From Pseudacidovorax sp. NFM-22 (GTDB lineage: Bacteria; Pseudomonadota; Gammaproteobacteria; Burkholderiales; Burkholderiaceae_C): a stretch of DNA of 64,000 bases. The stretch covers positions 1-64,000 of the forward strand of contig NZ_JACBFY010000002.1 of the NCBI RefSeq assembly GCF_021401245.1, read 5' to 3'. Under the pieces are notes generated by a model. The model did not search any database. It was not told the DNA's origin and saw only the letters and a program-made list of their open reading frames with translations. A program made the translations under genes and the position numbers. This document shows positions 1 through 64,000 of the stretch, piece by piece (positions within the stretch are counted from its first letter, which is position 1; each line of letters begins with the position of its first letter).

Positions 1-2
1 CC

Positions 3-383
3 TCGCTGTCCGAGTGCATCGACACCGGCACCCCGGGCGGCATGCTCGTCTTTCACATGATGGGTGCCCTCGCCGAGTTCGAGCGCTCCCTCATCAGCGA
101 ACGCACCAAGGCCGGCATGGCCTCCGCCAAGAGCCGCGGCAGCCACGTCGGCCGGCCTCGCGCCCTCTCCGACGATCAGCTCGACGCGCTGCTGCTCGAG
201 CTGCAGCACGAGCCCCTGGAACAGGTCGCGCAGCGCATGGGCGTGCATCCGCGGACCGTGCAGCGGTATTTGAAGTCGGCCGACGCCGATCCCACGCACA
301 TCGGGCAGGCACACGCACCGGCGTGCGGCCGGCCTCGATCTGTCGACGCCGACCACACGGCCGATCAACGGCCCAACGCATGA
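3..383 (+). CDS. Serine recombinase (Hin/resolvase family), 5' truncated by window edge
   Basis: The reading frame is open from the first bases of the window to the TGA at 381-383, so the N-terminal catalytic part with the nucleophilic serine lies outside. The visible part has the end of the resolvase domain (GGMLVFHMMGALAEFER, then ISERTKAGM on the long E helix) followed by a short helix-turn-helix (GVHPRTVQRYL). This order is typical of Hin/Pin/Tn3-resolvase site-specific DNA invertases and resolvases. The tail after the HTH is Pro/Arg/His-rich and not conserved-looking. No inverted repeats or partner genes for the enzyme are visible here, so whether it belongs to a transposon, prophage or invertible switch cannot be told. 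Confidence 0.85.
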   Translation, partial: SLSECIDTGTPGGMLVFHMMGALAEFERSLISERTKAGMASAKSRGSHVGRPRALSDDQLDALLLELQHEPLEQVAQRMGVHPRTVQRYLKSADADPTHIGQAHAPACGRPRSVDADHTADQRPNA

Positions 384-401
384 CGCGCACCCCGGCTGAA
401 C

Positions 402-416
402 GCTCCCACCGGGAGC
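402..416. terminator. Possible bidirectional hairpin between convergent genes
   Basis: GCTCCC and GGGAGC form a 6-bp perfect stem around a 3-base loop. It sits in the 39-bp gap between the recombinase stop and the end of the convergent LysE gene. There is no T-run on either side, so intrinsic termination is only a guess. Confidence 0.3.
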
Positions 417-422
417 CGCGGA

Positions 423-1034
423 TCACCCCCGCAACGGCAGCAGGATGCCGATGGCCGCGAACAGCGCGCCGCAGGCCCGGTTGAAGCCGCGGCCCACACG
501 CGCCAGCCAGGCGGTGATGCGCTGGGCCAGGCTGGCCAGCACCAGCTCGGTCAGGAACTCGATCACCAGGAAGGTGCCCGCCATCACCGCGAACTGCACG
601 GCCACGTTGCGGGCCGGGTCCACGAACTGCGGCAGGAAGGCGGCGAAGAACAGGATCCCCTTGGGATTGGTCGCCGCCGCCAGGAAGCCCTGGCGGAACA
701 GCGTGGCGCCCCGCGCCTGCGCCGCGCCCGCCGACCGCGCCACCTGGATGGGCGGCGCGCGCCACACCTGCACGCCCAGCCATACCAGGTAGGCGCCGCC
801 CACCCACTTGAGCACCGTGAGCCACACCAGCGAGGCCTTCAGCAGCGCGCCGATGCCGAACATCGACAGCGCGATGACCAGCAGGAAGCCCAGGCTGCCG
901 CCGAAGAGCGTGTAGAGCGTGCGGCGCCGGCCATGCAGCGCGCCGTGTGTCAGCGCCAGCAGGCTGTTGGGACCGGGCGAAAGCGACAGGCCGAGGGCCG
1001 CGAGGGTGTAGACGAGCCAGACGTGCAGGGCCAT
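423..1034 (-). CDS. LysE/RhtB family amino-acid exporter
   Basis: A hydrophobic protein of about 203 residues with the family length and the N-terminal signature SLSPGPNSLL after the first membrane segment. Further membrane segments follow at GSLGFLLVIALSMF, WLTVLKWVGGAYLVWLG, GFLAAATNPKGILFF and the C-terminus. The NPKG motif in the middle is characteristic of LysE/RhtB translocators, which export lysine, arginine, homoserine, threonine or related compounds through the inner membrane. Substrate cannot be assigned. I chose the ATG at 1034 because family members usually start just before the first hydrophobic helix; an in-frame ATG at 1067 would add 11 residues. Neither start has a strong ribosome binding site. 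Confidence 0.85.
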   Translation of the reverse strand: MALHVWLVYTLAALGLSLSPGPNSLLALTHGALHGRRRTLYTLFGGSLGFLLVIALSMFGIGALLKASLVWLTVLKWVGGAYLVWLGVQVWRAPPIQVARSAGAAQARGATLFRQGFLAAATNPKGILFFAAFLPQFVDPARNVAVQFAVMAGTFLVIEFLTELVLASLAQRITAWLARVGRGFNRACGALFAAIGILLPLRG

Positions 1035-1116
1035 GAGCAAGAGGGCGGCAGGAGGAGCGGCGAGCATAGCCTTGCAGGTTGGCGGCGTGATTGCGGCCCG
1101 CGGTGTTCGCGCCGGG

Positions 1117-1363
1117 CTTCGACAAGCTCAGCCTGAACGGTTTGGGGGGCTTGCCTGAGGCACAGGGCGTTCGCGCGAGGCTTCGACAAGCTCAGCCCGA
1201 ACGGTTTGGGGGCGATCCTGGTACGGGAGTGATCCTGGTAAGGGGGTGCGGAAGTGAGCCTGATGCCAGGGCGGCCCGCGCGGGCCTGATGCCCCCACAC
1301 CCGTTCGCGCTGAGCCTGTCGAAGCGCCGGCCCCGGGGCCTCTACGCGCTCAGCCCGAACGGT
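1117..1363. repeat. Cluster of REP-like 24-bp palindromic repeats, 5' of LysE gene
   Basis: Two direct copies of a 24-bp element containing CGACAAGCTCAGCC lie at 1117-1140 and 1181-1204. An inverted, slightly diverged copy lies at 1301-1324, and a partial copy (CTCAGCCCGAACGG) at 1349-1362. The same element recurs at 3919-3942 and 16999-17059. The partial copy overlaps the 3' end of the LysR gene and supplies its stop codon. Confidence 0.8.
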
Positions 1364-2330
1364 TGGATGAGATCGAAACTCGCGCCGACGCCGCCCGCCG
1401 CGCCCGCCCCAGCTTGCGCCGCCCGAGCGCCTGGATGGCCTGCGCCAGGTGGGTGGCAAAGGCACGCACCGGCTCGGGGGGCGTGCGGCCCGGCAACGAC
1501 AGCAGCCGCAGCCGCCGCTGCTGCAAGGGTGCCTCGGCGAAGGGCCGGGCCACCACGGTGCCGTCGGCGATCAGGTGCGCCACCGTCAGATGGCCCGACA
1601 GCACGATGCCTGGCATGCGCAGCAAGGGCAGCAGCACCGACGAGAAATTGCTCTCGAAGGCCGCCACATAGCGCAGCCCCTGCAGGCTGCAGGCCTGGTC
1701 GAAGAGCTGGCGCGTGGTCATGCCGCGGCTGCCCAGGTAGAGCGGAAAGGCCACCACCTGCGCCACCTCCACCGCCGTGTGACGGGCCAGCGGATGCTCG
1801 GGCGCCATCACGGCATAGACGGGCGCGGGCGCCTCGTATTCCACATGCAGTTCCGATTCGGGCGCCACGCTGTACTTGAGGCCCAGGTCCGCCTCGCCGC
1901 GCAGCAGCCAGCGCGCCACCTCGTCGGGCGAGCCGACGCGCAGCTCCAGCCGCGCCTCGCCATGTGCGTCGCGGAAGGCCTGCATCGCGCCCGGCATGAA
2001 CTGCGGCGCGAAGCCTTCGGTGCAGGCCACGCACACGCGCTGCGCCTGCACGCGGCCCAGGGCGCTGGCCTGCTCCAGCGCCTGCAGGCCGTCGGCCACC
2101 GCATGGCGCAGGTAGGCGGCCAGGCGCTCGCCGGCGGCGGTGGGCGTCATGCCGCGTGTGCGGCGCTCGAAGAGCGGCGTGCCCATCTCGTCCTCCAGCC
2201 GGGCGATCTGGCGGCTCACGGCCGAGGGCGCCACATGCAGGCGCGCGGCCGCCTGGTTGACCGAGCCGGTCTGCGCCACCGCCAGGAAGTGGCGCATCGG
2301 GATGCTGAGCAGTTGGGGAGCACGGGCCAT
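1350..2330 (-). CDS. LysR-family transcriptional regulator, divergent from M20 peptidase
   Basis: The N-terminal winged HTH reads MRHFLAVAQTGSVNQAAARL then SAVSRQIARLEDEMG and LFERRTRGMTPTAAG, the standard LysR DNA-binding domain. A periplasmic-binding-protein-like effector domain follows from about residue 95. About 326 residues from the ATG at 2330, chosen because it places the HTH about 10 residues from the start; an in-frame ATG at 2402 would run through the intergenic operator. The basic C-terminal tail (after GRRKLGR) ends inside a REP-like repeat. It is divergent from the M20 peptidase gene with a T-N11-A palindrome between them, so it probably controls that gene and itself. Confidence 0.88.
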   Translation of the reverse strand: MARAPQLLSIPMRHFLAVAQTGSVNQAAARLHVAPSAVSRQIARLEDEMGTPLFERRTRGMTPTAAGERLAAYLRHAVADGLQALEQASALGRVQAQRVCVACTEGFAPQFMPGAMQAFRDAHGEARLELRVGSPDEVARWLLRGEADLGLKYSVAPESELHVEYEAPAPVYAVMAPEHPLARHTAVEVAQVVAFPLYLGSRGMTTRQLFDQACSLQGLRYVAAFESNFSSVLLPLLRMPGIVLSGHLTVAHLIADGTVVARPFAEAPLQQRRLRLLSLPGRTPPEPVRAFATHLAQAIQALGRRKLGRARRAASARVSISSNRSG

Positions 2331-2355
2331 GGCGCCCGATTCTGCCGCCGCCACC

Positions 2356-2372
2356 ATTGCCTGCCAGGCAAT
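2356..2372. promoter_or_regulatory. Perfect palindrome, likely LysR operator
   Basis: ATTGCCTG-C-CAGGCAAT is a perfect 8+1+8 inverted repeat in the 120-bp divergent gap. It contains the T-N11-A core recognised by LysR-type regulators. It lies 26 bp before the LysR start and 79 bp before the M20 start, where an autoregulatory and activating site would be expected. Confidence 0.6.
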
Positions 2373-2450
2373 ACGGCCGCGACAAAACGATAGGGCAGGC
2401 AACGGGTTTCCGGCCTTCCCCTTGCATGCATCGCCGGCACAGGATCACCC

Positions 2451-3860
2451 ATGCACCGAAACGATGCCCTCACCCTGGCCCAGTCGGCCCTCGACAGTGG
2501 CCGCCTCTTCGCCGACCTGCGCCGGCGTGTCGCGCTGCGTACCGAAAGCGACGGCGGCACCGTGCCGCCGGCCCTCGCCGCCTACCTGACGGACGAGCTG
2601 CGCCCCAGCCTCGAAGCCCTGGGCTTCGACTGCCGGCTCTGCCCCAATCCCAACCCCAGGGGCGGCCCCTTCCTCATCGCGCGCCGCATCGAGGACCCGG
2701 CCCTGCCCACCCTGTTGAGCTATGGCCATGGCGACGTGGTGAGCGGCCAGGACGCGCAATGGTGCGAGGGCCTCGCACCCTGGACGCTGGTGGCCGAGGG
2801 CGAGCGCTGGTACGGCCGCGGCACCTCCGACAACAAGGGCCAGCACAGCATCGCGCTGGCCGCGCTGGAGGCCGTGCTGCAGTCCCGCGCCGGCCGGCTG
2901 GGCTTCAACATGACCTGGCTGTTCGAGACGGGTGAGGAAGCCGCCTCGCCCGGCCTGGCCGCCGTGTGCGAGGCCGAACGCGCCGCGCTGGCCGCCGACC
3001 TGTTCATCGCCAGCGACGGGCCGCGGGTGGGCACGCGCCAGCCCACGCTCTTCCTCGGCTCGCGCGGGGCCGTCAACTTCACGCTGCGCATCCGCAGCGG
3101 CCGCACGCGCGGCTACCACTCGGGCAACTGGGGTGGCGTGCTGGCCAATCCGGCCACGCGCATCGCCCATGCGGTGGGCACGCTGGCCGATGCGCGCGGA
3201 CGCCTCTTGGTGGAGGCGCTGCGTCCGCCGCCAGTGGACGAGGCGGTGCGCCGCGCCCTGGCCGACATTCCCATCGGCGCCGAGCCGGACGACCCGCCGC
3301 TGGACGTCGGCTGGGGCGAGCCCGGCCTCCTGCCCGCCGAGCGGCTGGTGGCCTGGAACACCTTCGAGGTGCTGGCGCTGGAAGCCGGCAACCCGCAGCG
3401 GCCGATCAACGCCATTCCGCACCAGGCCGCGGCGCACTGCCAGCTGCGCTTCGTGGTGGGCACCGACTGGGAGCGCACCGCCGAGCATGTGCAGGCGCAT
3501 CTGGCGGCCCATGGGTTCGAGGACGTCGAAGTCCAGGTGACGCTCGCCGGCGCCGCGACCCGGCTCGACCTGCGCAACCCCTGGGTGGACTGGGCGGTCG
3601 GCTCGATCACCCGCAGCGCCGGCCACGCACCGCACCTGCTGCCCAACCTGGCCGGCTCGCTGCCCAACGACATCTTCGCCACCCAGCTCGGCCTGCCGAC
3701 GCTGTGGGTGCCGCACGGCCATGCGGGCTGTGCCCAGCATGCCCCCAACGAACACCTGCTGGTGCCGCTGGTGCGCGAGGGCCTGGCCGTGATGGCCGGC
3801 CTGTACTGGGACCTGGGCGAGTCGGGCGCAGCGCCCTGGCCGGATCGCGCCATGGGCTGA
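2451..3860 (+). CDS. M20 family metallopeptidase/amidohydrolase
   Basis: 469 residues, the size of M20 dipeptidases and deacylases. The metal-binding pattern is present in order: GHGDVV (first His, Asp), GRGTSDNKG (bridging Asp), FETGEEA (catalytic Glu and metal Glu), FIASDGPR (Asp), and a late His in GHAGCAQHAPNEH. The dimerisation (lid) domain lies between about residues 200 and 330. No signal peptide, so cytoplasmic. The substrate is a peptide or N-acyl/N-carbamoyl amino acid, not predictable further. It is divergent from a LysR regulator and followed, after a repeat-rich 240-bp gap, by a Bug-type binding protein that could supply the substrate. Confidence 0.88.
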   Translation: MHRNDALTLAQSALDSGRLFADLRRRVALRTESDGGTVPPALAAYLTDELRPSLEALGFDCRLCPNPNPRGGPFLIARRIEDPALPTLLSYGHGDVVSGQDAQWCEGLAPWTLVAEGERWYGRGTSDNKGQHSIALAALEAVLQSRAGRLGFNMTWLFETGEEAASPGLAAVCEAERAALAADLFIASDGPRVGTRQPTLFLGSRGAVNFTLRIRSGRTRGYHSGNWGGVLANPATRIAHAVGTLADARGRLLVEALRPPPVDEAVRRALADIPIGAEPDDPPLDVGWGEPGLLPAERLVAWNTFEVLALEAGNPQRPINAIPHQAAAHCQLRFVVGTDWERTAEHVQAHLAAHGFEDVEVQVTLAGAATRLDLRNPWVDWAVGSITRSAGHAPHLLPNLAGSLPNDIFATQLGLPTLWVPHGHAGCAQHAPNEHLLVPLVREGLAVMAGLYWDLGESGAAPWPDRAMG

Positions 3861-3918
3861 ACCGATTCCGGCCTGGCCTGTCCCTGAGCCCGTCGAGGGG
3901 GCGAGGGCTTGCGCCAGG

Positions 3919-4025
3919 CTTCAACAAGCTCAGCCCGAACGGCGTTTGTTCGGCTCAGTCCGAACGGACTTTGGTTGGCCCAGCCCGAACGGACTTTGGT
4001 TGGCTCGCCCCGAACCGACTTTCGT
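3919..4025. repeat. REP-like repeat followed by degenerate tandem units
   Basis: A 24-bp copy of the REP-like element (here with TTCAACAAGCTCAG) is at 3919-3942. It is followed by three to four degenerate units ending in CGAACGGACTTTGGTTGGC, about 25 bp each, up to about 4025. The array fills most of the 239-bp gap between the M20 and Bug genes and could form hairpins in read-through mRNA. Confidence 0.75.
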
Positions 4026-4099
4026 TCACCAACTGGCATTGGGCCTCGGGCTCCGTTTTTCTCTCTCTTCGTTTTTCAGACTTCCTGCAAGGACCTTCC

Positions 4100-5080
4100 A
4101 TGAACAAACGCCATTTCCTCGGCACCGGTGCCGCCTTCGCGCTCGGCGCCGCCCTGCCCGCCCTCGCCCTTGCGCAGGAGCCCTGGCCCACGCGCAGCGT
4201 GCGCCTGGTGGTGCCCTTCCCGCCCGGCGGCGGCACCGACATCGTGGCGCGCGCCCTGGGCCAGAAGCTGGCCGAGCGGCTGGGCCAGCCGGTGGTGATC
4301 GACAACAAGCCCGGCGCCTCCACCATCATCGGCACCGACGCCGTGGCCAAGGCCGCGCCGGACGGCTACACGCTGCTGCTGTCGGGCTCCACCAGCTACA
4401 GCGTCAATGCCGCGCTGCGGGCCAAGCTGCCCTACGACCCGGTACGCGACCTGGCGCCCATCGGCATCGTGGCGCGCACGCCGCTGGTGCTGGTGGTGGC
4501 GGCCAGCGCGCCTTGGCGCACCGTCGACGACCTGGTGCGCGCCGCCAAGGCCAAGCCGCAGTCGATCCGCTATGCCACCTTCGGCAGCGGCTCGGGCCCG
4601 CACCTGGCCGGCGAGCTCTTCGCCCTGGCCTGCGGCGCGAAGCTGCAGGACGTGCCGTACAAGGGCAGCGCCCAGGCCACCATCGCCGTGATGGGCGGCG
4701 AGATCGAGATGGGCATCGACACCGTCGCCGCCGTGGCACCGCATGTGCGCGCCGGCAAGCTGCGCGCCCTGGGCATCGTGGGCGCCACGCGCTCCAGCCT
4801 GCTGCCCGACGTCAAGACGCTGGCCGAGCTGGGCCTGCCCGACGCCACCTTCGACGCCTGGTACGGCCTGGCCGCACCGGCCCGCAGCCCCGCCGTCGCA
4901 CTCGACCGCCTGGCCAGGGAAACACGCGCCCTGCTGGCCGACCCCGCTCTGCAGGCCACGCTCAAGGCCCAGGGCATGGAGCCGGTGTGGATCGACGCCG
5001 CGGCCTTCCGCAGCCAGATGGAAGGCGAGATCTCGCGCTACCGCGCCCTGGCCCACCGGGCCAACATCCCGATGGAGTGA
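4100..5080 (+). CDS. Bug/TctC family tripartite tricarboxylate transporter substrate-binding protein
   Basis: 326 residues. The N-terminus has a Tat/Sec-like signal (MNKRHFLGTGAAFALGAALP, cleavage after ALA). The mature protein carries the Bug hallmarks: VRLVVPFPPGGGTDIVAR, QPVVIDNKPGA, PDGYTLL, YDPVRDLAPI, GSGSGPHL and VPYKGSAQA. Bug proteins are periplasmic binding proteins for carboxylates and similar compounds; the TctAB membrane subunits are not in this window. It lies downstream of the M20 peptidase on the same strand. Ligand unknown. Confidence 0.9.
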   Translation: MNKRHFLGTGAAFALGAALPALALAQEPWPTRSVRLVVPFPPGGGTDIVARALGQKLAERLGQPVVIDNKPGASTIIGTDAVAKAAPDGYTLLLSGSTSYSVNAALRAKLPYDPVRDLAPIGIVARTPLVLVVAASAPWRTVDDLVRAAKAKPQSIRYATFGSGSGPHLAGELFALACGAKLQDVPYKGSAQATIAVMGGEIEMGIDTVAAVAPHVRAGKLRALGIVGATRSSLLPDVKTLAELGLPDATFDAWYGLAAPARSPAVALDRLARETRALLADPALQATLKAQGMEPVWIDAAAFRSQMEGEISRYRALAHRANIPME

Positions 5081-5183
5081 AGAAGTCTGGGCGCTTCGTG
5101 AAGAAGCGCACGCGGGCCCCAACGTCGGCGGCATCCCCTCCGACAGCTTGCGGTCATGGCGGGCGGCTACATTCGCTGCCACC

Positions 5184-6257
5184 ATGAATTCCCCTCAGCT
5201 GCAGCGCGGCTTCTTCCTGTTCCTGCTGGCGGCGGTCACCGTCGCCTTCGTCTGGATCCTGATGCCCTTCTTCGGGGCCGTGCTGTGGGGGGTGGCGCTG
5301 GCCATCCTGTTCACGCCGCTCTACAAGCGGCTGCTGCGCAAATTCGGCAACAAGCGGCGCACCCCGGCCGCATTGGCCACGCTGGCCATCGTGCTGGTGA
5401 TCGTGATCATCCCGCTGTCGATGATCGCGGTGACGCTGGTGCAGGACGTGGTGCTGGTCACCCAGCGCATCCGATCCGGCGAGCTCAATTTCGTCAACTA
5501 CTTCCAGCAGATCGTGGGTGCCCTGCCCGCGTGGGCCACGAACCTGATGGACCGCTTCGGCCTGGGCAACCTGGAGGCCATCCTCGAAAAGCTCAGCGCC
5601 GGCGCCGCCCAGGGCAGCCAGATGCTGGCGTCGCAGGCGCTGAGCATCGGCCAGAACACCTTCGACTTCCTGGTGAGCTTCTTCGTGATGCTCTACCTGC
5701 TGTTCTTCCTGCTGCGCGACGGGGCCGACCTGTCCCAGACGATCCGCGAAGCCGTGCCGCTGGCGCGGCCGCACACCCACTACCTGCTCAACAAGTTCAC
5801 CACCGTGATCCGCGCCACCGTCAAGGGCAACGTGGTGGTGGCGGCGGTGCAGGGCACCATCGGTGGCCTGGCCTTCTGGGCGCTGGGCGTGCAGGGCGCG
5901 CTGCTGTGGGGCGTGGTGATGGCCTTCCTGTCGCTGCTGCCGGCCGTGGGCGCGGCATTGATCTGGGCCCCGGTGGCCATCTACTTCCTGGCCACGGGCG
6001 CCATCGTCAAGGGCCTGGTGCTGGTGTTCGTGGGCGTGTTCGTGATCGGGCTGGTGGACAACCTGCTGCGCCCCATCCTGGTGGGCAAGGACACGCAGAT
6101 GCCCGACTACATCGTGCTGATCTCCACCATCGGCGGCATGGCGCTGTTCGGCATCAGCGGCTTCGTGATCGGGCCGGTGGTGGCGGCGCTGTTCATGGCG
6201 GTGTGGGGGCTGTTCATGGCCTCGAACGAAGAGGACGGCAACGCGCCGCGCAGCTGA
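5184..6257 (+). CDS. AI-2E family (PerM/TqsA-like) permease
   Basis: 357 residues with paired N-terminal membrane helices, a central amphipathic stretch (about residues 90-155), and C-terminal helices including GTIGGLAFWALGVQGALLWG, LLPAVGAALIW and the family-typical VDNLLRPILVGKDTQMP. This matches UPF0118/AI-2E transporters. Most members have no proven substrate (export of autoinducer-2 or ion antiport has been proposed for some). Start ATG at 5184 gives an immediate first membrane segment. Stop is 18 bp from the convergent LysR gene end. Confidence 0.9.
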   Translation: MNSPQLQRGFFLFLLAAVTVAFVWILMPFFGAVLWGVALAILFTPLYKRLLRKFGNKRRTPAALATLAIVLVIVIIPLSMIAVTLVQDVVLVTQRIRSGELNFVNYFQQIVGALPAWATNLMDRFGLGNLEAILEKLSAGAAQGSQMLASQALSIGQNTFDFLVSFFVMLYLLFFLLRDGADLSQTIREAVPLARPHTHYLLNKFTTVIRATVKGNVVVAAVQGTIGGLAFWALGVQGALLWGVVMAFLSLLPAVGAALIWAPVAIYFLATGAIVKGLVLVFVGVFVIGLVDNLLRPILVGKDTQMPDYIVLISTIGGMALFGISGFVIGPVVAALFMAVWGLFMASNEEDGNAPRS

Positions 6258-6275
6258 GCGTTCCCACCGCGGGCC

Positions 6276-7181
6276 TCAGCCGCCGCGCCACCAGCCCTCG
6301 CCGAAACGGCCCTGCAGGAAGGCGGTGAAGGCCGCCACCTTGGCGGGCACCAGCCGGGGAGAGGGGAAGACGGCATGGATCTCCTGCTCCTGCAGCTGGT
6401 GATCGGCCAGCACCGGCAGCAGCCGGCCCTGCGCCAGTGATTCCTCCGCCACATAGCGCGGCATGAGGGCAATGCCCAGCCCCTCCCGCGCCGCCGCCAG
6501 CACCGCCGACAGGTTGTTGGAGCGCAGCCGCCCGGCCACCGGCACCGTCAGCGCCTCGCCGCTCGGCCCGTGCAGGCGCCACACGTCGTCGCCCACCACG
6601 CTGCTGTAGATCAGCGCCTGGTGTGCGGACAGCTCCGCCGCCGAAACGGGTGTGCCATGCGCCTGCAGGTAGGCCGGCGAGGCCGCCATCACCCACGGGT
6701 TGCTGCCCAGGTAACGCGCGCCGAGCGTGGAATCGGCCAGCTTGCCCATGCGGATGGCCACGTCGATGCCCTGGACCACCAGGTCCACGTAGCGGTCGTC
6801 GAAGCTCAGGTCCACCTGCACCTGCGGATGGGCGCGCATGAACTCCAGCGCCAGCGGCACCACCACCCGGCGGCCGAAGGCCACCGAGGTGCCGATGCGC
6901 AGCAGGCCCTGCGCCTCGCTGCGGGCCTGCCGCGCGATGTCGTCGGCGGCCTGCACCGCGCGCACGATGGCCTTGCACTTCTCGTAATAGAGCGCGCCTG
7001 CCTCGGTCAGGCTCACGCCGCGGGTGTTGCGGTTGAGCAGCCGGACGCCCAGGCGCCGCTCGGTGGCGGCGACCTGCTTGGTCACGGTGGGCTGGGTGGT
7101 GTGGAACTCGCGCGCCGCCTGCGAGAAGCTGCCGCTCTCGGCCACGCGCACGAACATTTCCATGGCCTGCAGTCGGTCCAT
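6276..7181 (-). CDS. LysR-family transcriptional regulator, divergent from dctA
   Basis: 301 residues. The HTH is MDRLQAMEMFVRVAESGSFS, then TTQPTVTKQVAATERRLGV and LLNRNTRGVSLTEAG. The effector domain follows. The sequence resembles the CrgA/AaeR-like subgroup, which often represses or activates divergent transporters and detoxification genes. The start at 7181 places the HTH at residue 1, the usual position. It is divergent from the dicarboxylate symporter gene across 194 bp, so dctA is a plausible target; this is inference from position. Confidence 0.9.
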   Translation of the reverse strand: MDRLQAMEMFVRVAESGSFSQAAREFHTTQPTVTKQVAATERRLGVRLLNRNTRGVSLTEAGALYYEKCKAIVRAVQAADDIARQARSEAQGLLRIGTSVAFGRRVVVPLALEFMRAHPQVQVDLSFDDRYVDLVVQGIDVAIRMGKLADSTLGARYLGSNPWVMAASPAYLQAHGTPVSAAELSAHQALIYSSVVGDDVWRLHGPSGEALTVPVAGRLRSNNLSAVLAAAREGLGIALMPRYVAEESLAQGRLLPVLADHQLQEQEIHAVFPSPRLVPAKVAAFTAFLQGRFGEGWWRGG

Positions 7182-7299
7182 CGGGGGGTGTCTCCTTCTT
7201 CGGCAATGCCGCATCGCCTGCGCCGACCGTCGCCGGGCTGTGCCCGTGACGCACCCGGGATTACCCGCTGATGCTGGCATGCTTCGCTTGCCTACATTT

Positions 7300-7311
7300 C
7301 TTGCATGCAAG
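7300..7311. promoter_or_regulatory. Perfect palindrome upstream of dctA
   Basis: CTTGCATGCAAG is a perfect 12-bp palindrome 65 bp before the dctA start. Its core TTGCATGCAA differs only at one symmetric pair of positions from the TTGTATACAA core at 9790-9799, upstream of the NCS1 permease. Both could be sites for the GntR/FCD regulator encoded between them. Confidence 0.5.
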
Positions 7312-7375
7312 ATTAGCGGACATGCCGGGCATTGGTGCCCGGGCTTGCCCGCATACCCACGGAAGGCGCTTTTCC

Positions 7376-8683
7376 ATGTTCCGCTTCGCACGCTCCCTCT
7401 TCGGCCAGGTCGTCATCGCGCTGGTGCTCGGTGTGGCCGCCGGCCTGCTCGCACCCGAGTTCGCCGTCAAGCTCAAGCCGCTGGGCGACGGCTTCATCAA
7501 GCTGATCAAGATGATCATCCCGGTGCTGGTGTTCTGCGTGGTCGTGCACGGCATCGCTGGCGCGGGCGACCTCAAGCGCGTCGGCCGGGTGGGTGTGAAG
7601 GCGCTGGTGTACTTCGAGGTGCTGACCACCGTCGCCCTGGCGCTGGGCCTGCTGCTGGCGTGGTGGTTCCAGCCCGGCGTGGGCATGAACGTGGACCCGA
7701 AGGCGCTGGACGCCTCGGCCATGAGCGCCTACGCCTCCAACGCCGACAAGCTCACCAGCGGCGGCACGGTGGACTTCCTGATGAAGCTGATCCCCACCAC
7801 CGTGGTCAGCGCCTTCGCCACCGGCGACGTGCTGCAGGTGCTGCTGTTCGCCGTGCTCTTCGGCTGCGCGCTCACGCTCCTGGGCGACAAGGGCCGGCCG
7901 GTGGCGCAACTGGTGGACACGCTGTCGCTGGTGCTGTTCAAGATCATGGGCATCCTGATCAAGCTGGCGCCGCTGGGCGTGCTGGGCGCCATCGCCTTCA
8001 CCGTCGGCCGCTACGGCGTGGGCTCGCTCAAGCAGCTCGGCATGCTGGTGGCGCTGTTCTACGGCGCGGTGCTGTTCTTCGTGTTCGTGGTGCTGGGGCT
8101 GGTGATGCGCTTGTCGGGCTTCTCGCTCTGGAAGCTGCTGCGCTACCTGCGCGAGGAGCTGGCCGTGGTGTTCGCCACCACCTCGTCGGACAGCGTGCTG
8201 CCGCAGATCATGGCCAAGCTGCGCCACATGGGTGTGCGCGACTCGACGGTGGGCCTGGTCATTCCCACCGGCTATTCCTTCAACCTGGACGCCTTCTCGA
8301 TCTACATCACGCTGGCGGCGGTGTTCATCGCGCAGGCCACCAACACGCCGGTCTCCATGGCCGACCTGCTGACCATCCTGGCCATCGCGCTGGTTACGTC
8401 CAAGGGCGCGCACGGCGTGCCGGGCTCGGCCATCGTGGTGCTGGCGGCCACGCTGCACGCGATTCCGGCCATCCCGGCCATCGGGCTGGTGCTGGTGCTG
8501 TCGGTGGACTGGTTCATGGGCATCGCCCGCGCGCTGGGCAACCTGGTCGGCAACTGCGTGGCCACGGTGGCCATCGCCGCCTGGGAAGGCGACATCGACC
8601 GCGAGCGCGCCCGCCGGGTGCTGGACGGCGAACTGCCCGCCACGCCCGACGCCGCCGCCCTCGGCCACGCCGACGGCCGGTGA
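7376..8683 (+). CDS. dctA: Dicarboxylate/amino acid:cation symporter (DctA-like)
   Basis: 435 residues, the size of DctA/GltP proteins of the DAACS family. Several membrane helices are visible. The re-entrant loop motif is TTSSDSVLPQIM (about residues 267-278), and the substrate/cation site includes GYSFNLDAFSIY in helix 7 and KGAHGVPGSAIVVLAATL in the second hairpin. These are the hallmark elements of sodium- or proton-driven C4-dicarboxylate and glutamate uptake across the inner membrane. The exact substrate (succinate/fumarate/malate, or another acid) is inferred from overall similarity to DctA. Followed directly by a GntR regulator gene. Confidence 0.9.
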   Translation: MFRFARSLFGQVVIALVLGVAAGLLAPEFAVKLKPLGDGFIKLIKMIIPVLVFCVVVHGIAGAGDLKRVGRVGVKALVYFEVLTTVALALGLLLAWWFQPGVGMNVDPKALDASAMSAYASNADKLTSGGTVDFLMKLIPTTVVSAFATGDVLQVLLFAVLFGCALTLLGDKGRPVAQLVDTLSLVLFKIMGILIKLAPLGVLGAIAFTVGRYGVGSLKQLGMLVALFYGAVLFFVFVVLGLVMRLSGFSLWKLLRYLREELAVVFATTSSDSVLPQIMAKLRHMGVRDSTVGLVIPTGYSFNLDAFSIYITLAAVFIAQATNTPVSMADLLTILAIALVTSKGAHGVPGSAIVVLAATLHAIPAIPAIGLVLVLSVDWFMGIARALGNLVGNCVATVAIAAWEGDIDRERARRVLDGELPATPDAAALGHADGR

Positions 8684-8694
8684 GAATGCGGCCC

Positions 8695-9402
8695 ATGGCC
8701 GATACCGACAGCGTTGTGAGCCCCACCGCCATCGCCCGCCGCGTGGTGGAAGCGATCCTGGCGCAGAAGCTGGCACCCGGCCAGCGCCTGGGCGAGCAGG
8801 CCCTGGCCGACCTGTTCGGCGTCAGCCGCACCATGGTGCGCGAGGCGCTGATGCAGCTGCAGGCGCGCGGCTTCGTGGAGGTGCAGAGCAAGCGCGGCTG
8901 GTTCGTGGTGCAGCCCTCGGCGGAGGAGGCGTGCGACGCCTTCGCGGCGCGGCGCATCGTCGAATCCGGCATCCTGGCCGACGCGGGCCGGCCGCTGGCC
9001 CAGGTGATCCGCACCCTGCGCGCCCATGTGCGGGACGAGCAGCAGGCCATCGAGGGCGCGGATGCCGCCACCCGCGCCTTCCTGCTGGCCGACTTCCATG
9101 TCTGCCTGGCCGAGCAGATGGGCCACCGCCTGCTGACCGACGTGCTGCGCGATCTGACGGCGCGCACCACGCTGGCGGCCACGCTCTACCAGTCGCGGCA
9201 CGAGGCCAGTGAATCGTGCGCCGAGCACGCCGCCATCGTCGCCGCACTGGAAGACGGCGACACCGCCCGCGCCCGCACGCTGATGCTGGCGCACATCGGC
9301 AACGTCGAGCGGGCGCTGGAGCCCGAGGCGGCGCCGGATGCGGACGTGCAGCGGCTGCGCGCCGCCCTGGTGCCGGTCGCACCGCGGCGCGGCGTCGGCT
9401 GA
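8695..9402 (+). CDS. GntR family transcriptional regulator, FCD (FadR C-terminal) domain
   Basis: 235 residues. The winged HTH reads PTAIARRVVEAILAQKLAPG, LGEQALADLFGVSRTMVREA, LQARGFVEVQSKRGWFV. The all-helical FCD ligand domain (about residues 85-215) has the metal-binding His pattern in FHVCLAEQMGH and CAEHAAIVAAL. FCD regulators respond to small carboxylates, amino acids or purine-related ligands. An in-frame ATG at 8686 would add three residues. It starts 11 bp after dctA, suggesting co-transcription. Related palindromes before dctA and before the NCS1 gene make it the likely regulator of both flanking transporter units. Confidence 0.9.
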   Translation: MADTDSVVSPTAIARRVVEAILAQKLAPGQRLGEQALADLFGVSRTMVREALMQLQARGFVEVQSKRGWFVVQPSAEEACDAFAARRIVESGILADAGRPLAQVIRTLRAHVRDEQQAIEGADAATRAFLLADFHVCLAEQMGHRLLTDVLRDLTARTTLAATLYQSRHEASESCAEHAAIVAALEDGDTARARTLMLAHIGNVERALEPEAAPDADVQRLRAALVPVAPRRGVG

Positions 9403-9549
9403 GGGCCGGACGTCCCAACATCGGGCCGGCTGGCGCGGGCCTTCCGTCGATGGGCCAGCTTCCGCAGGTAAGCCGGCGCTCGCTTTTCTGAGGCGGCTGG
9501 CGTCACGCCTTTCCTGCCTGCTCGACCACCGGCTCTTCCGGCTTTGGCT

Positions 9550-9667
9550 CCCTCTCCCCTTGCGGGAGAGGGTGGGGAGAGGGGGCTGCAGCCTGTCACG
9601 CGGCGTGGCGCTCCTCGGGCGCCGTCGCCCCCTCTCCCCCCAACCCCTCTCCCGCAAGGGGAGAGGG
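9550..9667. repeat. Inverted CCCTCTCCCC-type repeat pair
   Basis: 9550-9583 (CCCTCTCCCCTTGCGGGAGA and on) and 9630-9667 (ending CCCGCAAGGGGAGAGGG) are reverse complements with small differences, separated by 46 bp. Each arm is itself hairpin-forming around TTGC. Arms of this type are common dispersed intergenic repeats in several proteobacteria. In RNA the pair would make a long stem that could end transcription from the GntR gene. Confidence 0.75.
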
Positions 9668-9788
9668 GACGCAAACCGCCCCCGTCCAAGCCACCGGGCG
9701 GCCACCGTCGCCCCGCCGCCCCGCCGCCCCCCGCCCCACTAGGGAATCTCCCGATCTCTCCAGCTGGCATGCCGCTTGCGATCCAATT

Positions 9789-9800
9789 TTTGTATACAAA
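9789..9800. promoter_or_regulatory. TTGTATACAA palindrome, probable GntR/FCD operator
   Basis: TTTGTATACAAA is a perfect 12-bp palindrome 77 bp before the NCS1 permease start. Its core is the form bound by many FCD-subfamily GntR regulators. The upstream GntR gene at 8695 is the natural candidate. Confidence 0.6.
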
Positions 9801-9876
9801 TAATGCACCCAATCTGTGCAACCTCGCGTGGCGCATGCGGCGCCGCCTCCCTCCAACGACCCGATCAGGAGCCCCC

Positions 9877-11370
9877 ATGAACACGGCCACCACCACCCCG
9901 CTCGCCGCCGCTGCCGCGGCCGAGCCCCTCGGCCACGGCAACGCGGCATCTCACGCCCTCATCAAGCCCGGCTACGACCCGGCCCTCACCAACGAGGACC
10001 TGGCGCCGCTCAAGCAACAGACCTGGGGGCAATACAACATCTTTGCCTTCTGGATGTCCGACGTGCACAGCGTCGGCGGCTACATCACCGCGGGCAGCCT
10101 GTTCGCGCTGGGCCTGTCGAGCTGGCAGGTGCTGGTGGCGCTGCTGGTCGGCATCGTCATCGTGCAGTTCTTCTGCAACCTGGTGGCCAAGCCCAGCCAG
10201 CTCACCGGCACGCCCTACCCGGTCATCTGCCGGGCCTCCTTCGGCGTCAAGGGCGCCAACATCCCGGCCATCATCCGCGGGCTGATCGCGGTGGCCTGGT
10301 ACGGCATCCAGACCTACCTCGCCTCGGCCGCCTTCATGGTGATGGCGCTGCACCTCTTTCCCAACCTGGCGCCCTACGCCGACGTGGCGCAGCACGGCTT
10401 CGCCGGCCTGTCGACGCTGGGCTGGGTCGCCTTCATGGTGATGTGGGTGCTGCAGGCCATCGTGTTCTGGCACGGCATGGAGGCCATCCGCAAGTTCATC
10501 GACTGGGCCGGCCCGGGCGTGTACGTGGTCATGGCCATCCTGTGCGGCTGGCTGGTCTGGAAGGCGGGCTGGAAGAACATCGACCTGAACCTGGGTGGCG
10601 TCAAGTTCGAGGGCTGGGACGCGCTGCCGGTGATGCTGTCGGCCATCGCGCTGGTGGTGAGCTACTTCAGCGGCCCGATGCTCAACTTCGGCGACTTCTC
10701 GCGTTACGGCAAGAGCTTCGACGCGGTGAAGAAGGGCAACTTCTGGGGCCTGCCGGTCAACTTCGTGTTCTTCTCGCTGCTGACGGTGATCACCACCGCC
10801 GCCACGCTGCCGGTGTTCGGCGAGCTGATCACCGACCCGGTGCACACCGTGGGCAAGATCGACTCCACCACCGCCGTGGTGCTGGGCGCGCTGACCTTCA
10901 TGATCGCCACCATCGGCATCAACATCGTGGCCAACTTCGTCTCGCCAGCCTTCGACTTCTCCAACGTGGCGCCGCAGCACATCAGCTGGCGCACCGGCGG
11001 CATGATCGCCGCCGTGGGCTCGATCTTCATCACGCCCTGGAACCTCTACAACAATCCCGAGGTGATCCACTACACGCTGGACATCCTGGGCTCCTTCATC
11101 GGCCCGCTGTTCGGCATCCTGATCGCCGACTTCTACCTGGTGCGCCGCCAGCACGTGGTGGTGGACGACCTCTACACCATGAAGCCCACCGGCACGTACT
11201 GGTACAGCCATGGCTACAACATGAAGGCCGTCGCCACGATGGTGCCCTCGGCCCTGATTCCGATCCTGTGCGTGCTGGTGCCGGCCTGGCGCGGCGCCGC
11301 CAACTACGCCTGGTTCATCGGCATGGGGCTGGGCTTCGTCATCTACGCTGTGCTGTCCCGCCGTTCCTGA
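9877..11370 (+). CDS. NCS1 family nucleobase/allantoin/hydantoin:cation symporter
   Basis: 497 residues with about 12 membrane segments. NCS1 hallmarks are visible: NEDLAPLKQQTWGQYNIFAFW near the start (LTNEDL and the helix 1 WxxYNxFxFW region), LTGTPYPVICRASFGVKGAN in helix 3, and AWYGIQTY in the following helix. The transporter moves purines, pyrimidines, allantoin or hydantoins with sodium or protons. The next gene is a hydantoin/Asp-Glu racemase family member, which favours a hydantoin or allantoin-like substrate; this is inference. A GntR-type operator lies upstream. Confidence 0.92.
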   Translation: MNTATTTPLAAAAAAEPLGHGNAASHALIKPGYDPALTNEDLAPLKQQTWGQYNIFAFWMSDVHSVGGYITAGSLFALGLSSWQVLVALLVGIVIVQFFCNLVAKPSQLTGTPYPVICRASFGVKGANIPAIIRGLIAVAWYGIQTYLASAAFMVMALHLFPNLAPYADVAQHGFAGLSTLGWVAFMVMWVLQAIVFWHGMEAIRKFIDWAGPGVYVVMAILCGWLVWKAGWKNIDLNLGGVKFEGWDALPVMLSAIALVVSYFSGPMLNFGDFSRYGKSFDAVKKGNFWGLPVNFVFFSLLTVITTAATLPVFGELITDPVHTVGKIDSTTAVVLGALTFMIATIGINIVANFVSPAFDFSNVAPQHISWRTGGMIAAVGSIFITPWNLYNNPEVIHYTLDILGSFIGPLFGILIADFYLVRRQHVVVDDLYTMKPTGTYWYSHGYNMKAVATMVPSALIPILCVLVPAWRGAANYAWFIGMGLGFVIYAVLSRRS

Positions 11371-11392
11371 TCCCGAAGAAAACGCCCTGTCC

Positions 11393-12139
11393 ATGCGCAT
11401 CAAGGTCATCAACCCCAACACCACCCAGAGCATGACCGACAAGATCGGTGCCTGCGCCCGCGCCGCGGCGCGGCCCGGCACCGAGGTCATCGCCGTCAGC
11501 CCGGCGATGGGGCCGGTCTCCATCGAGAGCCACTACGACGAGGCCCTGGCCACGCCCGGCCTGCTGGCCGAGATCGCGGCCGGCGAGGCCGCGGGCGTGG
11601 ACGGCTACCTGATCGCCTGCTTCGGCGACCCGGGCCTGAAGGCCGCCCGCGAGCTGGCGCGCGGCCCGGTGCTGGGCATCGCCGAGGCGGCGATGCATGC
11701 GGCCAGCTTCATCGGCAGCCGCTTCACGGTGGTCACCACGCTGGCGCGCACCATGGGCCAGGCGCACCACCTGGCGGAGGCCTACGGCATGGCCCGCTTC
11801 TGCGCCCGCGTGCGGGCCTGCGAGTTGCCGGTGCTGGAGCTGGAAGATCCGCGCTCCAACGCCCGCGCCCGCATCGTCGATGAATGCCGCCGCGCGCTGG
11901 CCGACGACGGCTGCGACGTGCTGGTGCTGGGCTGCGCCGGCATGGCCGACCTGTGCCGCTCGCTGTCGGAAGAACTGGGCGTGCCCGTGATCGACGGCGT
12001 GTCGGCGGGCGTGACGCTGCTGGAGTCGCTGGTGTCCCTGGGCCTCAAGACCAGCAAGCGCGGCGAGCTGGCGCATCCGCTGCCCAAGCCCATGACCGGG
12101 CTGATGCAGCCCTTTGCGCTGGGCTCGGGCGCACGCTGA
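11393..12139 (+). CDS. Aspartate/glutamate racemase superfamily protein, hydantoin/allantoin racemase-like
   Basis: 248 residues beginning MRIKVINPNTTQSMT, the typical start of hydantoin racemases. The two catalytic cysteines of the family are Cys76 in IACFGDPG and Cys181 in LGCAGM. The enzyme would interconvert enantiomers of 5-substituted hydantoins or allantoin without cofactor in the cytoplasm. It starts 22 bp after the NCS1 permease gene, so the two form a transcription unit. No hydantoinase or carbamoylase gene is present nearby, so the downstream pathway must be encoded elsewhere or the substrate is different. Confidence 0.88.
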   Translation: MRIKVINPNTTQSMTDKIGACARAAARPGTEVIAVSPAMGPVSIESHYDEALATPGLLAEIAAGEAAGVDGYLIACFGDPGLKAARELARGPVLGIAEAAMHAASFIGSRFTVVTTLARTMGQAHHLAEAYGMARFCARVRACELPVLELEDPRSNARARIVDECRRALADDGCDVLVLGCAGMADLCRSLSEELGVPVIDGVSAGVTLLESLVSLGLKTSKRGELAHPLPKPMTGLMQPFALGSGAR

Positions 12140-12208
12140 GCCGCCGGCTGGGTACGGCGCAGCGCGGCGCCGTCCGGGTGCACGGCCCACCCGGGGCCCG
12201 CTACACCT

Positions 12209-13483
12209 TCAATCGCCCAGCAGCTCACCCACCGGCCGCAGGTCGTCCACCCGGTCACAGACCGACTTGATGACCATCATGATCGGCATGCCCAGCAGCA
12301 GCCCCCACACGCCCCAGATCCAGGCCCAGAAGATCACGCCCACGAACACCGCCACCGGGTTCATGCGCGAGCTGCGGCTGGTGAGCCAGGGCACCAGCAG
12401 GTTGCCCACCAGCGTGTGGATCAGCAGCGAGGTGCCCGCCACCAGCAGCGCCATGCCGATGGTGCCGAACTGCAGGAAGGCCACCAGCCCCGCGGCGCCC
12501 ATCACCAGCACCGAGCCGATGTAGGGGATGAGGTTGGTGACGCCCGCGATGATGCCCCACACCGCCGCGTTCTCCAGTCCCAGCGCCCAGAAGGCCAGGC
12601 CGGTCGTCACGCCCACCAGCGCGCTGCTCAGGATCTGTACCAGCAGGTAGCGCTGGATGTGTCCCGTGATGTCGTCCAGCACATGCACCGTGACCTTCTT
12701 CTTGTGCAGGCTGGGCCCGGTCATCTTGACCAGCTTGCGCCGGAAGGTGTCGCCCGAACACAGCGCGAAATAGGTGAGGAAGAGCACCAGCGTGGCCTGG
12801 CCCGCGCCTTCCATCAGGCCGACGGTGCCGCTCCAGAGGTAGTCGCGCACGTTGAAGGGCGGCCGCTCGATGATCACGCGCTGCACGCCGCGGCGGAAGG
12901 TGGGGGGCGAGCCCTCGTTGGCGGCGCGCTCGAGGTGCTCGGCGGCCTGCTGCACGGTGTCCAGCGGGCTGGCCTTGACCGACTTGGTGCGGATGGCATT
13001 GCGCAGCTTCTGGGCCGCCGCCGGCAGCGCGTCGACCAGTTGGCCGGCGCTGCCCGCGAGCGAATAGCCGGTCCAGGCGGTGCCGCCCGTCAGGGCCAGC
13101 AGCAGCACCGCGGCGCCGGCCCAGCGGGGCAGCCGCCAGCGCTCCAGCCGGTCGACCACGGGCGAGAGGGCATAGACGAGCATCAGGCTCAGCGCCAGCG
13201 GAATCAGCACGGCCGCCGCCCAGCGCAGCGTATAGACGGTGGCCAGCACGCCCAGGATCACCAGCGAGGCGCTGCGCACATCCACCGGCATGTGCAGCAG
13301 AAGGCGCGGTGGATCGCTGCTGCCGGGCTCCGGCACGACGCCCCCGTCGCGCTCGGCCTCCGCCTCGCGGATGGCCCGGTCGGTGGCGGCCTCGGCGGCA
13401 GCTAGCGGCGGCTCAGAGGGATCCAGGGCGACGACCTGCGGCCCGTCGGCGCCCGCGCCAGGAGGCGGCACCGGGGCGCTCAT
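12209..13483 (-). CDS. AI-2E family permease, third gene of a LytS/LytTR operon
   Basis: 424 residues. A charged, Pro-rich cytoplasmic N-terminus of about 70 residues precedes the first membrane pair (ASLVILGVLATVYTLRWAAAV). A central soluble stretch (about 150-245) is followed by helices with LLVQILSSALVGVTTGLAFWA, TNLIPYIGSVLV and HTLVGNLLVPWLTSRSSRMNP, as in the UPF0118/AI-2E family. Its ATG overlaps the stop of the LytTR regulator by 4 bp (ATGA), so translation is coupled. It shares only family-level similarity with the permease at 5184. Substrate unknown. Confidence 0.88.
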   Translation of the reverse strand: MSAPVPPPGAGADGPQVVALDPSEPPLAAAEAATDRAIREAEAERDGGVVPEPGSSDPPRLLLHMPVDVRSASLVILGVLATVYTLRWAAAVLIPLALSLMLVYALSPVVDRLERWRLPRWAGAAVLLLALTGGTAWTGYSLAGSAGQLVDALPAAAQKLRNAIRTKSVKASPLDTVQQAAEHLERAANEGSPPTFRRGVQRVIIERPPFNVRDYLWSGTVGLMEGAGQATLVLFLTYFALCSGDTFRRKLVKMTGPSLHKKKVTVHVLDDITGHIQRYLLVQILSSALVGVTTGLAFWALGLENAAVWGIIAGVTNLIPYIGSVLVMGAAGLVAFLQFGTIGMALLVAGTSLLIHTLVGNLLVPWLTSRSSRMNPVAVFVGVIFWAWIWGVWGLLLGMPIMMVIKSVCDRVDDLRPVGELLGD

Positions 13484-14247
13484 TCCGCACGCTCCCGCAG
13501 CGCGTCGCGCACCGCCTGCAACTGGCGGCGCGACACGGGCACCAGCTCGGGCAGGCCCGCCAGCCGGACGGCCCAGCCGTCTGGCTCATCCCCGCCATCG
13601 TGGCGTTCCAGGGCGCGGATGGCGCCGCGCGCCACCAGCGCGCTGCGATGCACCCGCAGGAAGCGCTCGCCATGCCGCGCTTCCAGGTCGTTGAGGGAGC
13701 CGTCCAGGATCAGCTGGCGCTGCGCCGTGCGCACGGTGATGTATTTCAATTCGGCCTTCAGGTAGAGAACCTCGGACAGGGGCACGCGTTCGAGACGCGC
13801 GCGGTCCTGGATGAGCAGATGCCCGGTGTCGGGCGGCTCGGCGCGGCGCTGGCGCAGATGGCGCTGGGCACGGGCCAGCGCCTCCTGCAGGCGGGCTGCG
13901 CGCACCGGCTTGGTCAGGTAGTCGGCGACGTCGAGCTCGAAGGCACCCACCGCATGTTCGGCGTGCGCGGTGACGAACACGATGGCGGGCGCCTCGGGGC
14001 GGCCGCGCAACTGGTCGGCCAGCGCCATGCCGTCGAGGCCGGGCATGGCGATGTCCAGCAGCAGCAGGTCCACCGGCGTCTCGCGCAGCAGCGGCAGCAC
14101 GGCACGGCCATCACCGGCTTCGCCCACGACTTGCGCGGCCGGCGCGCGGCAGTCCGCCAGCAGGGTGCGCAGGCGCGCGCGTGCCAGGGGTTCGTCGTCC
14201 ACCAGCAGGATGCGCAGCGGCGCGGCGTCGGCGGGTAACAGGCTCAT
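13480..14247 (-). CDS. LytTR-type response regulator (AlgR/LytR-like)
   Basis: 255 residues. The receiver domain has LVDDEPLAR (acidic pocket), LLLLDIAMPGLDG (phospho-acceptor Asp), FVTAHAEHA (Thr) and YLTKPV (Lys). After a linker, the LytTR DNA-binding domain (about residues 150-250) reads VLYLKAELKYITVRT, LEARHGERFLRVHRSALV and VPVSRRQL. The ATG overlaps the stop of the upstream sensor kinase by 4 bp. Cognate kinase is the LytS-type protein at 14244. LytTR regulators in this group bind imperfect direct repeats; none was identified. Confidence 0.93.
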   Translation of the reverse strand: MSLLPADAAPLRILLVDDEPLARARLRTLLADCRAPAAQVVGEAGDGRAVLPLLRETPVDLLLLDIAMPGLDGMALADQLRGRPEAPAIVFVTAHAEHAVGAFELDVADYLTKPVRAARLQEALARAQRHLRQRRAEPPDTGHLLIQDRARLERVPLSEVLYLKAELKYITVRTAQRQLILDGSLNDLEARHGERFLRVHRSALVARGAIRALERHDGGDEPDGWAVRLAGLPELVPVSRRQLQAVRDALRERAE

Positions 14248-15260
14248 GGCTGCGTTCTTTTCGGCTTGTCCGTCGGGTCGGCGGGAATGTCGATGCGCAC
14301 CCTCCAGCAGTCGCGGTCCAGGCCGGCGCTCAGGCTGGCCTGCAGGTCGTGCAGCAGTCGCAGGCGGCTGCGGACGTTGTCCAGCGCGATGCCGTGGCCG
14401 CGCGGCAGGGGCGACTCGGCCCAGCGCAGCGGCGGCAGCGTGTTGACCACCTCGATGACCACGCGGGAGCCGCGGCGTTCGGTGCGGATGCGCAGCTCGC
14501 CGCCCTCCGGGCTCGGCTCGACGCCATGGCGCACCGCGTTCTCCACCAGCGGCTGCAGCAGCAGCGGAGGCAGGCGCGCGCCGGCTGCGGCCTTGTCCAG
14601 CTGCCAGGCGATGCGAAGCCGGGGGCCGAAGCGCACCTGCTCGATGGCCAGGTAGCGCTGGGCCAGGTCGATCTCCTCGGCCAGCGACGCGGACTCGCCG
14701 GGCTCCGCGAGCGCCTGCCGGAAGAGTTCGGCCAGATCCTCCAGCATGGCCTCGGCCTGGGCCGGATCGTCGCGAACCAGGGCGATGGCGCTGTTGAGCG
14801 TGTTGAAGAGGAAGTGCGGACGGATGCGCTGTTGCAGTTCGGTGAGCCGCGCCGTGGCTGCGGCCGGCATCTGCGCCGCGGTGCGCAGGTTCATCACCCC
14901 CATGGCCGCCGCGCCGAAGAGGCCGCCCGCCCAGGCGCCCGCCAGCCACGGCGCCTGCGTGATCGCGCCCGTGCCCTGCAGCACCGCGCAGCCATACAGG
15001 CCGGCCAGCACGCCCGCGACCGCTGCCGCCAGATACTGCGGAACGGGGCGCCAACGCCCCAGGCGGCGGCGCAGCGCGCAGGCCGCGATGAGCCACAGCA
15101 GGATGGCTGGCATCACGCCGCCCGTAGCGGTGGCAAAGCGCATCAGCGCGTCGGTGGCCGACTCGGCCACGAAGGCCACCGCGACGGCAGCCAGCAGCTC
15201 GGCGGCCAGCACCACCCGGATCACCATCTCCGGCCGGCAGAAGTCGGATTGCGGCGCCAT
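14244..15260 (-). CDS. LytS/AlgZ-type sensor histidine kinase (His_kinase family)
   Basis: About 338 residues from the ATG at 15260. Four to five membrane helices occupy residues 10-140. The His_kinase motif [17 protein letters not shown] carries the phospho-acceptor His, and the ATPase domain has [11 protein letters not shown] (N box) and [13 protein letters not shown] (G2). This is the class that pairs with LytTR regulators. A further in-frame ATG at 15317 would overlap the probable argH promoter (TAAAAT at 15297), so the shorter start is preferred. First gene of a kinase-regulator-permease operon divergent from argH. Confidence 0.88.
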
Positions 15261-15294
15261 GGCCGCGCGGGCAGGGCTCGCAGGAGGGCGCGCC

Positions 15295-15302
15295 GATAAA
15301 AT
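15295..15302 (+). promoter_or_regulatory. Probable -10 element of argH promoter
   Basis: GATAAAAT is an AT-rich hexamer in otherwise very GC-rich sequence, 150 bp before the argH start. The -35 region is not convincing. Confidence 0.35.
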
Positions 15303-15453
15303 CCGGGGGTTTCGCATGGCTGGCGACGCTGAGGGGCCGCCGATTATGGCCCTGGCCTCGCGCACGACGGCGCGTCGCCCCCCCGCTGCCGCCCCTCTGT
15401 TCCACGGCCTTCCTGCCCTGCCGCTCTTCCAAGGCCCCTTGCGGCCCCGACCC

Positions 15454-16850
<1,397 letters not shown>

Positions 16851-16854
<4 letters not shown>

Positions 16855-16882
16855 GCGGCTGAGCGGCTGAGCGGCTGAGCGG
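16851..16882. repeat. Four perfect tandem 8-bp units across the argH stop codon
   Basis: CTGAGCGG is repeated exactly four times from 16851. The argH TGA (16852-16854) is in the first unit, and each further unit brings another TGA. Because 8 is not a multiple of 3 the stops fall in successive frames, so change in copy number cannot extend ArgH. Confidence 0.9.
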
Positions 16883-16919
16883 GGCATTCACGCACGATGA
16901 AGAGCGCTGTTGTAGCCAT

Positions 16920-17059
16920 TGCAGATCAGTTCACCAAAATCCGTTCAGGCTGAATCAGTTCACCCAAACCCGTTCGGGCTGAATCAATCCACCAAAGCCC
17001 GTTCGGGCTGAGCTTGTCGAAGCCGGGTGCAAGCCCTTCGACAAGCTCAGGGCGAACGG
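16920..17059. repeat. REP-like repeat cluster with a long head-to-head hairpin
   Basis: Three degenerate half-units containing CCGTTCAGGCTGAATC or CCGTTCGGGCTGAATC (about 16940-16990) precede two 24-bp elements in inverted orientation: 16999-17022 and 17036-17059. They are nearly perfect reverse complements with a 13-base loop. In RNA this is a strong hairpin after argH. It is the same element as at 1117-1363 and 3919-3942. Confidence 0.8.
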
Positions 17060-17124
17060 ATGAATTGACTGGCATGGGGCGTCGCGGCGCCCTTCTCGTT
17101 CAGGACTGGGCCGCGCCGCGCGGG

Positions 17125-18030
17125 TCAGCCCCCCGTTTCCGCTGCCACCGCCTTGAGCAACTCCAGCGCCGCCGCCTGCGTGCGCGTGACCGGCCGCTGC
17201 GCACTCAGCGCCACGTGCGCCTGGACTTTCAGCCGCGGCGGGCCGATGGGCCGCACGCTGAAGGCGGAAGGCCGGATCGAGGTCTGCACGGCCCGCCGCG
17301 CCAGGATGGCGCAGCCGGCGCCGTCGGCCACCAGGTCCAGGATGGCGGGCACGCCGTCGATCTCCAGCGCGATCTGCGGCTCGCAGCCCAGCGCCGCCAT
17401 CTCCGACTCCACATGCATGCGCACCGCATTGGGCCGGCTGGGGATGATGAGCGGCAGCTTCGCCACCTCGGCCAGCGGGATGGGCGGCGGCGGCGGGTCT
17501 TCGGCCAGGCCGGGCGGGCGGGCCTGCACCAGCATCAGTTCCTCGGTCATCAGCGGCGAGATGTCCAGGCCGGCGATGGGCTTGGCTTCGTAGAGCACGG
17601 CGATGTCCAGCCGACCGGCGGACAGGGCTTCGTGCATGGAGATCGACAGGCCCTCGCTGATCGACAGCCGCGCCTCGGGCAGCTCGCGACGGAAGCGCCG
17701 GGTCAGCGGCACGGCCAGCGCGCGCGCCACCGTGGGCGGCAGGCCCAGCGCCACCCGGCCCGCCAGGCCGCCGCGCACCCGCGCCAGCTCCTCCTGCGCC
17801 CGCTGCACCTGGTGCAGGATGCCGCGGCCGTGCTCCAGCAGCAGCGCGCCGGCTTCGGTCGGCGTCACGCCGCGGCCGTTGCGCACCAGCAGGTTCTGGC
17901 GCAGCTCCACCTCCAGCGTGCGCACCTGGCGGCTGAGGGCGGGCTGGGCGATGTCGAGCGCCAGCGCGGCGCGGGTGAAGCTGCCCAGCTCCACGACCCG
18001 GACGAAGTACTCCAGCTGTTTCAGATCCAT
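17125..18030 (-). CDS. LysR-family regulator, probable regulator of the pmd operon
   Basis: 301 residues. HTH: MDLKQLEYFVRVVELGSFTR, IAQPALSRQVRTLEVELRQ, LLVRNGRGVTPTEAG. The effector domain contains a Pro-rich insertion (EDPPPPPIPLAEV). It resembles the Nac/PmdR-like branch. It is divergent from the protocatechuate 4,5-cleavage operon with a 161-bp gap carrying palindromic sequence, so it most likely controls that operon in response to a pathway intermediate. PmdR identity is inferred from position. Confidence 0.9.
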   Translation of the reverse strand: MDLKQLEYFVRVVELGSFTRAALALDIAQPALSRQVRTLEVELRQNLLVRNGRGVTPTEAGALLLEHGRGILHQVQRAQEELARVRGGLAGRVALGLPPTVARALAVPLTRRFRRELPEARLSISEGLSISMHEALSAGRLDIAVLYEAKPIAGLDISPLMTEELMLVQARPPGLAEDPPPPPIPLAEVAKLPLIIPSRPNAVRMHVESEMAALGCEPQIALEIDGVPAILDLVADGAGCAILARRAVQTSIRPSAFSVRPIGPPRLKVQAHVALSAQRPVTRTQAAALELLKAVAAETGG

Positions 18031-18056
18031 GACGTCAGACGCATATCGACACGCAT

Positions 18057-18083
18057 GCTATAGCAGTTTGTTCTAGCTGCTAG
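18057..18083. promoter_or_regulatory. Palindromic region between LysR gene and pmdE
   Basis: GCTATAGC (18057-18064) is a perfect palindrome and CTAG-CTG-CTAG (18073-18083) an interrupted one, in the only AT-richer part of the divergent gap. The two sites, 9 bp apart, look like a paired LysR recognition/activation site or promoter. Confidence 0.45.
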
Positions 18084-18191
18084 TCGATCTGCCCCCTGGA
18101 GGCGGACCGGGCCACGGCACAGAATGGGCGCTGCCTTCCAGACCCGCGGCCGGTTGTCACCGGCCCGCCCCGCCCCCTCCCAGGAGACGCC

Positions 18192-19244
18192 ATGCCGAAA
18201 TCCAACGGTCAGCCGCTGATCATCGACTGCCACGGCCACTACACCACCGCCCCCAAGGCCCTCGAGAACTGGCGCAATGCCCAGATCGCCGGCATCAAGG
18301 ACCCGTCGGCCAAGCCCAACCCGGCCGACCTGAAGATCAGCGACGACGAACTGCGCGAATCCATCGAGCAGAACCAGCTGCGCCTGATGAAGGAACGCGG
18401 CAGCGACCTGACCATCTTCAGCCCGCGCGCCAGCTTCATGGCCCACCACATCGGCGACTTCGAGGTCTCCAGCACCTGGGCCGCCATCTGCAACGAGCTG
18501 TGCTACCGCGTGAGCGAGCTCTTTCCGGACAACTTCATCGGCGCGGCCATGCTGCCCCAGTCGCCGGGCGTGGACCCCAAGACCTGCATCCCCGAGCTGG
18601 AGAAGTGCGTCAAGGAATACGGCTTCGTCGGCATCAACCTGAACCCCGACCCCTCGGGCGGCCACTGGACCAGCCCGCCGCTGACCGACCGCCACTGGTA
18701 CCCCATCTACGAAAAGATGGTGGAGTACGACATCCCGGCCATGGTGCACGTGAGCACCAGCTGCAACGCCTGCTTCCACACCACCGGCGCGCACTACCTC
18801 AACGCCGACACCACGGCCGTGATGCAGTGCATCCAGGGCGACCTGTTCAAGGACTTCCCGACGCTGAAGTTCGTGATTCCCCACGGCGGCGGCGCGGTGC
18901 CCTACCACTGGGGCCGCTTCCGCGGCCTGGCGCAGGAGATGAAGAAGCCGCTGCTCGAAGAGCACCTGCTCAACAACATCTTCTTCGACACCTGCGTCTA
19001 CCACCAGCCGGGCATCGACCTGCTGACCAAGGTGATCCCGGTCAAGAACATCCTGTTCGCCTCGGAAATGATCGGCGCCGTGCGCGGCATCGACCCGCAG
19101 ACCGGCCACTACTACGACGACACCAAGCGCTATGTGAGCGCCACCGCCAACCTGACGGACGACGAGCGCTTCCAGGTCTTCGAAGGCAACGCGCGCCGGG
19201 TCTTCCCGCGCCTGGATGCCGCCCTGAAGGCGAAGAGCCTGTAA
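18192..19244 (+). CDS. pmdE: 4-oxalomesaconate hydratase (LigJ/PmdE-type amidohydrolase)
   Basis: 350 residues of the amidohydrolase superfamily. The first metal motif is DCHGHYTT near residue 14; later His appear in [18 protein letters not shown] and [15 protein letters not shown], and FASEMIGAV near the end. LigJ hydrates 4-oxalomesaconate to 4-carboxy-4-hydroxy-2-oxoadipate in the protocatechuate 4,5-cleavage and gallate pathways. An AGGAGA ribosome binding site precedes the ATG at 18192. First gene of the operon; the aldolase for its product follows 19 bp later, supporting the assignment. Confidence 0.93.
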
Positions 19245-19263
19245 CCCTTCCGGAGATACCAAC

Positions 19264-19947
19264 ATGTATGAACTAGGCGTCGTTTACCGCAACATCCAGC
19301 GCACCGACCGCGAGACCGCGGACGGCCTGGCCGCCCTGGGCTCGGCCACCGTCCACGAGGCCATGGGCCGCGTGGGCCTGCTCAAGCCCTACATGCGCCC
19401 GATCTATCCGGGCCAGCAGGTGTCCGGCACGGCTGTCACCGTGCTGCTGCACCCCGGCGACAACTGGATGCTGCACGTCGCGGCCGAGCAGATCCAGCCC
19501 GGCGACATCGTGGTGGCCGCCATCACCGCCGAATGCACCGACGGCTACTTCGGCGACCTGCTGGCCACCAGCTTCCAGGCCCGCGGCGCCCGCGCCCTGG
19601 TGATCGACGCCGGCGTGCGCGACGTCAAGACGCTGCAGGAGATGAACTTCCCCGTGTGGAGCAAGTGCATCAGCAGCAAGGGCTGCATCAAGGCCACCAT
19701 CGGCTCGGTCAACATCCCCGTGGTGTGCGCCGGCATGCTGGTGACGCCCGGCGACGTGATCGTGGCCGACGACGACGGCGTGGTCTGCGTGCCGCGCGCC
19801 ATCGCCGCCAAGACGCTCGAAGCCGCCCGCAAGCGCGAGTCCTTCGAGGGCGAGAAGCGCGCCAAGCTGGCCAGCGGCGTGCTGGGCCTGGACATGTACA
19901 AGATGCGCGAGCCGCTGGCGGCCGCGGGCCTCAAGTACATCGACTGA
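19264..19947 (+). CDS. pmdF: 4-carboxy-4-hydroxy-2-oxoadipate aldolase (LigK/PmdF)
   Basis: 227 residues of the class II HMG/CHA aldolase (RraA-like) family. Conserved stretches: [52 protein letters not shown] with the metal/substrate site, and [11 protein letters not shown] with the active-site Arg-Asp. It splits 4-carboxy-4-hydroxy-2-oxoadipate into pyruvate and oxaloacetate with a divalent metal, the last step of the pathway; such enzymes often also decarboxylate oxaloacetate. CGGAGA ribosome binding site before the ATG. Confidence 0.95.
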
Positions 19948-20005
19948 GCGCGTTGCCGGCGCCCGCCGGCATCCGCTGCCCGCAGAGAAGAACACGGAGA
20001 CGACC

Positions 20006-20992
20006 ATGACCCTTTCCCGCCGCCAGCTGATCGCCACCGGCCCGCTGGCCGCTGCCTCCGCCTGGCTCGCGCCCACGCTGGCCACTGCGCAGACGGGCTA
20101 CCCGACCAAGCCCGTGCGCGTGCTGGTCGGCTACTCGGCCGGGGGCGCCGTGGACGCGGTCGCCCGCAGCGTGGGCCAGGCCCTGGCGGCCAGCCTGGGC
20201 CAGCCCTTCGTGATCGACAACCGGCCCGGTGCCGGCACCAACATCGCGGTCAAGGCCACCATCGACGCGCCCGCCGACGGCTACACGCTGATGGTGGCGG
20301 CCAATGCGCTGGCGGCCAACATGGCGCTGTACCAGCCCATGCCCTTCGATGCCGAGCGCGACCTGGTGCCGGTGTCGCTGATCGGCCGCGTGCCGGTGGT
20401 GATCGCCGCCAATGCCAGCGCGCCCTTCAGCACCATCCAGCAGCTGATCGCGGCGGCCAAGGCCAAGCCCGATGGCCTCTCCTTCGCGTCGCCGGGCAAC
20501 GGCTCGACGCCGCACATGGCGGTGGAGTTCTTCGAGCGCGCCGCCGGCATTCGCCTGCAGCATGTGCCCTACCGCGGCGGCGCCCAGGCGCTCACGGACG
20601 TGATCGGCGGCCAACTGCCGCTGGTGGCCATCAATGCGCTGGAGGCTCAGCCGCACGTGAAGAGCGGCAAGCTCAAGGTGCTGGCCGCCCTGAGCCCCAA
20701 CCGCAGCGCCGTCTTCCCCGACGTGCCCACCATCGCCGAATCCGGCTTCCCGGGTTTCGAGGCCTCGGTGTGGTACGGCATCGTGGCCCCGGCGGCCACG
20801 CCGCGGCCCATCGTCACCCAGCTGCATGCCGAGGTGCAGAAGGCGCTGCAGACGCCGGCCGTGCGCGAGCGCATGGCCCAGGTCGGCGGCGAGGTGCTGC
20901 CCGGCAGCATCGAGCAGTTCGCCCAGCTCATCCACTCGGAGCGCGTGCGCTACGAGAAGCTGGTGCGCGAAGCCGGCATCAAGCCCGACTGA
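20006..20992 (+). CDS. Bug/TctC family periplasmic binding protein in the pmd operon
   Basis: 328 residues. Twin-arginine-like signal MTLSRRQLIATGPLAAASAW with cleavage after LATAQ or nearby. Mature motifs: VRVLVGYSAGGAVDAVAR, QPFVIDNRPGAGTNIAV, ADGYTLMVAANAL, VPYRGGAQAL. Bug proteins bind aromatic or dicarboxylic acids for tripartite uptake. Its place inside the operon suggests it binds protocatechuate or a related aromatic acid. TctA/TctB membrane genes are absent nearby, as is common for orphan Bug proteins. Confidence 0.9.
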   Translation: MTLSRRQLIATGPLAAASAWLAPTLATAQTGYPTKPVRVLVGYSAGGAVDAVARSVGQALAASLGQPFVIDNRPGAGTNIAVKATIDAPADGYTLMVAANALAANMALYQPMPFDAERDLVPVSLIGRVPVVIAANASAPFSTIQQLIAAAKAKPDGLSFASPGNGSTPHMAVEFFERAAGIRLQHVPYRGGAQALTDVIGGQLPLVAINALEAQPHVKSGKLKVLAALSPNRSAVFPDVPTIAESGFPGFEASVWYGIVAPAATPRPIVTQLHAEVQKALQTPAVRERMAQVGGEVLPGSIEQFAQLIHSERVRYEKLVREAGIKPD

Positions 20993-21029
20993 CCCCGGTC
21001 GGCCCCCTCACTCCCCAGGAGCAACGCTC

Positions 21030-21962
21030 ATGAGCAAACCCACCACAGGCCCCTTCGAGAAAACCGCCGGCTGGCTGGACTGGTACACCGGTCCCAGCAA
21101 GCCGAAGTTCCAGGTGCCGGCCGGCAGCGTCGATGCGCACTGCCACGTCTTCGGCCCCGGCGCGGAGTTTCCCTACGCGCCCGAGCGCAAGTACACGCCC
21201 TGCGACGCCAGCAAGGCGCAGCTCTTCGCGCTGCGCGACCACCTGGGCTTTGCGCGCAACGTGATCGTGCAGGCCACCTGCCACGGCGCGGACAACCGCG
21301 CGCTGGTCGATGCGCTGCAGTCGTCGGATGGCAAGGCGCGCGGCGTGGCCACGGTCAAGCGCAGCGTGACGGACGAGGAGCTGCAGGCCCTGCATGCCGC
21401 CGGCGTGCGCGGCGTGCGCTTCAACTTCGTCAAGCGCCTGGTGGACTTCACGCCCAAGGACGAGCTGATGGAGATCGCCGGCCGCATCGCCAAGCTGGGC
21501 TGGCACGTGGTCATCTACTTCGAGGCGGTGGACCTGCCCGAGCTGTGGGACTTCTTCACCGCGCTGCCGACCACGGTGGTGGTGGACCACATGGGCCGCC
21601 CCGACGTGACCAAGCCGGTGGATGGCCCCGAGTTCGCGCTGTTCGAGAAATTCATGCGCGAGCACAGCAATGTGTGGAGCAAGGTGAGCTGCCCCGAGCG
21701 CCTGTCGGTGGCCGGCCCCAAGGCGCTGGACGGCGAGCAGAGCGCCTACCGCGACGTGGTGCCCTTCGCCCGCCGCATCGTCGAGCAGTTCCCCGACCGC
21801 GTGCTGTGGGGCACCGACTGGCCGCACCCCAACCTGAAGGACCACATGCCCGACGACGGCCTGCTGGTGGACTTCATCCCGCACATCGCGACGACGCCGG
21901 CACTGCAGAAGAAGCTCCTGGTCGACAACCCCATGAAGCTCTATTGGCCGGAGGAGGTCTGA
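21030..21962 (+). CDS. pmdD: 2-pyrone-4,6-dicarboxylate hydrolase (LigI/PmdD)
   Basis: 310 residues, amidohydrolase superfamily. Motifs: SVDAHCHVFGPGAEFPY (first metal-type His pair), GVRGVRFNFVKRLVD, VVVDHMGRPD and WGTDWPHPN with the catalytic Asp late in the chain. The enzyme opens 2-pyrone-4,6-dicarboxylate to 4-oxalomesaconate; LigI is unusual in the superfamily in not needing a metal. CAGGAG ribosome binding site. The stop is one base before the pmdA start. Confidence 0.95.
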   Translation: MSKPTTGPFEKTAGWLDWYTGPSKPKFQVPAGSVDAHCHVFGPGAEFPYAPERKYTPCDASKAQLFALRDHLGFARNVIVQATCHGADNRALVDALQSSDGKARGVATVKRSVTDEELQALHAAGVRGVRFNFVKRLVDFTPKDELMEIAGRIAKLGWHVVIYFEAVDLPELWDFFTALPTTVVVDHMGRPDVTKPVDGPEFALFEKFMREHSNVWSKVSCPERLSVAGPKALDGEQSAYRDVVPFARRIVEQFPDRVLWGTDWPHPNLKDHMPDDGLLVDFIPHIATTPALQKKLLVDNPMKLYWPEEV

Positions 21963-21963
21963 C

Positions 21964-23278
<1,315 letters not shown>

Positions 23279-23307
23279 CCAACCATCCACAGAAAGCCAA
23301 CACCGAC

Positions 23308-24270
23308 ATGACCATCAAAGTCGCACTCGCCGGCGCCGGCGCCTTCGGCATCAAGCACCTGGACGGCATCAAGAACATCCCCGACGTCGAGGTGATCTCC
23401 CTCATCAGCCGCGATCTGGGCAAGACCCAGGAAGTGGCCGACAAGTACGGCATCAAGCACGTCACCACCGATCTGGCCGACAGCCTGGCCATCCAGGAGC
23501 TGGACGCCGTCATCCTGTGCACGCCCACGCAGATGCATGCCGCCCAGACCAAGGCCTGCCTGCAGGCCGGCAAGCATGTGCAGGTGGAGATTCCCCTGTG
23601 CGACGTGCTCAAGGAGGGCGAGGAAGTGCTGGCGCTGCAGAAGCAGGTCGGCAAGGTGGCCATGGTGGGCCACACCCGCCGCTTCAACCCCAGCCACCAG
23701 TACGTGCACAAGAAGATCCAGGCCGGCGAATTCAACATCCAGCAGATGGATGTGCAGACCTACTTCTTCCGCCGCACCAACATGAATGCGCTGGGCCAGC
23801 CGCGCAGCTGGACCGACCACCTGCTGTGGCACCACGCCGCCCACACCGTGGACCTGTTCGCCTACCAGGCCGGCAGCCCGATCGTGAAGGCCAATGCCGT
23901 GCAGGGCCCGATCCACAAGGACCTGGGCATCGCCATGGACATGAGCATCCAGCTGCAGGCCGCCAATGGCGCCATCTGCACGCTGTCGCTCTCGTTCAAC
24001 AACGACGGCCCGCTGGGCACCTTCTTCCGCTACATCGGCGACACCGCGACCTACATCGCGCGCTACGACGACCTGGTGCAGTCGCACAGCAAGGGCGCCG
24101 AAGAGCCGGTGGACGTGAGCAAGGTCGACGTGTCGATGAACGGCATCGAGCTGCAGGACCGCGAGTTCTTCGCCGCGATCCGCGAAGGCCGCGAGCCCAA
24201 CAGCAGCGTGGCCCAGGTGCTGCCCTGCTACCAGGTGCTGCACCAGCTGGAGCAGCAGCTCGCCGGCTGA
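23308..24270 (+). CDS. pmdC: 4-carboxy-2-hydroxymuconate-6-semialdehyde dehydrogenase (LigC/PmdC)
   Basis: 320 residues of the Gfo/Idh/MocA family. Rossmann motif GAGAFGIKHLDGI at residues 8-20; CTPTQMHAAQTKACLQAGKHV and VEIPLCD follow (EKP-like motif here EIPLC). The enzyme oxidises the ring-fission semialdehyde, as its hemiacetal, to 2-pyrone-4,6-dicarboxylate with NADP, linking PmdAB to PmdD. Last gene of the operon. Confidence 0.95.
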   Translation: MTIKVALAGAGAFGIKHLDGIKNIPDVEVISLISRDLGKTQEVADKYGIKHVTTDLADSLAIQELDAVILCTPTQMHAAQTKACLQAGKHVQVEIPLCDVLKEGEEVLALQKQVGKVAMVGHTRRFNPSHQYVHKKIQAGEFNIQQMDVQTYFFRRTNMNALGQPRSWTDHLLWHHAAHTVDLFAYQAGSPIVKANAVQGPIHKDLGIAMDMSIQLQAANGAICTLSLSFNNDGPLGTFFRYIGDTATYIARYDDLVQSHSKGAEEPVDVSKVDVSMNGIELQDREFFAAIREGREPNSSVAQVLPCYQVLHQLEQQLAG

Positions 24271-24318
24271 GGCACGGCCCGGGGTTCGGATCGCTTGATC
24301 CGGCCAAAATAACCCGGG

Positions 24319-24355
24319 TAAAATTGCGGGCAGGTGCTGAGGGGCGCCTGCCCGC
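24319..24355 (+). promoter_or_regulatory. -10-like TAAAAT followed by a 9-bp-stem leader hairpin
   Basis: TAAAAT at 24319-24324 is a clear -10 candidate. A perfect stem GCGGGCAGG (24326-24334) with CCTGCCCGC (24347-24355) and a 12-base loop starts at about the expected transcription start. It leaves a leader of roughly 135 bases before the GIY-YIG gene. It could also act as terminator for the pmd operon, but no T-run follows. Confidence 0.45.
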
Positions 24356-24401
24356 ACAAGAGGCTCTCACCCTCCCGACTCGTTTCTCTTCTTCCGTGGA
24401 C

Positions 24402-24413
24402 AGACCGCGGTCT
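24402..24413. promoter_or_regulatory. Perfect 12-bp palindrome in leader of GIY-YIG/MarR cassette
   Basis: AGACCGCGGTCT is a perfect palindrome 54 bp before the GIY-YIG start. Position suits an autoregulatory site for the MarR-like protein encoded by the second gene of the cassette. This is inference. Confidence 0.35.
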
Positions 24414-24466
24414 TCGTTCGAGCCCCATGCGGGACCGGCTCGCCGACGAGGACCTGGAGCACTGCC

Positions 24467-24847
24467 ATGACCCCTTCCCTTTCCCTGCAGGCCCGTCGCG
24501 AGTTGACGCGCCAGTACAAGCAGGCCTTTCCCGCCATGGGCATCTATGTCCTGCGCTGCGACGCCGCCGGGCTGCTGCGCGTGGGCAGCAGCCGCCATCT
24601 GGACGGCATCTTCAACCGCCTGCGCTTCGAACTCATGCGTGGCGCCCATCGCGACCGGGCCCTGCAATCGGCCTGGAACACGCACGGCGCCGAAGCCTTC
24701 CGCTTCGAGGTCGTCGACCGCGTGAAGGAGCGCGACGATCCCGCCTTCGACTACGACGCAGAACTGGGGACGCTGCTGGCGCTGTGGGAGGCCGAGTTGC
24801 TGTCACCCGCGGCCGACGGCGGCGCACGACAAGGAGGTGGCGCATGA
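24467..24847 (+). CDS. GIY-YIG nuclease superfamily protein (divergent)
   Basis: 126 residues. MGIYVLRCDAAG gives the GIY half and LLRVGSS stands where the YIG half is expected, with Tyr replaced by Val. A conserved-type Arg follows in FNRLRFELMRG, and an Asn-His pair is seen in SAWNTHGAEAF with FRFEVVDRV, a layout typical of stand-alone GIY-YIG proteins. A C-terminal acidic stretch ends the protein. Whether it is an active nuclease is open. It overlaps the next gene by 4 bp (ATGA). Confidence 0.7.
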   Translation: MTPSLSLQARRELTRQYKQAFPAMGIYVLRCDAAGLLRVGSSRHLDGIFNRLRFELMRGAHRDRALQSAWNTHGAEAFRFEVVDRVKERDDPAFDYDAELGTLLALWEAELLSPAADGGARQGGGA

Positions 24848-25302
24848 GCCGGCTGACCGACGCCCAGGCCATGCGGCTCGGCCTGGCGCTCGCCCGCGCC
24901 CATGTGCGCCAGCAGCAGCGCCTGGATGAACGGCTGGGCATGTGGCACGGCCTCGACACGAAGGACTTCCTGCTGCTCGATGCGCTGACGCAGGCATCGC
25001 ATGGACGTCTGCCCACGCTGCAGCTCGCACAGGCCCTGCACATCGCGCCCTCGGCGCTCGTCCGGCAACTGATGCCCCTGGAGAAGACCGGCCTCGTTGC
25101 ACGCGAGGCTGGCGCCCTGCTGCTTCGGCCCGCCGGCCGGCAACTGCATGCCGAAGCCGCGCAGACCGTGGGTGCGGTGTGCGCCAAGGCCTGGGCCGGC
25201 GTCGGTCTGGACCTGTGCGGCCCGGACGCGCTGCAGGCGCAGCTCGATGCCGTGGCACGCAGCGCCGTCACCCCGACACCGTCTGCGGCGCCCGCGCCAT
25301 GA
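24844..25302 (+). CDS. MarR-like winged-helix protein
   Basis: 152 residues. The core TKDFLLLDALTQASHGRLPT, QLAQALHIAPSALVRQLMPL and EKTGLVAREAGALLLRPAGR follows the helix-turn-helix-wing order of MarR regulators, with flanking helices for dimerisation. Translationally coupled to the GIY-YIG gene (4-bp overlap) and to the next gene (4-bp overlap at 25299-25302). Likely autoregulator or effector partner of the cassette; no ligand can be inferred. Confidence 0.7.
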   Translation: MSRLTDAQAMRLGLALARAHVRQQQRLDERLGMWHGLDTKDFLLLDALTQASHGRLPTLQLAQALHIAPSALVRQLMPLEKTGLVAREAGALLLRPAGRQLHAEAAQTVGAVCAKAWAGVGLDLCGPDALQAQLDAVARSAVTPTPSAAPAP

Positions 25303-25874
25303 GCGAGCAGCCGCTTGGGCAGAAGCCTGTCCGCGACGAGGTCCCGATGGAGCGCGCCAAGGTTCCGGCGGAGGAGCTCAAGGTGCGTGCCCGCGTGCGC
25401 CTGAATGGCGCCCGCCGCGAGGGCCGCGGCGATGACCGCACCCTGGGCGACCATCTGCAGGCCGCGGCGCGCGAACTCGGCTTCCTGCACTGGGACCATG
25501 CCCGCCGCGTGCTCGGCGGCCTGGCCGCGCCGGGCGATGACATGGGCGACTTCTGGCACGCGCCGCGCACGGGCCTGCTGCTGCACCTCTGGTTCGCGCG
25601 CCATGACGAGGCAGCGCCGGTGCTCGCGACGCAGCCGGGCGGCTTCCTGCTCCCCTACCGCCGCCAGTGCTTCATCGTGCAGGCACCCTTCATCGAAGAC
25701 CTGGGCCTCGACGCGACCGACCCCGCCTGGCGGGCCCTCGGTCACGACCTCGTGGCCGGCTACGGCACGGCGGCCTGGCAGCACCTGGCCTGGCAAAGAA
25801 TCCGTGCACCGCTTTCAACCTTCCAACCCCGACTAAGCTCTGCCCATGCACACACGACGTATCGCGAACTTTGA
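25299..25874 (+). CDS. Uncharacterised protein, third gene of GIY-YIG/MarR cassette
   Basis: 191 residues, not recognised with confidence. After a charged start (residues 1-25), the stretch LKVRARVRLNGAR, TLGDHLQAAARELGFLHWDHARRVL resembles the short helical domain found at the N-terminus of glyoxalase-related proteins, in which a basic helix is followed by a helix ending GF-x-W. The rest (FWHAPRTGLLLHLWFARHDE, GGFLLPYRRQCFIVQ) has no known motif that I can name. The last 29 bp overlap the start of the aldo/keto reductase gene. Confidence 0.6.
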   Translation: MSEQPLGQKPVRDEVPMERAKVPAEELKVRARVRLNGARREGRGDDRTLGDHLQAAARELGFLHWDHARRVLGGLAAPGDDMGDFWHAPRTGLLLHLWFARHDEAAPVLATQPGGFLLPYRRQCFIVQAPFIEDLGLDATDPAWRALGHDLVAGYGTAAWQHLAWQRIRAPLSTFQPRLSSAHAHTTYREL

Positions 25875-26853
25875 GGTCTCGGCCATCGGCCTGGGCTGCA
25901 TGAACCTGAGTCACGCCTATGGCGTGCCGCCCTCGCCCGAGCAGGGCGAGCGCGTGCTGCTGGCCGCGCTGGATGCCGGCGTGACCCTGTTCGACACCGC
26001 CGCGCTCTACGGCTTCGGCGCCAACGAGGAACTGGTGGGCCGCGTGCTGAAGAAGCACCGCCAGCAGTTCACGCTCTGCAGCAAGGGCGGCATGGCGGGC
26101 GTGAAGGGCGAGGACGGCGTGATGCGCCGCGTGATCGACGGCCGCCCCGCCACGCTGCGCCGCAACTGCGAGGACAGCCTGCGCCGCCTGAACACCGACG
26201 TCATCGACCTCTACTACCTTCACCGCTGGGACAAGAAGGTGCCCATCGAGGATTCGGTGGGCGAGATGTCGCGCCTGATCGAAGAGGGCAAGGTGCGCGC
26301 GCTGGGTCTGTCGGAAGTCTCGGCCGGCACGCTGCGCAAGGCCGCCGCCGTGCATCCCATCGCCGCCGTGCAGACCGAGTATTCGCTCTGGACGCGCAAC
26401 CCCGAGATCGCCGTGCTGGCCGCCTGCCGCGAACTGGGCACCGCCTTCGTGGCCTTCAGCCCGCTGGCCCGGGCCTACCTGACGGGCCGCCTCACGGACG
26501 TGGCCGCGCTGGACGCCAAGGACATCCGCCGGCCCATGCCGCGCTTCTCGGCCGAGCACTATCCGCGCAACCTCTCGCTGCTCTCCGGCTTCGAGGCCCT
26601 GGCGCAAGAAGCCGGCTGCACGCCCGCCCAACTGGCACTGGCCTGGCTGCTGGCGCAGGGCGAGGACATCCTCCCCATCCCCGGCACCACCAGCCTGGAC
26701 CATCTGCACGAGGACCTGGCCGCGGCCGACCTCCGACCGCCCGCCGACGTGATCGCCCGCGCCGGCGAGCTCATCAACCAGCGCACCGTGAGCGGTCCGC
26801 GCTACCCGGCACAGGCCACGCAGGAAGTGGACACGGAAGAGTTCGCGGGCTGA
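25846..26853 (+). CDS. Aldo/keto reductase
   Basis: 335 residues, (beta/alpha)8 NADPH-dependent oxidoreductase. The catalytic tetrad is complete: Asp50 (FDTAALYG), Tyr55, Lys80 (CSKGG) and His126 (YYLHRWD). The cofactor-binding end IPGTTSLDHLHEDL is present. Closest to the AKR13/YajO-type subgroup that reduces aldehydes such as methylglyoxal; substrate not assignable. The start overlaps the preceding gene but TAAGCT at 25834 may serve as a separate -10. Confidence 0.92.
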   Translation: MHTRRIANFEVSAIGLGCMNLSHAYGVPPSPEQGERVLLAALDAGVTLFDTAALYGFGANEELVGRVLKKHRQQFTLCSKGGMAGVKGEDGVMRRVIDGRPATLRRNCEDSLRRLNTDVIDLYYLHRWDKKVPIEDSVGEMSRLIEEGKVRALGLSEVSAGTLRKAAAVHPIAAVQTEYSLWTRNPEIAVLAACRELGTAFVAFSPLARAYLTGRLTDVAALDAKDIRRPMPRFSAEHYPRNLSLLSGFEALAQEAGCTPAQLALAWLLAQGEDILPIPGTTSLDHLHEDLAAADLRPPADVIARAGELINQRTVSGPRYPAQATQEVDTEEFAG

Positions 26854-26862
26854 CGCCCGGCC

Positions 26863-27567
26863 TCAAATGGCCACGAGCTGGCGGACGCCGTCCGCCGCCA
26901 TGTCCTTGCCCAGCCCACGTGCGATGACCTCGCCGCGCTCCATCACCAGGTAGTGGTCGGCCAGCTCCTCGGCGAAGTCGTAGTACTGCTCGCACAGCAC
27001 GATGGCCATCTTCTGGCCCTTCCAGCCCTCGTCGGCCAGGCGGCGGATGGCGCGGCCGATGTCCTTGATGATGCTGGGCTGGATGCCTTCGGTGGGCTCG
27101 TCCAGGATCAGCATCTTCGGCCCCGGGGCCAGCGCGCGGGCGATGGCCAACTGCTGCTGCTGGCCACCCGACAGGTCGCCGCCGCGCCGGTGCAGCATCT
27201 GCTTGAGCACCGGGAACAGCTCGTAGAGCTCGGGCGCGATGGGCGTCGATGCACTGCGGTAGGCCAGGCCCATGCGCAGGTTCTCTTCGACCGTCAGCCG
27301 CGCGAAGATCTCGCGGCCCTGCGGCACGAAACCCATGCCGGCGCGGGCGCGCTCGTAGGGCGTCTTCTTGTGCACCGGCTGGCCGTCGAACTCGATGCTG
27401 CCGCTCTTGATCGGCACCAGGCCCATGAGCGACTTCAGCAGCGTGGTCTTGCCCACGCCGTTGCGGCCCAGCAGCACGGTGACCTGGCCCAGCGGCGCCT
27501 CGAAGCTCAGGTCCCGCAGGATGTGCGAGCCGCCGTAGTACTGGTGGATGTTCTTGACCTTCAGCAT
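26863..27567 (-). CDS. urtE: Urea ABC transporter ATP-binding subunit UrtE
   Basis: 234 residues, LivF-like ATPase. Walker A GRNGVGKTTLLK, signature LSGGQQQQLAIARAL, Walker B ILDEPTEGIQPS. The N-terminal NIHQYYGGSHILRDLSFE is characteristic of UrtE. It pairs with UrtD to drive high-affinity urea import through UrtBC. Last gene of the urtABCDE operon, 3 bp after urtD. Confidence 0.96.
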   Translation of the reverse strand: MLKVKNIHQYYGGSHILRDLSFEAPLGQVTVLLGRNGVGKTTLLKSLMGLVPIKSGSIEFDGQPVHKKTPYERARAGMGFVPQGREIFARLTVEENLRMGLAYRSASTPIAPELYELFPVLKQMLHRRGGDLSGGQQQQLAIARALAPGPKMLILDEPTEGIQPSIIKDIGRAIRRLADEGWKGQKMAIVLCEQYYDFAEELADHYLVMERGEVIARGLGKDMAADGVRQLVAI

Positions 27568-27570
27568 GGC

Positions 27571-28446
27571 TCAACGTCCTAGATAAACCTCGATCACCCG
27601 CTCGTCCGACTGGACTTCGTCGAGCGTGCCCTGCGCCAGCACCGAGCCGTCGCACAGCACGGTGACGATCTCGGAGATGGTGCGGATGAAGCTCATGTCG
27701 TGCTCCACCACCATCAGCGAATGCTTGCCCTTGAGCGTGAGGAAGAGCTCGGCGGTGCGCGCCGTCTCCTCGTCGGTCATGCCCGCCACGGGCTCGTCGA
27801 GCAGCAGCAGCTTCGGGTCCTGCATGAGCAGCATGCCGATCTCCAGCCACTGCTTCTGGCCATGGCTCAGCGTGCCGGCCATGCGGTTGACGCTGTCGGC
27901 CAGGTGGATGGTCTGCAGGATCTCGGCCAGCCGGTCGGCCTGGGCCGAGTCGAGCTTGAAGAACATCGACGGCTTCACGCGCTTGTCGGTCTTGAGCGCC
28001 AGCTCCAGGTTCTCGAACACGGTCAGGTGCTCGAACACCGTCGGCTTCTGGAACTTGCGGCCGATGCCCAGCTGCGCGATCTCGGCCTCGCGGTGGCGCA
28101 GCAGGTCGATGGTGCTGCCGAAGTACACGGTGCCTTCGTCGGGCCGCGTCTTGCCGGTGATGATGTCCATCATCGTGGTCTTGCCCGCACCGTTGGGCCC
28201 GATGATGCAGCGCAGCTCGCCAGGCGCGATGTCCAGGCTCAGCTTGTTGATGGCCTTGAAGCCGTCGAAGCTCACGCTCACGTCTTCCAGGTACAGGATG
28301 CGGCCGTGGGCCACGTCCACCTCGCCGGACACCGCGGGCCGGCCGTAGCCGGCGGTGCGGCCACCGGATTCGGTGGATGCGCCCGCAGGCAGGCCCTGGG
28401 CGCGGGCATGGCGCTCGGCGCCGGCTTCCATCAGGTCGGGCGTCAT
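27571..28446 (-). CDS. urtD: Urea ABC transporter ATP-binding subunit UrtD
   Basis: 291 residues. LivG-like ATPase with Walker A GPNGAGKTTMMD, signature LSHGQKQWLEIG (typical of UrtD) and Walker B LLLDEPVAGMTDEE. About 50 residues precede the ATPase core (AGAERHARAQGLPAG and on), longer than usual. The ATG at 28446 overlaps the urtC stop by 4 bp. Confidence 0.95.
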   Translation of the reverse strand: MTPDLMEAGAERHARAQGLPAGASTESGGRTAGYGRPAVSGEVDVAHGRILYLEDVSVSFDGFKAINKLSLDIAPGELRCIIGPNGAGKTTMMDIITGKTRPDEGTVYFGSTIDLLRHREAEIAQLGIGRKFQKPTVFEHLTVFENLELALKTDKRVKPSMFFKLDSAQADRLAEILQTIHLADSVNRMAGTLSHGQKQWLEIGMLLMQDPKLLLLDEPVAGMTDEETARTAELFLTLKGKHSLMVVEHDMSFIRTISEIVTVLCDGSVLAQGTLDEVQSDERVIEVYLGR

Positions 28447-29678
28447 GCCTGGGCTCCCTTGGGTTCGACATGCACGGTGGGCAGGGCGGCGGGCTCCACG
28501 CCCTCCTCCCTGGCCAGCGCGCGCTGGGCTTCCTCGCGGCCGGTGGGGGCCACGGGCTCGGCGGCGACCTCGGCCTTGCCGCGGTTCATCAGCCGGCGCA
28601 CCAGCCCCACGATGCCGTCGGGCAGGAACAGCGTGACCGCGATGAAGAGCGCGCCCAGAAAGTACAGCCAGTATTCCGGCGCCACCACCGTCAGCCAGCT
28701 CTTGGCACCGTTGACCAGGAAGGCGCCGACGATGGGTCCGATGAGCGTCGCGCGTCCGCCGACGGCCGTCCAGATGGCGATCTCGATGGAGTTGGCGGCG
28801 CTCATCTCGCCCGGGTTGATGATGCCCACCTGCGGCACGTACAGCGCGCCGGCCACGCCGCACATCATGGCCGAGATGACCCAGATGCTGAGCTTGTAGG
28901 GCAGCGGGTTGTAGCCGCAGAACATGGTGCGCGACTCGGCATCGCGGATGGCCTGCAGCACGCGGCCGTACTTGCTGCCGATCAGCCACTTGGCGAACAG
29001 GAAGAAGCCCAGCAGCACCGCGCCGGTGAGGGCGAAGATCGTCATGCGCATCTCCTGCGTGGCGATCGGAATGCCCAGGATGCGCTTGAAGTCGGTGAAG
29101 CCGTTGTTGCCGCCGAAGCCGGTCTCGTTGCGGAAGAACAGCAGCATGGCCGCGAAGGTCATGGCCTGCGTGATGATCGAGAAGTACACGCCCTTGATGC
29201 GCGAGCGGAAGGCGAAGTAGCCGAAGACCAGCGCCAGCAGGCCCGGCACCACCACCACCATCAGCATCTGGAAAACGAAGCTGTCGCTGAAGGTCCAGTG
29301 CCAGGGGAGCGTCTTCCAGTCGAGGAAGACCATGAAGTCCGGCAGGTCGCTCTTGTAGTTGCCGTCGCGGCCGATCTGCCGCATGAGGTACATGCCCATC
29401 ATGTAGCCGCCCAGCGCGAAGAACAGGCCGTGGCCCAGCGACAGGATGCCGGTGTAGCCCCAGATCAGGTCCATGGCCAGCGCGCAGATGGCGTAGCACA
29501 TGATCTTGCCAAGCAGCGCCACCGCATAGTCGCTGAGGTGGAAGGCACTGCCGTCGGGCACCCACAGGTTGAGCACCGGCGCCAGGCCGCACGCCACGAT
29601 CAGCGCGATGAAGAAGGCGGTCCAGCCTTTGCCGCTGAGCAGCGGGGCTTTGGAGGGAAGTTGAACGGATGTCGTCAT
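28443..29678 (-). CDS. urtC: Urea ABC transporter permease UrtC
   Basis: 411 residues, LivM-like permease with about 9-10 membrane helices. GLAPVLNLWVP, DLIWGYTGILSLGHGLFFALG and GVYFSIITQAMTFA match UrtC. The long loop GRDGNYKSDLPDFMVFLDW is a UrtC feature. The cytoplasmic tail after LMNRGK is acidic and Ala-rich. Start chosen at 29678, 4 bp after the urtB stop; an in-frame ATG at 29696 would overlap urtB. Confidence 0.95.
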   Translation of the reverse strand: MTTSVQLPSKAPLLSGKGWTAFFIALIVACGLAPVLNLWVPDGSAFHLSDYAVALLGKIMCYAICALAMDLIWGYTGILSLGHGLFFALGGYMMGMYLMRQIGRDGNYKSDLPDFMVFLDWKTLPWHWTFSDSFVFQMLMVVVVPGLLALVFGYFAFRSRIKGVYFSIITQAMTFAAMLLFFRNETGFGGNNGFTDFKRILGIPIATQEMRMTIFALTGAVLLGFFLFAKWLIGSKYGRVLQAIRDAESRTMFCGYNPLPYKLSIWVISAMMCGVAGALYVPQVGIINPGEMSAANSIEIAIWTAVGGRATLIGPIVGAFLVNGAKSWLTVVAPEYWLYFLGALFIAVTLFLPDGIVGLVRRLMNRGKAEVAAEPVAPTGREEAQRALAREEGVEPAALPTVHVEPKGAQA

Positions 29679-29682
29679 GGCA

Positions 29683-31275
29683 TCAGGCCTCGGCACTGCG
29701 GCCCTTGATCGCGAAGATGCCCTGCGGCCGCTTCTGGATGAACACGATGATGAAGACCAGGATGGCGATCTTGGCCAGCACCGCGCCCGCCCAGCCTTCG
29801 ATGAACTTGTTGAGCACGCCCAGGCCCAGGGCCGCGTAGACGGTGCCGGCCAGCTGGCCCACGCCGCCCATCACCACCACCATGAAGCTGTCGACGATGT
29901 AGCTCTGGCCCAGGTCGGGCCCCACATTGCCGATCTGGCTGAGCGCGCAGCCCGCCAGGCCGGCGATGCCCGAGCCCAGCGCGAAGGCGTAGGTGTCCAC
30001 CCGCGCCGTGTTCACGCCCATGCACGAGGCGATGGGCCGGTTCTGCGTCACGCCGCGCACGAAGAGACCCAGGCGCGTGCGGCTGATCAGCCAGGCCATG
30101 GACGCGAGCACGAGCCCGGCGAAGATGATGATGCCGATGCGGTTCCAGGGCAGCACGAGGTTGGAGAGGACTTCCAGCCCGCCGCTCATCCAGCCGGGGT
30201 TCTCCACACCCACGTTCTGCGCGCCGAAGATCGTGCGCACCAGCTGCTGCAGCATCAGGCTGATGCCCCAGGTGGCCAGCAGCGTCTCCAGCGGCCGGCC
30301 GTACAGGAAGCGGATCACGCCCCGCTCCAGCACCGCGCCCACCAGGGCCGAGGCCATGAACGAGACCGGGATGGCCGCCACCAGGTACCAGCCGAACATC
30401 GATTCCGGCAGGAAGCGCTGGAACACGCCCTGCATCACATAGGTGGCATAGGCGCCGATCATCATCAGCTCGCCATGGGCCATGTTGATCACGCCCATCA
30501 GGCCGTAGGTGATGGCCAGGCCCAGGGCTGCCAGCAGCAGCACCGAGCCCAGGCTGATGCCGCTGAACACCACGCCCAGCCGGTCGCCCCACACCAGCGC
30601 GCCATCGATGGACGCGATGCTGGCCTGGATGGCGGCCTTGACCTGCGGGTCGGTCTCGTCGGCCAGGCGCTGGTTGAGCAGCAGCTTGGTGTCGGGGTTC
30701 TTGTTGTCGCCCAACGCCTTGGCAGCGGCCAGGCGCTTGGCGGCGTCTGCGCTCGACAGCATGGAGGCGTCGCGCACCAGCATCAGCTTGGCCTTGACCT
30801 TGGCGCTCTGCTCGGCGGCCAGGGCCTTCTCGACCAGCGGAACGCGCGATTCGTCGGGCTCCTTGAAGAGGGCGTCGGCGGCTTCGAGCCGCACGGCTTC
30901 GTCGGGGCTGGTGAGCTGCAGCGCGGCCTGCGCGGCATCGAGCGCGCCGCGCATCAGGTTGTTGTTGACCACGTCCTCGGCCTCGGCCGGCACCTTCACC
31001 TCGGCGCCGGTGACCGGGTCGAAGCCCTTGTCGTCCTTCATGACGTAGGCCTGCTTGTCGGTGAACTTCACCGCCTCATCCACCAGGGCCTGCAGGAAAG
31101 CCTTGGTCTTCTCGTCGGCCACGGCGACGGCCTTGTTGATGGCGGCGATGCGGCTTTCGGCATCGCCCGAGGCCATGGCCAGGGCCTCGTCGGCCGTCAG
31201 CGCCCGAGTCGGCCCAGCCAATACCAGCAGGGCAAGACATGCCATCTGCATGAACAAGCGGAGAGGTGTTTTCAC
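29683..31275 (-). CDS. urtB: Urea ABC transporter permease UrtB
   Basis: 530 residues. A signal-like N-terminus (FMQMACLALLVLAG) is followed by about 200 residues of periplasmic helical extension (HEAT-like, ALFKEPDESRVPLVEKAL), then the LivH-type permease from about residue 240 (SGISLGSVLLLAALGLAITYGLMGVINMAHGELMM). This large extension is usual for proteobacterial UrtB. Separated from urtA by 188 bp holding a hairpin repeat, so expression of urtB onward may be reduced relative to urtA. Confidence 0.95.
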   Translation of the reverse strand: MKTPLRLFMQMACLALLVLAGPTRALTADEALAMASGDAESRIAAINKAVAVADEKTKAFLQALVDEAVKFTDKQAYVMKDDKGFDPVTGAEVKVPAEAEDVVNNNLMRGALDAAQAALQLTSPDEAVRLEAADALFKEPDESRVPLVEKALAAEQSAKVKAKLMLVRDASMLSSADAAKRLAAAKALGDNKNPDTKLLLNQRLADETDPQVKAAIQASIASIDGALVWGDRLGVVFSGISLGSVLLLAALGLAITYGLMGVINMAHGELMMIGAYATYVMQGVFQRFLPESMFGWYLVAAIPVSFMASALVGAVLERGVIRFLYGRPLETLLATWGISLMLQQLVRTIFGAQNVGVENPGWMSGGLEVLSNLVLPWNRIGIIIFAGLVLASMAWLISRTRLGLFVRGVTQNRPIASCMGVNTARVDTYAFALGSGIAGLAGCALSQIGNVGPDLGQSYIVDSFMVVVMGGVGQLAGTVYAALGLGVLNKFIEGWAGAVLAKIAILVFIIVFIQKRPQGIFAIKGRSAEA

Positions 31276-31381
31276 GTCGTCCTCGACATAAACAAGAAAG
31301 GCCCGATCCCGACAAGCAAGATCGAGCCTGTGCGCCCGTCAACCCAGGGCAAGCGAAGCGAAGCCCGTTCGCACGCACCCG

Positions 31382-31426
31382 CGGAACCGGCTTTGCCGGG
31401 CCGCCGGGTGCGCCCCTTGAGGGGGA
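31382..31426. repeat. Dispersed hairpin repeat between urtA and urtB
   Basis: The segment GGAACCGGCTTTGCCGGG with GGGTGCGCCCCTTGAGGGGG forms two adjacent hairpins (CCGGC-TTT-GCCGG and CCCCT-TG-AGGGG). Closely related copies in the opposite orientation lie at 41773-41818 and a diverged copy at 43323-43351. Placed between a binding-protein gene and its membrane genes it could stabilise urtA mRNA or attenuate read-through. Confidence 0.75.
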
Positions 31427-31463
31427 TTCGGCTACACGAAGTGAGCAAGAAACGGGGTGGTCG

Positions 31464-32738
31464 TCAAACCTTCGATTTGCCGTCGGGTTCGTCCTTCTTC
31501 TTGTCGTTGCCTTCGATGTACGGGCTCCAGGGCTTGGCCTTGACCGGCTCCTTGGTCTTCCACACCACCTTGAACTGGCCATCGGCCTGGATCTCGCCGA
31601 TGAACACCGACTTGTGCAGGTGGTGGTTCTTCTCGTCCATCTTGCTCACGATGCCCGAGGGCGCGTTGAAGGTCTGGCCGGCCATGGCGGCGATGACCTT
31701 GTCGACGTCGGTGGACTTGGCCTTCTCGACGGCCTGCTTCCACATGTTGATGCCGATGTAGGTGGCCTCCATCGGGTCGTTGGTCAGCGGCTTGTCCTTG
31801 TGGCCGGGGATGTTCTTGGCCTTGGCGTAGGCGGACCACTTCTTGATGAACTCGGTGTTGGCCGGGCTCTTGATGCTCATGAAGTAGTTCCAGGCGGCCA
31901 GGTGGCCCACCAGCGGCTTGGTGTCGACGCCGCGCAGCTCTTCTTCGCCCACCGAGAAGGCGACCACCGGCACGTCCTTGGCCTTCAGGCCGGCGTTGCC
32001 CAGTTCCTTGTAGAAGGGCACGTTGGAGTCGCCGTTGATGGTGGACACCACGGCCGTCTTGCCGCCCTGGCTGAACTTCTTGATGTCGGCGACGATGGTC
32101 TGGTAGTCGCTGTGGCCGAAGGGGGTGTACTTCTCGTCGATGTCGCTGTCCTTCACGCCCTTGCTCTTGAGGTAGGCGCGCAGGATCTTGTTGGTGGTGC
32201 GGGGGTACACGTAGTCGGTGCCGAGCAGCACCCAGCGCTTGGCGGCGCCGCCTTCCTTGCTCATCAGGTAGTCGACGGCGGGAATGGCCTGCTGGTTGGG
32301 CGCGGCGCCGGTGTAGAACACGTTCTTGGACAGCTCTTCACCCTCGTACTGCACGGGGTAGAACAGCAGGCCGTTCATCTCTTCGACGACCGGCAGCACC
32401 GACTTGCGCGACACCGAGGTCCAGCAGCCGAAGATCACGGCGACCTTGTCCTGGCCCAGCAGCTGCTTGGTCTTCTCGGCGAACAGGGGCCAGTTGGAGG
32501 CCGGGTCCACCACGACGGGCTCGAGCTTCTTGCCCAGCACGCCGCCTTTGGCGTTGATCTCGTCGATGGCCATCAGCACCGTGTCCTTGAGCACGGTCTC
32601 GGAGATGGCCATGGTGCCGGACAGCGAGTGCAGCACGCCGACCTTGATGGTGTCCTGCTGGGCAAAGGCGGGCGCGGCGCCGAGGCTGGCGAGGGCGACG
32701 CTGGCGGTCAGCGCCTTGAGGGTGAAGCGACGTTGCAT
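31464..32738 (-). CDS. urtA: Urea ABC transporter substrate-binding protein UrtA
   Basis: 424 residues. Signal peptide MQRRFTLKALTASVALASLG with cleavage after AFA. Mature protein begins QQDTIKVGVLHSLSGTMA, the UrtA/AmiC-like start, with FGCWTSVSRKSVLPV, LLFYPVQYEG and LLGTDYVYPRTTNKI, all hallmark UrtA segments. It binds urea in the periplasm. First gene of the operon; urease and nickel genes are not in this window. Confidence 0.96.
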   Translation of the reverse strand: MQRRFTLKALTASVALASLGAAPAFAQQDTIKVGVLHSLSGTMAISETVLKDTVLMAIDEINAKGGVLGKKLEPVVVDPASNWPLFAEKTKQLLGQDKVAVIFGCWTSVSRKSVLPVVEEMNGLLFYPVQYEGEELSKNVFYTGAAPNQQAIPAVDYLMSKEGGAAKRWVLLGTDYVYPRTTNKILRAYLKSKGVKDSDIDEKYTPFGHSDYQTIVADIKKFSQGGKTAVVSTINGDSNVPFYKELGNAGLKAKDVPVVAFSVGEEELRGVDTKPLVGHLAAWNYFMSIKSPANTEFIKKWSAYAKAKNIPGHKDKPLTNDPMEATYIGINMWKQAVEKAKSTDVDKVIAAMAGQTFNAPSGIVSKMDEKNHHLHKSVFIGEIQADGQFKVVWKTKEPVKAKPWSPYIEGNDKKKDEPDGKSKV

Positions 32739-32817
32739 GGCTGCTCTTCTCCTGGGGTTTCGGTTGGCAAGGGATGGAAGGAACGGGATGGAGTCTCCTT
32801 GCCGGGCCCCGGGCGGG

Positions 32818-33843
32818 CTATACGCCGGGTGGCGTACATGCCGCGAAGGCGCGGCGCGCGAAGTCCCAGAACAGCCGGCCCGCGTCCGGCCCCGCCGGAT
32901 CGGCATAGCTGCCCCGGGCGCTGCCGCCGCTCCAGGCGTGACCCAGCGCCTCGATCTCCACCAGCCGCACCTCCAGCACCCGGCCGCGGCGGTAGTCCGT
33001 CACCTGCATGGGAAGGCGTTTGCCGCGTTGCTGGATCACGGGCTCGGTGGCCTCGGCGCCGACGGCCTGCGCCCAGACCTCGGCGGCCAGGCGGCCGGCC
33101 GCAGGACGCACCACCGTGTCGCGTCCGCCCTGCACCACCAGCAACCGCGGCAGCATGGCGGCGCCGTCCGCCGCCAGATCGAGCACGGGCGCGCGCCGGC
33201 CCGCCATGGCGCCCAGCGCCTGGCGCGCGGAGGTCGCGGCACCCGGCGCCACGCCCGAATGCATCATCACGGCCTGCAGCCGCTCGGGCGCGCGCATGGC
33301 AAGCCGCGCCGCCAGCCCCGCCCCGGCCGACAGCCCTGCCACGGCGATGCGCGAGGCGTCGGCACCGTAGAGCAGGCAGGCCTGGTCGATGGCGGCCAGC
33401 ACCAGGCCCACCTCGGCATCGGCCCGCTGTTCGGCAAACCAGTTCCAGCAGCCTTCGGGATTGGCCAGCGCCGACTGCTGCGGATAGAGCACCAGGAAGC
33501 CCTCGCGCCGCGCCAGCGCGTTCATGCGCGAGCCGATGGCGAAGTCCCGCGCCGACTGCCGGCAGCCGTGCAGCATCACCACCAGCGGCAGCCCGCGCAC
33601 CGGCCGCCCGGGCACGGGCGGCGGCACGAACAGGTGATAGCGGCAGGCCCCGCCGGCCGCGAAGGCGATCCCGGCCAGCCAGTCACCCGGCCCCGGCGGC
33701 GGCCGACTGCTCTCCGCCGCCGCGTCGCGCACGCGCGTGGCCACGCCCTGCCCCGCGCGAGTGAGCGCGCCCGTGACCGCCTTCAACTGCCGTTGATAAG
33801 CCTTCGCGAAAGTGCGGCCGAGAGAAGGAGGACGACGGGGCAT
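32818..33843 (-). CDS. PHB depolymerase family esterase (alpha/beta hydrolase)
   Basis: 341 residues. LVVMLHGCRQSARDFA gives the oxyanion strand, GLSAGAG the nucleophile elbow, an Asp in VQGGRDTVV and a His in IEALGHAWSGG, a full Ser-Asp-His triad. This fits the type 1 catalytic domain of short-chain polyhydroxyalkanoate depolymerases and feruloyl/acetylxylan-type esterases. No clear signal peptide: the start MPRRPPSLGRTFAKAY is basic and amphipathic, so cytoplasmic or phasin-like association is possible. Role in PHB turnover is inferred from family only. Confidence 0.88.
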   Translation of the reverse strand: MPRRPPSLGRTFAKAYQRQLKAVTGALTRAGQGVATRVRDAAAESSRPPPGPGDWLAGIAFAAGGACRYHLFVPPPVPGRPVRGLPLVVMLHGCRQSARDFAIGSRMNALARREGFLVLYPQQSALANPEGCWNWFAEQRADAEVGLVLAAIDQACLLYGADASRIAVAGLSAGAGLAARLAMRAPERLQAVMMHSGVAPGAATSARQALGAMAGRRAPVLDLAADGAAMLPRLLVVQGGRDTVVRPAAGRLAAEVWAQAVGAEATEPVIQQRGKRLPMQVTDYRRGRVLEVRLVEIEALGHAWSGGSARGSYADPAGPDAGRLFWDFARRAFAACTPPGV

Positions 33844-33961
33844 GGCGCAGCCTTGGAGAAGCAAAGCGCTGAATGCTTCGCCACCCGCCGCCGCCCGTCA
33901 ATCAGCGGACTGCCCTGCGCCGCGCCGGCCATCGCAGAGGCACCGCGGGGCCTGGGCAGGG

Positions 33962-34885
33962 CTAATAGACCTCTGGAACGATCATGCTCTGGGGCACGGG
34001 CTGGCGGAAGTAGTCGGGGTGCCGCTCGCGGTCCGGCAGTGCGATGGGCGGATGCTCCACCTCGCGGTAAGGCATCTGCCCCAGCAGGTGGGTGATGCAG
34101 TTCAGGCGCGCCTTCTTCTTGTCCACCGCCTGAACCACCCACCACGGCGCCTCGGGGATGTGGGTGCGCTCCAGCATCGCCTCCTTGGCCTTGGTGTAGT
34201 CCTCCCAGCGGCGGCGGCTTTCCAGGTCCATGGGGCTGAGCTTCCACTGCTTGAGCGGATCGTGGATGCGGCCCAGGAAGCGCAGATGCTGCTCCTCGTC
34301 GGTGATGGAGAACCAGTACTTGATCAGCCGGATGCCCGAGCGCACCAGCATCTTCTCGAACTCGGGGACGGTGCGGAAAAACTCCTCCAGCTCGTCGTCG
34401 GTGCAGAAGCCCATCACCTTCTCGACGCCGGCGCGGTTGTACCAGCTGCGGTCGAACAGCACCATCTCGCCGGCCGCCGGCAGGTGCGACACATAGCGCT
34501 GGAAGTACCACTGCGTGCGCTCGCGGTCATTGGGCGCCGGCAGTGCCGCCACGCGGGCCACCCGCGGGTTCAGGCGCTGGGTGATGCGCTTGATCACGCC
34601 CCCTTTGCCCGCCGCGTCGCGGCCCTCGAACAGGATCACCACCTTCTGGCCGGTGTGCTGCACCCAGTCCTGCAGCTTGACCAGCTCGCCCTGCAGGCGA
34701 AAGAGCGCCTCGAAGTAGGTGCGGCGCGGCAGGCCGCCTTCCTCGTGCTGCAGCTTGCCGTCGGGGCCGATCACGCGGTCCTCCAGCTCCAGCTCGATCT
34801 CCTCGTCGTAGCCGTCGATCAGATCCTCGGCGATGCGGCGCATCAGCACGTCATGGTCGGTGGGCGTGAAGTCGGAAGAAGGCAT
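33962..34885 (-). CDS. ppk2: Polyphosphate kinase 2 (PPK2)
   Basis: 307 residues. Walker A EGRDAAGKGG, lid module with RERTQWYFQRY, Walker B LFDRSWYNRAGVE. This is a one-domain PPK2, class I type by length and sequence, which uses polyphosphate to phosphorylate nucleoside diphosphates or the reverse. N-terminal acidic segment (DGYDEEIELELEDRV) is typical. Start at 34885 leaves a 144-bp divergent gap to zntB. Confidence 0.95.
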   Translation of the reverse strand: MPSSDFTPTDHDVLMRRIAEDLIDGYDEEIELELEDRVIGPDGKLQHEEGGLPRRTYFEALFRLQGELVKLQDWVQHTGQKVVILFEGRDAAGKGGVIKRITQRLNPRVARVAALPAPNDRERTQWYFQRYVSHLPAAGEMVLFDRSWYNRAGVEKVMGFCTDDELEEFFRTVPEFEKMLVRSGIRLIKYWFSITDEEQHLRFLGRIHDPLKQWKLSPMDLESRRRWEDYTKAKEAMLERTHIPEAPWWVVQAVDKKKARLNCITHLLGQMPYREVEHPPIALPDRERHPDYFRQPVPQSMIVPEVY

Positions 34886-35029
34886 GGCGATGCACCGCAA
34901 AGTGGGACACAAGAACGCCGCACATGCTCGTGCGGCCCCATGACGCAACCATGACACCCGGGGACCGCGCCGTCATCGGATTGACATGCCGACGTCACAT
35001 CATCCCAGACCTACTTTCGCTCCCGCGCC

Positions 35030-36124
35030 GTGCCCTCGCCCCTGCCGCCCCCTGCTCCGCTCGCCGCCACTGCCCACGGCGCGGACGCCGCCGGATTGAT
35101 CTGCGGCTACCTCTTCGACGGCGAGGCGTCGTCGCCGCCGCGCCCGCTGGACCTGGACGAGGCCGCGCTGTGGCTGCAGGAGGTCGCCGGCACGCGCAGC
35201 GACACCGGCCCCCATGCCGGCGCCGTGGCCCGGGCCGAGCCGGACGGTGCCCCGCCCTATGCCTGGCTGCACTTCAACCTCAGCCATGCGCAGGCCCAGC
35301 GCTGGCTGGAGCGCCATGCCGGCCTGCCCGACAGCTTCTACGAGGCGCTGCGCGAGGGCACCCATTCGACCCGCATCGAGCGCGACGACGACGCCCTGGT
35401 GGCCGTCATCAACGACCTGCATTTCGACTTCGGCTTCGAGCCTTCGGACATCGCCACGCTGTGGATCGGCGTCGGTCCGCGCCTGGTGGTGACGGCCCGC
35501 ACGCGGCCGCTGCGCTCGGTGGACGACCTACGCCTGGCCGTGCGCACCGGCGAGGCGCCCCGCTCGACCACCGAACTGCTGGAGCGGCTGATGCGCACGC
35601 AGGCGGATGTGCTGGTGGGCGTGGTGCGCACCGTCACCGGCCGCATCGACGCCATCGAGGACGCGCTGCTCGCGCGTCGTCCCGACGCCCAGCGCGCGCG
35701 CCTGGGCGAGATGCGGCGGGTGCTGGTGCGGCTTCAGCGCCTGCTGGCGCCCGAGCCGGCGGCGCTGTTCCGGCTGCTGCAGCGCCCGCCGGCCTGGATG
35801 GCCGAGGCCGATGCGCAGGGGCTGCGCGATGCGTCGGAGGAGTTCTCGGTCGTGCTGCGCGACATGCACGGCCTGCAGGAGCGGGTGAAGCTGCTGCAGG
35901 AGGAGCTCGCCGCCAGCGTGCAGGAGGACAACAACCGCAGCCTGTTCGTGCTGACGGTGGTGACGGTGCTGGCCCTGCCCATCAACATCCTGGCCGGCCT
36001 GTTCGGCATGAATGTGGGCGGCATCCCGCTGGCCGAGAACCCGCACGGGTTCTGGCACCTGGTGGCCATCGTGGCCACCTTCACCGCCGTGGCGGCCTGG
36101 CTGGCGTTCAGGAAGAAGAAGTAG
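35030..36124 (+). CDS. zntB: CorA-family zinc transporter ZntB
   Basis: 364 residues from a GTG start. Large cytoplasmic domain with WLHFNLSHAQAQRWLE, long helix with LLERLMRTQADVLVG, then two C-terminal membrane helices around the conserved GMN motif (LFGMNVGGIP), and a Lys-rich end. ZntB-type members carry Zn2+ (or Co/Ni) with protons. The sequence GGIPLAEN after GMN matches ZntB rather than CorA (which has MEFMP). 17 bp of its 3' end overlap the convergent gene. Confidence 0.9.
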   Translation: MPSPLPPPAPLAATAHGADAAGLICGYLFDGEASSPPRPLDLDEAALWLQEVAGTRSDTGPHAGAVARAEPDGAPPYAWLHFNLSHAQAQRWLERHAGLPDSFYEALREGTHSTRIERDDDALVAVINDLHFDFGFEPSDIATLWIGVGPRLVVTARTRPLRSVDDLRLAVRTGEAPRSTTELLERLMRTQADVLVGVVRTVTGRIDAIEDALLARRPDAQRARLGEMRRVLVRLQRLLAPEPAALFRLLQRPPAWMAEADAQGLRDASEEFSVVLRDMHGLQERVKLLQEELAASVQEDNNRSLFVLTVVTVLALPINILAGLFGMNVGGIPLAENPHGFWHLVAIVATFTAVAAWLAFRKKK

Positions 36125-36413
36125 CGTCGGCGGACGACGACGCCGCGAGGGCGGCCGGCGTCTCCGGCGACTCGTGCACCTGCATGGAGAGGTCGAACAG
36201 CTTCGCCTTGCCCGCGTAGTAGCGGTCCAGGCGCCAGTCGCGCAGCACCTCGATGGCCAGGTCGAAGCTCTTGTAGTCCAACGCATAGAGCGAGGACAGG
36301 TCGAAGCCGCGGTCGGTCTCCAGCGCCAGGACCAGGGCCGCCAGCGTACGGGCCGCTGGATCTTCCGGCGGGCGGCGTTCGATGTAGCGGCGGGCTTCCT
36401 TGATGGCGTTCAT
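36108..36413 (-). CDS. Conserved-type small protein of unknown function
   Basis: 101 residues. MNAIKEARRYIERRPPED, LETDRGFDLSSLYALDYKSFDLAIEVLRDWRLDRYYAGK suggests a small helical cytoplasmic protein. The coding character (third-position GC) is normal, and the protein looks ordered up to about residue 75, followed by a Ser/Ala tail. It converges on zntB with a 17-bp overlap. No function can be proposed. Confidence 0.65.
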   Translation of the reverse strand: MNAIKEARRYIERRPPEDPAARTLAALVLALETDRGFDLSSLYALDYKSFDLAIEVLRDWRLDRYYAGKAKLFDLSMQVHESPETPAALAASSSADATSSS

Positions 36414-36568
36414 GCGTAGGTAGGGGATGACAGACGGTCGCGGATTCTGCCCTTGCGTCCTGCCTGGAAATATGACAACTCCGAGTCAGTCCCGGGGTTG
36501 TTCCCAGGGGGCCGCCGGCCCCTTCGTGCCCCCCGGCCCCTGCGCCGGCAGGGCAAAGACCGACTCCT

Positions 36569-36584
36569 TAGAATCGAGCGGGTG
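36569..36584 (+). promoter_or_regulatory. -10 element placed for leaderless transcription
   Basis: TAGAAT (36569-36574) ends 7 bases before the GTG start of the PHP phosphatase at 36582. Transcription would begin at about the first base of the start codon. No Shine-Dalgarno sequence precedes the GTG. Confidence 0.5.
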
Positions 36585-37439
36585 CCCGACCACGACATCA
36601 ACGCCGACCTGCATTGCCACTCCGTGGTCTCGGACGGCACGTTGACGCCCGAAGCGCTGGCCGCCCGCGCCGCCGCCAATGGCGTGCAGCTCTGGGCCCT
36701 GACGGACCATGACGAGGTGGGCGGCCTGGAGCGTGCGGCCGAAGCCGCCCGTGCCAACGGCCTGCGCTTCCTCACCGGTGTCGAGATCTCCGTCACCTTC
36801 TGCAACGAGACGGTGCACATCGTGGGCCTGGGCTTCGATGCCGCGGACGCCGCGGTGCGCCAGGGCCTGTACGACACCCGCAATGGCCGCGGCCCGCGCG
36901 CCCGCGAGATCGCCGACCAGCTTGCCCGGGTCGGCATCAAGGGTGCCTATGAAGGCGCGCTGCGCTTCGTCGGCAACCCCGAACTCATCTCCCGCACGCA
37001 CTTCGCGCGCTTCCTGGTCGAGCAGGGCCACTGCCGCGACACCTCCGAGGTGTTCCGCAAGTACCTGACCGAGGGCAAGCCCGGCTACGTGCCCCACCGC
37101 TGGGCCAGCCTGGGCGACGCGATCCGCTGGATCCGCGATGCCGGCGGCGTCGCGGTCATCGCGCACCCGGGCCGCTACAAGTTCACCGCGAACGAGGAAT
37201 ACGCCCTCTTCACCGAGTTCAAGGGCCACGGCGGCCAGGCGGTGGAGGTGGTTACCGGCAGCCACACGCCCGCCGAATACGTCGAATACGCCGACAAGGC
37301 GAAGGAGTTCGGCCTGGCCGCCTCCCGCGGCAGCGACTTCCACAGCCCCGACGAAAGCCATTGCGACCTGGGGCGCCTGCCCCTTCTCTCGCCCAGCCTG
37401 CAGCCCGTCTGGTCCCTGCTGGCGGACCGCGTGCAGTGA
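36582..37439 (+). CDS. PHP-domain phosphatase, 3',5'-nucleoside bisphosphate phosphatase-like (RnaAM/YciV)
   Basis: 285 residues from GTG. PHP metal motifs: DLHCHSVVSDG (His11, His13), LTDHDEVGG, GVEISVTF, THFARFLVEQGH, VIAHPGRYKF and SRGSDFHSPDE. Enzymes of this kind remove the 3' phosphate from adenosine 3',5'-bisphosphate and also trim short RNA 5' ends. Start selected because the upstream in-frame ATG at 36453 encodes no conserved sequence and -10 element TAGAAT directly precedes the GTG. Overlaps the following DMT gene by 4 bp. Confidence 0.9.
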   Translation: MPDHDINADLHCHSVVSDGTLTPEALAARAAANGVQLWALTDHDEVGGLERAAEAARANGLRFLTGVEISVTFCNETVHIVGLGFDAADAAVRQGLYDTRNGRGPRAREIADQLARVGIKGAYEGALRFVGNPELISRTHFARFLVEQGHCRDTSEVFRKYLTEGKPGYVPHRWASLGDAIRWIRDAGGVAVIAHPGRYKFTANEEYALFTEFKGHGGQAVEVVTGSHTPAEYVEYADKAKEFGLAASRGSDFHSPDESHCDLGRLPLLSPSLQPVWSLLADRVQ

Positions 37440-38368
37440 CAGGCGCGGCCTGCGCCCCGCGGGGTGCCGTCCCCGCGAGCGACACGCTGCGGACGCTGGC
37501 TGGCATGGCCCTGCTGCTGCTGGCCGTCGGGTGCTTCGCGGTGCTCGACACCACCACCAAGGTCGCCTCGGCCACCGTGCCCGTGTTCATGGCCGTGTGG
37601 TTCCGCTATGCCTTCCAGGCCGTGGCCACCACCGCCATCCTGCTGCCCCTGCATGGCACGGCGCTGCTGCGCACGCAGCACCCGCGCTTCCAGGTGCTGC
37701 GCGGGGCGTTGCTGCTGGGCAGCAGCCTGCTGGCCTATCTGAGCCTGGGCCACATGCCCATGGCCGAATTCACCGCCATCGTGCTGGTCGTGCCGCTGGC
37801 CGTCACGCTGATGGCGGCCACCCTCCTGGGCGAGCGGGTGTCGGCCCTGCGCTGGGCCCTGGTGGCCGGCGGCTTCGTGGGCACGCTGCTGATCCTGCGC
37901 CCGGGCGGCGAGGGCTTCGGCTGGGCGGTCGTGATGCCCGTGGGACTGGTGGTGTGCAACGCCTGGTTCCAGGTGCTGACCAGCCGCCTGGCCCGCACCG
38001 AGAAGCCGCTGACGCTGCACTTCTACACCGGCTGGGTGGGCACGCTGATCGCGGCCCTGTTCCTGCCCTTCGCCTGGCAGGCGCTGCCCGCCTGGCAGGA
38101 CTGGGCGCTGCTGGCCCTCATGGGGCTGATGGGCACGGTGGGCCACTTCCTGCTGATCCTGGCCTACCAGCGCGCCCACGCGTCCACCCTCACCCCCTTT
38201 CTCTACGCCCAGATCGGCTTCGCCATGCTGGGGGGCTGGCTGGTGTTCGACCAGTTGCCCGACCGCATGTCGTTCGCGGGCATCGGCCTGATCGCCGTGT
38301 GCGGCGCCGGCGGCGCCTGGCTGACGGTGCGCGAGCGGCGCCAGCCCATCGAGCCGGTCGAGGGCTGA
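37436..38368 (+). CDS. DMT superfamily transporter (EamA/RhaT family)
   Basis: 310 residues with ten predicted membrane helices in two EamA halves: GMALLLLAVGCFAVLDTTTK, VWFRYAFQAVATTAIL, ALLLGSSLLAYLSLGHMPMAE and so on, and in the second half YTGWVGTLIAALFLPF, AYQRAHASTLTPFLYAQIGFA. Likely exporter of metabolites; substrate unknown. Start GTG at 37436 (GTGA overlap with the phosphatase stop) explains the position better than an upstream ATG inside the phosphatase gene. Confidence 0.9.
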   Translation: MTGAACAPRGAVPASDTLRTLAGMALLLLAVGCFAVLDTTTKVASATVPVFMAVWFRYAFQAVATTAILLPLHGTALLRTQHPRFQVLRGALLLGSSLLAYLSLGHMPMAEFTAIVLVVPLAVTLMAATLLGERVSALRWALVAGGFVGTLLILRPGGEGFGWAVVMPVGLVVCNAWFQVLTSRLARTEKPLTLHFYTGWVGTLIAALFLPFAWQALPAWQDWALLALMGLMGTVGHFLLILAYQRAHASTLTPFLYAQIGFAMLGGWLVFDQLPDRMSFAGIGLIAVCGAGGAWLTVRERRQPIEPVEG

Positions 38369-38390
38369 ACTTCGACAGGAGGACAAGACC

Positions 38391-39026
38391 ATGGCCCAGT
38401 ATTTCGAGGTCCACCCCGACAACCCGCAACCGCGCCTGCTCAAGCAGGCGGTGGCCCTGCTCGCCAAGGGCGAGGTGATCGCGGTGCCCACCGACTCCAG
38501 CTATGCGCTGGCGTGCCAGCTGGACGACCGGAATGCCGTCGACAAGCTGCGCCGCATCCGCCAGATCGACGAGAAGCGGCTGCTGACCCTGCTGTGCCGC
38601 GACCTGAGCGAGCTGGCCAATTACGCCCGCGTGGACAACCGCCAGTACCGCCTGCTCAAGACCTGCACGCCCGGCCCCTACACCTTCGTTCTGGAGGCGA
38701 CCAAGGAAGTCCCCCGCCGCGTGAGCCATCCGCAGCGCAAGACCATCGGCCTGCGGGTGCCCGAGCATCCCGTGCTGGCCGAGCTGCTGGCGCTGCACGG
38801 CGCGCCGCTGCTGGCCAGCACGCTGATCCCGCCGGGCGAGACCGAGCCGATGAACGACCCGCAGGAGATCCGCGACCGCTTCGAGAAGCTGGTCGGCGCC
38901 GTGATCGACGCCGGTGCCTGCACCTCCGAGCCGACCACGGTGGTCGACCTCACGCCCATGGACGCGGGCGGCGAGCCGGCGCTGATCCGGCAGGGCCGCG
39001 GCCCGCTGGGGCCGCTGGGCCTGTGA
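38391..39026 (+). CDS. Sua5/YciO/YrdC family protein
   Basis: 211 residues. LLAKGEVIAVPTDSSYALAC, KRLLTLLCRDLSELANYA, LLKTCTPGPYTFVLEA and LRVPEHPVLAEL place it in the YrdC-like fold that binds RNA and carries out threonylcarbamoyl-AMP synthesis in TsaC/Sua5. The sequence is closer to YciO, whose role is less certain. AGGAGG ribosome binding site upstream. Part of a plus-strand run with the DMT gene and the site-2 protease. Confidence 0.88.
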   Translation: MAQYFEVHPDNPQPRLLKQAVALLAKGEVIAVPTDSSYALACQLDDRNAVDKLRRIRQIDEKRLLTLLCRDLSELANYARVDNRQYRLLKTCTPGPYTFVLEATKEVPRRVSHPQRKTIGLRVPEHPVLAELLALHGAPLLASTLIPPGETEPMNDPQEIRDRFEKLVGAVIDAGACTSEPTTVVDLTPMDAGGEPALIRQGRGPLGPLGL

Positions 39027-39036
39027 ATCCGTCTGA

Positions 39037-39051
39037 GACAATCCCGCGGTG
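39037..39051 (+). promoter_or_regulatory. -10-like element for leaderless start of M50 gene
   Basis: GACAAT (39037-39042) ends six bases before the GTG at 39049, the same arrangement as at 36569. No Shine-Dalgarno sequence is present. Confidence 0.45.
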
Positions 39052-39720
39052 GAAGCCTCCAACCTCATCCAGACCGTCCTCATCTACGCCCTGCCGGTGA
39101 TCTTCGCGATCACGGTGCACGAGGCGGCCCATGGCTACGTCGCCCGGCACTTCGGCGACAACACCGCGCAGATGATGGGGCGGCTCACGCTCAACCCGCT
39201 CAAGCACATCGACCCGATCGGCACCATCGCCATGCCGATCCTGCTGTATTTCGCCACCTCGGGCGCCTTCCTCTTCGGTTATGCCAAGCCGGTGCCGGTC
39301 AACTTCGGCCACCTGCGCAACCCCAAGCGCGACATGATCTGGGTGGCGCTGGCCGGGCCGGCCTCCAACTTCATCCAGGCCATCCTCTGGACGCTGTTCC
39401 TGGTCGGCCTCACCGTGGCGGGCGTGCAGGAGCGCTTCTTCGTCGGCATGGCCAACGCCGGCATCCTGACCAACCTGGTCATGTGGGCCTTCAACCTGTT
39501 CCCGCTGCCGCCGCTCGACGGCGGCCGCATCCTGGCCGGCGTGCTGCCACGCGGCCGGGCACAGTACTGGCTAGCACGCATCGAGCCCTTCGGTTTCTTC
39601 ATCGTCATGGGCCTGGTGGTGCTGGGCGTGGTCGGCTCGCTGTGGCTGCGGCCGCTGATGGGCCTGGGCTATGCCTTCCTGAACCTGCTGATCTCTCCCA
39701 TTGCCGCGCTGCTGCGCTGA
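39049..39720 (+). CDS. Site-2 protease family (M50) membrane metalloprotease
   Basis: 223 residues from GTG. HEAAH at residues 24-28 in the first membrane helix binds zinc with the [14 protein letters not shown] motif in a later helix; [11 protein letters not shown] is also typical. Small M50B group without PDZ domain. It would cut membrane-embedded substrates; targets unknown. Followed 28 bp later by trpS, a neighbourhood often seen in Betaproteobacteria together with the Sua5-like gene. Confidence 0.93.
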
Positions 39721-39748
39721 CCCCCTTTTCGCTGCCGTCCGCCCCGCC

Positions 39749-41086
39749 ATGTCCTCCGCCTCCGCTCCGACCCGCTTCCTGACCGGCATCACCACCACCG
39801 GCACGCCGCACCTGGGCAACTACGTGGGCTCGATCCGCCATTCGGTGCGCTTCAGCCAGCGCCCGGACGTGCAGAGCTACTACTTCCTGGCCGACTACCA
39901 CGCGCTCATCAAGTGCGACGAGCCGGCGCGCATCCAGCGTTCCACGCTGGAGATCGCGGCCTCGTGGCTGGCGTGCGGGCTCGACCCGGAGCGCGTGACC
40001 TTCTACCGCCAGTCCGACATTCCCGAGATTCCGGAGCTGACCTGGTTCCTGAGCTGCGTGACCGGCAAGGGCGTGCTCAACCGCGCCCATGCCTACAAGG
40101 CCGCGGTGGACCGCAACACCGCCGCCGGCACCGACCCGGATGCGGACGTCAGCATCGGCCTCTTCATGTACCCGGCGCTGATGGCGGCCGACATCCTGAT
40201 GTTCAACGCCCACAAGGTGCCGGTGGGCCGCGACCAGGTGCAGCACATCGAGATGGCGCGCGACATGGCGCAGCGCTTCAACCACCTCTACGGCGAGCAC
40301 TTCACGCTGCCCGAGGCCGAGATCGACGACGCCGTCGCCCTGCTGCCCGGCCTGGATGGCCGCAAGATGAGCAAGAGCTACGGCAACACCATTCCCCTCT
40401 TCTCCTCGCGTGCGCAGCTGCAGAAGCTGATCGCCAGCATCGTGACCGACTCGCGCGCCCCCGGCGAGCCCAAGGAGACCGAGGGCTCGGCGCTGTTCCA
40501 GATCTACCAGGCCTTCGCCACCGCCGACGAGACCGACGCGCTGCGCAAGGCCTATGCCGAGGGCATCGCCTGGGGCGACGCCAAGCAGGTGCTGGTGGAC
40601 CGCATCGACCAGGAGGTCGCCCCCCTGCGCGAACGCTACGAGGCGCTGATGGCCGAGCCCCAGCGCATCGAGGACACGCTTCGCGCGGGCGGCGAGAAGG
40701 CCCGCGTGCTCTCGCGCGCGCTGACCTCGCGGCTGCGCGAGGCCGTGGGCCTGCGCAACCTGGGCCAACTCGGCGCTGCCGCCGGCGGCACGACGAAGGC
40801 CGCCAAGGCCGCCCGGCCCAGCTTCAAGCAGTACCGCGAGCGCGACGACGGCCAGTTCTACTTCAAGCTGCAGGACGCCCGCGGCACGGTGCTGCTGCAG
40901 AGCCAGGGCTTCGCCTCGCCCCAGGAAGCCGGCCGCGCCATCGCGCAGTTGCAGGCGGAGGGCGAACCGGCCCTCGCGGCGCTGGCCTCCCGGCTCGCGC
41001 CGCTGGACAATGCGGCGCGCGCTGCCGTCGTGGCAGCGCTGGCCGTGCTGGCGGAAGCGGCGGCCGAATCCGCCCCAGCGTCCTGA
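39749..41086 (+). CDS. trpS: Tryptophan-tRNA ligase with C-terminal DUF1508-like extension
   Basis: 445 residues. Class I synthetase motifs: [10 protein letters not shown] (HIGH-like, His21 to Asn24) and KMSKS at 206-210. Bacterial TrpS is normally about 330-340 residues; here about 110 more follow. From about residue 367, [23 protein letters not shown] with [10 protein letters not shown] resembles the DUF1508/YegP fold, then an Ala-rich tail. Charges tRNA-Trp in the cytoplasm. The role of the extension is unknown. Confidence 0.95.
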
Positions 41087-41145
41087 CCCGGCACGTCGCC
41101 CCCGACGGACGCCATCTCCCGGCCCTCTCTCCAGACACGCACACC

Positions 41146-41745
41146 ATGAGCATCTACGTCATCGACGACCACCCCCTCATGCGCGAGGCCATCGTGATGG
41201 TCCTTCGCCGCCTGCGGCCCTCCGAGAACGTGGTCGAACTCGACCGCCTGGACAAGCTGGCCAACGCCGTGGAGCACCACGGCCGGCCCAAGCTGTTCTG
41301 CCTCGACCTCAAGCTGCCCGACGTCACCGGCGTCTCGGGCGTGCTGACGGTCAAGGAGTCGTACCCCGACATCCCCGTGGCCGTGTACTCCGCCTCGCCC
41401 GCCGCCGACATGGAAGAGGCCTGCATCGAGGCCGGTACGGACATCTACATCGAGAAGTCCAGCGGTTCGGCCGAGCTGACGGCGGCCCTGCGCGGCCTGC
41501 TGTCGGCCGACGACGGCGACCTGGAGCCGCCGGCGCCCACCGGCAAGCTCTCGCGCCGGCAGACGCAGCTGATCGCCATGCTGGACCAGGGCCTGTCCAA
41601 CCGCGACATCGCCACCCAGCTGGAGATCAGCGAGCACACCGTCAAGGTGCACCTGTGGCGGCTGTTCCGCCGCCTTGGCGTGAAGAGCCGCACGCAGGCG
41701 CTGCACCACGCGCGCAGCCACGGCCTGCTGTCGAACTTGCGCTGA
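41146..41745 (+). CDS. LuxR/NarL-type response regulator
   Basis: 199 residues. Receiver: YVIDDHPLMR, FCLDLKLPDVTG (acceptor Asp), VYSASPA, YIEKSSG (Lys). LuxR HTH: KLSRRQTQLIAMLDQGLSNR, IATQLEISEHTVKVHLWRLF. The adjacent convergent histidine kinase at 41824 is the likely partner. A hairpin repeat lies between their stops. Transcription start probably lies in the 59-bp gap after trpS or upstream of trpS. Confidence 0.92.
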   Translation: MSIYVIDDHPLMREAIVMVLRRLRPSENVVELDRLDKLANAVEHHGRPKLFCLDLKLPDVTGVSGVLTVKESYPDIPVAVYSASPAADMEEACIEAGTDIYIEKSSGSAELTAALRGLLSADDGDLEPPAPTGKLSRRQTQLIAMLDQGLSNRDIATQLEISEHTVKVHLWRLFRRLGVKSRTQALHHARSHGLLSNLR

Positions 41746-41772
41746 CCCCCAGGCTGCGCGCTTGGCGCTCCG

Positions 41773-41818
41773 CCTCCCCCCTGCGGGGGGCACCCAGCGG
41801 CCCGGCGAAGCCGGTTCC
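41773..41818. terminator. Hairpin repeat between convergent regulator and kinase genes
   Basis: CCCCCC-TGC-GGGGGG and the CCGGC-GAA-GCCGG hairpin sit between the two convergent stops. The segment is the reverse complement of the repeat at 31382-31426 with a few changes. Its position fits a two-way terminator; there is no T-run. Confidence 0.5.
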
Positions 41819-41823
41819 GTAGG

Positions 41824-43266
41824 TCAGCCCACGGCGTCCGACATGCGGGCCTGGGCCTGGGCCTCGTCGGCGTCGGTGAGCATCACGCGGAAGACGCTGC
41901 CGCGACCGACGCGGGAGCGCACGCTCACCGCATGGCCCAGGGCGTGCGACAGGCGGGCCACGATGGCCAGGCCGAGGCCAAAGCCGTCGGAGGTGCCGGC
42001 GTCGTGGTCGGCCACCTTGTAGAACTCCAGGAAGACGTCGCGCAGGTGCTCGCGCGGGATGCCGATGCCGGTGTCCCACACCTCCACCCGCAGCCCCTCG
42101 CGGGTCTGGCGCGCCGCCAGCAGGATGCCGCCCTCGTGCGTGTACTTGATGGCGTTGGACAGCAGGTTGCCCAGCATGCGCCGCACCCGCACCGGGTCGG
42201 TCAGCACCGTGCCGGGGACCATGTGCACCCGGAAGCGCAGGCCCTTGGCCTCGGCCACCGGGCGGTACTGCAGCTCCAGGTCGCGCAGCAGCTGCACCAC
42301 GTCCACCCGCTCGATGTGCAGCCGCACCTGGCCCGAATCGATGCGCGCCAGGTCGAACAGCGAGTCGAACAGCACGTTCACCGCCTGCGTGGCGCCCGAG
42401 ATCTTGGGCGCGATCTCGTGCACCAGCTCCGGCTCGTTGCGCAGCCAGTCGGCGTACAGCGACAGCGCCAGCACCGGCTGGCGCATGTCGTGCGCCGCGC
42501 TGGCCAGGAAGCGGTTCTTCATCGCCACCGCCGAGACGGCCGCCTGCCGCTGCTGGGTGAGCGAGGCGATCAGGATCTTGTTGTGGAAGAGCAGCTCGAA
42601 GCTGTTGCGCGCCGTCTCGTAGATGCGCCGACCCGCGTGCAGCAGCAGCCACCAGTGCAGCGCCGGCAGCAGCACGAAGGGCAGCCCGAACTGCAGGCCC
42701 TCGATGCCCACCTCCGCCACCCGGATGCCCATGCACAGCAGCATGGTGATGAACAGCGAGGCCATGTAGCGCCGCAGCACCGGCGGATGCAGCGCGATGC
42801 TGACCACGGGGAAGGTGGCGGCGCCCGCCACGATGAACCAGCAGATGAACTGGTTGACCAGCGGTGTGCGCTCGAAGAACAGGTACGCCGACATGCCCCA
42901 GACCACGCCGCTGGCGCCCCAGAGATGCCGGTACCGGTGGACGAAATGCTCCTGCGCATCGGCGTCGCGGCCTTCGTAGCGCAGCCGGTAGAGGTGCTCG
43001 AAGCGCACCCGCGCGAGCGAGACGCAGACCACCAGGAAGACCCAGAGCGAGGCGACCCACCAGGGCAGGTCGCGCCAGCTCAGGGCCACGATGACGGGCG
43101 TGAGCACCGCCGCCAGGATGTAGTTGCCCCGGGCGGCCCGCATGAGCGAGCGCACCAGTTCGCCGCGGACCCAGCGGTCCGCCTCATCGCCGGAAACGGG
43201 TGAAGGCGTCATTCCCACGAGCGAGGAATGGCGCCATCCGCCGAACGACGTCACCGGAGCATCCAT
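41824..43266 (-). CDS. Membrane sensor histidine kinase
   Basis: 480 residues (462 if the ATG at 43212 is used). Six to seven membrane helices fill residues 45-210 without a recognisable periplasmic domain. HisKA: RFLASAAHDMRQPVLALSLY with phospho-His in the unusual AHDMRQP form common to hybrid kinases of this group. ATPase boxes: NLLSNAIKYT, DTGIGIP, GFGLGLAIVARL. Likely phosphorylates the LuxR-type regulator at 41146, with which it converges. Confidence 0.9.
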   Translation of the reverse strand: MDAPVTSFGGWRHSSLVGMTPSPVSGDEADRWVRGELVRSLMRAARGNYILAAVLTPVIVALSWRDLPWWVASLWVFLVVCVSLARVRFEHLYRLRYEGRDADAQEHFVHRYRHLWGASGVVWGMSAYLFFERTPLVNQFICWFIVAGAATFPVVSIALHPPVLRRYMASLFITMLLCMGIRVAEVGIEGLQFGLPFVLLPALHWWLLLHAGRRIYETARNSFELLFHNKILIASLTQQRQAAVSAVAMKNRFLASAAHDMRQPVLALSLYADWLRNEPELVHEIAPKISGATQAVNVLFDSLFDLARIDSGQVRLHIERVDVVQLLRDLELQYRPVAEAKGLRFRVHMVPGTVLTDPVRVRRMLGNLLSNAIKYTHEGGILLAARQTREGLRVEVWDTGIGIPREHLRDVFLEFYKVADHDAGTSDGFGLGLAIVARLSHALGHAVSVRSRVGRGSVFRVMLTDADEAQAQARMSDAVG

Positions 43267-43322
43267 GCGCTGCTGTTGGCCCAGAAAGAAAAAAGCCCCA
43301 TGAGGGGCCTCGAAGGCACCGC

Positions 43323-43351
43323 CGGAACCGGCTTCGCCCGGCCGGTCGGCA
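43323..43351. repeat. Diverged copy of the CGGAACCGGCTT hairpin repeat
   Basis: CGGAACCGGCTTCGCCCGGC is close to the repeats at 31382-31426 and 41773-41818. It lies in the 180-bp gap between cheB and the divergent-end kinase gene, together with the small hairpin GGCCTC around 43300. Confidence 0.6.
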
Positions 43352-43446
43352 CCTCCCGCATCGCCTCGCGGGGGTCGCGCGGCGCGGGCGCTAATGTAGC
43401 ACCGCCCCAGGGACCCGCCGGACGCCGCGGCGGCCCCGGCGCATCC

Positions 43447-44574
43447 CTACGCCGCCGCACCGGCATCGCCGAGGTCCTGCATCAGCGCCTCGCCCAGTTG
43501 CGCCAGGGGCAGCACCCGGCCTGCCGCACCCAGCGCGATGGCCTCGCGGGGCATGCCGAAGACGACGCAGCTGGCCTCGTCCTGCGCATAGGTCAGGGCG
43601 CCGGCGCAGCGCAGCGCCAGCAGGCCGGCGGCGCCGTCGCGGCCCATGCCGGTCATCAGCACCCCGCAGGCGCGCCGGCCCAGCAGCCGGGCGGCGCTGT
43701 CGAAGAGCACGTCGACCGACGGCCGGTGCCGGTTGACCGGCGGCGTCGCCAGCAGCGCCGCCTCCAGCCGGCCCTGCTCTCCGCGCCGGACGGCCAGATG
43801 GTGGCTGCCCGGCGCGATGAGCGCCTGCCCGGCACGCAGCGGCTCGCCGTCGCGGGCCTCGGCGACGCGCAGCGGCAGGTGGCGGTCCAGCCGGTCGGCG
43901 AAGCTGCGGGTGAAACCGGCCGGCATGTGCTGCACCACCAGGACGGGCGGACAGTGCGGCGGCAGCTGGGCCAGGAACTGCAGCAAGGCCTCGGTGCCGC
44001 CGGTCGAGGCGCCGGCGACTATCACCCGCTCGCCCCGCCACGCCCGGCGCCCGGGCGGTGCCGCCGGGCCGGGCCCACGATCGGCGCCGGCCGCCGGGCC
44101 GTCGTCGGCGCGGGCGGTGGCCGCTGCCGGCCGCGCACGGGCCGTCTCGGCCGCGCGCGCGGCCCGCGCCTCCTGCACCGCCTGGCGCAAGGCCTGGCAG
44201 ATGGCATCGCCGTCGTCGCGCAGGCCCTGCGCCACGCCCAGGCGCGGCTTGGGCAGCACGCCGCAGGCGCCCAGCGCGCGGGCCTGCCGCGCGACCTGCA
44301 CCTCGGCCTCGGTGGGCGTGGCCACGATCAGCACCGGCAGCGGCGGCCCGCCGGCCAGCTCGCGCAGGAAGTCCAGCCCGTTCATGCCCGGCAGCTGGAT
44401 GTCCAGCGTCAGCGCGTCAGGCGCCAGCGCCGCGATGCGCGACCGGGCCGCGGCGGCGTCGCCGGCGGTGCCCACGGCCTGCATGTCGGGCTGCGCATCG
44501 ATGATGGCGCACAGCACCTGGCGCACCAGCGCCGAATCGTCCACCACCAGGATGCGCAGGCGCTCGTCCGGCAT
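43447..44574 (-). CDS. cheB: Chemotaxis protein-glutamate methylesterase CheB
   Basis: 375 residues. Receiver with VVDDSALVR, LTLDIQLPGMNG (acceptor Asp) and LPKPRLG (Lys). An Ala/Pro-rich linker (about residues 140-180) leads to the methylesterase domain with catalytic Ser (GASTGGTEA), His (VVQHMPAGF) and Asp (MTGMGRDGA). Demethylates and deamidates MCPs after phosphorylation by CheA. The ATG overlaps the cheD stop by one base. Last gene of the 11-gene operon. Confidence 0.96.
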   Translation of the reverse strand: MPDERLRILVVDDSALVRQVLCAIIDAQPDMQAVGTAGDAAAARSRIAALAPDALTLDIQLPGMNGLDFLRELAGGPPLPVLIVATPTEAEVQVARQARALGACGVLPKPRLGVAQGLRDDGDAICQALRQAVQEARAARAAETARARPAAATARADDGPAAGADRGPGPAAPPGRRAWRGERVIVAGASTGGTEALLQFLAQLPPHCPPVLVVQHMPAGFTRSFADRLDRHLPLRVAEARDGEPLRAGQALIAPGSHHLAVRRGEQGRLEAALLATPPVNRHRPSVDVLFDSAARLLGRRACGVLMTGMGRDGAAGLLALRCAGALTYAQDEASCVVFGMPREAIALGAAGRVLPLAQLGEALMQDLGDAGAAA

Positions 44575-45185
44575 CAGTCGAAGAGCTCGATGGCACCGGC
44601 CACCGGCGTGCGGGCCAGGCTGGCCTGGTAGGACTGCTCGCGGCAGGCCACGCTGGCCGGCAGCGCCTCGTTGAGCCGCTTGACGCGGGCTTCGCCCGTG
44701 CGGGGAAAGTACGCCACCTTGCGCGGGCAGGTGTCGGCCAGGTCCTGCGCCCGCACCGGGATGCGTTCGGTGGCCAGGAAGTCGAGCACGAAGCGGGCGT
44801 TGCGGTGGCCGATGTTGACCTGGTTCATGCCGGGGATCACGTTGGCGCCGCCGAACACCTTGGCCTCCAGCCGGTTCCGGCGGGCGCCCAGCTTCACCAG
44901 CTGGTTGATCAGCACCTCCATGGCATAGCTGCCGTAGCGCGCCGGGGCCGAATCGGCCGGGCCGGTGGCGGGGCCGGCGTCGGGCAGCATGAAGTGGTTC
45001 ATGCCGCCCACGCCGCGTTCGGCATCGCGGATGCAGGCCGCGACGCAGGAGCCGAGCACGGTCACGAGCACCAGGTCCTCGGCGGTGGCATGGAACTCGC
45101 CGGGCAGCACGCGCACGCCGCGGCGACCGAAGACGGTCTCGTAGTGCAGCGTGCCGCTGCCGGCCGGATGCAGGTCCAGGCTCAT
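44574..45185 (-). CDS. cheD: Chemoreceptor glutamine deamidase CheD
   Basis: 203 residues. Catalytic Cys in VTVLGSCVAACI, His in GGMNHFMLP, Thr in the expected later strand; EAKVFGGANVI and NIGHRNARFVLDFL are typical. Deamidates Gln residues of chemoreceptors, allowing their methylation by CheR. Located between cheR and cheB, the usual arrangement in Betaproteobacteria. Confidence 0.96.
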   Translation of the reverse strand: MSLDLHPAGSGTLHYETVFGRRGVRVLPGEFHATAEDLVLVTVLGSCVAACIRDAERGVGGMNHFMLPDAGPATGPADSAPARYGSYAMEVLINQLVKLGARRNRLEAKVFGGANVIPGMNQVNIGHRNARFVLDFLATERIPVRAQDLADTCPRKVAYFPRTGEARVKRLNEALPASVACREQSYQASLARTPVAGAIELFD

Positions 45186-45228
45186 GGGCGGGCTCCGTTG
45201 CGGGCGGCGTGTCGGGCGGCTGTGCGTC

Positions 45229-46074
45229 TCATGGGCCTGCCTTCACGCGCTCGTACACGGTCTGGGCCCGCAGCCGGAACAGGTCCGAGGCGAACAGCAG
45301 GCTTTCCGAATGGCCGACGAAGAGCAGCCCGTCGGGCTCCAGCAGGCGGGCGAGCTTGCGCAGCACCTGGTATTGCGTGGGCTTGTCGAAATAGATCATG
45401 ACGTTGCGGCAGAAGATGGCGTCGAAGGGCGCCAGCGCAGGCCAGTCGGGCGCCAGCAGGTTCAGCGGCCGGAAGGCCAGCAGGGCCCGCAGCTCGGGCC
45501 GCACGCGCACCCGGCCCGCGTTGGCGCCGGTGCCGCGCAGGAAGTGACGCTGCAGCTGCTCGGGCGGCAGGCGCTCCACCCGCTCCTGGTCGTAGACGCC
45601 GGCCTCGGCCGTCGCCAGCACGCGGGTGTCCAGGTCGGTCGCCAGGATCTCCAGCGGCGGACTGGGGCTGGCCCACTCCTGCGCGGCGGCCATGGCGATG
45701 GAATACGGCTCCTCGCCGGTGGAGGCGGCGCAGCTCCACACGCGCAGCGCCCGCTGCCGCCGCAGGCCGCGCAGGTGGCGCATCAGCACCGGAAAGTGGT
45801 GCGGCTCGCGGAAGAAGGCCGTGAGGTTGGTGGTCAGCGCGTTGACGAACTGCTCCCACTCGGGCTGGGCGGCATCGCCTTCCAGCGCGTCCAGGTAGTC
45901 GCGAAAGCGCCCGATGCCGCAGCTGCGCAGCCGCCGCGACAGCCGGCTGTAGACCATCGCCTCCTTGCTCTCGGCCAGGGCGATGCCGGCACGGGCGTGG
46001 ATCAGGCGGCGCACGCGCTCGAAGTCGGCCGGGCCGTAGTCGAACTCGCGCGCGGAGACGGTCGGCGCAGGCAT
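45229..46074 (-). CDS. cheR: Chemotaxis protein methyltransferase CheR
   Basis: 281 residues from ATG 46074 (288 from a GTG at 46095 that would overlap the cheW stop by GTGA). N-terminal helical domain (FERVRRLIHARAGIALAESK) then SAM-binding fold with VWSCAASTGEEPYSIAM, LATDLDTRVL and FDAIFCRNVMIYFD. Methylates MCP glutamates. The neighbouring transmembrane MCP ends in a CheR-docking type pentapeptide, consistent with tethering. Confidence 0.95.
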   Translation of the reverse strand: MPAPTVSAREFDYGPADFERVRRLIHARAGIALAESKEAMVYSRLSRRLRSCGIGRFRDYLDALEGDAAQPEWEQFVNALTTNLTAFFREPHHFPVLMRHLRGLRRQRALRVWSCAASTGEEPYSIAMAAAQEWASPSPPLEILATDLDTRVLATAEAGVYDQERVERLPPEQLQRHFLRGTGANAGRVRVRPELRALLAFRPLNLLAPDWPALAPFDAIFCRNVMIYFDKPTQYQVLRKLARLLEPDGLLFVGHSESLLFASDLFRLRAQTVYERVKAGP

Positions 46075-46091
46075 GGCGGCGGCGGAATTGC

Positions 46092-46568
46092 TCACTGCGC
46101 CACGTGGGCCAGCAGCGCCTCCAGGTCCAGCAGCATGACCATGCGGTCCTGCAGCGTGGCCAGGCCGGTGATGCACGACAGGTCGACCGCGGCCATATCG
46201 GGCCGGGGCTGCACCTGCTCGGCCGCGAGCGTGACCACCTCCGAGACGCCGTCCACCACCATGCCGATGACCTTGGCCCCGACGTTGACGATGATGACGG
46301 CGGTGAAGCGGTCGCAGTCGGCCTGCGGCAGGCCGAAGCGCAGCCGCAGGTCCACGATGGGCACGATGGCGCCGCGCAGATTGATCACGCCGCGCACCGC
46401 CGGATCGGCCTGCGGGATGCGGGTGACCGGCTCGTAGCTGCGGATCTCCTGCACCTTGAGGATGTCGATGCCGTAGTGCTCGGTGTCGAGCCGGAAGGTG
46501 AGGATGCCGGTCTGCGCCATCTGGGCGGCGAGTTCGGCGGCGGGAATGGCGGGTTCGGCAGCGCGCAT
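46092..46568 (-). CDS. cheW: Chemotaxis coupling protein CheW
   Basis: 158 residues. LTFRLDTEHYGIDILKVQEI, INLRGAIVPIVDLRLRFGLP and VIGMVVDGVSEVVTL are the standard CheW SH3-like subdomains. An Ala-rich N-terminal extension of about 22 residues precedes the fold. Links CheA to receptors. Eight bp after the cheA stop. Confidence 0.96.
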   Translation of the reverse strand: MRAAEPAIPAAELAAQMAQTGILTFRLDTEHYGIDILKVQEIRSYEPVTRIPQADPAVRGVINLRGAIVPIVDLRLRFGLPQADCDRFTAVIIVNVGAKVIGMVVDGVSEVVTLAAEQVQPRPDMAAVDLSCITGLATLQDRMVMLLDLEALLAHVAQ

Positions 46569-46576
46569 GAGGGGCC

Positions 46577-48562
46577 TCAGGCAGGAAGGGGTTCGGTGGA
46601 AAGGAAAGCGTCCGCGCTCTCCAGCGGCGACGGCAGGCGGACGGACGAGGCCGCCTGCCGGCCCAGTCCCGCCGCATCGAGGATCAGCGCGACACGGCCG
46701 TCGCCCATGATGGTGGCGCCCGAGATGCCCGCCACCTTGCGGTAGTTGGCCTCCAGGCTCTTGATGACGACCTGGTGCTGGCCCAGCAGCGCGTCCACGA
46801 AGAGCGCGATGCGCTGGCCCTCGGTCTCCAGCACGATGAAGATGCCGTCCGCGCCGGGCGGCGTGCCGCCTGGCAGGCCCAGCACCTCGTGCAACGCCAC
46901 CACCGGCAGGTAGCGCCCACGGATGCGCAGCACGCGGCCCGCGCCTGCCACGCTGCGCACGGCGTCGCCCTCGGCCCGCAGCGATTCGACGATGAAGGCC
47001 AGCGGCACGATGAAGACCTCGCCGCCGCAGGCCACCGACAGGCCGTCGAGGATGGCCAGCGTGAGCGGCAGCCGTACCGCGATGCGCGTGCCGCGGCCCT
47101 TCTCGCTGTGGATGTCCACCCGGCCGCCCAGGGCCTGGATGTTGCGGCGGACCACGTCCATGCCCACGCCACGGCCCGAGACGTCGGTGACCGCGGCCGC
47201 GGTGGAGAAGCCGGCCTCGAAGATCAGCGCCCACACCTGCGCGTCGGTGGGCTGCTCGGGCACGGCCATGCCGCGCTCGCGCGCCTTGGCCAGGATGCGC
47301 TCGCGGTCCAGCCCGCGGCCGTCGTCGGCCACCTCGATGACGATGCTGCCGCCTTCGTGGCGGGCGCTCAGCGTGATCGCGCCCGCGGCGGGCTTGCCGG
47401 ACGCCACGCGCTCGGCGGGCAGTTCCAGACCATGGTCCAGGCTGTTGCGCACCAGGTGCGTGAGCGGGTCGACGATGCGCTCGATCAGGCCCTTGTCCAG
47501 CTCGGTGCCCTCGCCTTCGAGGCGAATCTCCACCTCCTTGCCCAGGCGCTGCGCCAGGTCGCGTGCCAGGCGCGGGAAGCGGCTGAACACGGCCGAGATC
47601 GGCATCATGCGGATGGCCATGGCGGCCTCCTGCAGGCCGCGGGTGTTGCGGTCCAGCAGGTCCAGGCCGCTGCGCAGCCGCTCGACCTGCTGCGGCGTGT
47701 CGCCCAGCGCATGCTGGGCCAGCATGGACTGGATGATCACCAGCTCGCCCACCAGGTTGATGATCTGGTCGACCTTGTCGACGCTCACGCGGATGGAGCT
47801 GGATTCGTGGCCCGCATGCGCCGCGCCCGCCCCGGTCGACGGCGCAGGCAGGCCGGCGGACGCGGCCACGGCGGGCGACGCCGGCGGCACGGCACAGACG
47901 TCGGCAACCGCACCAGCACCAGCACCAGCACCAGCACCAGCACCAGCACCAGCACCAGCCCCTGCACCTGAACCCGGCACCGGCTCGGCCTCGGCCAATG
48001 GCTCGGGCACGTCGTCGAAGAAGCCGAAGGCCACGCCCTCGCCGGCCAGGGGCCCGGCGGCTTCGTCCGCTTCGCCGGCGCCAACCACAGGCGCGGGCAG
48101 CGCGGCGGACGGCGGCGTCGCCAGCGGTGCCTCGGCCACGGGGGCCGGCCAGGCCGCTGGAGCGGGCACCGCCACCGGACCGGCCAGCGCCGACAGTTGG
48201 GCCCGCGCCGCCTCCACCTGGGGCGCAGGCACCGCGGCTTGGCCCTCGAAGGCGCCGATCTGCGCCCGCATCACGTCGGTCGCCACCAGCAGCGCATCGA
48301 CGATGTCGGCGCTGAGCGCCAGCCGCTGGTCGCGCAGCCGGTCCAGCAGCGACTCCGCCACATGCGCGAGGCCGGCGACCTCGTCGAGGCCGAAGGTGGC
48401 GGCCCCGCCCTTGATGGAATGCGCCGCCCGGAACAGCGCGTTCAGCATCTCGCCATCCACCCGGTTGGGGCTGAGGGCGAGCAGCAGCGACTCCATCGCG
48501 TCCAGGTGCTCGCGGGCCTCCTCCACGAAGATGCCGACGAATTCGCTGAGGTCCACTTTCAT
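46577..48562 (-). CDS. cheA: Chemotaxis histidine kinase CheA
   Basis: 661 residues. P1 Hpt domain with phospho-acceptor His48 (RAAHSIKGGAATFG). A very long, Ala/Pro-rich linker (about residues 130-270) replaces a recognisable P2 and contains a pure Gly-Ala repeat encoded by a 6-bp microsatellite. P3/P4/P5 follow: dimerisation, ATPase boxes (VRNSLDHGLELP, DDGRGLD, GRGVGMDVVRRN) and the CheW-like C-terminal domain (GRYLPVVALHEVL). Central kinase of the array, feeding CheY and CheB. Confidence 0.95.
   Translation of the reverse strand: MKVDLSEFVGIFVEEAREHLDAMESLLLALSPNRVDGEMLNALFRAAHSIKGGAATFGLDEVAGLAHVAESLLDRLRDQRLALSADIVDALLVATDVMRAQIGAFEGQAAVPAPQVEAARAQLSALAGPVAVPAPAAWPAPVAEAPLATPPSAALPAPVVGAGEADEAAGPLAGEGVAFGFFDDVPEPLAEAEPVPGSGAGAGAGAGAGAGAGAGAGAVADVCAVPPASPAVAASAGLPAPSTGAGAAHAGHESSSIRVSVDKVDQIINLVGELVIIQSMLAQHALGDTPQQVERLRSGLDLLDRNTRGLQEAAMAIRMMPISAVFSRFPRLARDLAQRLGKEVEIRLEGEGTELDKGLIERIVDPLTHLVRNSLDHGLELPAERVASGKPAAGAITLSARHEGGSIVIEVADDGRGLDRERILAKARERGMAVPEQPTDAQVWALIFEAGFSTAAAVTDVSGRGVGMDVVRRNIQALGGRVDIHSEKGRGTRIAVRLPLTLAILDGLSVACGGEVFIVPLAFIVESLRAEGDAVRSVAGAGRVLRIRGRYLPVVALHEVLGLPGGTPPGADGIFIVLETEGQRIALFVDALLGQHQVVIKSLEANYRKVAGISGATIMGDGRVALILDAAGLGRQAASSVRLPSPLESADAFLSTEPLPA
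47911..47958. repeat. Hexanucleotide microsatellite (CACCAG)x8 inside cheA
   Basis: Eight perfect copies of CACCAG on the plus strand (47911-47958), coding Gly-Ala pairs in the linker of CheA. Unit length is a multiple of three, so slippage changes linker length without frameshift. Confidence 0.95.
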
Positions 48563-48584
48563 GACCGCGCTCCTGCAGTGCCGC

Positions 48585-48953
48585 TCACGCCAGCACCTTG
48601 CCGATCACCGCGATCAGCGTCTTCGGGTCGAAGGGCTTGACCATCCAGCCCGTCAGGCCCGCCGCGCGGCCGGCCGCCTTCATCTCGGCGCTGGACTCGG
48701 TGGTCAGCATCAGGATGGGCGTGCGCGCATGCTGCACCTGGCCACGCAGGCGACGGGTGAAGGTCAGGCCGTCCACATGCGGCATGTTCTGATCGGTGAC
48801 GATGGCGTCCACGTGCACGCCGCCGGCCAGCTTGTCCAGCGCCTCGGCCCCGTCGGCGGCCTCGACCACGGCGTAGCCGCCCATGCGCAGCGTCATCGCC
48901 ACCATCTGGCGGATCGAGGGGGAATCGTCCACGGTCATGACGGTCTTGTTCAT
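48585..48953 (-). CDS. cheY: Chemotaxis response regulator CheY
   Basis: 122 residues, single receiver. TVDDSPSIR (acidic pair), IVTDQNMPHVDG (acceptor Asp), MLTTESS (Thr), WMVKPFDP (Lys). Sequence is CheY-like of the type that sits between an MCP and cheA. Expected to bind the flagellar motor switch when phosphorylated. 22 bp before cheA. Confidence 0.95.
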   Translation of the reverse strand: MNKTVMTVDDSPSIRQMVAMTLRMGGYAVVEAADGAEALDKLAGGVHVDAIVTDQNMPHVDGLTFTRRLRGQVQHARTPILMLTTESSAEMKAAGRAAGLTGWMVKPFDPKTLIAVIGKVLA

Positions 48954-48973
48954 GGCTTGCTCCTCCCCGCGCG

Positions 48974-50680
48974 TCAGAAGGATTCCCAGCCCGCTTCGGC
49001 CCCGGCACCGGCCAGCACGGGCGCGGGGGCCGACAGGCGCCGCGGTGCCGGCCTGGCGCGCCCGGCCGGGCCGGTGGCGGTCACGGCGGCCGTCGCGCCG
49101 CGGGGCTTGCGCGCGGGCGGCGCCGCGGCCACCGTGGCATCGGCACCCAGGCGGAAGACCGCCACGCTGCGCACCAGGTGCTCGGCCTGCTCCTTGAGCA
49201 CGGCGGCGGCGGCCGACAGCTCCTCCACCACCGCGGCGTTCTGCTGCGTGGCCTGGTCCATCTGCACCACCGCCTGGCCCACCTGGGCCACGCCCAGGCT
49301 CTGCTCGCGGCTGGCGGCGCTGATCTCGCCGGCCACCTGGGCCACGCCGCGGATCGCGCCCACCACCTGCTCCATGGTGCTGCCGGCCTGGTCGGCCAGG
49401 TCCGAGCCGTGGGCCACGGTCTCCACGCTGGCGGTGATGAGCGACTTGATCTCCTTGGCGGCCTCGGCACTGCGCTGCGCGAGCGCCCGCACCTCGCTGG
49501 CCACCACCGCGAAGCCGCGGCCCTGCTCGCCCGCGCGCGCGGCCTCCACGGCGGCATTGAGCGCCAGGATGTTGGTCTGGAAGGCGATGCCGTCGATCAC
49601 GCCAATGATCTCGGAGATGCGGCCGGCGCTGTCGGCGATGCCGCGCATGGTCTCCACCACCTGCGCCACCACGGCGCCGCCCTCGGCCGCCACCTGCGAG
49701 GCGCGCGTGGCCAGCTCGCTGGCCTTCTGCGCATGCTCGGAGTTGTGGCGCACGGTGGTGTTGAGCTGCTCCATCGAGGCGGCCGTCTCCTCCAGCGCCG
49801 AGGCCTGCTGCTCGGTGCGGGCCGACAGGTCGCTGCTGCCCGCGGCGATCTCGCGGCTGGCCGAGGCCAGGCCGTCGGCATTGCGGCGCACCTCGCTGAC
49901 CACCGCAGCCAGCTTGCCGCGCATGGCCTCCAGGCTGTGCAGCAGGCGGGCCGTCTCGTCGCGGCCCTCGGCATGCACGCGCACCGTCAGGTCGCCCGCC
50001 GCCACCGATTCGGCCACGCCGGAGGCGCCGGCGATGGGCCGGGTGATCGAACGCGTGACCAGCACCGAGCACAACCCGCCCAGCAGCACCGCCGCCAGGC
50101 CGCCGACCAGGATCATCCATTCGCTGCTGCGCAGCGTGTCGATCGTGTGCTGGCGATGGCGGCTGCCGTCGGCCCGGATGTCCTCGCTCACGCGCTCCAG
50201 GGCGGCCAGGTAGGTGTCGGCATACGCCACCAGCGCCTGTTCCTGCTCGGCCGTCATGGCGCGGCCGGCCGACTGGGCGGCGAAGAGTTCCTCGCGCAGC
50301 CGGGTGTAGGCCGCGCGGTCGGCCACCACGCGGGCGATGTGCTGGCGGCCCTCGTCGTCGACGGCCGAGTCGGCGACGCTCTTGGCCATCTCGCCGATGC
50401 GCTGCGAGGTGGCCTGGGTCTCGCGCGAGAGGGCCTGCACATAGGCCCCGTCGCGGCTGTGCAGCAGGGCCAGCGACCGCACCATGTTCAGCCGGATGTC
50501 GGCCGCCCACTGCTGGGCCAGCACCTCGCGGTCGTGGATCACGTTCGCCTGGTAGTCCAGCGCCTCGCGCAGCATCCGCAGCCGCGAGACGCCCAGGGCC
50601 GCCACCAGGCCGGTGACGATCAGCACGAGGAGGAAGGCGGCCGCGAGCCGGCTGCCGGTCTTGAAGTTGTTCAGGCGCAT
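48974..50680 (-). CDS. Transmembrane methyl-accepting chemotaxis protein with C-terminal CheR-type pentapeptide
   Basis: 568 residues. TM1 ([19 protein letters not shown]), a four-helix-bundle periplasmic sensor to about residue 190, TM2 ([21 protein letters not shown]), HAMP, then the signalling domain with the hairpin tip [20 protein letters not shown] and [18 protein letters not shown]. An unstructured Ala/Pro tail ends GWESF, similar to the NWETF CheR/CheB docking pentapeptide of E. coli Tar and Tsr. Ligand unknown. Confidence 0.94.
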
Positions 50681-50695
50681 GAGGACGCTTTCGGG

Positions 50696-51109
50696 TCAGA
50701 AGAATTCATGGGTGCCCGCGCCGGGGGCGCCAGGCTTCGGGCAGGCGGTGCCATGCGCATCGCCCCAGGCGGCCGCGGGCGGCCAGGCCGGCGATCGCCG
50801 GGCCGCGTCGGCCGAGCCGGTGTCGGCGGCGGCATGGCGCAGGGCACCGGCCAGCTGCGACTGCCGGCGCTGGGCGGCCTGCAGCAGCTGGCCCAGCGTG
50901 TCTTCGGCCTGCAGGGCCACCATCACCTGCCGCAGGGCCGTGCGGACCGCGACGTCCGAATCGGCGTGCGCGCCGGCCACCTGCACGAAGCCGGCGCGCA
51001 GGTCGCCCATGGCCTGCGCCAGCATGGCGCCGGCCAGCGCCAGCTCCTGGGCGCCCGCCTCGAGTTGCGCTGCCAGGCTGCAGCTGTCGACGGGCAGGGG
51101 CGCGTTCAT
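50696..51109 (-). CDS. Unnamed chemotaxis-operon protein, CheZ-like candidate
   Basis: 137 residues, mostly helical to residue 90, then a Pro/Ala-rich tail ending THEFF. Not recognised as a standard family member. The helix QVMVALQAEDTLGQLLQ places Asp70 and Gln74 in the same DxxxQ spacing as the catalytic Asp/Gln of CheZ (DLTGQ). Full-length CheZ is about 210 residues, so this would be a reduced form. ATG overlaps the preceding gene by 4 bp; the transmembrane MCP gene follows 15 bp later. CheZ-like activity is inference. Confidence 0.6.
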   Translation of the reverse strand: MNAPLPVDSCSLAAQLEAGAQELALAGAMLAQAMGDLRAGFVQVAGAHADSDVAVRTALRQVMVALQAEDTLGQLLQAAQRRQSQLAGALRHAAADTGSADAARRSPAWPPAAAWGDAHGTACPKPGAPGAGTHEFF

Positions 51110-51594
51110 GCGGCGCCCCACAGGCCCAGCAGCCCCTCGGCGTAGCCGTCCACCTCGACCTTGAACACGGCCCGGCGCAGACGCGCGGTGGCGGGCGGCA
51201 GCAGGGCGGCGACGGCGGGCTCGCCGAAGGCGGTCTGCAGCAGGGTCAGCCGGCCGGCGTCGTCGCGCACGATCAGCCGTGCCCCCACGTTGAGCACCTC
51301 GGCGAAGTTCTCGCGCAGCGTGTCGTCCAGGGCGCCGGCGCGCACCCGGTCGTCGGCGGCGTCGGCCGGCACCAGCGAGAGCGCGGCCGCCAGGTGCGCG
51401 GCCAGCGGCAGGTCGGCCGCCAGCCAGGCCAGCGGCGTGCGGTCGCCGCCGTGGTAGCTACCGGCGGCCGCGAAACGGCAGCGGGTGGCGGCCGGCTGCA
51501 TCGACGCCTCCACGGCGCGCCGCAGCAGCAGGCCGAGCGAGCGCTCCACCTGGGCCGCCGTGGGCAGGGACAGCATCATGGCGGCCGCCGTCAT
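51106..51594 (-). CDS. CheX/CheC-like protein (candidate CheY phosphatase)
   Basis: 162 residues. The central sequence ALDDTLRENFAEVLNVGARLIV, with Glu99 and Asn102 in ExxN, resembles the active helix of CheX/CheC/FliY phosphatases (ELGN or EIGN type). The C-terminal strands (AVFKVEVDGYAEGLLGL) also fit that fold. Only one ExxN helix is seen, as in CheX. Overlaps by 4 bp both the receiver gene before it and the CheZ-like gene after it, so the three are made together. Family assignment is tentative. Confidence 0.6.
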   Translation of the reverse strand: MTAAAMMLSLPTAAQVERSLGLLLRRAVEASMQPAATRCRFAAAGSYHGGDRTPLAWLAADLPLAAHLAAALSLVPADAADDRVRAGALDDTLRENFAEVLNVGARLIVRDDAGRLTLLQTAFGEPAVAALLPPATARLRRAVFKVEVDGYAEGLLGLWGAA

Positions 51595-51953
51595 TCGAGC
51601 AGGTCCACCAGCGCCACGCGGAAGTCCTCGGCGCTGAAGGGCTTGCCGATGAGGAAGGCCGCCCCGGCATCGAAGGCCTGCTGCTGCATCTCGGCGCTGA
51701 CCTCGGTGGTGACGAAGCCGAAGGGCGTCGTCGACGCCTCGGCGCGCAGGGCCTGGAGCAGCTCGATGCCGGTCATCGCGGGCATGTTCCAGTCCGAGAT
51801 GATCAGTTCGGGCGACTCGGCATGGGCGGCCGCCAGCGCCTGCTGGCCGTCGGCGGCCTCGACGATGTGGTGGCCGCGGAAGCCGGCCTCGCGCAGCATG
51901 TGGGCGATGACCTGCCGCATGGCGCGGCTGTCGTCGGCGATCAGGATCTTCAT
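51591..51953 (-). CDS. CheY-like single-domain response regulator
   Basis: 120 residues. ADDSRAMRQ, IISDWNMPAMTG (acceptor Asp), FVTTEVS (Thr) and LIGKPFSAED (Lys) are all present. Differs from the CheY at 48585 and is likely a second CheY, perhaps a phosphate sink or target of the CheX-like protein. Located between the PAS-MCP gene and the CheX-like gene, coupled to the latter by ATGA. Confidence 0.92.
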   Translation of the reverse strand: MKILIADDSRAMRQVIAHMLREAGFRGHHIVEAADGQQALAAAHAESPELIISDWNMPAMTGIELLQALRAEASTTPFGFVTTEVSAEMQQQAFDAGAAFLIGKPFSAEDFRVALVDLLE

Positions 51954-51974
51954 GGCGACTCCTTGGATGAGGCC

Positions 51975-53654
51975 TCAGGCATGGGCCAGGCGGGAGGCCG
52001 GGGGCAGGTCGTCGGCGAAGGCGCCGGCGCCCTCCTCGCCGGCGTCGTCGAAGGCGCTGGCCTGGGCCGCGGGGGCCGTCCGGCCGCCCGCACCGGCGCC
52101 GCGGAACACGCTCACCGCCTGGCCCAGGTGCTGGGCCTTCTCCTCCAGCGCGGCAGAGGCGGCGGCCACCTCCTCCACCAGCGCGGCGTTCTGCTGCGTC
52201 ACCTGGTCGAGCTGGATGACGGTCTGGTTGATCTGCTGGATGCCGGCCGTCTGCTCGGCGCTGGCCGCGGCGATCTCGCCGATGAAGTCGGTGACGCGCC
52301 TGACGCTGTCGACCACCTCGCCCATGGTGCTGCCGGCCTCGCCCACCAGGCGCGTGCCGGCGTCCACCTTGGCCACGGCGTCGTCGATCAGCGCCTTGAT
52401 CTCGCGCGCGGCCTGGGCCGAGCGCTGCGCCAGCTGGCGCACCTCGGCCGCCACCACCGCGAAGCCGCGGCCCTGCTCGCCGGCCCGGGCGGCCTCCACC
52501 GCGGCGTTGAGGGCCAGGATGTTGGTCTGGAAGGCGATGCCGTCGATCACGTCGATGATCTCCACCACCCGCTTGGACGAGCCGTGGATCGAGGCCATGG
52601 TCTGCACCACCTGCGCCACCACGCCGCCGCCCCGGGCCGCCACCTGCGAGGCGGAGACCGCCAGCTCGTTGGCCTGGCGCGCGTTCTCGGCGTTCTGGCC
52701 CACGGTGCTGGTGAGCTCCTCCATCGACGCGGCCGCCTCCTCCAGCGCACTGGCCTGCTCCTCGGTGCGCGAGGACAGGTTCAGGTTGCCCTGCGCGATC
52801 TCGGTCGAGGCGGTGCTCACGCCCGCCACGCCGCTGCCCACGTCCGCGATCACGGCGACGAAGTTGGCGCTCATCTGGTTGAGGGCGCTGACCAGCGCCC
52901 GCGTCTCGTCGCCGCGGCGCAGCACGAAGCGGCGCGGATCGGCGCTGGCGATGGCGCGGGCGGTGCGCACCGCGGCATCCAGCGGGCCGAGCACGGTGCG
53001 CTCCAGCATCAGGCCCAGCACCGTCCAAGCCAGGGCCGAGGCGGCGGACAGGCCGGCGAGCAGGCCGGTCGCCGACCCGGCCACGCCGCTCCAGGCCAGC
53101 CACGCACCCACCGCGGCGCTGGCCACGGCCAGCGTGCCGGTGGCCCAGGCCATGCGCCGGCGCAGCGGCAGGCGGCGCAGTGCGGCCATGGGATCGGCCC
53201 AGACCGGGCCGACCGGCTCGCCCTGGCGCACGCGCAGCCGGCTGCCGCCCTTGCGCAGGCGCTCGTAGAGCTGCTCGGCCGCGCGCACATCCTCGGGCGA
53301 GGGCCTGTTGCGCACCGACATGTAGCCCTCGATGCGGCCATCGGCGCAGATGGGGCTGGCGTTGGCCCGCACCCAGTAGAAGTCGCCGTTCTTGCAGCGG
53401 TTCTTGACGATGCCGGTCCACGGCAGGCCCTGCGCCAGCGTGGCCCACATGTCGGCGAAGACCTCCGGCGGCATGTCGGGGTGGCGAATGATGTTGTGCG
53501 CCCGGCCCAGCAGCTCCGATTCGGCGAAGCCGCTGATGTCCACGAAGGTGCCGTTCACGTAGGTGATGCGGCCCTTGAGGTCGGTGCGCGAAACCATGAA
53601 GCCGTTGGCCGGCAACTGGCGCTCCTGGGTGGTGATGGGCAGGTTGATCCGCAT
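51975..53654 (-). CDS. Aer-type methyl-accepting chemotaxis protein with N-terminal PAS domain
   Basis: 559 residues from ATG 53654. PAS domain at residues 10-120 ([36 protein letters not shown], typical of Aer, which binds FAD), a membrane-anchoring pair ([21 protein letters not shown] and [18 protein letters not shown]), HAMP, and the conserved signalling tip [20 protein letters not shown]. Likely energy or redox taxis receptor. First gene of the chemotaxis operon, divergent from the second signalling operon. Confidence 0.94.
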
Positions 53655-53997
53655 CGCTGTTCCTTGGCTGTCCGGCGCTGCCCGGGAAGATCCGGACAGG
53701 TCGTGGAAACAGATTGGAGCTAACAATACGTGACAAATCGTTTCTTCTCTGTGTCTTTTGCCGACTGGAAAAGGCAGGCTGCCTTTTCTTGATTTGCGTC
53801 AATTCCACGTCCCAAATGGGCTCGCAGCATGGGAAGAACGCCCATCGCCGCGACCGGTGTGCGCCCGCGGAGCCCCTGCGCCGCGGTGGGATGTTCAGAT
53901 TCAGGACAGAACGGCTTGTTACCTTTTGCCTGACCCTGTGTCACCTGCCGGTCACGCACAGCGGCACAACCACGAGACAAGCCGGACACCTTTCTCC
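53655..53997. other. 343-bp divergent intergenic region between the two signalling operons
   Basis: Noticeably lower GC than its surroundings (53700-53830). It holds the palindrome at 53768-53788 and must contain promoters for both the chemotaxis operon and the kinase-HD-GYP operon. No convincing sigma-28 site (TAAA, GCCGATAA type) was found on either strand. No small ORF is supported. Confidence 0.7.
53768..53788. promoter_or_regulatory. 21-bp near-perfect palindrome between divergent signalling operons
   Basis: GAAAAGGCAG-G-CTGCCTTTTC is a perfect 10+1+10 inverted repeat, followed by TTGATTTGCG. Transcribed as RNA it is a strong hairpin with a short T-run on either strand; as DNA it is a good operator candidate. 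Position, 114 bp from one start and 210 bp from the other, suits either role. Confidence 0.55.
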
Positions 53998-55461
53998 ATG
54001 CCTTCCAACCCTTCCCCGACCTTTCACGTCCTCGTCGTCGGCGCCGACGGGGCCGCGCGCGCCGCCCTGTGCGCCTGGCTCGGGCGCACCGGCCACCGCG
54101 TGCGCCCCGTAGCCGGCGTGGGCGAGGCCGTCGCCTGGCTGGGCTCGGGCGTTCCCACGGACGTGCTGCTGTGGCTGCCGGGCCCGGGCGAGTGGGAGCC
54201 CGAACGGGCCTGTGCCCGCCTGCGTGCCGGGGACCCGTGGCTGCCCATCGTGTCGCTGCTGGAGGCGCCGGACGAGGCGCGCGCCATCGAGGCCTTCGCG
54301 GCCGGCATGGACGACTGCCTGCATCTCGGGCTGAGCGACGCCCTGCTGGAGGCCCGGCTGGCGCGCCAGGCGCAGCGCTCGGCCCTGCTGGCCGACTGGC
54401 GGCGCCAGCTGCAGCGCCAGCGCGGCATCCAGGACAACATCGCCGACGCCGTGGTCACCGTGGACGCGCAGGCGATGGTGGTCGACGCCAACCGCGCCGC
54501 GCTGCGCTACTTCGGCGCGGCCGGCGCGCGCAGCCTGGCCGGCCAGCCGCTGGAGGCCGTCATCGGCGCGGCGCCCGGCCAGCTCGCCACCGGCGAGCGC
54601 CTGTGGCTGCGCACGGCCGACGGCGACGGCTTCTGGGCCCAGGCCAGCGCCAGCCGCTGGTGCGAGGCCGGCGCCGTGCGCACCACCTGGGTCCTGCGCG
54701 ACCTGACCGAGGCGCTGCGCAACGAGCGCATGCGCGACGAATTCCTGGCCAGCGTCAGCCACGAGCTGCGCACGCCGCTGACCTCCATCCTCGGCGCCGT
54801 CGGCCTGCTGGCCTCGGGCGTGGCCGGCCGGCTGCCGCCGACCGCACAGCCCCTGGTGGCCGCCGCGCAGCGCAACGGCGAGCGCCTGGGCAAGCTGATC
54901 GACGACGTGCTGGACTTGGCCAAGCTCGAAGGCGACCGCATGACCCTGCATTGCCAGTCGCAGGCGCTGGCCCCGCTGGCCGGCGAGGCCGTGAGCGCCG
55001 CGCAGGCCTATGCGGCGCGTGCCGGCGTGCAGCTGCGGCTGCGCTGCCCGGCCACCACGCCGGTTACCGGCCGCGGCGCCAGCGTGGATGCCGACCGCCT
55101 GCTGCAGGTGCTGGCCAACCTGATCTCCAACGCCATCAAGCATTCGGCGCCCGGCCAGACGGTGCTCATCGAGCTCAGCGACACCGGCGACGGCCAGCGC
55201 ATCGCCGTCACCGACCAGGGCCGGGGCGTGCCGGCGGCGTTCCGCTCGCACCTGTTCGAGAAGTTCGCCCAGGCCGAGGGCGGCGACCAGCGCGGGCCGG
55301 GCGGCACCGGCCTGGGCCTGCACCTGGCGCGGCTGCTGGTGCAGCGCATGGGCGGGCGCATCGGCTACGCGCCCGGCGCCGGCGAGGTCGGCTCCACCTT
55401 CGACGTCTGGTTCCCGGCCGAACCGGTCCCGCAGCCGGTCCGCGCGAGGGCGATGCCATGA
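53998..55461 (+). CDS. Histidine kinase with N-terminal pseudo-receiver and PAS domain
   Basis: 487 residues, no membrane helices. Residues 8-120 have the receiver pattern but the acceptor position reads DVLLWLPGPG (no Asp) and the Lys strand reads LHLGLS, so it cannot be phosphorylated normally. A PAS domain (about 140-240: IADAVVTVDAQAMVVDANRA) is followed by HisKA with His255 (SVSHELRTPL) and the ATPase boxes NLISNAIKHS, DQGRGVP and GTGLGLHLARLL. Next genes are a receiver and an Hpt, so the kinase probably starts a phosphorelay. Overlaps the next gene by 4 bp. Confidence 0.92.
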   Translation: MPSNPSPTFHVLVVGADGAARAALCAWLGRTGHRVRPVAGVGEAVAWLGSGVPTDVLLWLPGPGEWEPERACARLRAGDPWLPIVSLLEAPDEARAIEAFAAGMDDCLHLGLSDALLEARLARQAQRSALLADWRRQLQRQRGIQDNIADAVVTVDAQAMVVDANRAALRYFGAAGARSLAGQPLEAVIGAAPGQLATGERLWLRTADGDGFWAQASASRWCEAGAVRTTWVLRDLTEALRNERMRDEFLASVSHELRTPLTSILGAVGLLASGVAGRLPPTAQPLVAAAQRNGERLGKLIDDVLDLAKLEGDRMTLHCQSQALAPLAGEAVSAAQAYAARAGVQLRLRCPATTPVTGRGASVDADRLLQVLANLISNAIKHSAPGQTVLIELSDTGDGQRIAVTDQGRGVPAAFRSHLFEKFAQAEGGDQRGPGGTGLGLHLARLLVQRMGGRIGYAPGAGEVGSTFDVWFPAEPVPQPVRARAMP

Positions 55462-55937
55462 GCATTCACCCGGCTGTTCCGAAGAGTGCCTGCACCGCAG
55501 GCGAAGCCGACGGCGTTCGGATCGACGCCCCCCTCGACGGCGACGACGCGCTGCGGCGCGTGATGTGCGTGGAGGACGACGACGACATCCGCTACATCCT
55601 CGACTTCAGCCTCAGTCAGATCGGCGGCTACGAGGTCTGCGCGGTGGGCAGCGGCGCCGAGGCGCTGCAGGCGGCCCCCCGCTTCCGGCCCGACCTGGTG
55701 CTGCTGGACGTCATGATGCCGCAGCTGTCCGGCCCGCAGACCCTGCAGCAGCTGCGGCAGCTGCCCGGCATGGAAGGCGTGCCGGTGGTCTTCCTCACGG
55801 CCAAGGCGATGCCCGAACAGCTGGAGGAGCTGCTGCGCCACGGCGCCACCGGCGTGATCGTCAAGCCCTTCGACCCCGTGCGCCTGCCGCAGGACATCCG
55901 CATGTACTGGGAGCACGGCCGTGGGCCCCGGGGCTGA
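55458..55937 (+). CDS. Single-domain response regulator
   Basis: 159 residues. A 33-residue N-terminal extension precedes the receiver: CVEDDDDIR (acidic pocket), LVLLDVMMPQLSG with acceptor Asp84, FLTAKAM (Thr), VIVKPFDP (Lys). No output domain. With the Hpt gene overlapping its 3' end by 17 bp it looks like the intermediate of a kinase-receiver-Hpt relay. ATGA overlap with the kinase gene. Confidence 0.92.
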   Translation: MSIHPAVPKSACTAGEADGVRIDAPLDGDDALRRVMCVEDDDDIRYILDFSLSQIGGYEVCAVGSGAEALQAAPRFRPDLVLLDVMMPQLSGPQTLQQLRQLPGMEGVPVVFLTAKAMPEQLEELLRHGATGVIVKPFDPVRLPQDIRMYWEHGRGPRG

Positions 55938-56259
55938 CCGCGGCGGGCCCGCCTACGCGGCGCTGCGCCGCCGCTTCCTCGACGGCCTGCCCCAGCGCCG
56001 GGCGGCCATCCTGGAGGCTGCCGATGCCCAGGGCCGCCAGCAGGCGCTGCACCGCCTGGCCGGTGCCGCCGGCAGCTACGGCTTCGCCGCGCTGGGCGAG
56101 CTGGCGCGCCATGCCGAAGGGCAGACCGACCCGGCCGGCATCCGCCAGGCCCTCGATGCACTGGAGGCCGCCCTCGACGGCCTGATCGCCCCCGCCCGCG
56201 ACGGAGACACGCCACCATGGAAATCAGCAGCCACCACGCCGGACACGACATCGTCGTGA
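55921..56259 (+). CDS. Hpt-domain phosphotransfer protein
   Basis: 112 residues from a GTG that lies inside the end of the receiver gene. His44 in ALHRLAGAAGSYGF fits the Hpt pattern HxLxGxAxxxG, although the usual Lys in LKG is Ala. Four helices are predicted in residues 8-90; the last 20 residues are low complexity. It could pass phosphate from the receiver at 55458 to another receiver such as the one at 59967. Confidence 0.8.
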   Translation: MGPGADRGGPAYAALRRRFLDGLPQRRAAILEAADAQGRQQALHRLAGAAGSYGFAALGELARHAEGQTDPAGIRQALDALEAALDGLIAPARDGDTPPWKSAATTPDTTSS

Positions 56260-56558
56260 TCGCCCTGCGCGAGGCCAACCTCGACGCCAGCAACGTGCGC
56301 GAGTTCAAGGAGACCGTGCAGGCCCTGGTCGGCCCCACGGCGACGCGGGTGGTGTTCGACCTGCAGGGCGTGAAGTTCATCGACAGCTCGGGCCTGGGCG
56401 CGCTGATCTCCTGCCTGCGGCAGCTCAACGCCCGGCGCGGCGACCTGCGGCTGTGCAACCTCACGCCCACGGTGCAGGCGCTGCTGGCGCTGATGCGCAT
56501 GAACCGCGTGTTCCAGATCTTCCCGGACCGGCAGGATGCCATCGCCTCCTTCGGCTGA
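56217..56558 (+). CDS. STAS-domain anti-sigma factor antagonist
   Basis: 113 residues. HDIVVIALREANLDASNV, FDLQGVKFIDSSGLGALIS (Asp56, phosphorylatable Ser57), LCNLTPTVQALLALMRMNRVF, as in RsbV/SpoIIAA. It should be phosphorylated by an RsbW-type kinase and dephosphorylated by a SpoIIE-type phosphatase; the next gene encodes both activities in one chain. Starts within the end of the Hpt gene (43-bp overlap). Confidence 0.94.
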   Translation: MEISSHHAGHDIVVIALREANLDASNVREFKETVQALVGPTATRVVFDLQGVKFIDSSGLGALISCLRQLNARRGDLRLCNLTPTVQALLALMRMNRVFQIFPDRQDAIASFG

Positions 56559-59500
56559 GGCGGGTCCGGACCCAGCGCCGGACGCGCGCGCCGAGGCCGG
56601 CCCCGACGCCGCCCTGGAACGCGCCCTGCGCCGGCGCGAGCAGCAGCTGCGCTGGGTGGGCCTGCTGGTGGCCGTCGCGGTGCTGCTGACGATGGCCGCC
56701 CGGGTGGCACAGGGCTGGAACAACCTGCACGACGAAGCGCAGGAACACGCCCGGCTGCATGCCACGGCGCTCGCCAGCCTGGTGGAGGCCCGGCTGGACC
56801 GGGCGGAAGCCGCCACGCAGGCCCTGGCGGCCGCCTGGCCGGCCGGCACGGCCGACACACCCGCCTTGCCGGAGGCCGCCGGCGAAGGCCTGCGGCCTCC
56901 GTGGGACCACGAGCTGCTGGCCGTGCTCGCCCTCGACGCGCACGGCGCGCGCCTGGCGCAGGACGGCGCCCCCCCGCTGCGGCTGCCGCTGGCCAGCCTG
57001 GGCCTGCCGGCCACGGCGTCGGCCTGCGACCCGTGCGTCGGCCGGCGGCTGCCCGCGGCGGCCCTGCCGCCCCTGCTCGCGCAGCGGGCACCGGCCGGCG
57101 TCGTGCCGGTGCTGCGCGTGCTGCCGGGCCAGCGCGGCTGGGCCGTGGCCCTGCTGCAGGCCGACAGCCTGGACCGGCTGACCGATGCGCTGGCCCAGGA
57201 GCGCGGCGGCTGGGCCCTGCTGGCCGGCCCCGCCGGCGAAGTGCTGTCGGCCAGCGCCAACGCGCCCTGGCCGGCCGGCACCCGGGCCGGCGCCGTGGAC
57301 CCGGGCGACCCGGCCGCCGAGCAATGGCTGCCGCAGCGGGCCCTGAAGGTGCGGGTCGTCCAGCCGCGCCAGCCGCTGCTGCAGCACCTGCTGCGCCAGA
57401 TCCGCCCGGGCGTCGGCCTGACCCTGTTCACGCTGGCCATCGTGCTGGTGGCGCTGCGTGCGCTGCGCCACAGCATCGCGAGCCAGCACAGGGCACGCGC
57501 CACCCTGGCCCGCCTGCATGCGCAGGGCGAGCAGCGCGCCCAGCGCTGGCGCCGCGCGCTGGCGGCGTCGGGCGACGCGCTGTGGGAATGGCGGCTGCCC
57601 GACGGCCGGGTCGACCTGAGCGAGCGCTGGGCCGCCATGCGCGGCGAGCCGCCGGCCGAATGCCGCTACGACAGCGCCGCCTGGCTGGCTCTGCTGCATC
57701 CCGAGGACCGGCACACGCTGGCGGACCGGCTCGCCCGCCACCTGCGCCGGGAGCTCGCCAGCCTGCATTGCGAGGCCCGCGTGCGCTGCGCCGACGGCCG
57801 CTGGAAGTGGATGCTGCTGCGCGGCGTGGCCCTGCCCGTGACGCGCGCCGGCCAGGAGGCCATGCATGTGCTGGGCTTCGTCACCGACATCGCCGACCAG
57901 CGCGCCAACGAGGCGGCCCTGAGCACCGCCCAGGCCCGGCACCAGGCCGTGCTCGACAGCGCACTCGACGCCGTCGTCACCGCCGACGCCCGCGGCAAGG
58001 TGGTCGACTTCAACCCCGCTGCCGAACGCATGTTCGGCCTGCCGCGCGAGCAGGCGCTGCACCGCCCCATCCACCGCCTGCTGGCCCCCGGCGAGGCCCG
58101 GCGCGCCATGCGCCAGCGCGCGATGCACGCCCTTCGCGGCGCCGGCGTGGGCATGCATGGGGGCGGCCGCATCGACGTGATGGGGCTGCGCGCCAACGGC
58201 CAGCACTTCCCGGTGGAGGCCACGGTGGTGGCGGTGCGTGCCGGCGCGCAGACGCTGTTCACCGCCACCATGCGCGACATCTCGGAGCAGCGCCGCGTGG
58301 AGCGCGCCCTGCGCGACAGCGAGGTGCGCGCCCGCGCCACCTTCGAGCAGGCGGCCGTGGGCATCTTCCTGCTGGACGAGCGGCAGCAGCAGCTGGTGCG
58401 CGTCAACCAGACGCTGTGCCGCCTGCTGGGCCGCGATGCCGCCGCGCTGCTGGGCCTGCCGCTGCAGGGCCTGCTGCATCCGCTGGACGCGCCCGCCGTG
58501 ATGCAGGGCACCGCCCAGCTGTTCGACGGCGCCAGCACCAGCCTGCGGCTGGAGGCCCGGCTGGTGCGTGCCTCCGGCCGGCCGCTGTGGGTGCGGCTGA
58601 CCGCCTCGCTCGCGCGCGACGACCGGGGCCGCGTGCTCTACCTCATCGGCATCGTCGAGGACATCGAGGAGCAGCGCCAGCACCGCGAGGACCTGCGCGC
58701 CGCGCGCCAGCTGGAGGTGATGATCAGCGCCCGCATCCAGGCCTCGCTGCTGGTGGCCGCGCCCGCCGTGGACCTGCCGGGCCTGTGGCTGAGCAGCTTC
58801 AACCATGCTTCGCAGGACATCGACGGCGACTTCTTCGAGGTGATGCGCCCGGGCCCGCGCTGCGTGGACCTGATCGCCGGCGACGTGATGGGCAAGGGCG
58901 TCAATGCCGCGCTGCTGGGCGCGGCCGTGAAGATGCAGTTCAGCCGCTCGCTGGTGGAGCTGATGATGCAGCCCGCCGCCCGCGACGCCACACCCGAGCC
59001 GGCCGACATCCTCAACGCCGTGCACGCGGCCATGACACCGCACCTGCAGGCGCTGGAGACCTTCGTCACCCTGGCCTACGTGCGCATCGACCTGGCGCGC
59101 GGCCTGCTCACCTGGTGCGGCTGCGGCCACGAGGAGGTGATGCACATCGGCCCGGGTGGCGCCGTGGCGCTGCTGCGCAACCAGCATCCGCCGCTGGGCG
59201 TGCTGGCCGACACCCGCTTCACGCAGGAAAGCCGGCCCGTGGGCCCGGGCGACGCCCTGCTGCTGCATTCCGACGGCCTGTGCGACGCCCGCCTGGGCGA
59301 CGGCGAGCGCGTGGGCGTGCAGCAGGTGCATGCCGCCTTCCGCCGGCTGGCCCGGCACCATGCCACGCCGGCCGCCATGCTGCACCGCATGCGCCAGCAG
59401 CTGCTGGCCGGCACCATGCTGACCGACGACGTGACGCTGGCCACCGTGCGGGTGTTCGACCCGCAGCAGCCCGTGCAGCGCCTCGAACTGCCCGCCGAGC

Positions 59501-59970
59501 CGGCGGCCATCGGCGCCCTGCGTGCCCTGGTGGACCGCGGCCTGGCCGAGGCCGGCCAGACTTCGCCGGCCAGCGGCCTGTTCACCGTGGCGGTGGTGGA
59601 AGCCTTCACCAACATCGTGCGCCACACGCGCGGGCGGCTGCCGCAGGCGCCGGTGGAGGCCCTGGTGCAACGGCAGCCCGACGCGCTGGAGGTGTCGCTG
59701 ATCCACATCGGCGAGCCCTACGTGCCGCCCGAGGACGAGCTGCCCACCAACTTCGACGACTACCCCGAGGGCGGCTTCGGCCTGACCATCATCCACAAGG
59801 CCTGCGACCGGGTCGACTACCTGCACCACGACGGCGTGAGCACCGTGCGGCTCACCCGCTGGCTGGACGAGGCCGCTCCTGGCGGGAGTTTGCAGTCCCG
59901 TCACGATCTGGCCGCCCCCTCGGCCGTCCAATCCCAGGACCGTCCCCAACCCCACTCCCAGCCCGCATGA
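56536..59970 (+). CDS. Membrane PAS-SpoIIE phosphatase with C-terminal anti-sigma-type kinase domain
   Basis: 1144 residues. TM1 about residues 38-60, periplasmic sensor domain about 60-290, TM2 ([19 protein letters not shown], about 292-312). Three PAS domains follow (about 335-455, 470-590, 595-715). The PP2C/SpoIIE phosphatase has [25 protein letters not shown] and HSDGLCDAR. The C-terminal HATPase_c_2 domain has [12 protein letters not shown] (N box) and GGFGLTII (G2), but the G1 motif reads IHIGEPY in place of DxG. It should both phosphorylate and dephosphorylate a STAS protein, probably that at 56217. Overlaps it by 23 bp. Confidence 0.93.
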
Positions 59971-61505
59971 ACATCGCCCTCCTGGAAGACGACCCCGATC
60001 AGCGGGACCTGGCCACCCTGTGGCTCAGCCACGGCGGCCATCAGGTGACCAGCTTCGGCAGCACCGGCGAGCTGATCCGCGAGCTGGGCTCGCGCCGCTA
60101 CGACCTGCTGGTGCTGGACTGGACGCTGCCCGACGGCACCGGCGGCGACGTGCTGACCTGGCTGCGCAACCGCCCGGGCGTGCAGCCGCCGGCCATCGTG
60201 CTGACCTCGCGCGACGAGGAGGCGCATGTGGTCGAGGGCCTGAACAGCGGCGCCGACGACTACCTCGTCAAGCCCGCGCGCCCGGCGGAGCTGCTGGCCC
60301 GCATCAGCGCGCTGAGCCGCCGCGCCCGCACGCGCGGCCCCCAGGTGCTGGAGCTGAACGGCTACCGCGTGGACCTGGTGCAGCACCGCATCGCCGTCGA
60401 CGGCACGCCGGTCGACCTGACGCAGAAGGAATTCGACCTGGCCGTCTACCTCTTCCAGAACCCGGGCGTGCTGCTGTCGCGCGAACACCTGCTCAACCGC
60501 GTCTGGGGCAAGACGGCGGACGTGACCACCCGCACGGTGGACACCCACATCAGCCGCCTGCGCCGCAAGCTGCGGCTGGACGGCCAGGGGCCGCTGCGCC
60601 TCACGCCCGTGTACGGCCAGGGCTACCGGCTGGACGCGATCGAACTGCACGGTGCGCAGGCGGACGCCGGCGCGGGCACGGAAGCCGAAACGCAGATGGA
60701 CGCGGTCGCCCAACTGGCGGCCGCGCTGCCGAGCGCCTGTGCAGGCCCAGGCCCGGCCCCGGGCGCCGACGAAGGCGCGGGGGCGGACACCGTGGCCGCC
60801 GCGGGCATCGACTGCTGCCCGGGTGTGCTCGCCCAGGGCGGCCCCGCCGAGCCGCGCGAAGTGCTGGACCACCTGGCCCGCGCCGCGCGCTTCCGCGATG
60901 GCGAGACGGCCGCGCACATGGTGCGGGTGGGCTTCCTGGCCTGGGCCCTGGCCCTGGCGGCCGGCTGCAGCCCCGAGGCCGCACTGCTGCTGCGGCAGGC
61001 CGCGCCCATGCACGACGTCGGCAAGATCGGCGTGGCCGATGCGCTGCTCAAGCACCCGGGGCACTTCTCGTCGGACCAGCACCGGCAGATGGAGGCCCAC
61101 ACCATCATGGGCGCCGAGATCCTCGGCGGCTCCGACCTGCCGCTGCTGCGCCTGGCCGCCGAGATCGCCCTGACCCACCACGAGCGCTGGGACGGCGGCG
61201 GCTACCCGCGCGGCCTGCGGGGCGACGCCATTCCGCTGCCGGGGCGCATCACGGCCCTGGTCGACTTCTTCGATGCGATGGTGAGCGAGCGCCGCTACCG
61301 CGCGCGCATGAAGCCCGAAGAGGTGCTGCGCCTGCTGCACGCGCAGAGTGGTGCGGCCTTCGACCCCACGCTGGTGTCGATCTTCATCCGCCATGGCGAG
61401 CGCATGGCACGGGTGTGCGAGCAGGTGATGGCGCGCGGCCTGGGCTTCGACGCGCTGACCGACCCGCAGGCGCTGGACTTCGCGGCCCTGCCGGCCGGCG
61501 CCTGA
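59967..61505 (+). CDS. Receiver - OmpR-type winged helix - HD-GYP fusion protein
   Basis: 512 residues with three recognisable domains. Receiver (1-120): [20 protein letters not shown] (Asp51), [10 protein letters not shown] (Lys). Trans_reg_C winged helix (about 128-222): [43 protein letters not shown]. Then an Ala/Gly-rich linker and an HD-GYP phosphodiesterase (about 300-490) with His349-Asp350 ([18 protein letters not shown]), [13 protein letters not shown] (GYP 412-414) and DFFDAM. It should bind DNA and degrade cyclic-di-GMP under control of phosphorylation. Overlaps the upstream gene by 4 bp (ATGA). Confidence 0.92.
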
Positions 61506-61638
61506 AGACCCGGACGGCCGGCATCCCGGACCGGCCTTGCCGCCCGGGCAGGTCCGTCCCGTGGCACGGGTGCGGGCCGGGCGATGACGGACGGCATGCG
61601 CTGCGCGTGTGGGCCAAGGGCGCAAAAGAGGCATCGGC

Positions 61639-61656
61639 TGACAGCAGCGGCTGTCA
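61639..61656. terminator. Possible hairpin before the stressosome module
   Basis: TGACAG and CTGTCA form a 6-bp stem around CAGCGG, 133 bp after the HD-GYP gene and 72 bp before the rsbR-like gene. A pyrimidine stretch (CCCTTTCC) follows. Weak evidence for a terminator or an operator separating the two units. Confidence 0.3.
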
Positions 61657-61727
61657 CCCTTTCCTACACTTTTTGGCGCTCCCGAATCCCCATCCCAACA
61701 AGGGAGCATCCCAACGGAGGGCCCCCC

Positions 61728-62576
61728 ATGAACCCGGAAACCGCGGCCCTTGTCCGTGCCTTGAAAGACGATGCCACCGCCGTGGTCGAGGAATGGATGC
61801 GCGAGCTCCAGGCCACCACGCAGGGCGGCCTGCATGCCAGCGCCAAGGCCGAGGCCACGGCCGTCGCCGACGGCCTGCGCAGCGCCCTCGAAGCCGGGGG
61901 CGATGCGCAGTCGCTCCAGGGCCCCGCCTGGCAGGCGCTGCGGCGCACGCTGGAGCAGCTGTCGGCCAGCCGCGCCGCCAAGGGCGATTCGGCCGGCGCC
62001 ACCAGCGTCTTCGTGCTGGGGCTCAAGAAGCCCCTCTTCGGCCGCCTTCAGCAGGTCTTCGCGCAGGACCCGGCCGCCATGGGCAGCGCCCTGTGGACGC
62101 TCTCCGCCCTGATCGACCGCCTGGCGCAGCACACGGCCGACACCTTCCAGCAGTCGCGCGAGGACGTCATCCGCCGCCAGCAGGAGGACCTGCTCGAACT
62201 CTCCACCCCCGTGGTCAAGCTGTGGGACGGCGTGCTGGCCGTGCCCATGATCGGCACGCTGGACAGCAACCGCACCCAGGTCGTCATGGAGACGCTGCTG
62301 CAGACGGTGGTGGACACCGGCTCGGCCCTGGCCATCATCGACATCACGGGCGTGCCCACGGTGGACACGCTGGTGGCCCGCCACCTGCTCAAGACCGTCA
62401 CGGCCATCCGCCTGATGGGCGCCGACTGCATCATCAGCGGCATCCGCCCGCAGATCGCGCAGACCATCGTGCACCTGGGCATCGACCTGCAGGGCATCGT
62501 CACCAAGGCCACGCTGGCCGACGCGCTGGCGCAGGCCCTCAAGACCAACGGCTGGCGCATCAGCCGCGAGGCCTGA
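61728..62576 (+). CDS. rsbR: RsbR-like stressosome scaffold protein (STAS domain)
   Basis: 282 residues. The N-terminal half (1-150) is a helical sensor domain without strong similarity to the globin-like RsbRA domain by eye. The C-terminal STAS domain starts [24 protein letters not shown] and includes [15 protein letters not shown], where RsbR proteins carry the phosphorylatable Thr. With RsbS it would form the stressosome core that captures RsbT. GGAGG ribosome binding site before the ATG at 61728. Confidence 0.9.
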
Positions 62577-62581
62577 ACCCC

Positions 62582-62962
62582 ATGGACCGCATCCCGATCC
62601 TGCGGATGGGCCAGACCCTGCTGGTCACCATCCAGATCGACCTGCAGGACCAGACCGCCCTGGCGCTGCAGGAAGACCTGGCCAACCGCATCGCGGCCAC
62701 CGGCGCCTCCGGCGTGCTGATCGACATCTCGGCGCTGGAGGTGGTCGATTCCTTCATCGGCCGCATGCTCAGCACCATCTCGGGCACGGCCCGCATCCTC
62801 TCGGCCACCGCGGTGGTGGTGGGCATGCAGCCGGCCGTGGCCATCACCCTCGTCGAGCTGGGCCTGTCGCTCGACGGCGTGCGCACCGCCCTGGACGTGG
62901 AGCGCGGCATGGCCCTGCTCGAGCGGCTGCGCGCCCAGCAGGGAGCCCGCCTTGGCGCCTGA
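62582..62962 (+). CDS. rsbS: Stressosome STAS protein RsbS
   Basis: 126 residues, single STAS domain. [20 protein letters not shown] is the typical RsbS start, and [18 protein letters not shown] has Ser57 at the position phosphorylated by RsbT in B. subtilis (Ser59). [15 protein letters not shown] is also conserved. Starts 5 bp after the rsbR-like stop and overlaps rsbT by 11 bp. Confidence 0.95.
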
Positions 62963-63356
62963 ACCCACCGGCACCCTGCCGCTGGCCAGCGAGCAGCACA
63001 TCGTCGCCAGCCGGCAGACGGTGCGCGCCCTGTGCCAGGAACTGCGCTTCTCGCTGGTGGAGCAGACCAAGATGGTCACGGCCGCCAGCGAGCTGTCGCG
63101 CAACACGCTGATCCACGGCGGCGGCGGCCGCATGCACTGGGCCGTGCTGCAGGAAGGCGTGCGCCGCGGCCTGCAGCTGCGCTTCGAGGACGAAGGCCCC
63201 GGCATCGCCAACATCGACCTCGCCATGTCCGACGGCTACACCTCCGGCGCCGGCATGGGCCTGGGCCTGCCGGGCAGCAAGCGGCTGGTGAACGAATTCG
63301 ACATCCGGTCCACGCCCGGCCAGGGCACCTGCGTGAGCATCGTGAAGTGGAAGTGA
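62952..63356 (+). CDS. rsbT: Stressosome switch kinase RsbT
   Basis: 134 residues from TTG at 62952, inside the end of rsbS. HATPase_c domain with N box [14 protein letters not shown]1 [10 protein letters not shown] and G2 [13 protein letters not shown]. RsbT phosphorylates RsbS/RsbR and, when released, activates a partner. The rare TTG start is chosen because the following residues ([14 protein letters not shown]) match the family start; expression is likely coupled to rsbS. Overlaps the next gene by 4 bp. Confidence 0.93.
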
Positions 63357-64000
63357 TCCGCGGCTGGACGCACCGCGCGTTCCCCATCGAGGACCTGAGC
63401 TTCGTCGGCGAGGCCCGGCGCCATGTGGGGCGCCTGGCGGCCGAGCGCGGCTGGCCCGAGCACGACTCCGCCCGCGCCGCCCTGGTGGCCACCGAGCTGG
63501 GCACCAACCTGGCCAAGCATGCGCAGGCCGGCCAGCTGCTGGTGGCCGCGCGCGACGCGCTGGGCGACATCGAGCTGATCGCCGTGGACCGCGGCCCGGG
63601 CATGCCCGACCTGGCGCGCTCGATGCGCGACGGCTTCTCCACCACCGCCACGGCCGGCACCGGGCTGGGCGCCATCGCGCGGCAGAGCGAGGCGTTCGAC
63701 CTCCATTCGCTGCCCGGCATGGGCACCGTCTGCCTGGCCCGCGTGCGGCCACGCACGGGCACGGCCGTGGCCGCCCCGGCCCGGACGGATGCCTTCGACT
63801 GGGGCGCCGTGTGCGTGCCGGTGCGCGGCGAGACCGCCTGCGGCGACGCCTGGATGCTGGCCTTCGACGGCCATCGCGCCGCGGCCCTGCTGGCCGACGG
63901 GCTGGGCCACGGGCCCGACGCGCAGGTCGCCGCCCAGGCGGCGCTGGAGGGTTTTGCCAGCCGCCCCTTCGACGACGGCGCGGCGACGATGCAGTCCGTG
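63353..64000 (+). CDS. ATPase-SpoIIE phosphatase fusion (RsbX-like), 3' truncated by window edge
   Basis: Open from GTG 63353 to the last base (216 codons shown). Residues 1-130 form an RsbT/RsbW-like ATPase: ALVATELGTNLAKHA (N box), VDRGPGMPDLA (G1), GTGLGAIARQSEAFD (G2). From about 145 a PP2C/SpoIIE domain begins (GDAWMLAFD, LLADGLGHGPDAQVAAQAAL) and runs off the window. Such fusions close many non-Firmicute stressosome operons and reset RsbR/S by dephosphorylation. GTG overlaps the rsbT stop by 4 bp (GTGA). Confidence 0.9.
   Translation, partial: MIRGWTHRAFPIEDLSFVGEARRHVGRLAAERGWPEHDSARAALVATELGTNLAKHAQAGQLLVAARDALGDIELIAVDRGPGMPDLARSMRDGFSTTATAGTGLGAIARQSEAFDLHSLPGMGTVCLARVRPRTGTAVAAPARTDAFDWGAVCVPVRGETACGDAWMLAFDGHRAAALLADGLGHGPDAQVAAQAALEGFASRPFDDGAATMQSV

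What the first reader, a model, noticed from the sequence alone, without database searches (positions are those of the whole stretch)
53998..64000. Phosphorelay, partner-switch and cyclic-di-GMP genes assembled as one signalling unit beside a chemotaxis operon
In order: kinase with pseudo-receiver, receiver, Hpt, STAS, PAS-SpoIIE/kinase, receiver-wHTH-HD-GYP, then RsbR-S-T and an ATPase-SpoIIE fusion. The first six genes overlap each other by 4-43 bp. Two complete partner-switch cycles sit together but no sigma factor or free anti-sigma factor is in view. I infer that the switch ends in the HD-GYP/wHTH protein, so that stress or redox cues tune cyclic-di-GMP and hence motility run by the adjoining che operon.
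Basis: partly seen in the sequence, partly recalled or inferred. Interest (0 to 1): 0.8.

Follow-up and report, generated by a model that had tools for sequence, protein, structure and literature searches.

The report
Two signalling modules beside chemotaxis genes
A Pseudacidovorax-like bacterium carries, side by side, a stress-sensing gene set of a known kind and a separate switch that seems to end in an unusual protein built both to bind DNA and to destroy the messenger cyclic-di-GMP, next to a chemotaxis operon.

Summary
The gene list is right, but it is two modules, not one. (1) 53998-61505, six overlapping genes: kinase with dead receiver, receiver, Hpt, STAS, membrane PAS-PP2C-(RsbW-like) protein, receiver-wHTH-HD-GYP. 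(2) 61728 to 67274 (contig read on to 80 kb): RsbR-RsbS-RsbT-(HATPase-PP2C)-histidine kinase-hybrid kinase, a stressosome module of a published kind with phosphorelay output. No sigma, anti-sigma or GGDEF gene follows. Module 2 occurs without module 1 in 20 of 20 loci examined outside the genus and in 3 of 9 RsbR-bearing congeners, with its own promoter-like element. Module 1 is in 6 of 15 congeners, always with the same PAS-MCP gene diverging from it; the window's CheA is beside it in five, and in the sixth a 63% CheA lies on another contig; the other nine have no such CheA. That supports a chemotaxis link, though perhaps from one gain in one clade. The first switch is not clearly 'complete': the kinase-like domain of the PP2C protein lacks the G1-box Asp in 120 of 120 listed relatives. 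The receiver-wHTH-HD-GYP fusion was seen only in this clade; elsewhere receiver-wHTH stands alone near the PP2C protein (5 of 10 loci), with EAL and PilZ genes in 3. New variant of known kinds; mechanism plausible, untested.

The parts
53998..55461 (+). A: histidine kinase, pseudo-receiver - PAS - HisKA - HATPase
   Evidence: Pfam; receiver Asp lost in all six congeners with A, present in relatives L072 and L079
55458..55937 (+). B: single-domain receiver, phospho-acceptor Asp intact
55921..56259 (+). C: Hpt protein, His conserved
56217..56558 (+). D: single STAS protein, DSSGLG site
56536..59970 (+). E: two hydrophobic (TM-like) segments, PAS repeats, SpoIIE/PP2C, RsbW-like HATPase without G1-box Asp
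59967..61505 (+). F: receiver - PhoB-type wHTH - HD-GYP, motifs present
61638..61670 (+). promoter-like element CTGACA-N21-TAnAnT upstream of RsbR
   Evidence: 9 of 9 RsbR-bearing congeners; only such site in the 80 kb
61728..62576 (+). G: RsbR (RsbRD_N - STAS)
62582..62962 (+). H: RsbS (STAS)
62952..63356 (+). I: RsbT (HATPase, G1 box intact by inspection)
63353..64000 (+). J: HATPase - PP2C fusion (RsbX-like), continues to 64372
   Evidence: followed outside the window by K 64369-65298 (HisKA kinase) and L 65280-67274 (REC-PAS-HisKA-HATPase-REC)
43500..53726 (-). divergent che operon (left end not determined, scan cut at 43500): PAS-MCP, CheY, two genes without Pfam match, 4HB-MCP, CheY, CheA, CheW region, CheR, CheD, CheB
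   Evidence: CheW region read only

Best explanation
Two adjacent, separately transcribed modules. Module 1 (A-F): kinase A, receiver B and Hpt C form a phosphorelay that ends on the receiver of F; membrane PP2C protein E sets the phosphorylation of the STAS protein D; D in one state binds a module-1 protein (most likely F or A) and so tunes F, which hydrolyses c-di-GMP and acts on promoters, setting motility together with the divergent che operon. Module 2 (G-L): an RsbRST stressosome with an RsbX-like phosphatase whose released RsbT acts on kinase K and hybrid kinase L. SHOWN: gene content, order, domains, kept and lost catalytic residues, co-inheritance of module 1 with the che genes in this clade, independence of module 2 elsewhere. 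INFERRED: every protein contact and phosphate path, that F is an active phosphodiesterase and DNA binder, the effect on motility, the RsbR promoter, any cross-talk between the modules.
For: Module 2 alone: in 20 of 20 RsbR loci examined outside the genus R-S-T is followed by a PP2C gene and a histidine kinase and no D, E, HD-GYP or Hpt homologue lies in the stretch fetched; three congeners have it without A-F; promoter-like element 9 of 9. Module 1 with che: E in 6 of 15 congeners, the same MCP gene diverging from A in all six, CheA beside it in five. c-di-GMP: HD-GYP motifs intact; at ten E-homologue loci outside the genus REC-wHTH in 5, EAL in 3, PilZ in the same 3, GGDEF in 1. K as target of RsbT: in L095-L099 the kinase after RSTX carries an RsbT-like N-terminal domain (Pfam of two of the five).
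Against: The two modules touch in 6 of 6 congeners that have module 1, which hints at coupling. Outside the genus E is thinly sampled: 8 of 198 family genomes have a match at E <= 1e-50, 4 of 398 other genomes of the order at E <= 1e-90 with the alignment. STAS D lies near E in only 3 of 10 outside loci and REC-wHTH in 5 of 10. No direct evidence that D binds F or A. The che co-occurrence may be one event: the six form one clade in the RsbR tree, and in G203 CheA is 63% identical and on another contig.
Confidence: 0.5

Rival explanations
1. One integrated unit: the RsbRST stressosome feeds module 1. In the strongest form RsbT or the HATPase half of J is the missing kinase of D (or RsbT activates phosphatase E as it does RsbU), and F is the common output.
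For: Adjacent in 6 of 6 congeners with module 1; E's kinase-like domain lacks the G1-box Asp, whereas RsbT and J keep it (by inspection); K and L lack an output domain, so Hpt C and F could serve them.
Against: Module 2 stands without module 1 in 20 of 20 outside loci and 3 congeners; own promoter-like element.
Confidence: 0.2
2. D acts in trans on an anti-sigma or sigma factor (FlgM type, as HsbA does) and F answers only to the phosphorelay.
For: HsbA binds FlgM in P. aeruginosa (PMC5085249, passages); D passes the cut-off of the anti-sigma antagonist superfamily TIGR00377.
Against: No such gene nearby; D overlaps Hpt and E genes, in line with a local partner.
Confidence: 0.13
3. The neighbourhood is inherited by descent only; the three blocks (che, A-F, G-L) work independently.
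For: The six genomes form one clade in the RsbR tree; one acquisition would give the same pattern; in G203 the che genes next to A are partly different.
Against: Order kept in G209 and G210 at 77-82% protein identity (F, E, CheA); no CheA match in the nine congeners without module 1.
Confidence: 0.17

Closest known systems
RsbRSTX stressosome with two-component output (Vibrio vulnificus RSTX-D1-D2; RSTX plus HisKA/REC phosphorelays; PMC9237108 and PMC10014275, passages read)
   Same: R-S-T-X order, no sigB, histidine kinase genes directly downstream
   Different: RsbR has RsbRD_N rather than the globin sensor; the RsbX-like phosphatase is fused to an RsbT-like HATPase where that paper describes a single-domain PP2C; no GGDEF, EAL or HD output in K or L
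HptB-HsbR-HsbA-HsbD of Pseudomonas aeruginosa (PMC5085249, passages read)
   Same: Hpt, phosphatase plus kinase-like protein, antagonist (STAS-type) protein, c-di-GMP enzyme, beside chemotaxis genes, controls motility
   Different: E has no receiver but TM-like and PAS segments; the enzyme is HD-GYP (degrading) fused to receiver and wHTH, not a cyclase; no FlgM at the locus
SiaABCD of P. aeruginosa (PMC7647112, passages read)
   Same: PP2C phosphatase sets the phosphorylation of a small antagonist-like protein that acts on a c-di-GMP enzyme instead of a sigma factor
   Different: separate kinase SiaB; threonine site on SiaC; cyclase SiaD; no phosphorelay
B. subtilis RsbRST-UVW-SigB (as described in PMC9237108 passages)
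   Same: RsbRST, PP2C and antagonist protein types
   Different: no sigma factor, no free anti-sigma factor

Membership tests
RsbRSTX stressosome module | RsbR with N-terminal sensor-type domain and STAS | tested here: met
   RsbRD_N 57.7 bits, STAS 48.7 bits
RsbRSTX stressosome module | RsbS and RsbT directly downstream | tested here: met
   same order in 20 of 20 loci outside the genus
RsbRSTX stressosome module | RsbX-type PP2C next to RsbT | tested here: met
   PP2C part matches SpoIIE 3zt9 (2.7e-11) and RsbX 3w40 (3.8e-5); fused to HATPase, unfused in L100. The Pfam SpoIIE score of J, 24.4, is just under the cut-off of 25
RsbRSTX stressosome module | RsbR:RsbS supramolecular complex, RsbT release | not testable with these tools
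   needs purified proteins
Stressosome with two-component output | kinase/receiver genes after RSTX, no sigma factor | tested here: met
   K and L; no sigma seen to 80 kb
HptB-HsbR-HsbA pathway | phosphatase/kinase protein with receiver (HsbR) | tested here: not met
   E has TM-like and PAS segments, no receiver
HptB-HsbR-HsbA pathway | diguanylate cyclase (HsbD) linked | tested here: not met
   F is HD-GYP; no GGDEF domain in A-L
HptB-HsbR-HsbA pathway | antagonist protein with phosphorylatable Ser | tested here: inconclusive
   DS-(S/A)-GLG in all ten D homologues compared; which Ser is phosphorylated is recalled, phosphorylation not tested
SiaABCD | separate switch kinase SiaB | tested here: not met
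   no separate serine-kinase gene in A-F
Sigma-controlling partner switch (RsbUVW-SigB) | adjacent sigma and anti-sigma genes | tested here: not met
Active RsbW-type kinase (domain of E) | G1-box Asp (its role is recalled) | tested here: not met
   His in E; 0 of 120 listed relatives have Asp; RsbW 6m36 has it. N-box Glu and Asn kept in 120 of 120

The most novel reading that the evidence does not exclude
F is a single response regulator with two outputs, DNA binding and c-di-GMP hydrolysis, controlled at once by a His-Asp phosphorelay and by a STAS partner switch whose kinase has been handed over to the neighbouring stressosome (RsbT or J): a stressosome that ends in a DNA-binding phosphodiesterase and steers the cell's only canonical chemotaxis kinase system.
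Probability: 0.13. Interest if true: 0.75.

Novelty: new variant of a known kind. Interest (0 to 1): 0.42.

Why it matters
Partner switches that act on c-di-GMP enzymes rather than sigma factors are known in few cases (HsbA-HsbD and SiaC-SiaD in the papers seen). Here the likely target is a degrading enzyme fused to a DNA-binding response regulator, and a stressosome without a sigma factor lies next door, so the open question of what Gram-negative stressosomes act on becomes testable in one short stretch of DNA.

Tried and rejected
'Sigma factor just beyond 64000': rejected by reading on to 80 kb. 'E is a complete kinase and phosphatase like RsbW plus RsbU': weakened. 'J is a novel fusion': rejected; 649 clusters at E <= 1e-20 among 8000 scored candidates, all 120 listed with the HATPase_c_2 domain and 112 of them also with SpoIIE, and 19 of 20 loci have the fusion. 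'The RsbR promoter element is family-wide': rejected, 0 of 21 upstream regions outside the genus (20 genomes, one locus taken twice). Plasmid search: one hit, Vitreoscilla filiformis, 41%. Promoter/terminator scan of the F-G gap found nothing. E orthologues named Variovorax exist (54-60% identity), but their neighbourhoods could not be fetched. My first gene caller picked antisense frames and was replaced. On re-checking I found that the sixth CheA (G203) is weaker than I had taken it to be and lowered the main confidence from 0.55 to 0.5 and two rivals slightly.

Literature: searches. In their listings (titles and starts of abstracts only) I saw no receiver-wHTH-HD-GYP fusion and no Pseudacidovorax stressosome; passages of five papers were seen; in a sixth, PMC8256260, the searched words were absent.
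Full report
WHAT IS THERE. The window is contig C14:1-64000 of a 6.4-Mb genome. The nearest named relatives of F and J are labelled Pseudacidovorax (93% and 83%). Another genome of the same database genus, G201, has a contig of 871,256 bases like that behind a protein named Xenophilus arseniciresistens, so the genus may be broader than one name. I letter them A to J. The contig goes on: J ends at 64372 and is followed by K (HisKA-HATPase kinase, 64369-65298) and L (REC-PAS-HisKA-HATPase-REC, 65280-67274). Then come lower-GC genes (0.52 against 0.73-0.75 around), one a DUF6402 protein and one without Pfam match, and a cluster on the other strand: TctC, SnoaL-like, glyoxalase, SDR, CoA ligase, two acyl-CoA dehydrogenases, an FCD-domain protein. 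No sigma factor, anti-sigma factor or GGDEF gene was seen up to 80 kb.

TWO MODULES, NOT ONE. I searched 200 family genomes with F, E and RsbR. F has a match in 17 of 200 (E <= 1e-60), full length in two, the window's genome and G177. E has a match in 10 of 200 (E <= 1e-50), two of them in the genus. RsbR has a match in 31 of 200 (E <= 1e-20), 24 at 50% identity or more. In the order, 5 of 399 genomes, own included, match an E alignment at E <= 1e-90. Outside the genus 28 genomes have RsbR; I fetched 20 of these loci (18 kb each, one 10 kb). In all 20, RsbR-RsbS-RsbT is followed by a PP2C gene and a histidine kinase; the PP2C is fused to a HATPase in 19; in 14 the kinase pair has the K-L form. 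No homologue of D, E, Hpt C or the HD-GYP part was labelled in any of the 20 stretches; three (L089, L097, L098) hold a receiver-wHTH regulator of weak, generic score (55-59 and 24-30 bits, against 111-124 for the F-like ones).

WITHIN THE GENUS. Of 15 genomes, F is in 6 (one a fragment at a contig edge), E in the same 6 and RsbR in 9. In the six, RsbR follows F directly. In three (G071, G204, G201) the G-L module stands without A-F. Upstream of RsbR all nine have CTGACA-N21-TAnAnT. These are seven really different upstream sequences: G071 equals G204, and G177 equals G206 but for its length. Shuffled sequences gave 3 hits in 18,000, but the pattern was drawn from these same related sequences, so that control flatters it. 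It is the only such site in the 80 kb and absent from 21 upstream regions outside the genus. The sigma-70 scan found no consensus promoter or terminator in the gap. So RsbR probably has its own start of transcription; this is inference.

THE CHE LINK. The operon diverging from A encodes a PAS-MCP, a 4HB-MCP, two CheY, CheA, CheR, CheD and CheB. CheA has a match at E <= 1e-100 in 6 of 15 congeners, the same six as E. Five of these are 82-97% identical or the window itself and lie in the same arrangement, che-A-B-C-D-E-F-G-H-I-J-K-L (own, G177, G206, G209, G210). The sixth, G203, is weaker: the MCP that diverges from A is the orthologue there too, but the next gene is another MCP, and the CheA-CheR-CheD-CheB run (CheA 63%) is on another contig; G203 also has further CheA-type frames at 45-46%. 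Taken as independent genomes, identical sets of 6 in 15 have a chance of 1 in 5005, but the six form one clade in a one-gene RsbR tree, so this may be one event. An H-kinase_dim search found in all 15 a match inside a long frame (1693-2404 aa), which I take for a ChpA/PilL-type kinase (recalled). Leaving that aside, the window's CheA is the only one that search finds in its genome. Flagellin is in 12 of 15, six of them without a CheA match.

HOW MODULE 1 MAY WORK. A's receiver has lost its phospho-acceptor Asp in all six congeners; homologues in L072 and L079 keep it, so this is decay of a true receiver. B keeps its Asp, C its His, F its receiver, wHTH and HD-GYP motifs. That allows a relay A to B to C to F. 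E has two hydrophobic segments (40-58 and 292-310), PAS repeats, a PP2C with all metal Asp residues, and an RsbW-like domain. Against RsbW 6m36 the G1-box Asp is His in E. Of the 120 listed relatives (144 found), none has Asp there (His 58, Tyr 41, Thr 9, others 12; recounted), whereas N-box Glu and Asn and the six PP2C Asp residues are kept in 120 of 120. In one search, 18 loci gave 15 proteins, and none has the Asp, so the loss is old and wide and not special to this clade. RsbT and J keep it by inspection. I had no sequence of HsbR to compare. E is therefore built as a phosphatase but may be no kinase; who phosphorylates D is open, and RsbT or J are the nearest candidates. That is inference.

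OUTPUT. The REC-wHTH-HD-GYP protein F appears as five clusters, 76-93% identical, among the 120 rows listed of 3125 hits (8000 candidates scored). The score then falls from 866 to 239 bits, and most further rows cover 34-44% of F; two (P0102, P0120) cover 86-92% at 33% identity with PAS in place of wHTH. Other architectures listed: REC-LuxR-HTH-HD-GYP, REC-wHTH-GGDEF, REC-wHTH-Hpt. At ten E-homologue loci outside the genus (L071-L078, L101, L102) a stand-alone REC-wHTH like F's lies in the stretch in 5 (L071-L074, L101), STAS D in 3 (L071, L072, L102), EAL and PilZ in 3 (L071, L072, L101), GGDEF in 1 (L074, two genes) and none of these in 4 (L075-L078; in L077 E lies at the contig end). In the genome of L075 a kinase-REC-STAS set with a REC-wHTH lies on another replicon (L079). 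L072 has REC-PAS-kinase, REC, Hpt, STAS, an epimerase, E, a dCache kinase, REC, EAL, GAF, PilZ and REC-wHTH. So some relatives pair the same switch with c-di-GMP proteins of another class, which supports a c-di-GMP output for F; about half do not show it.

MODULE 2. [quoted passage not shown] In V. vulnificus the loss of RSTX or D1 lowers motility and fleQ expression (PMC10014275, abstract and passages). In L095-L099 the kinase after RSTX bears an RsbT-like domain (Pfam for L095 and L097), which suggests the kinase as the partner of RsbT. In L100 two RsbT-like genes and a free PP2C stand in place of RsbT and J, beside MCP and CheA genes, with a PAS kinase, a FAD-binding protein and a GGDEF-EAL gene downstream.

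VERDICT. Observation confirmed; interpretation partly supported. Module 2 is a member of a known kind. Module 1 works like HptB-HsbR-HsbA-HsbD and SiaABCD but fails defining features of both and is a variant with a rare fused output. Interest moderate.

Noticed in passing
window 46577-48562 and congeners: Six congeners with flagellin have no CheA match (flagellin 12 of 15, CheA 6 of 15 at E <= 1e-100; H-kinase_dim only in a long ChpA/PilL-like frame there): flagella apparently without a standard chemotaxis kinase.
   Followed up: partly
window 50699-51576 (minus strand): Two genes inside the che operon (141 and 156 aa) have no Pfam match; homologues stand in the same place in G209 and G206.
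   Followed up: partly
L009:8051-9783 (window scale 68051-69783): Lower-GC pair after the module: a DUF6402 protein and an unknown one; G177 has genes of similar size there, and a ParE-like gene at L068:718-1176.
   Followed up: partly
L095:11815-13080, L097:4810-6567 (also L096, L098, L099): Histidine kinases with an N-terminal RsbT-like HATPase_c_2 domain directly after RsbRSTX: a natural fusion of switch kinase and histidine kinase.
   Followed up: partly
L100:2461-16513: RsbRST with a second RsbT-like gene and unfused RsbX beside an MCP-CheA cluster, a PAS kinase and a GGDEF-EAL gene: stressosome, chemotaxis and c-di-GMP genes together in another genus.
   Followed up: partly
P0011 and P0095: REC-wHTH fused to GGDEF and REC-wHTH fused to Hpt are in the protein collection: PhoB-type regulators with other second outputs.
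   Followed up: no
L157 and L185-L188 (G203): In G203 the che genes next to A differ: the orthologous MCP diverges from A, but other MCP genes follow and CheA-type genes lie on three other contigs.
   Followed up: partly
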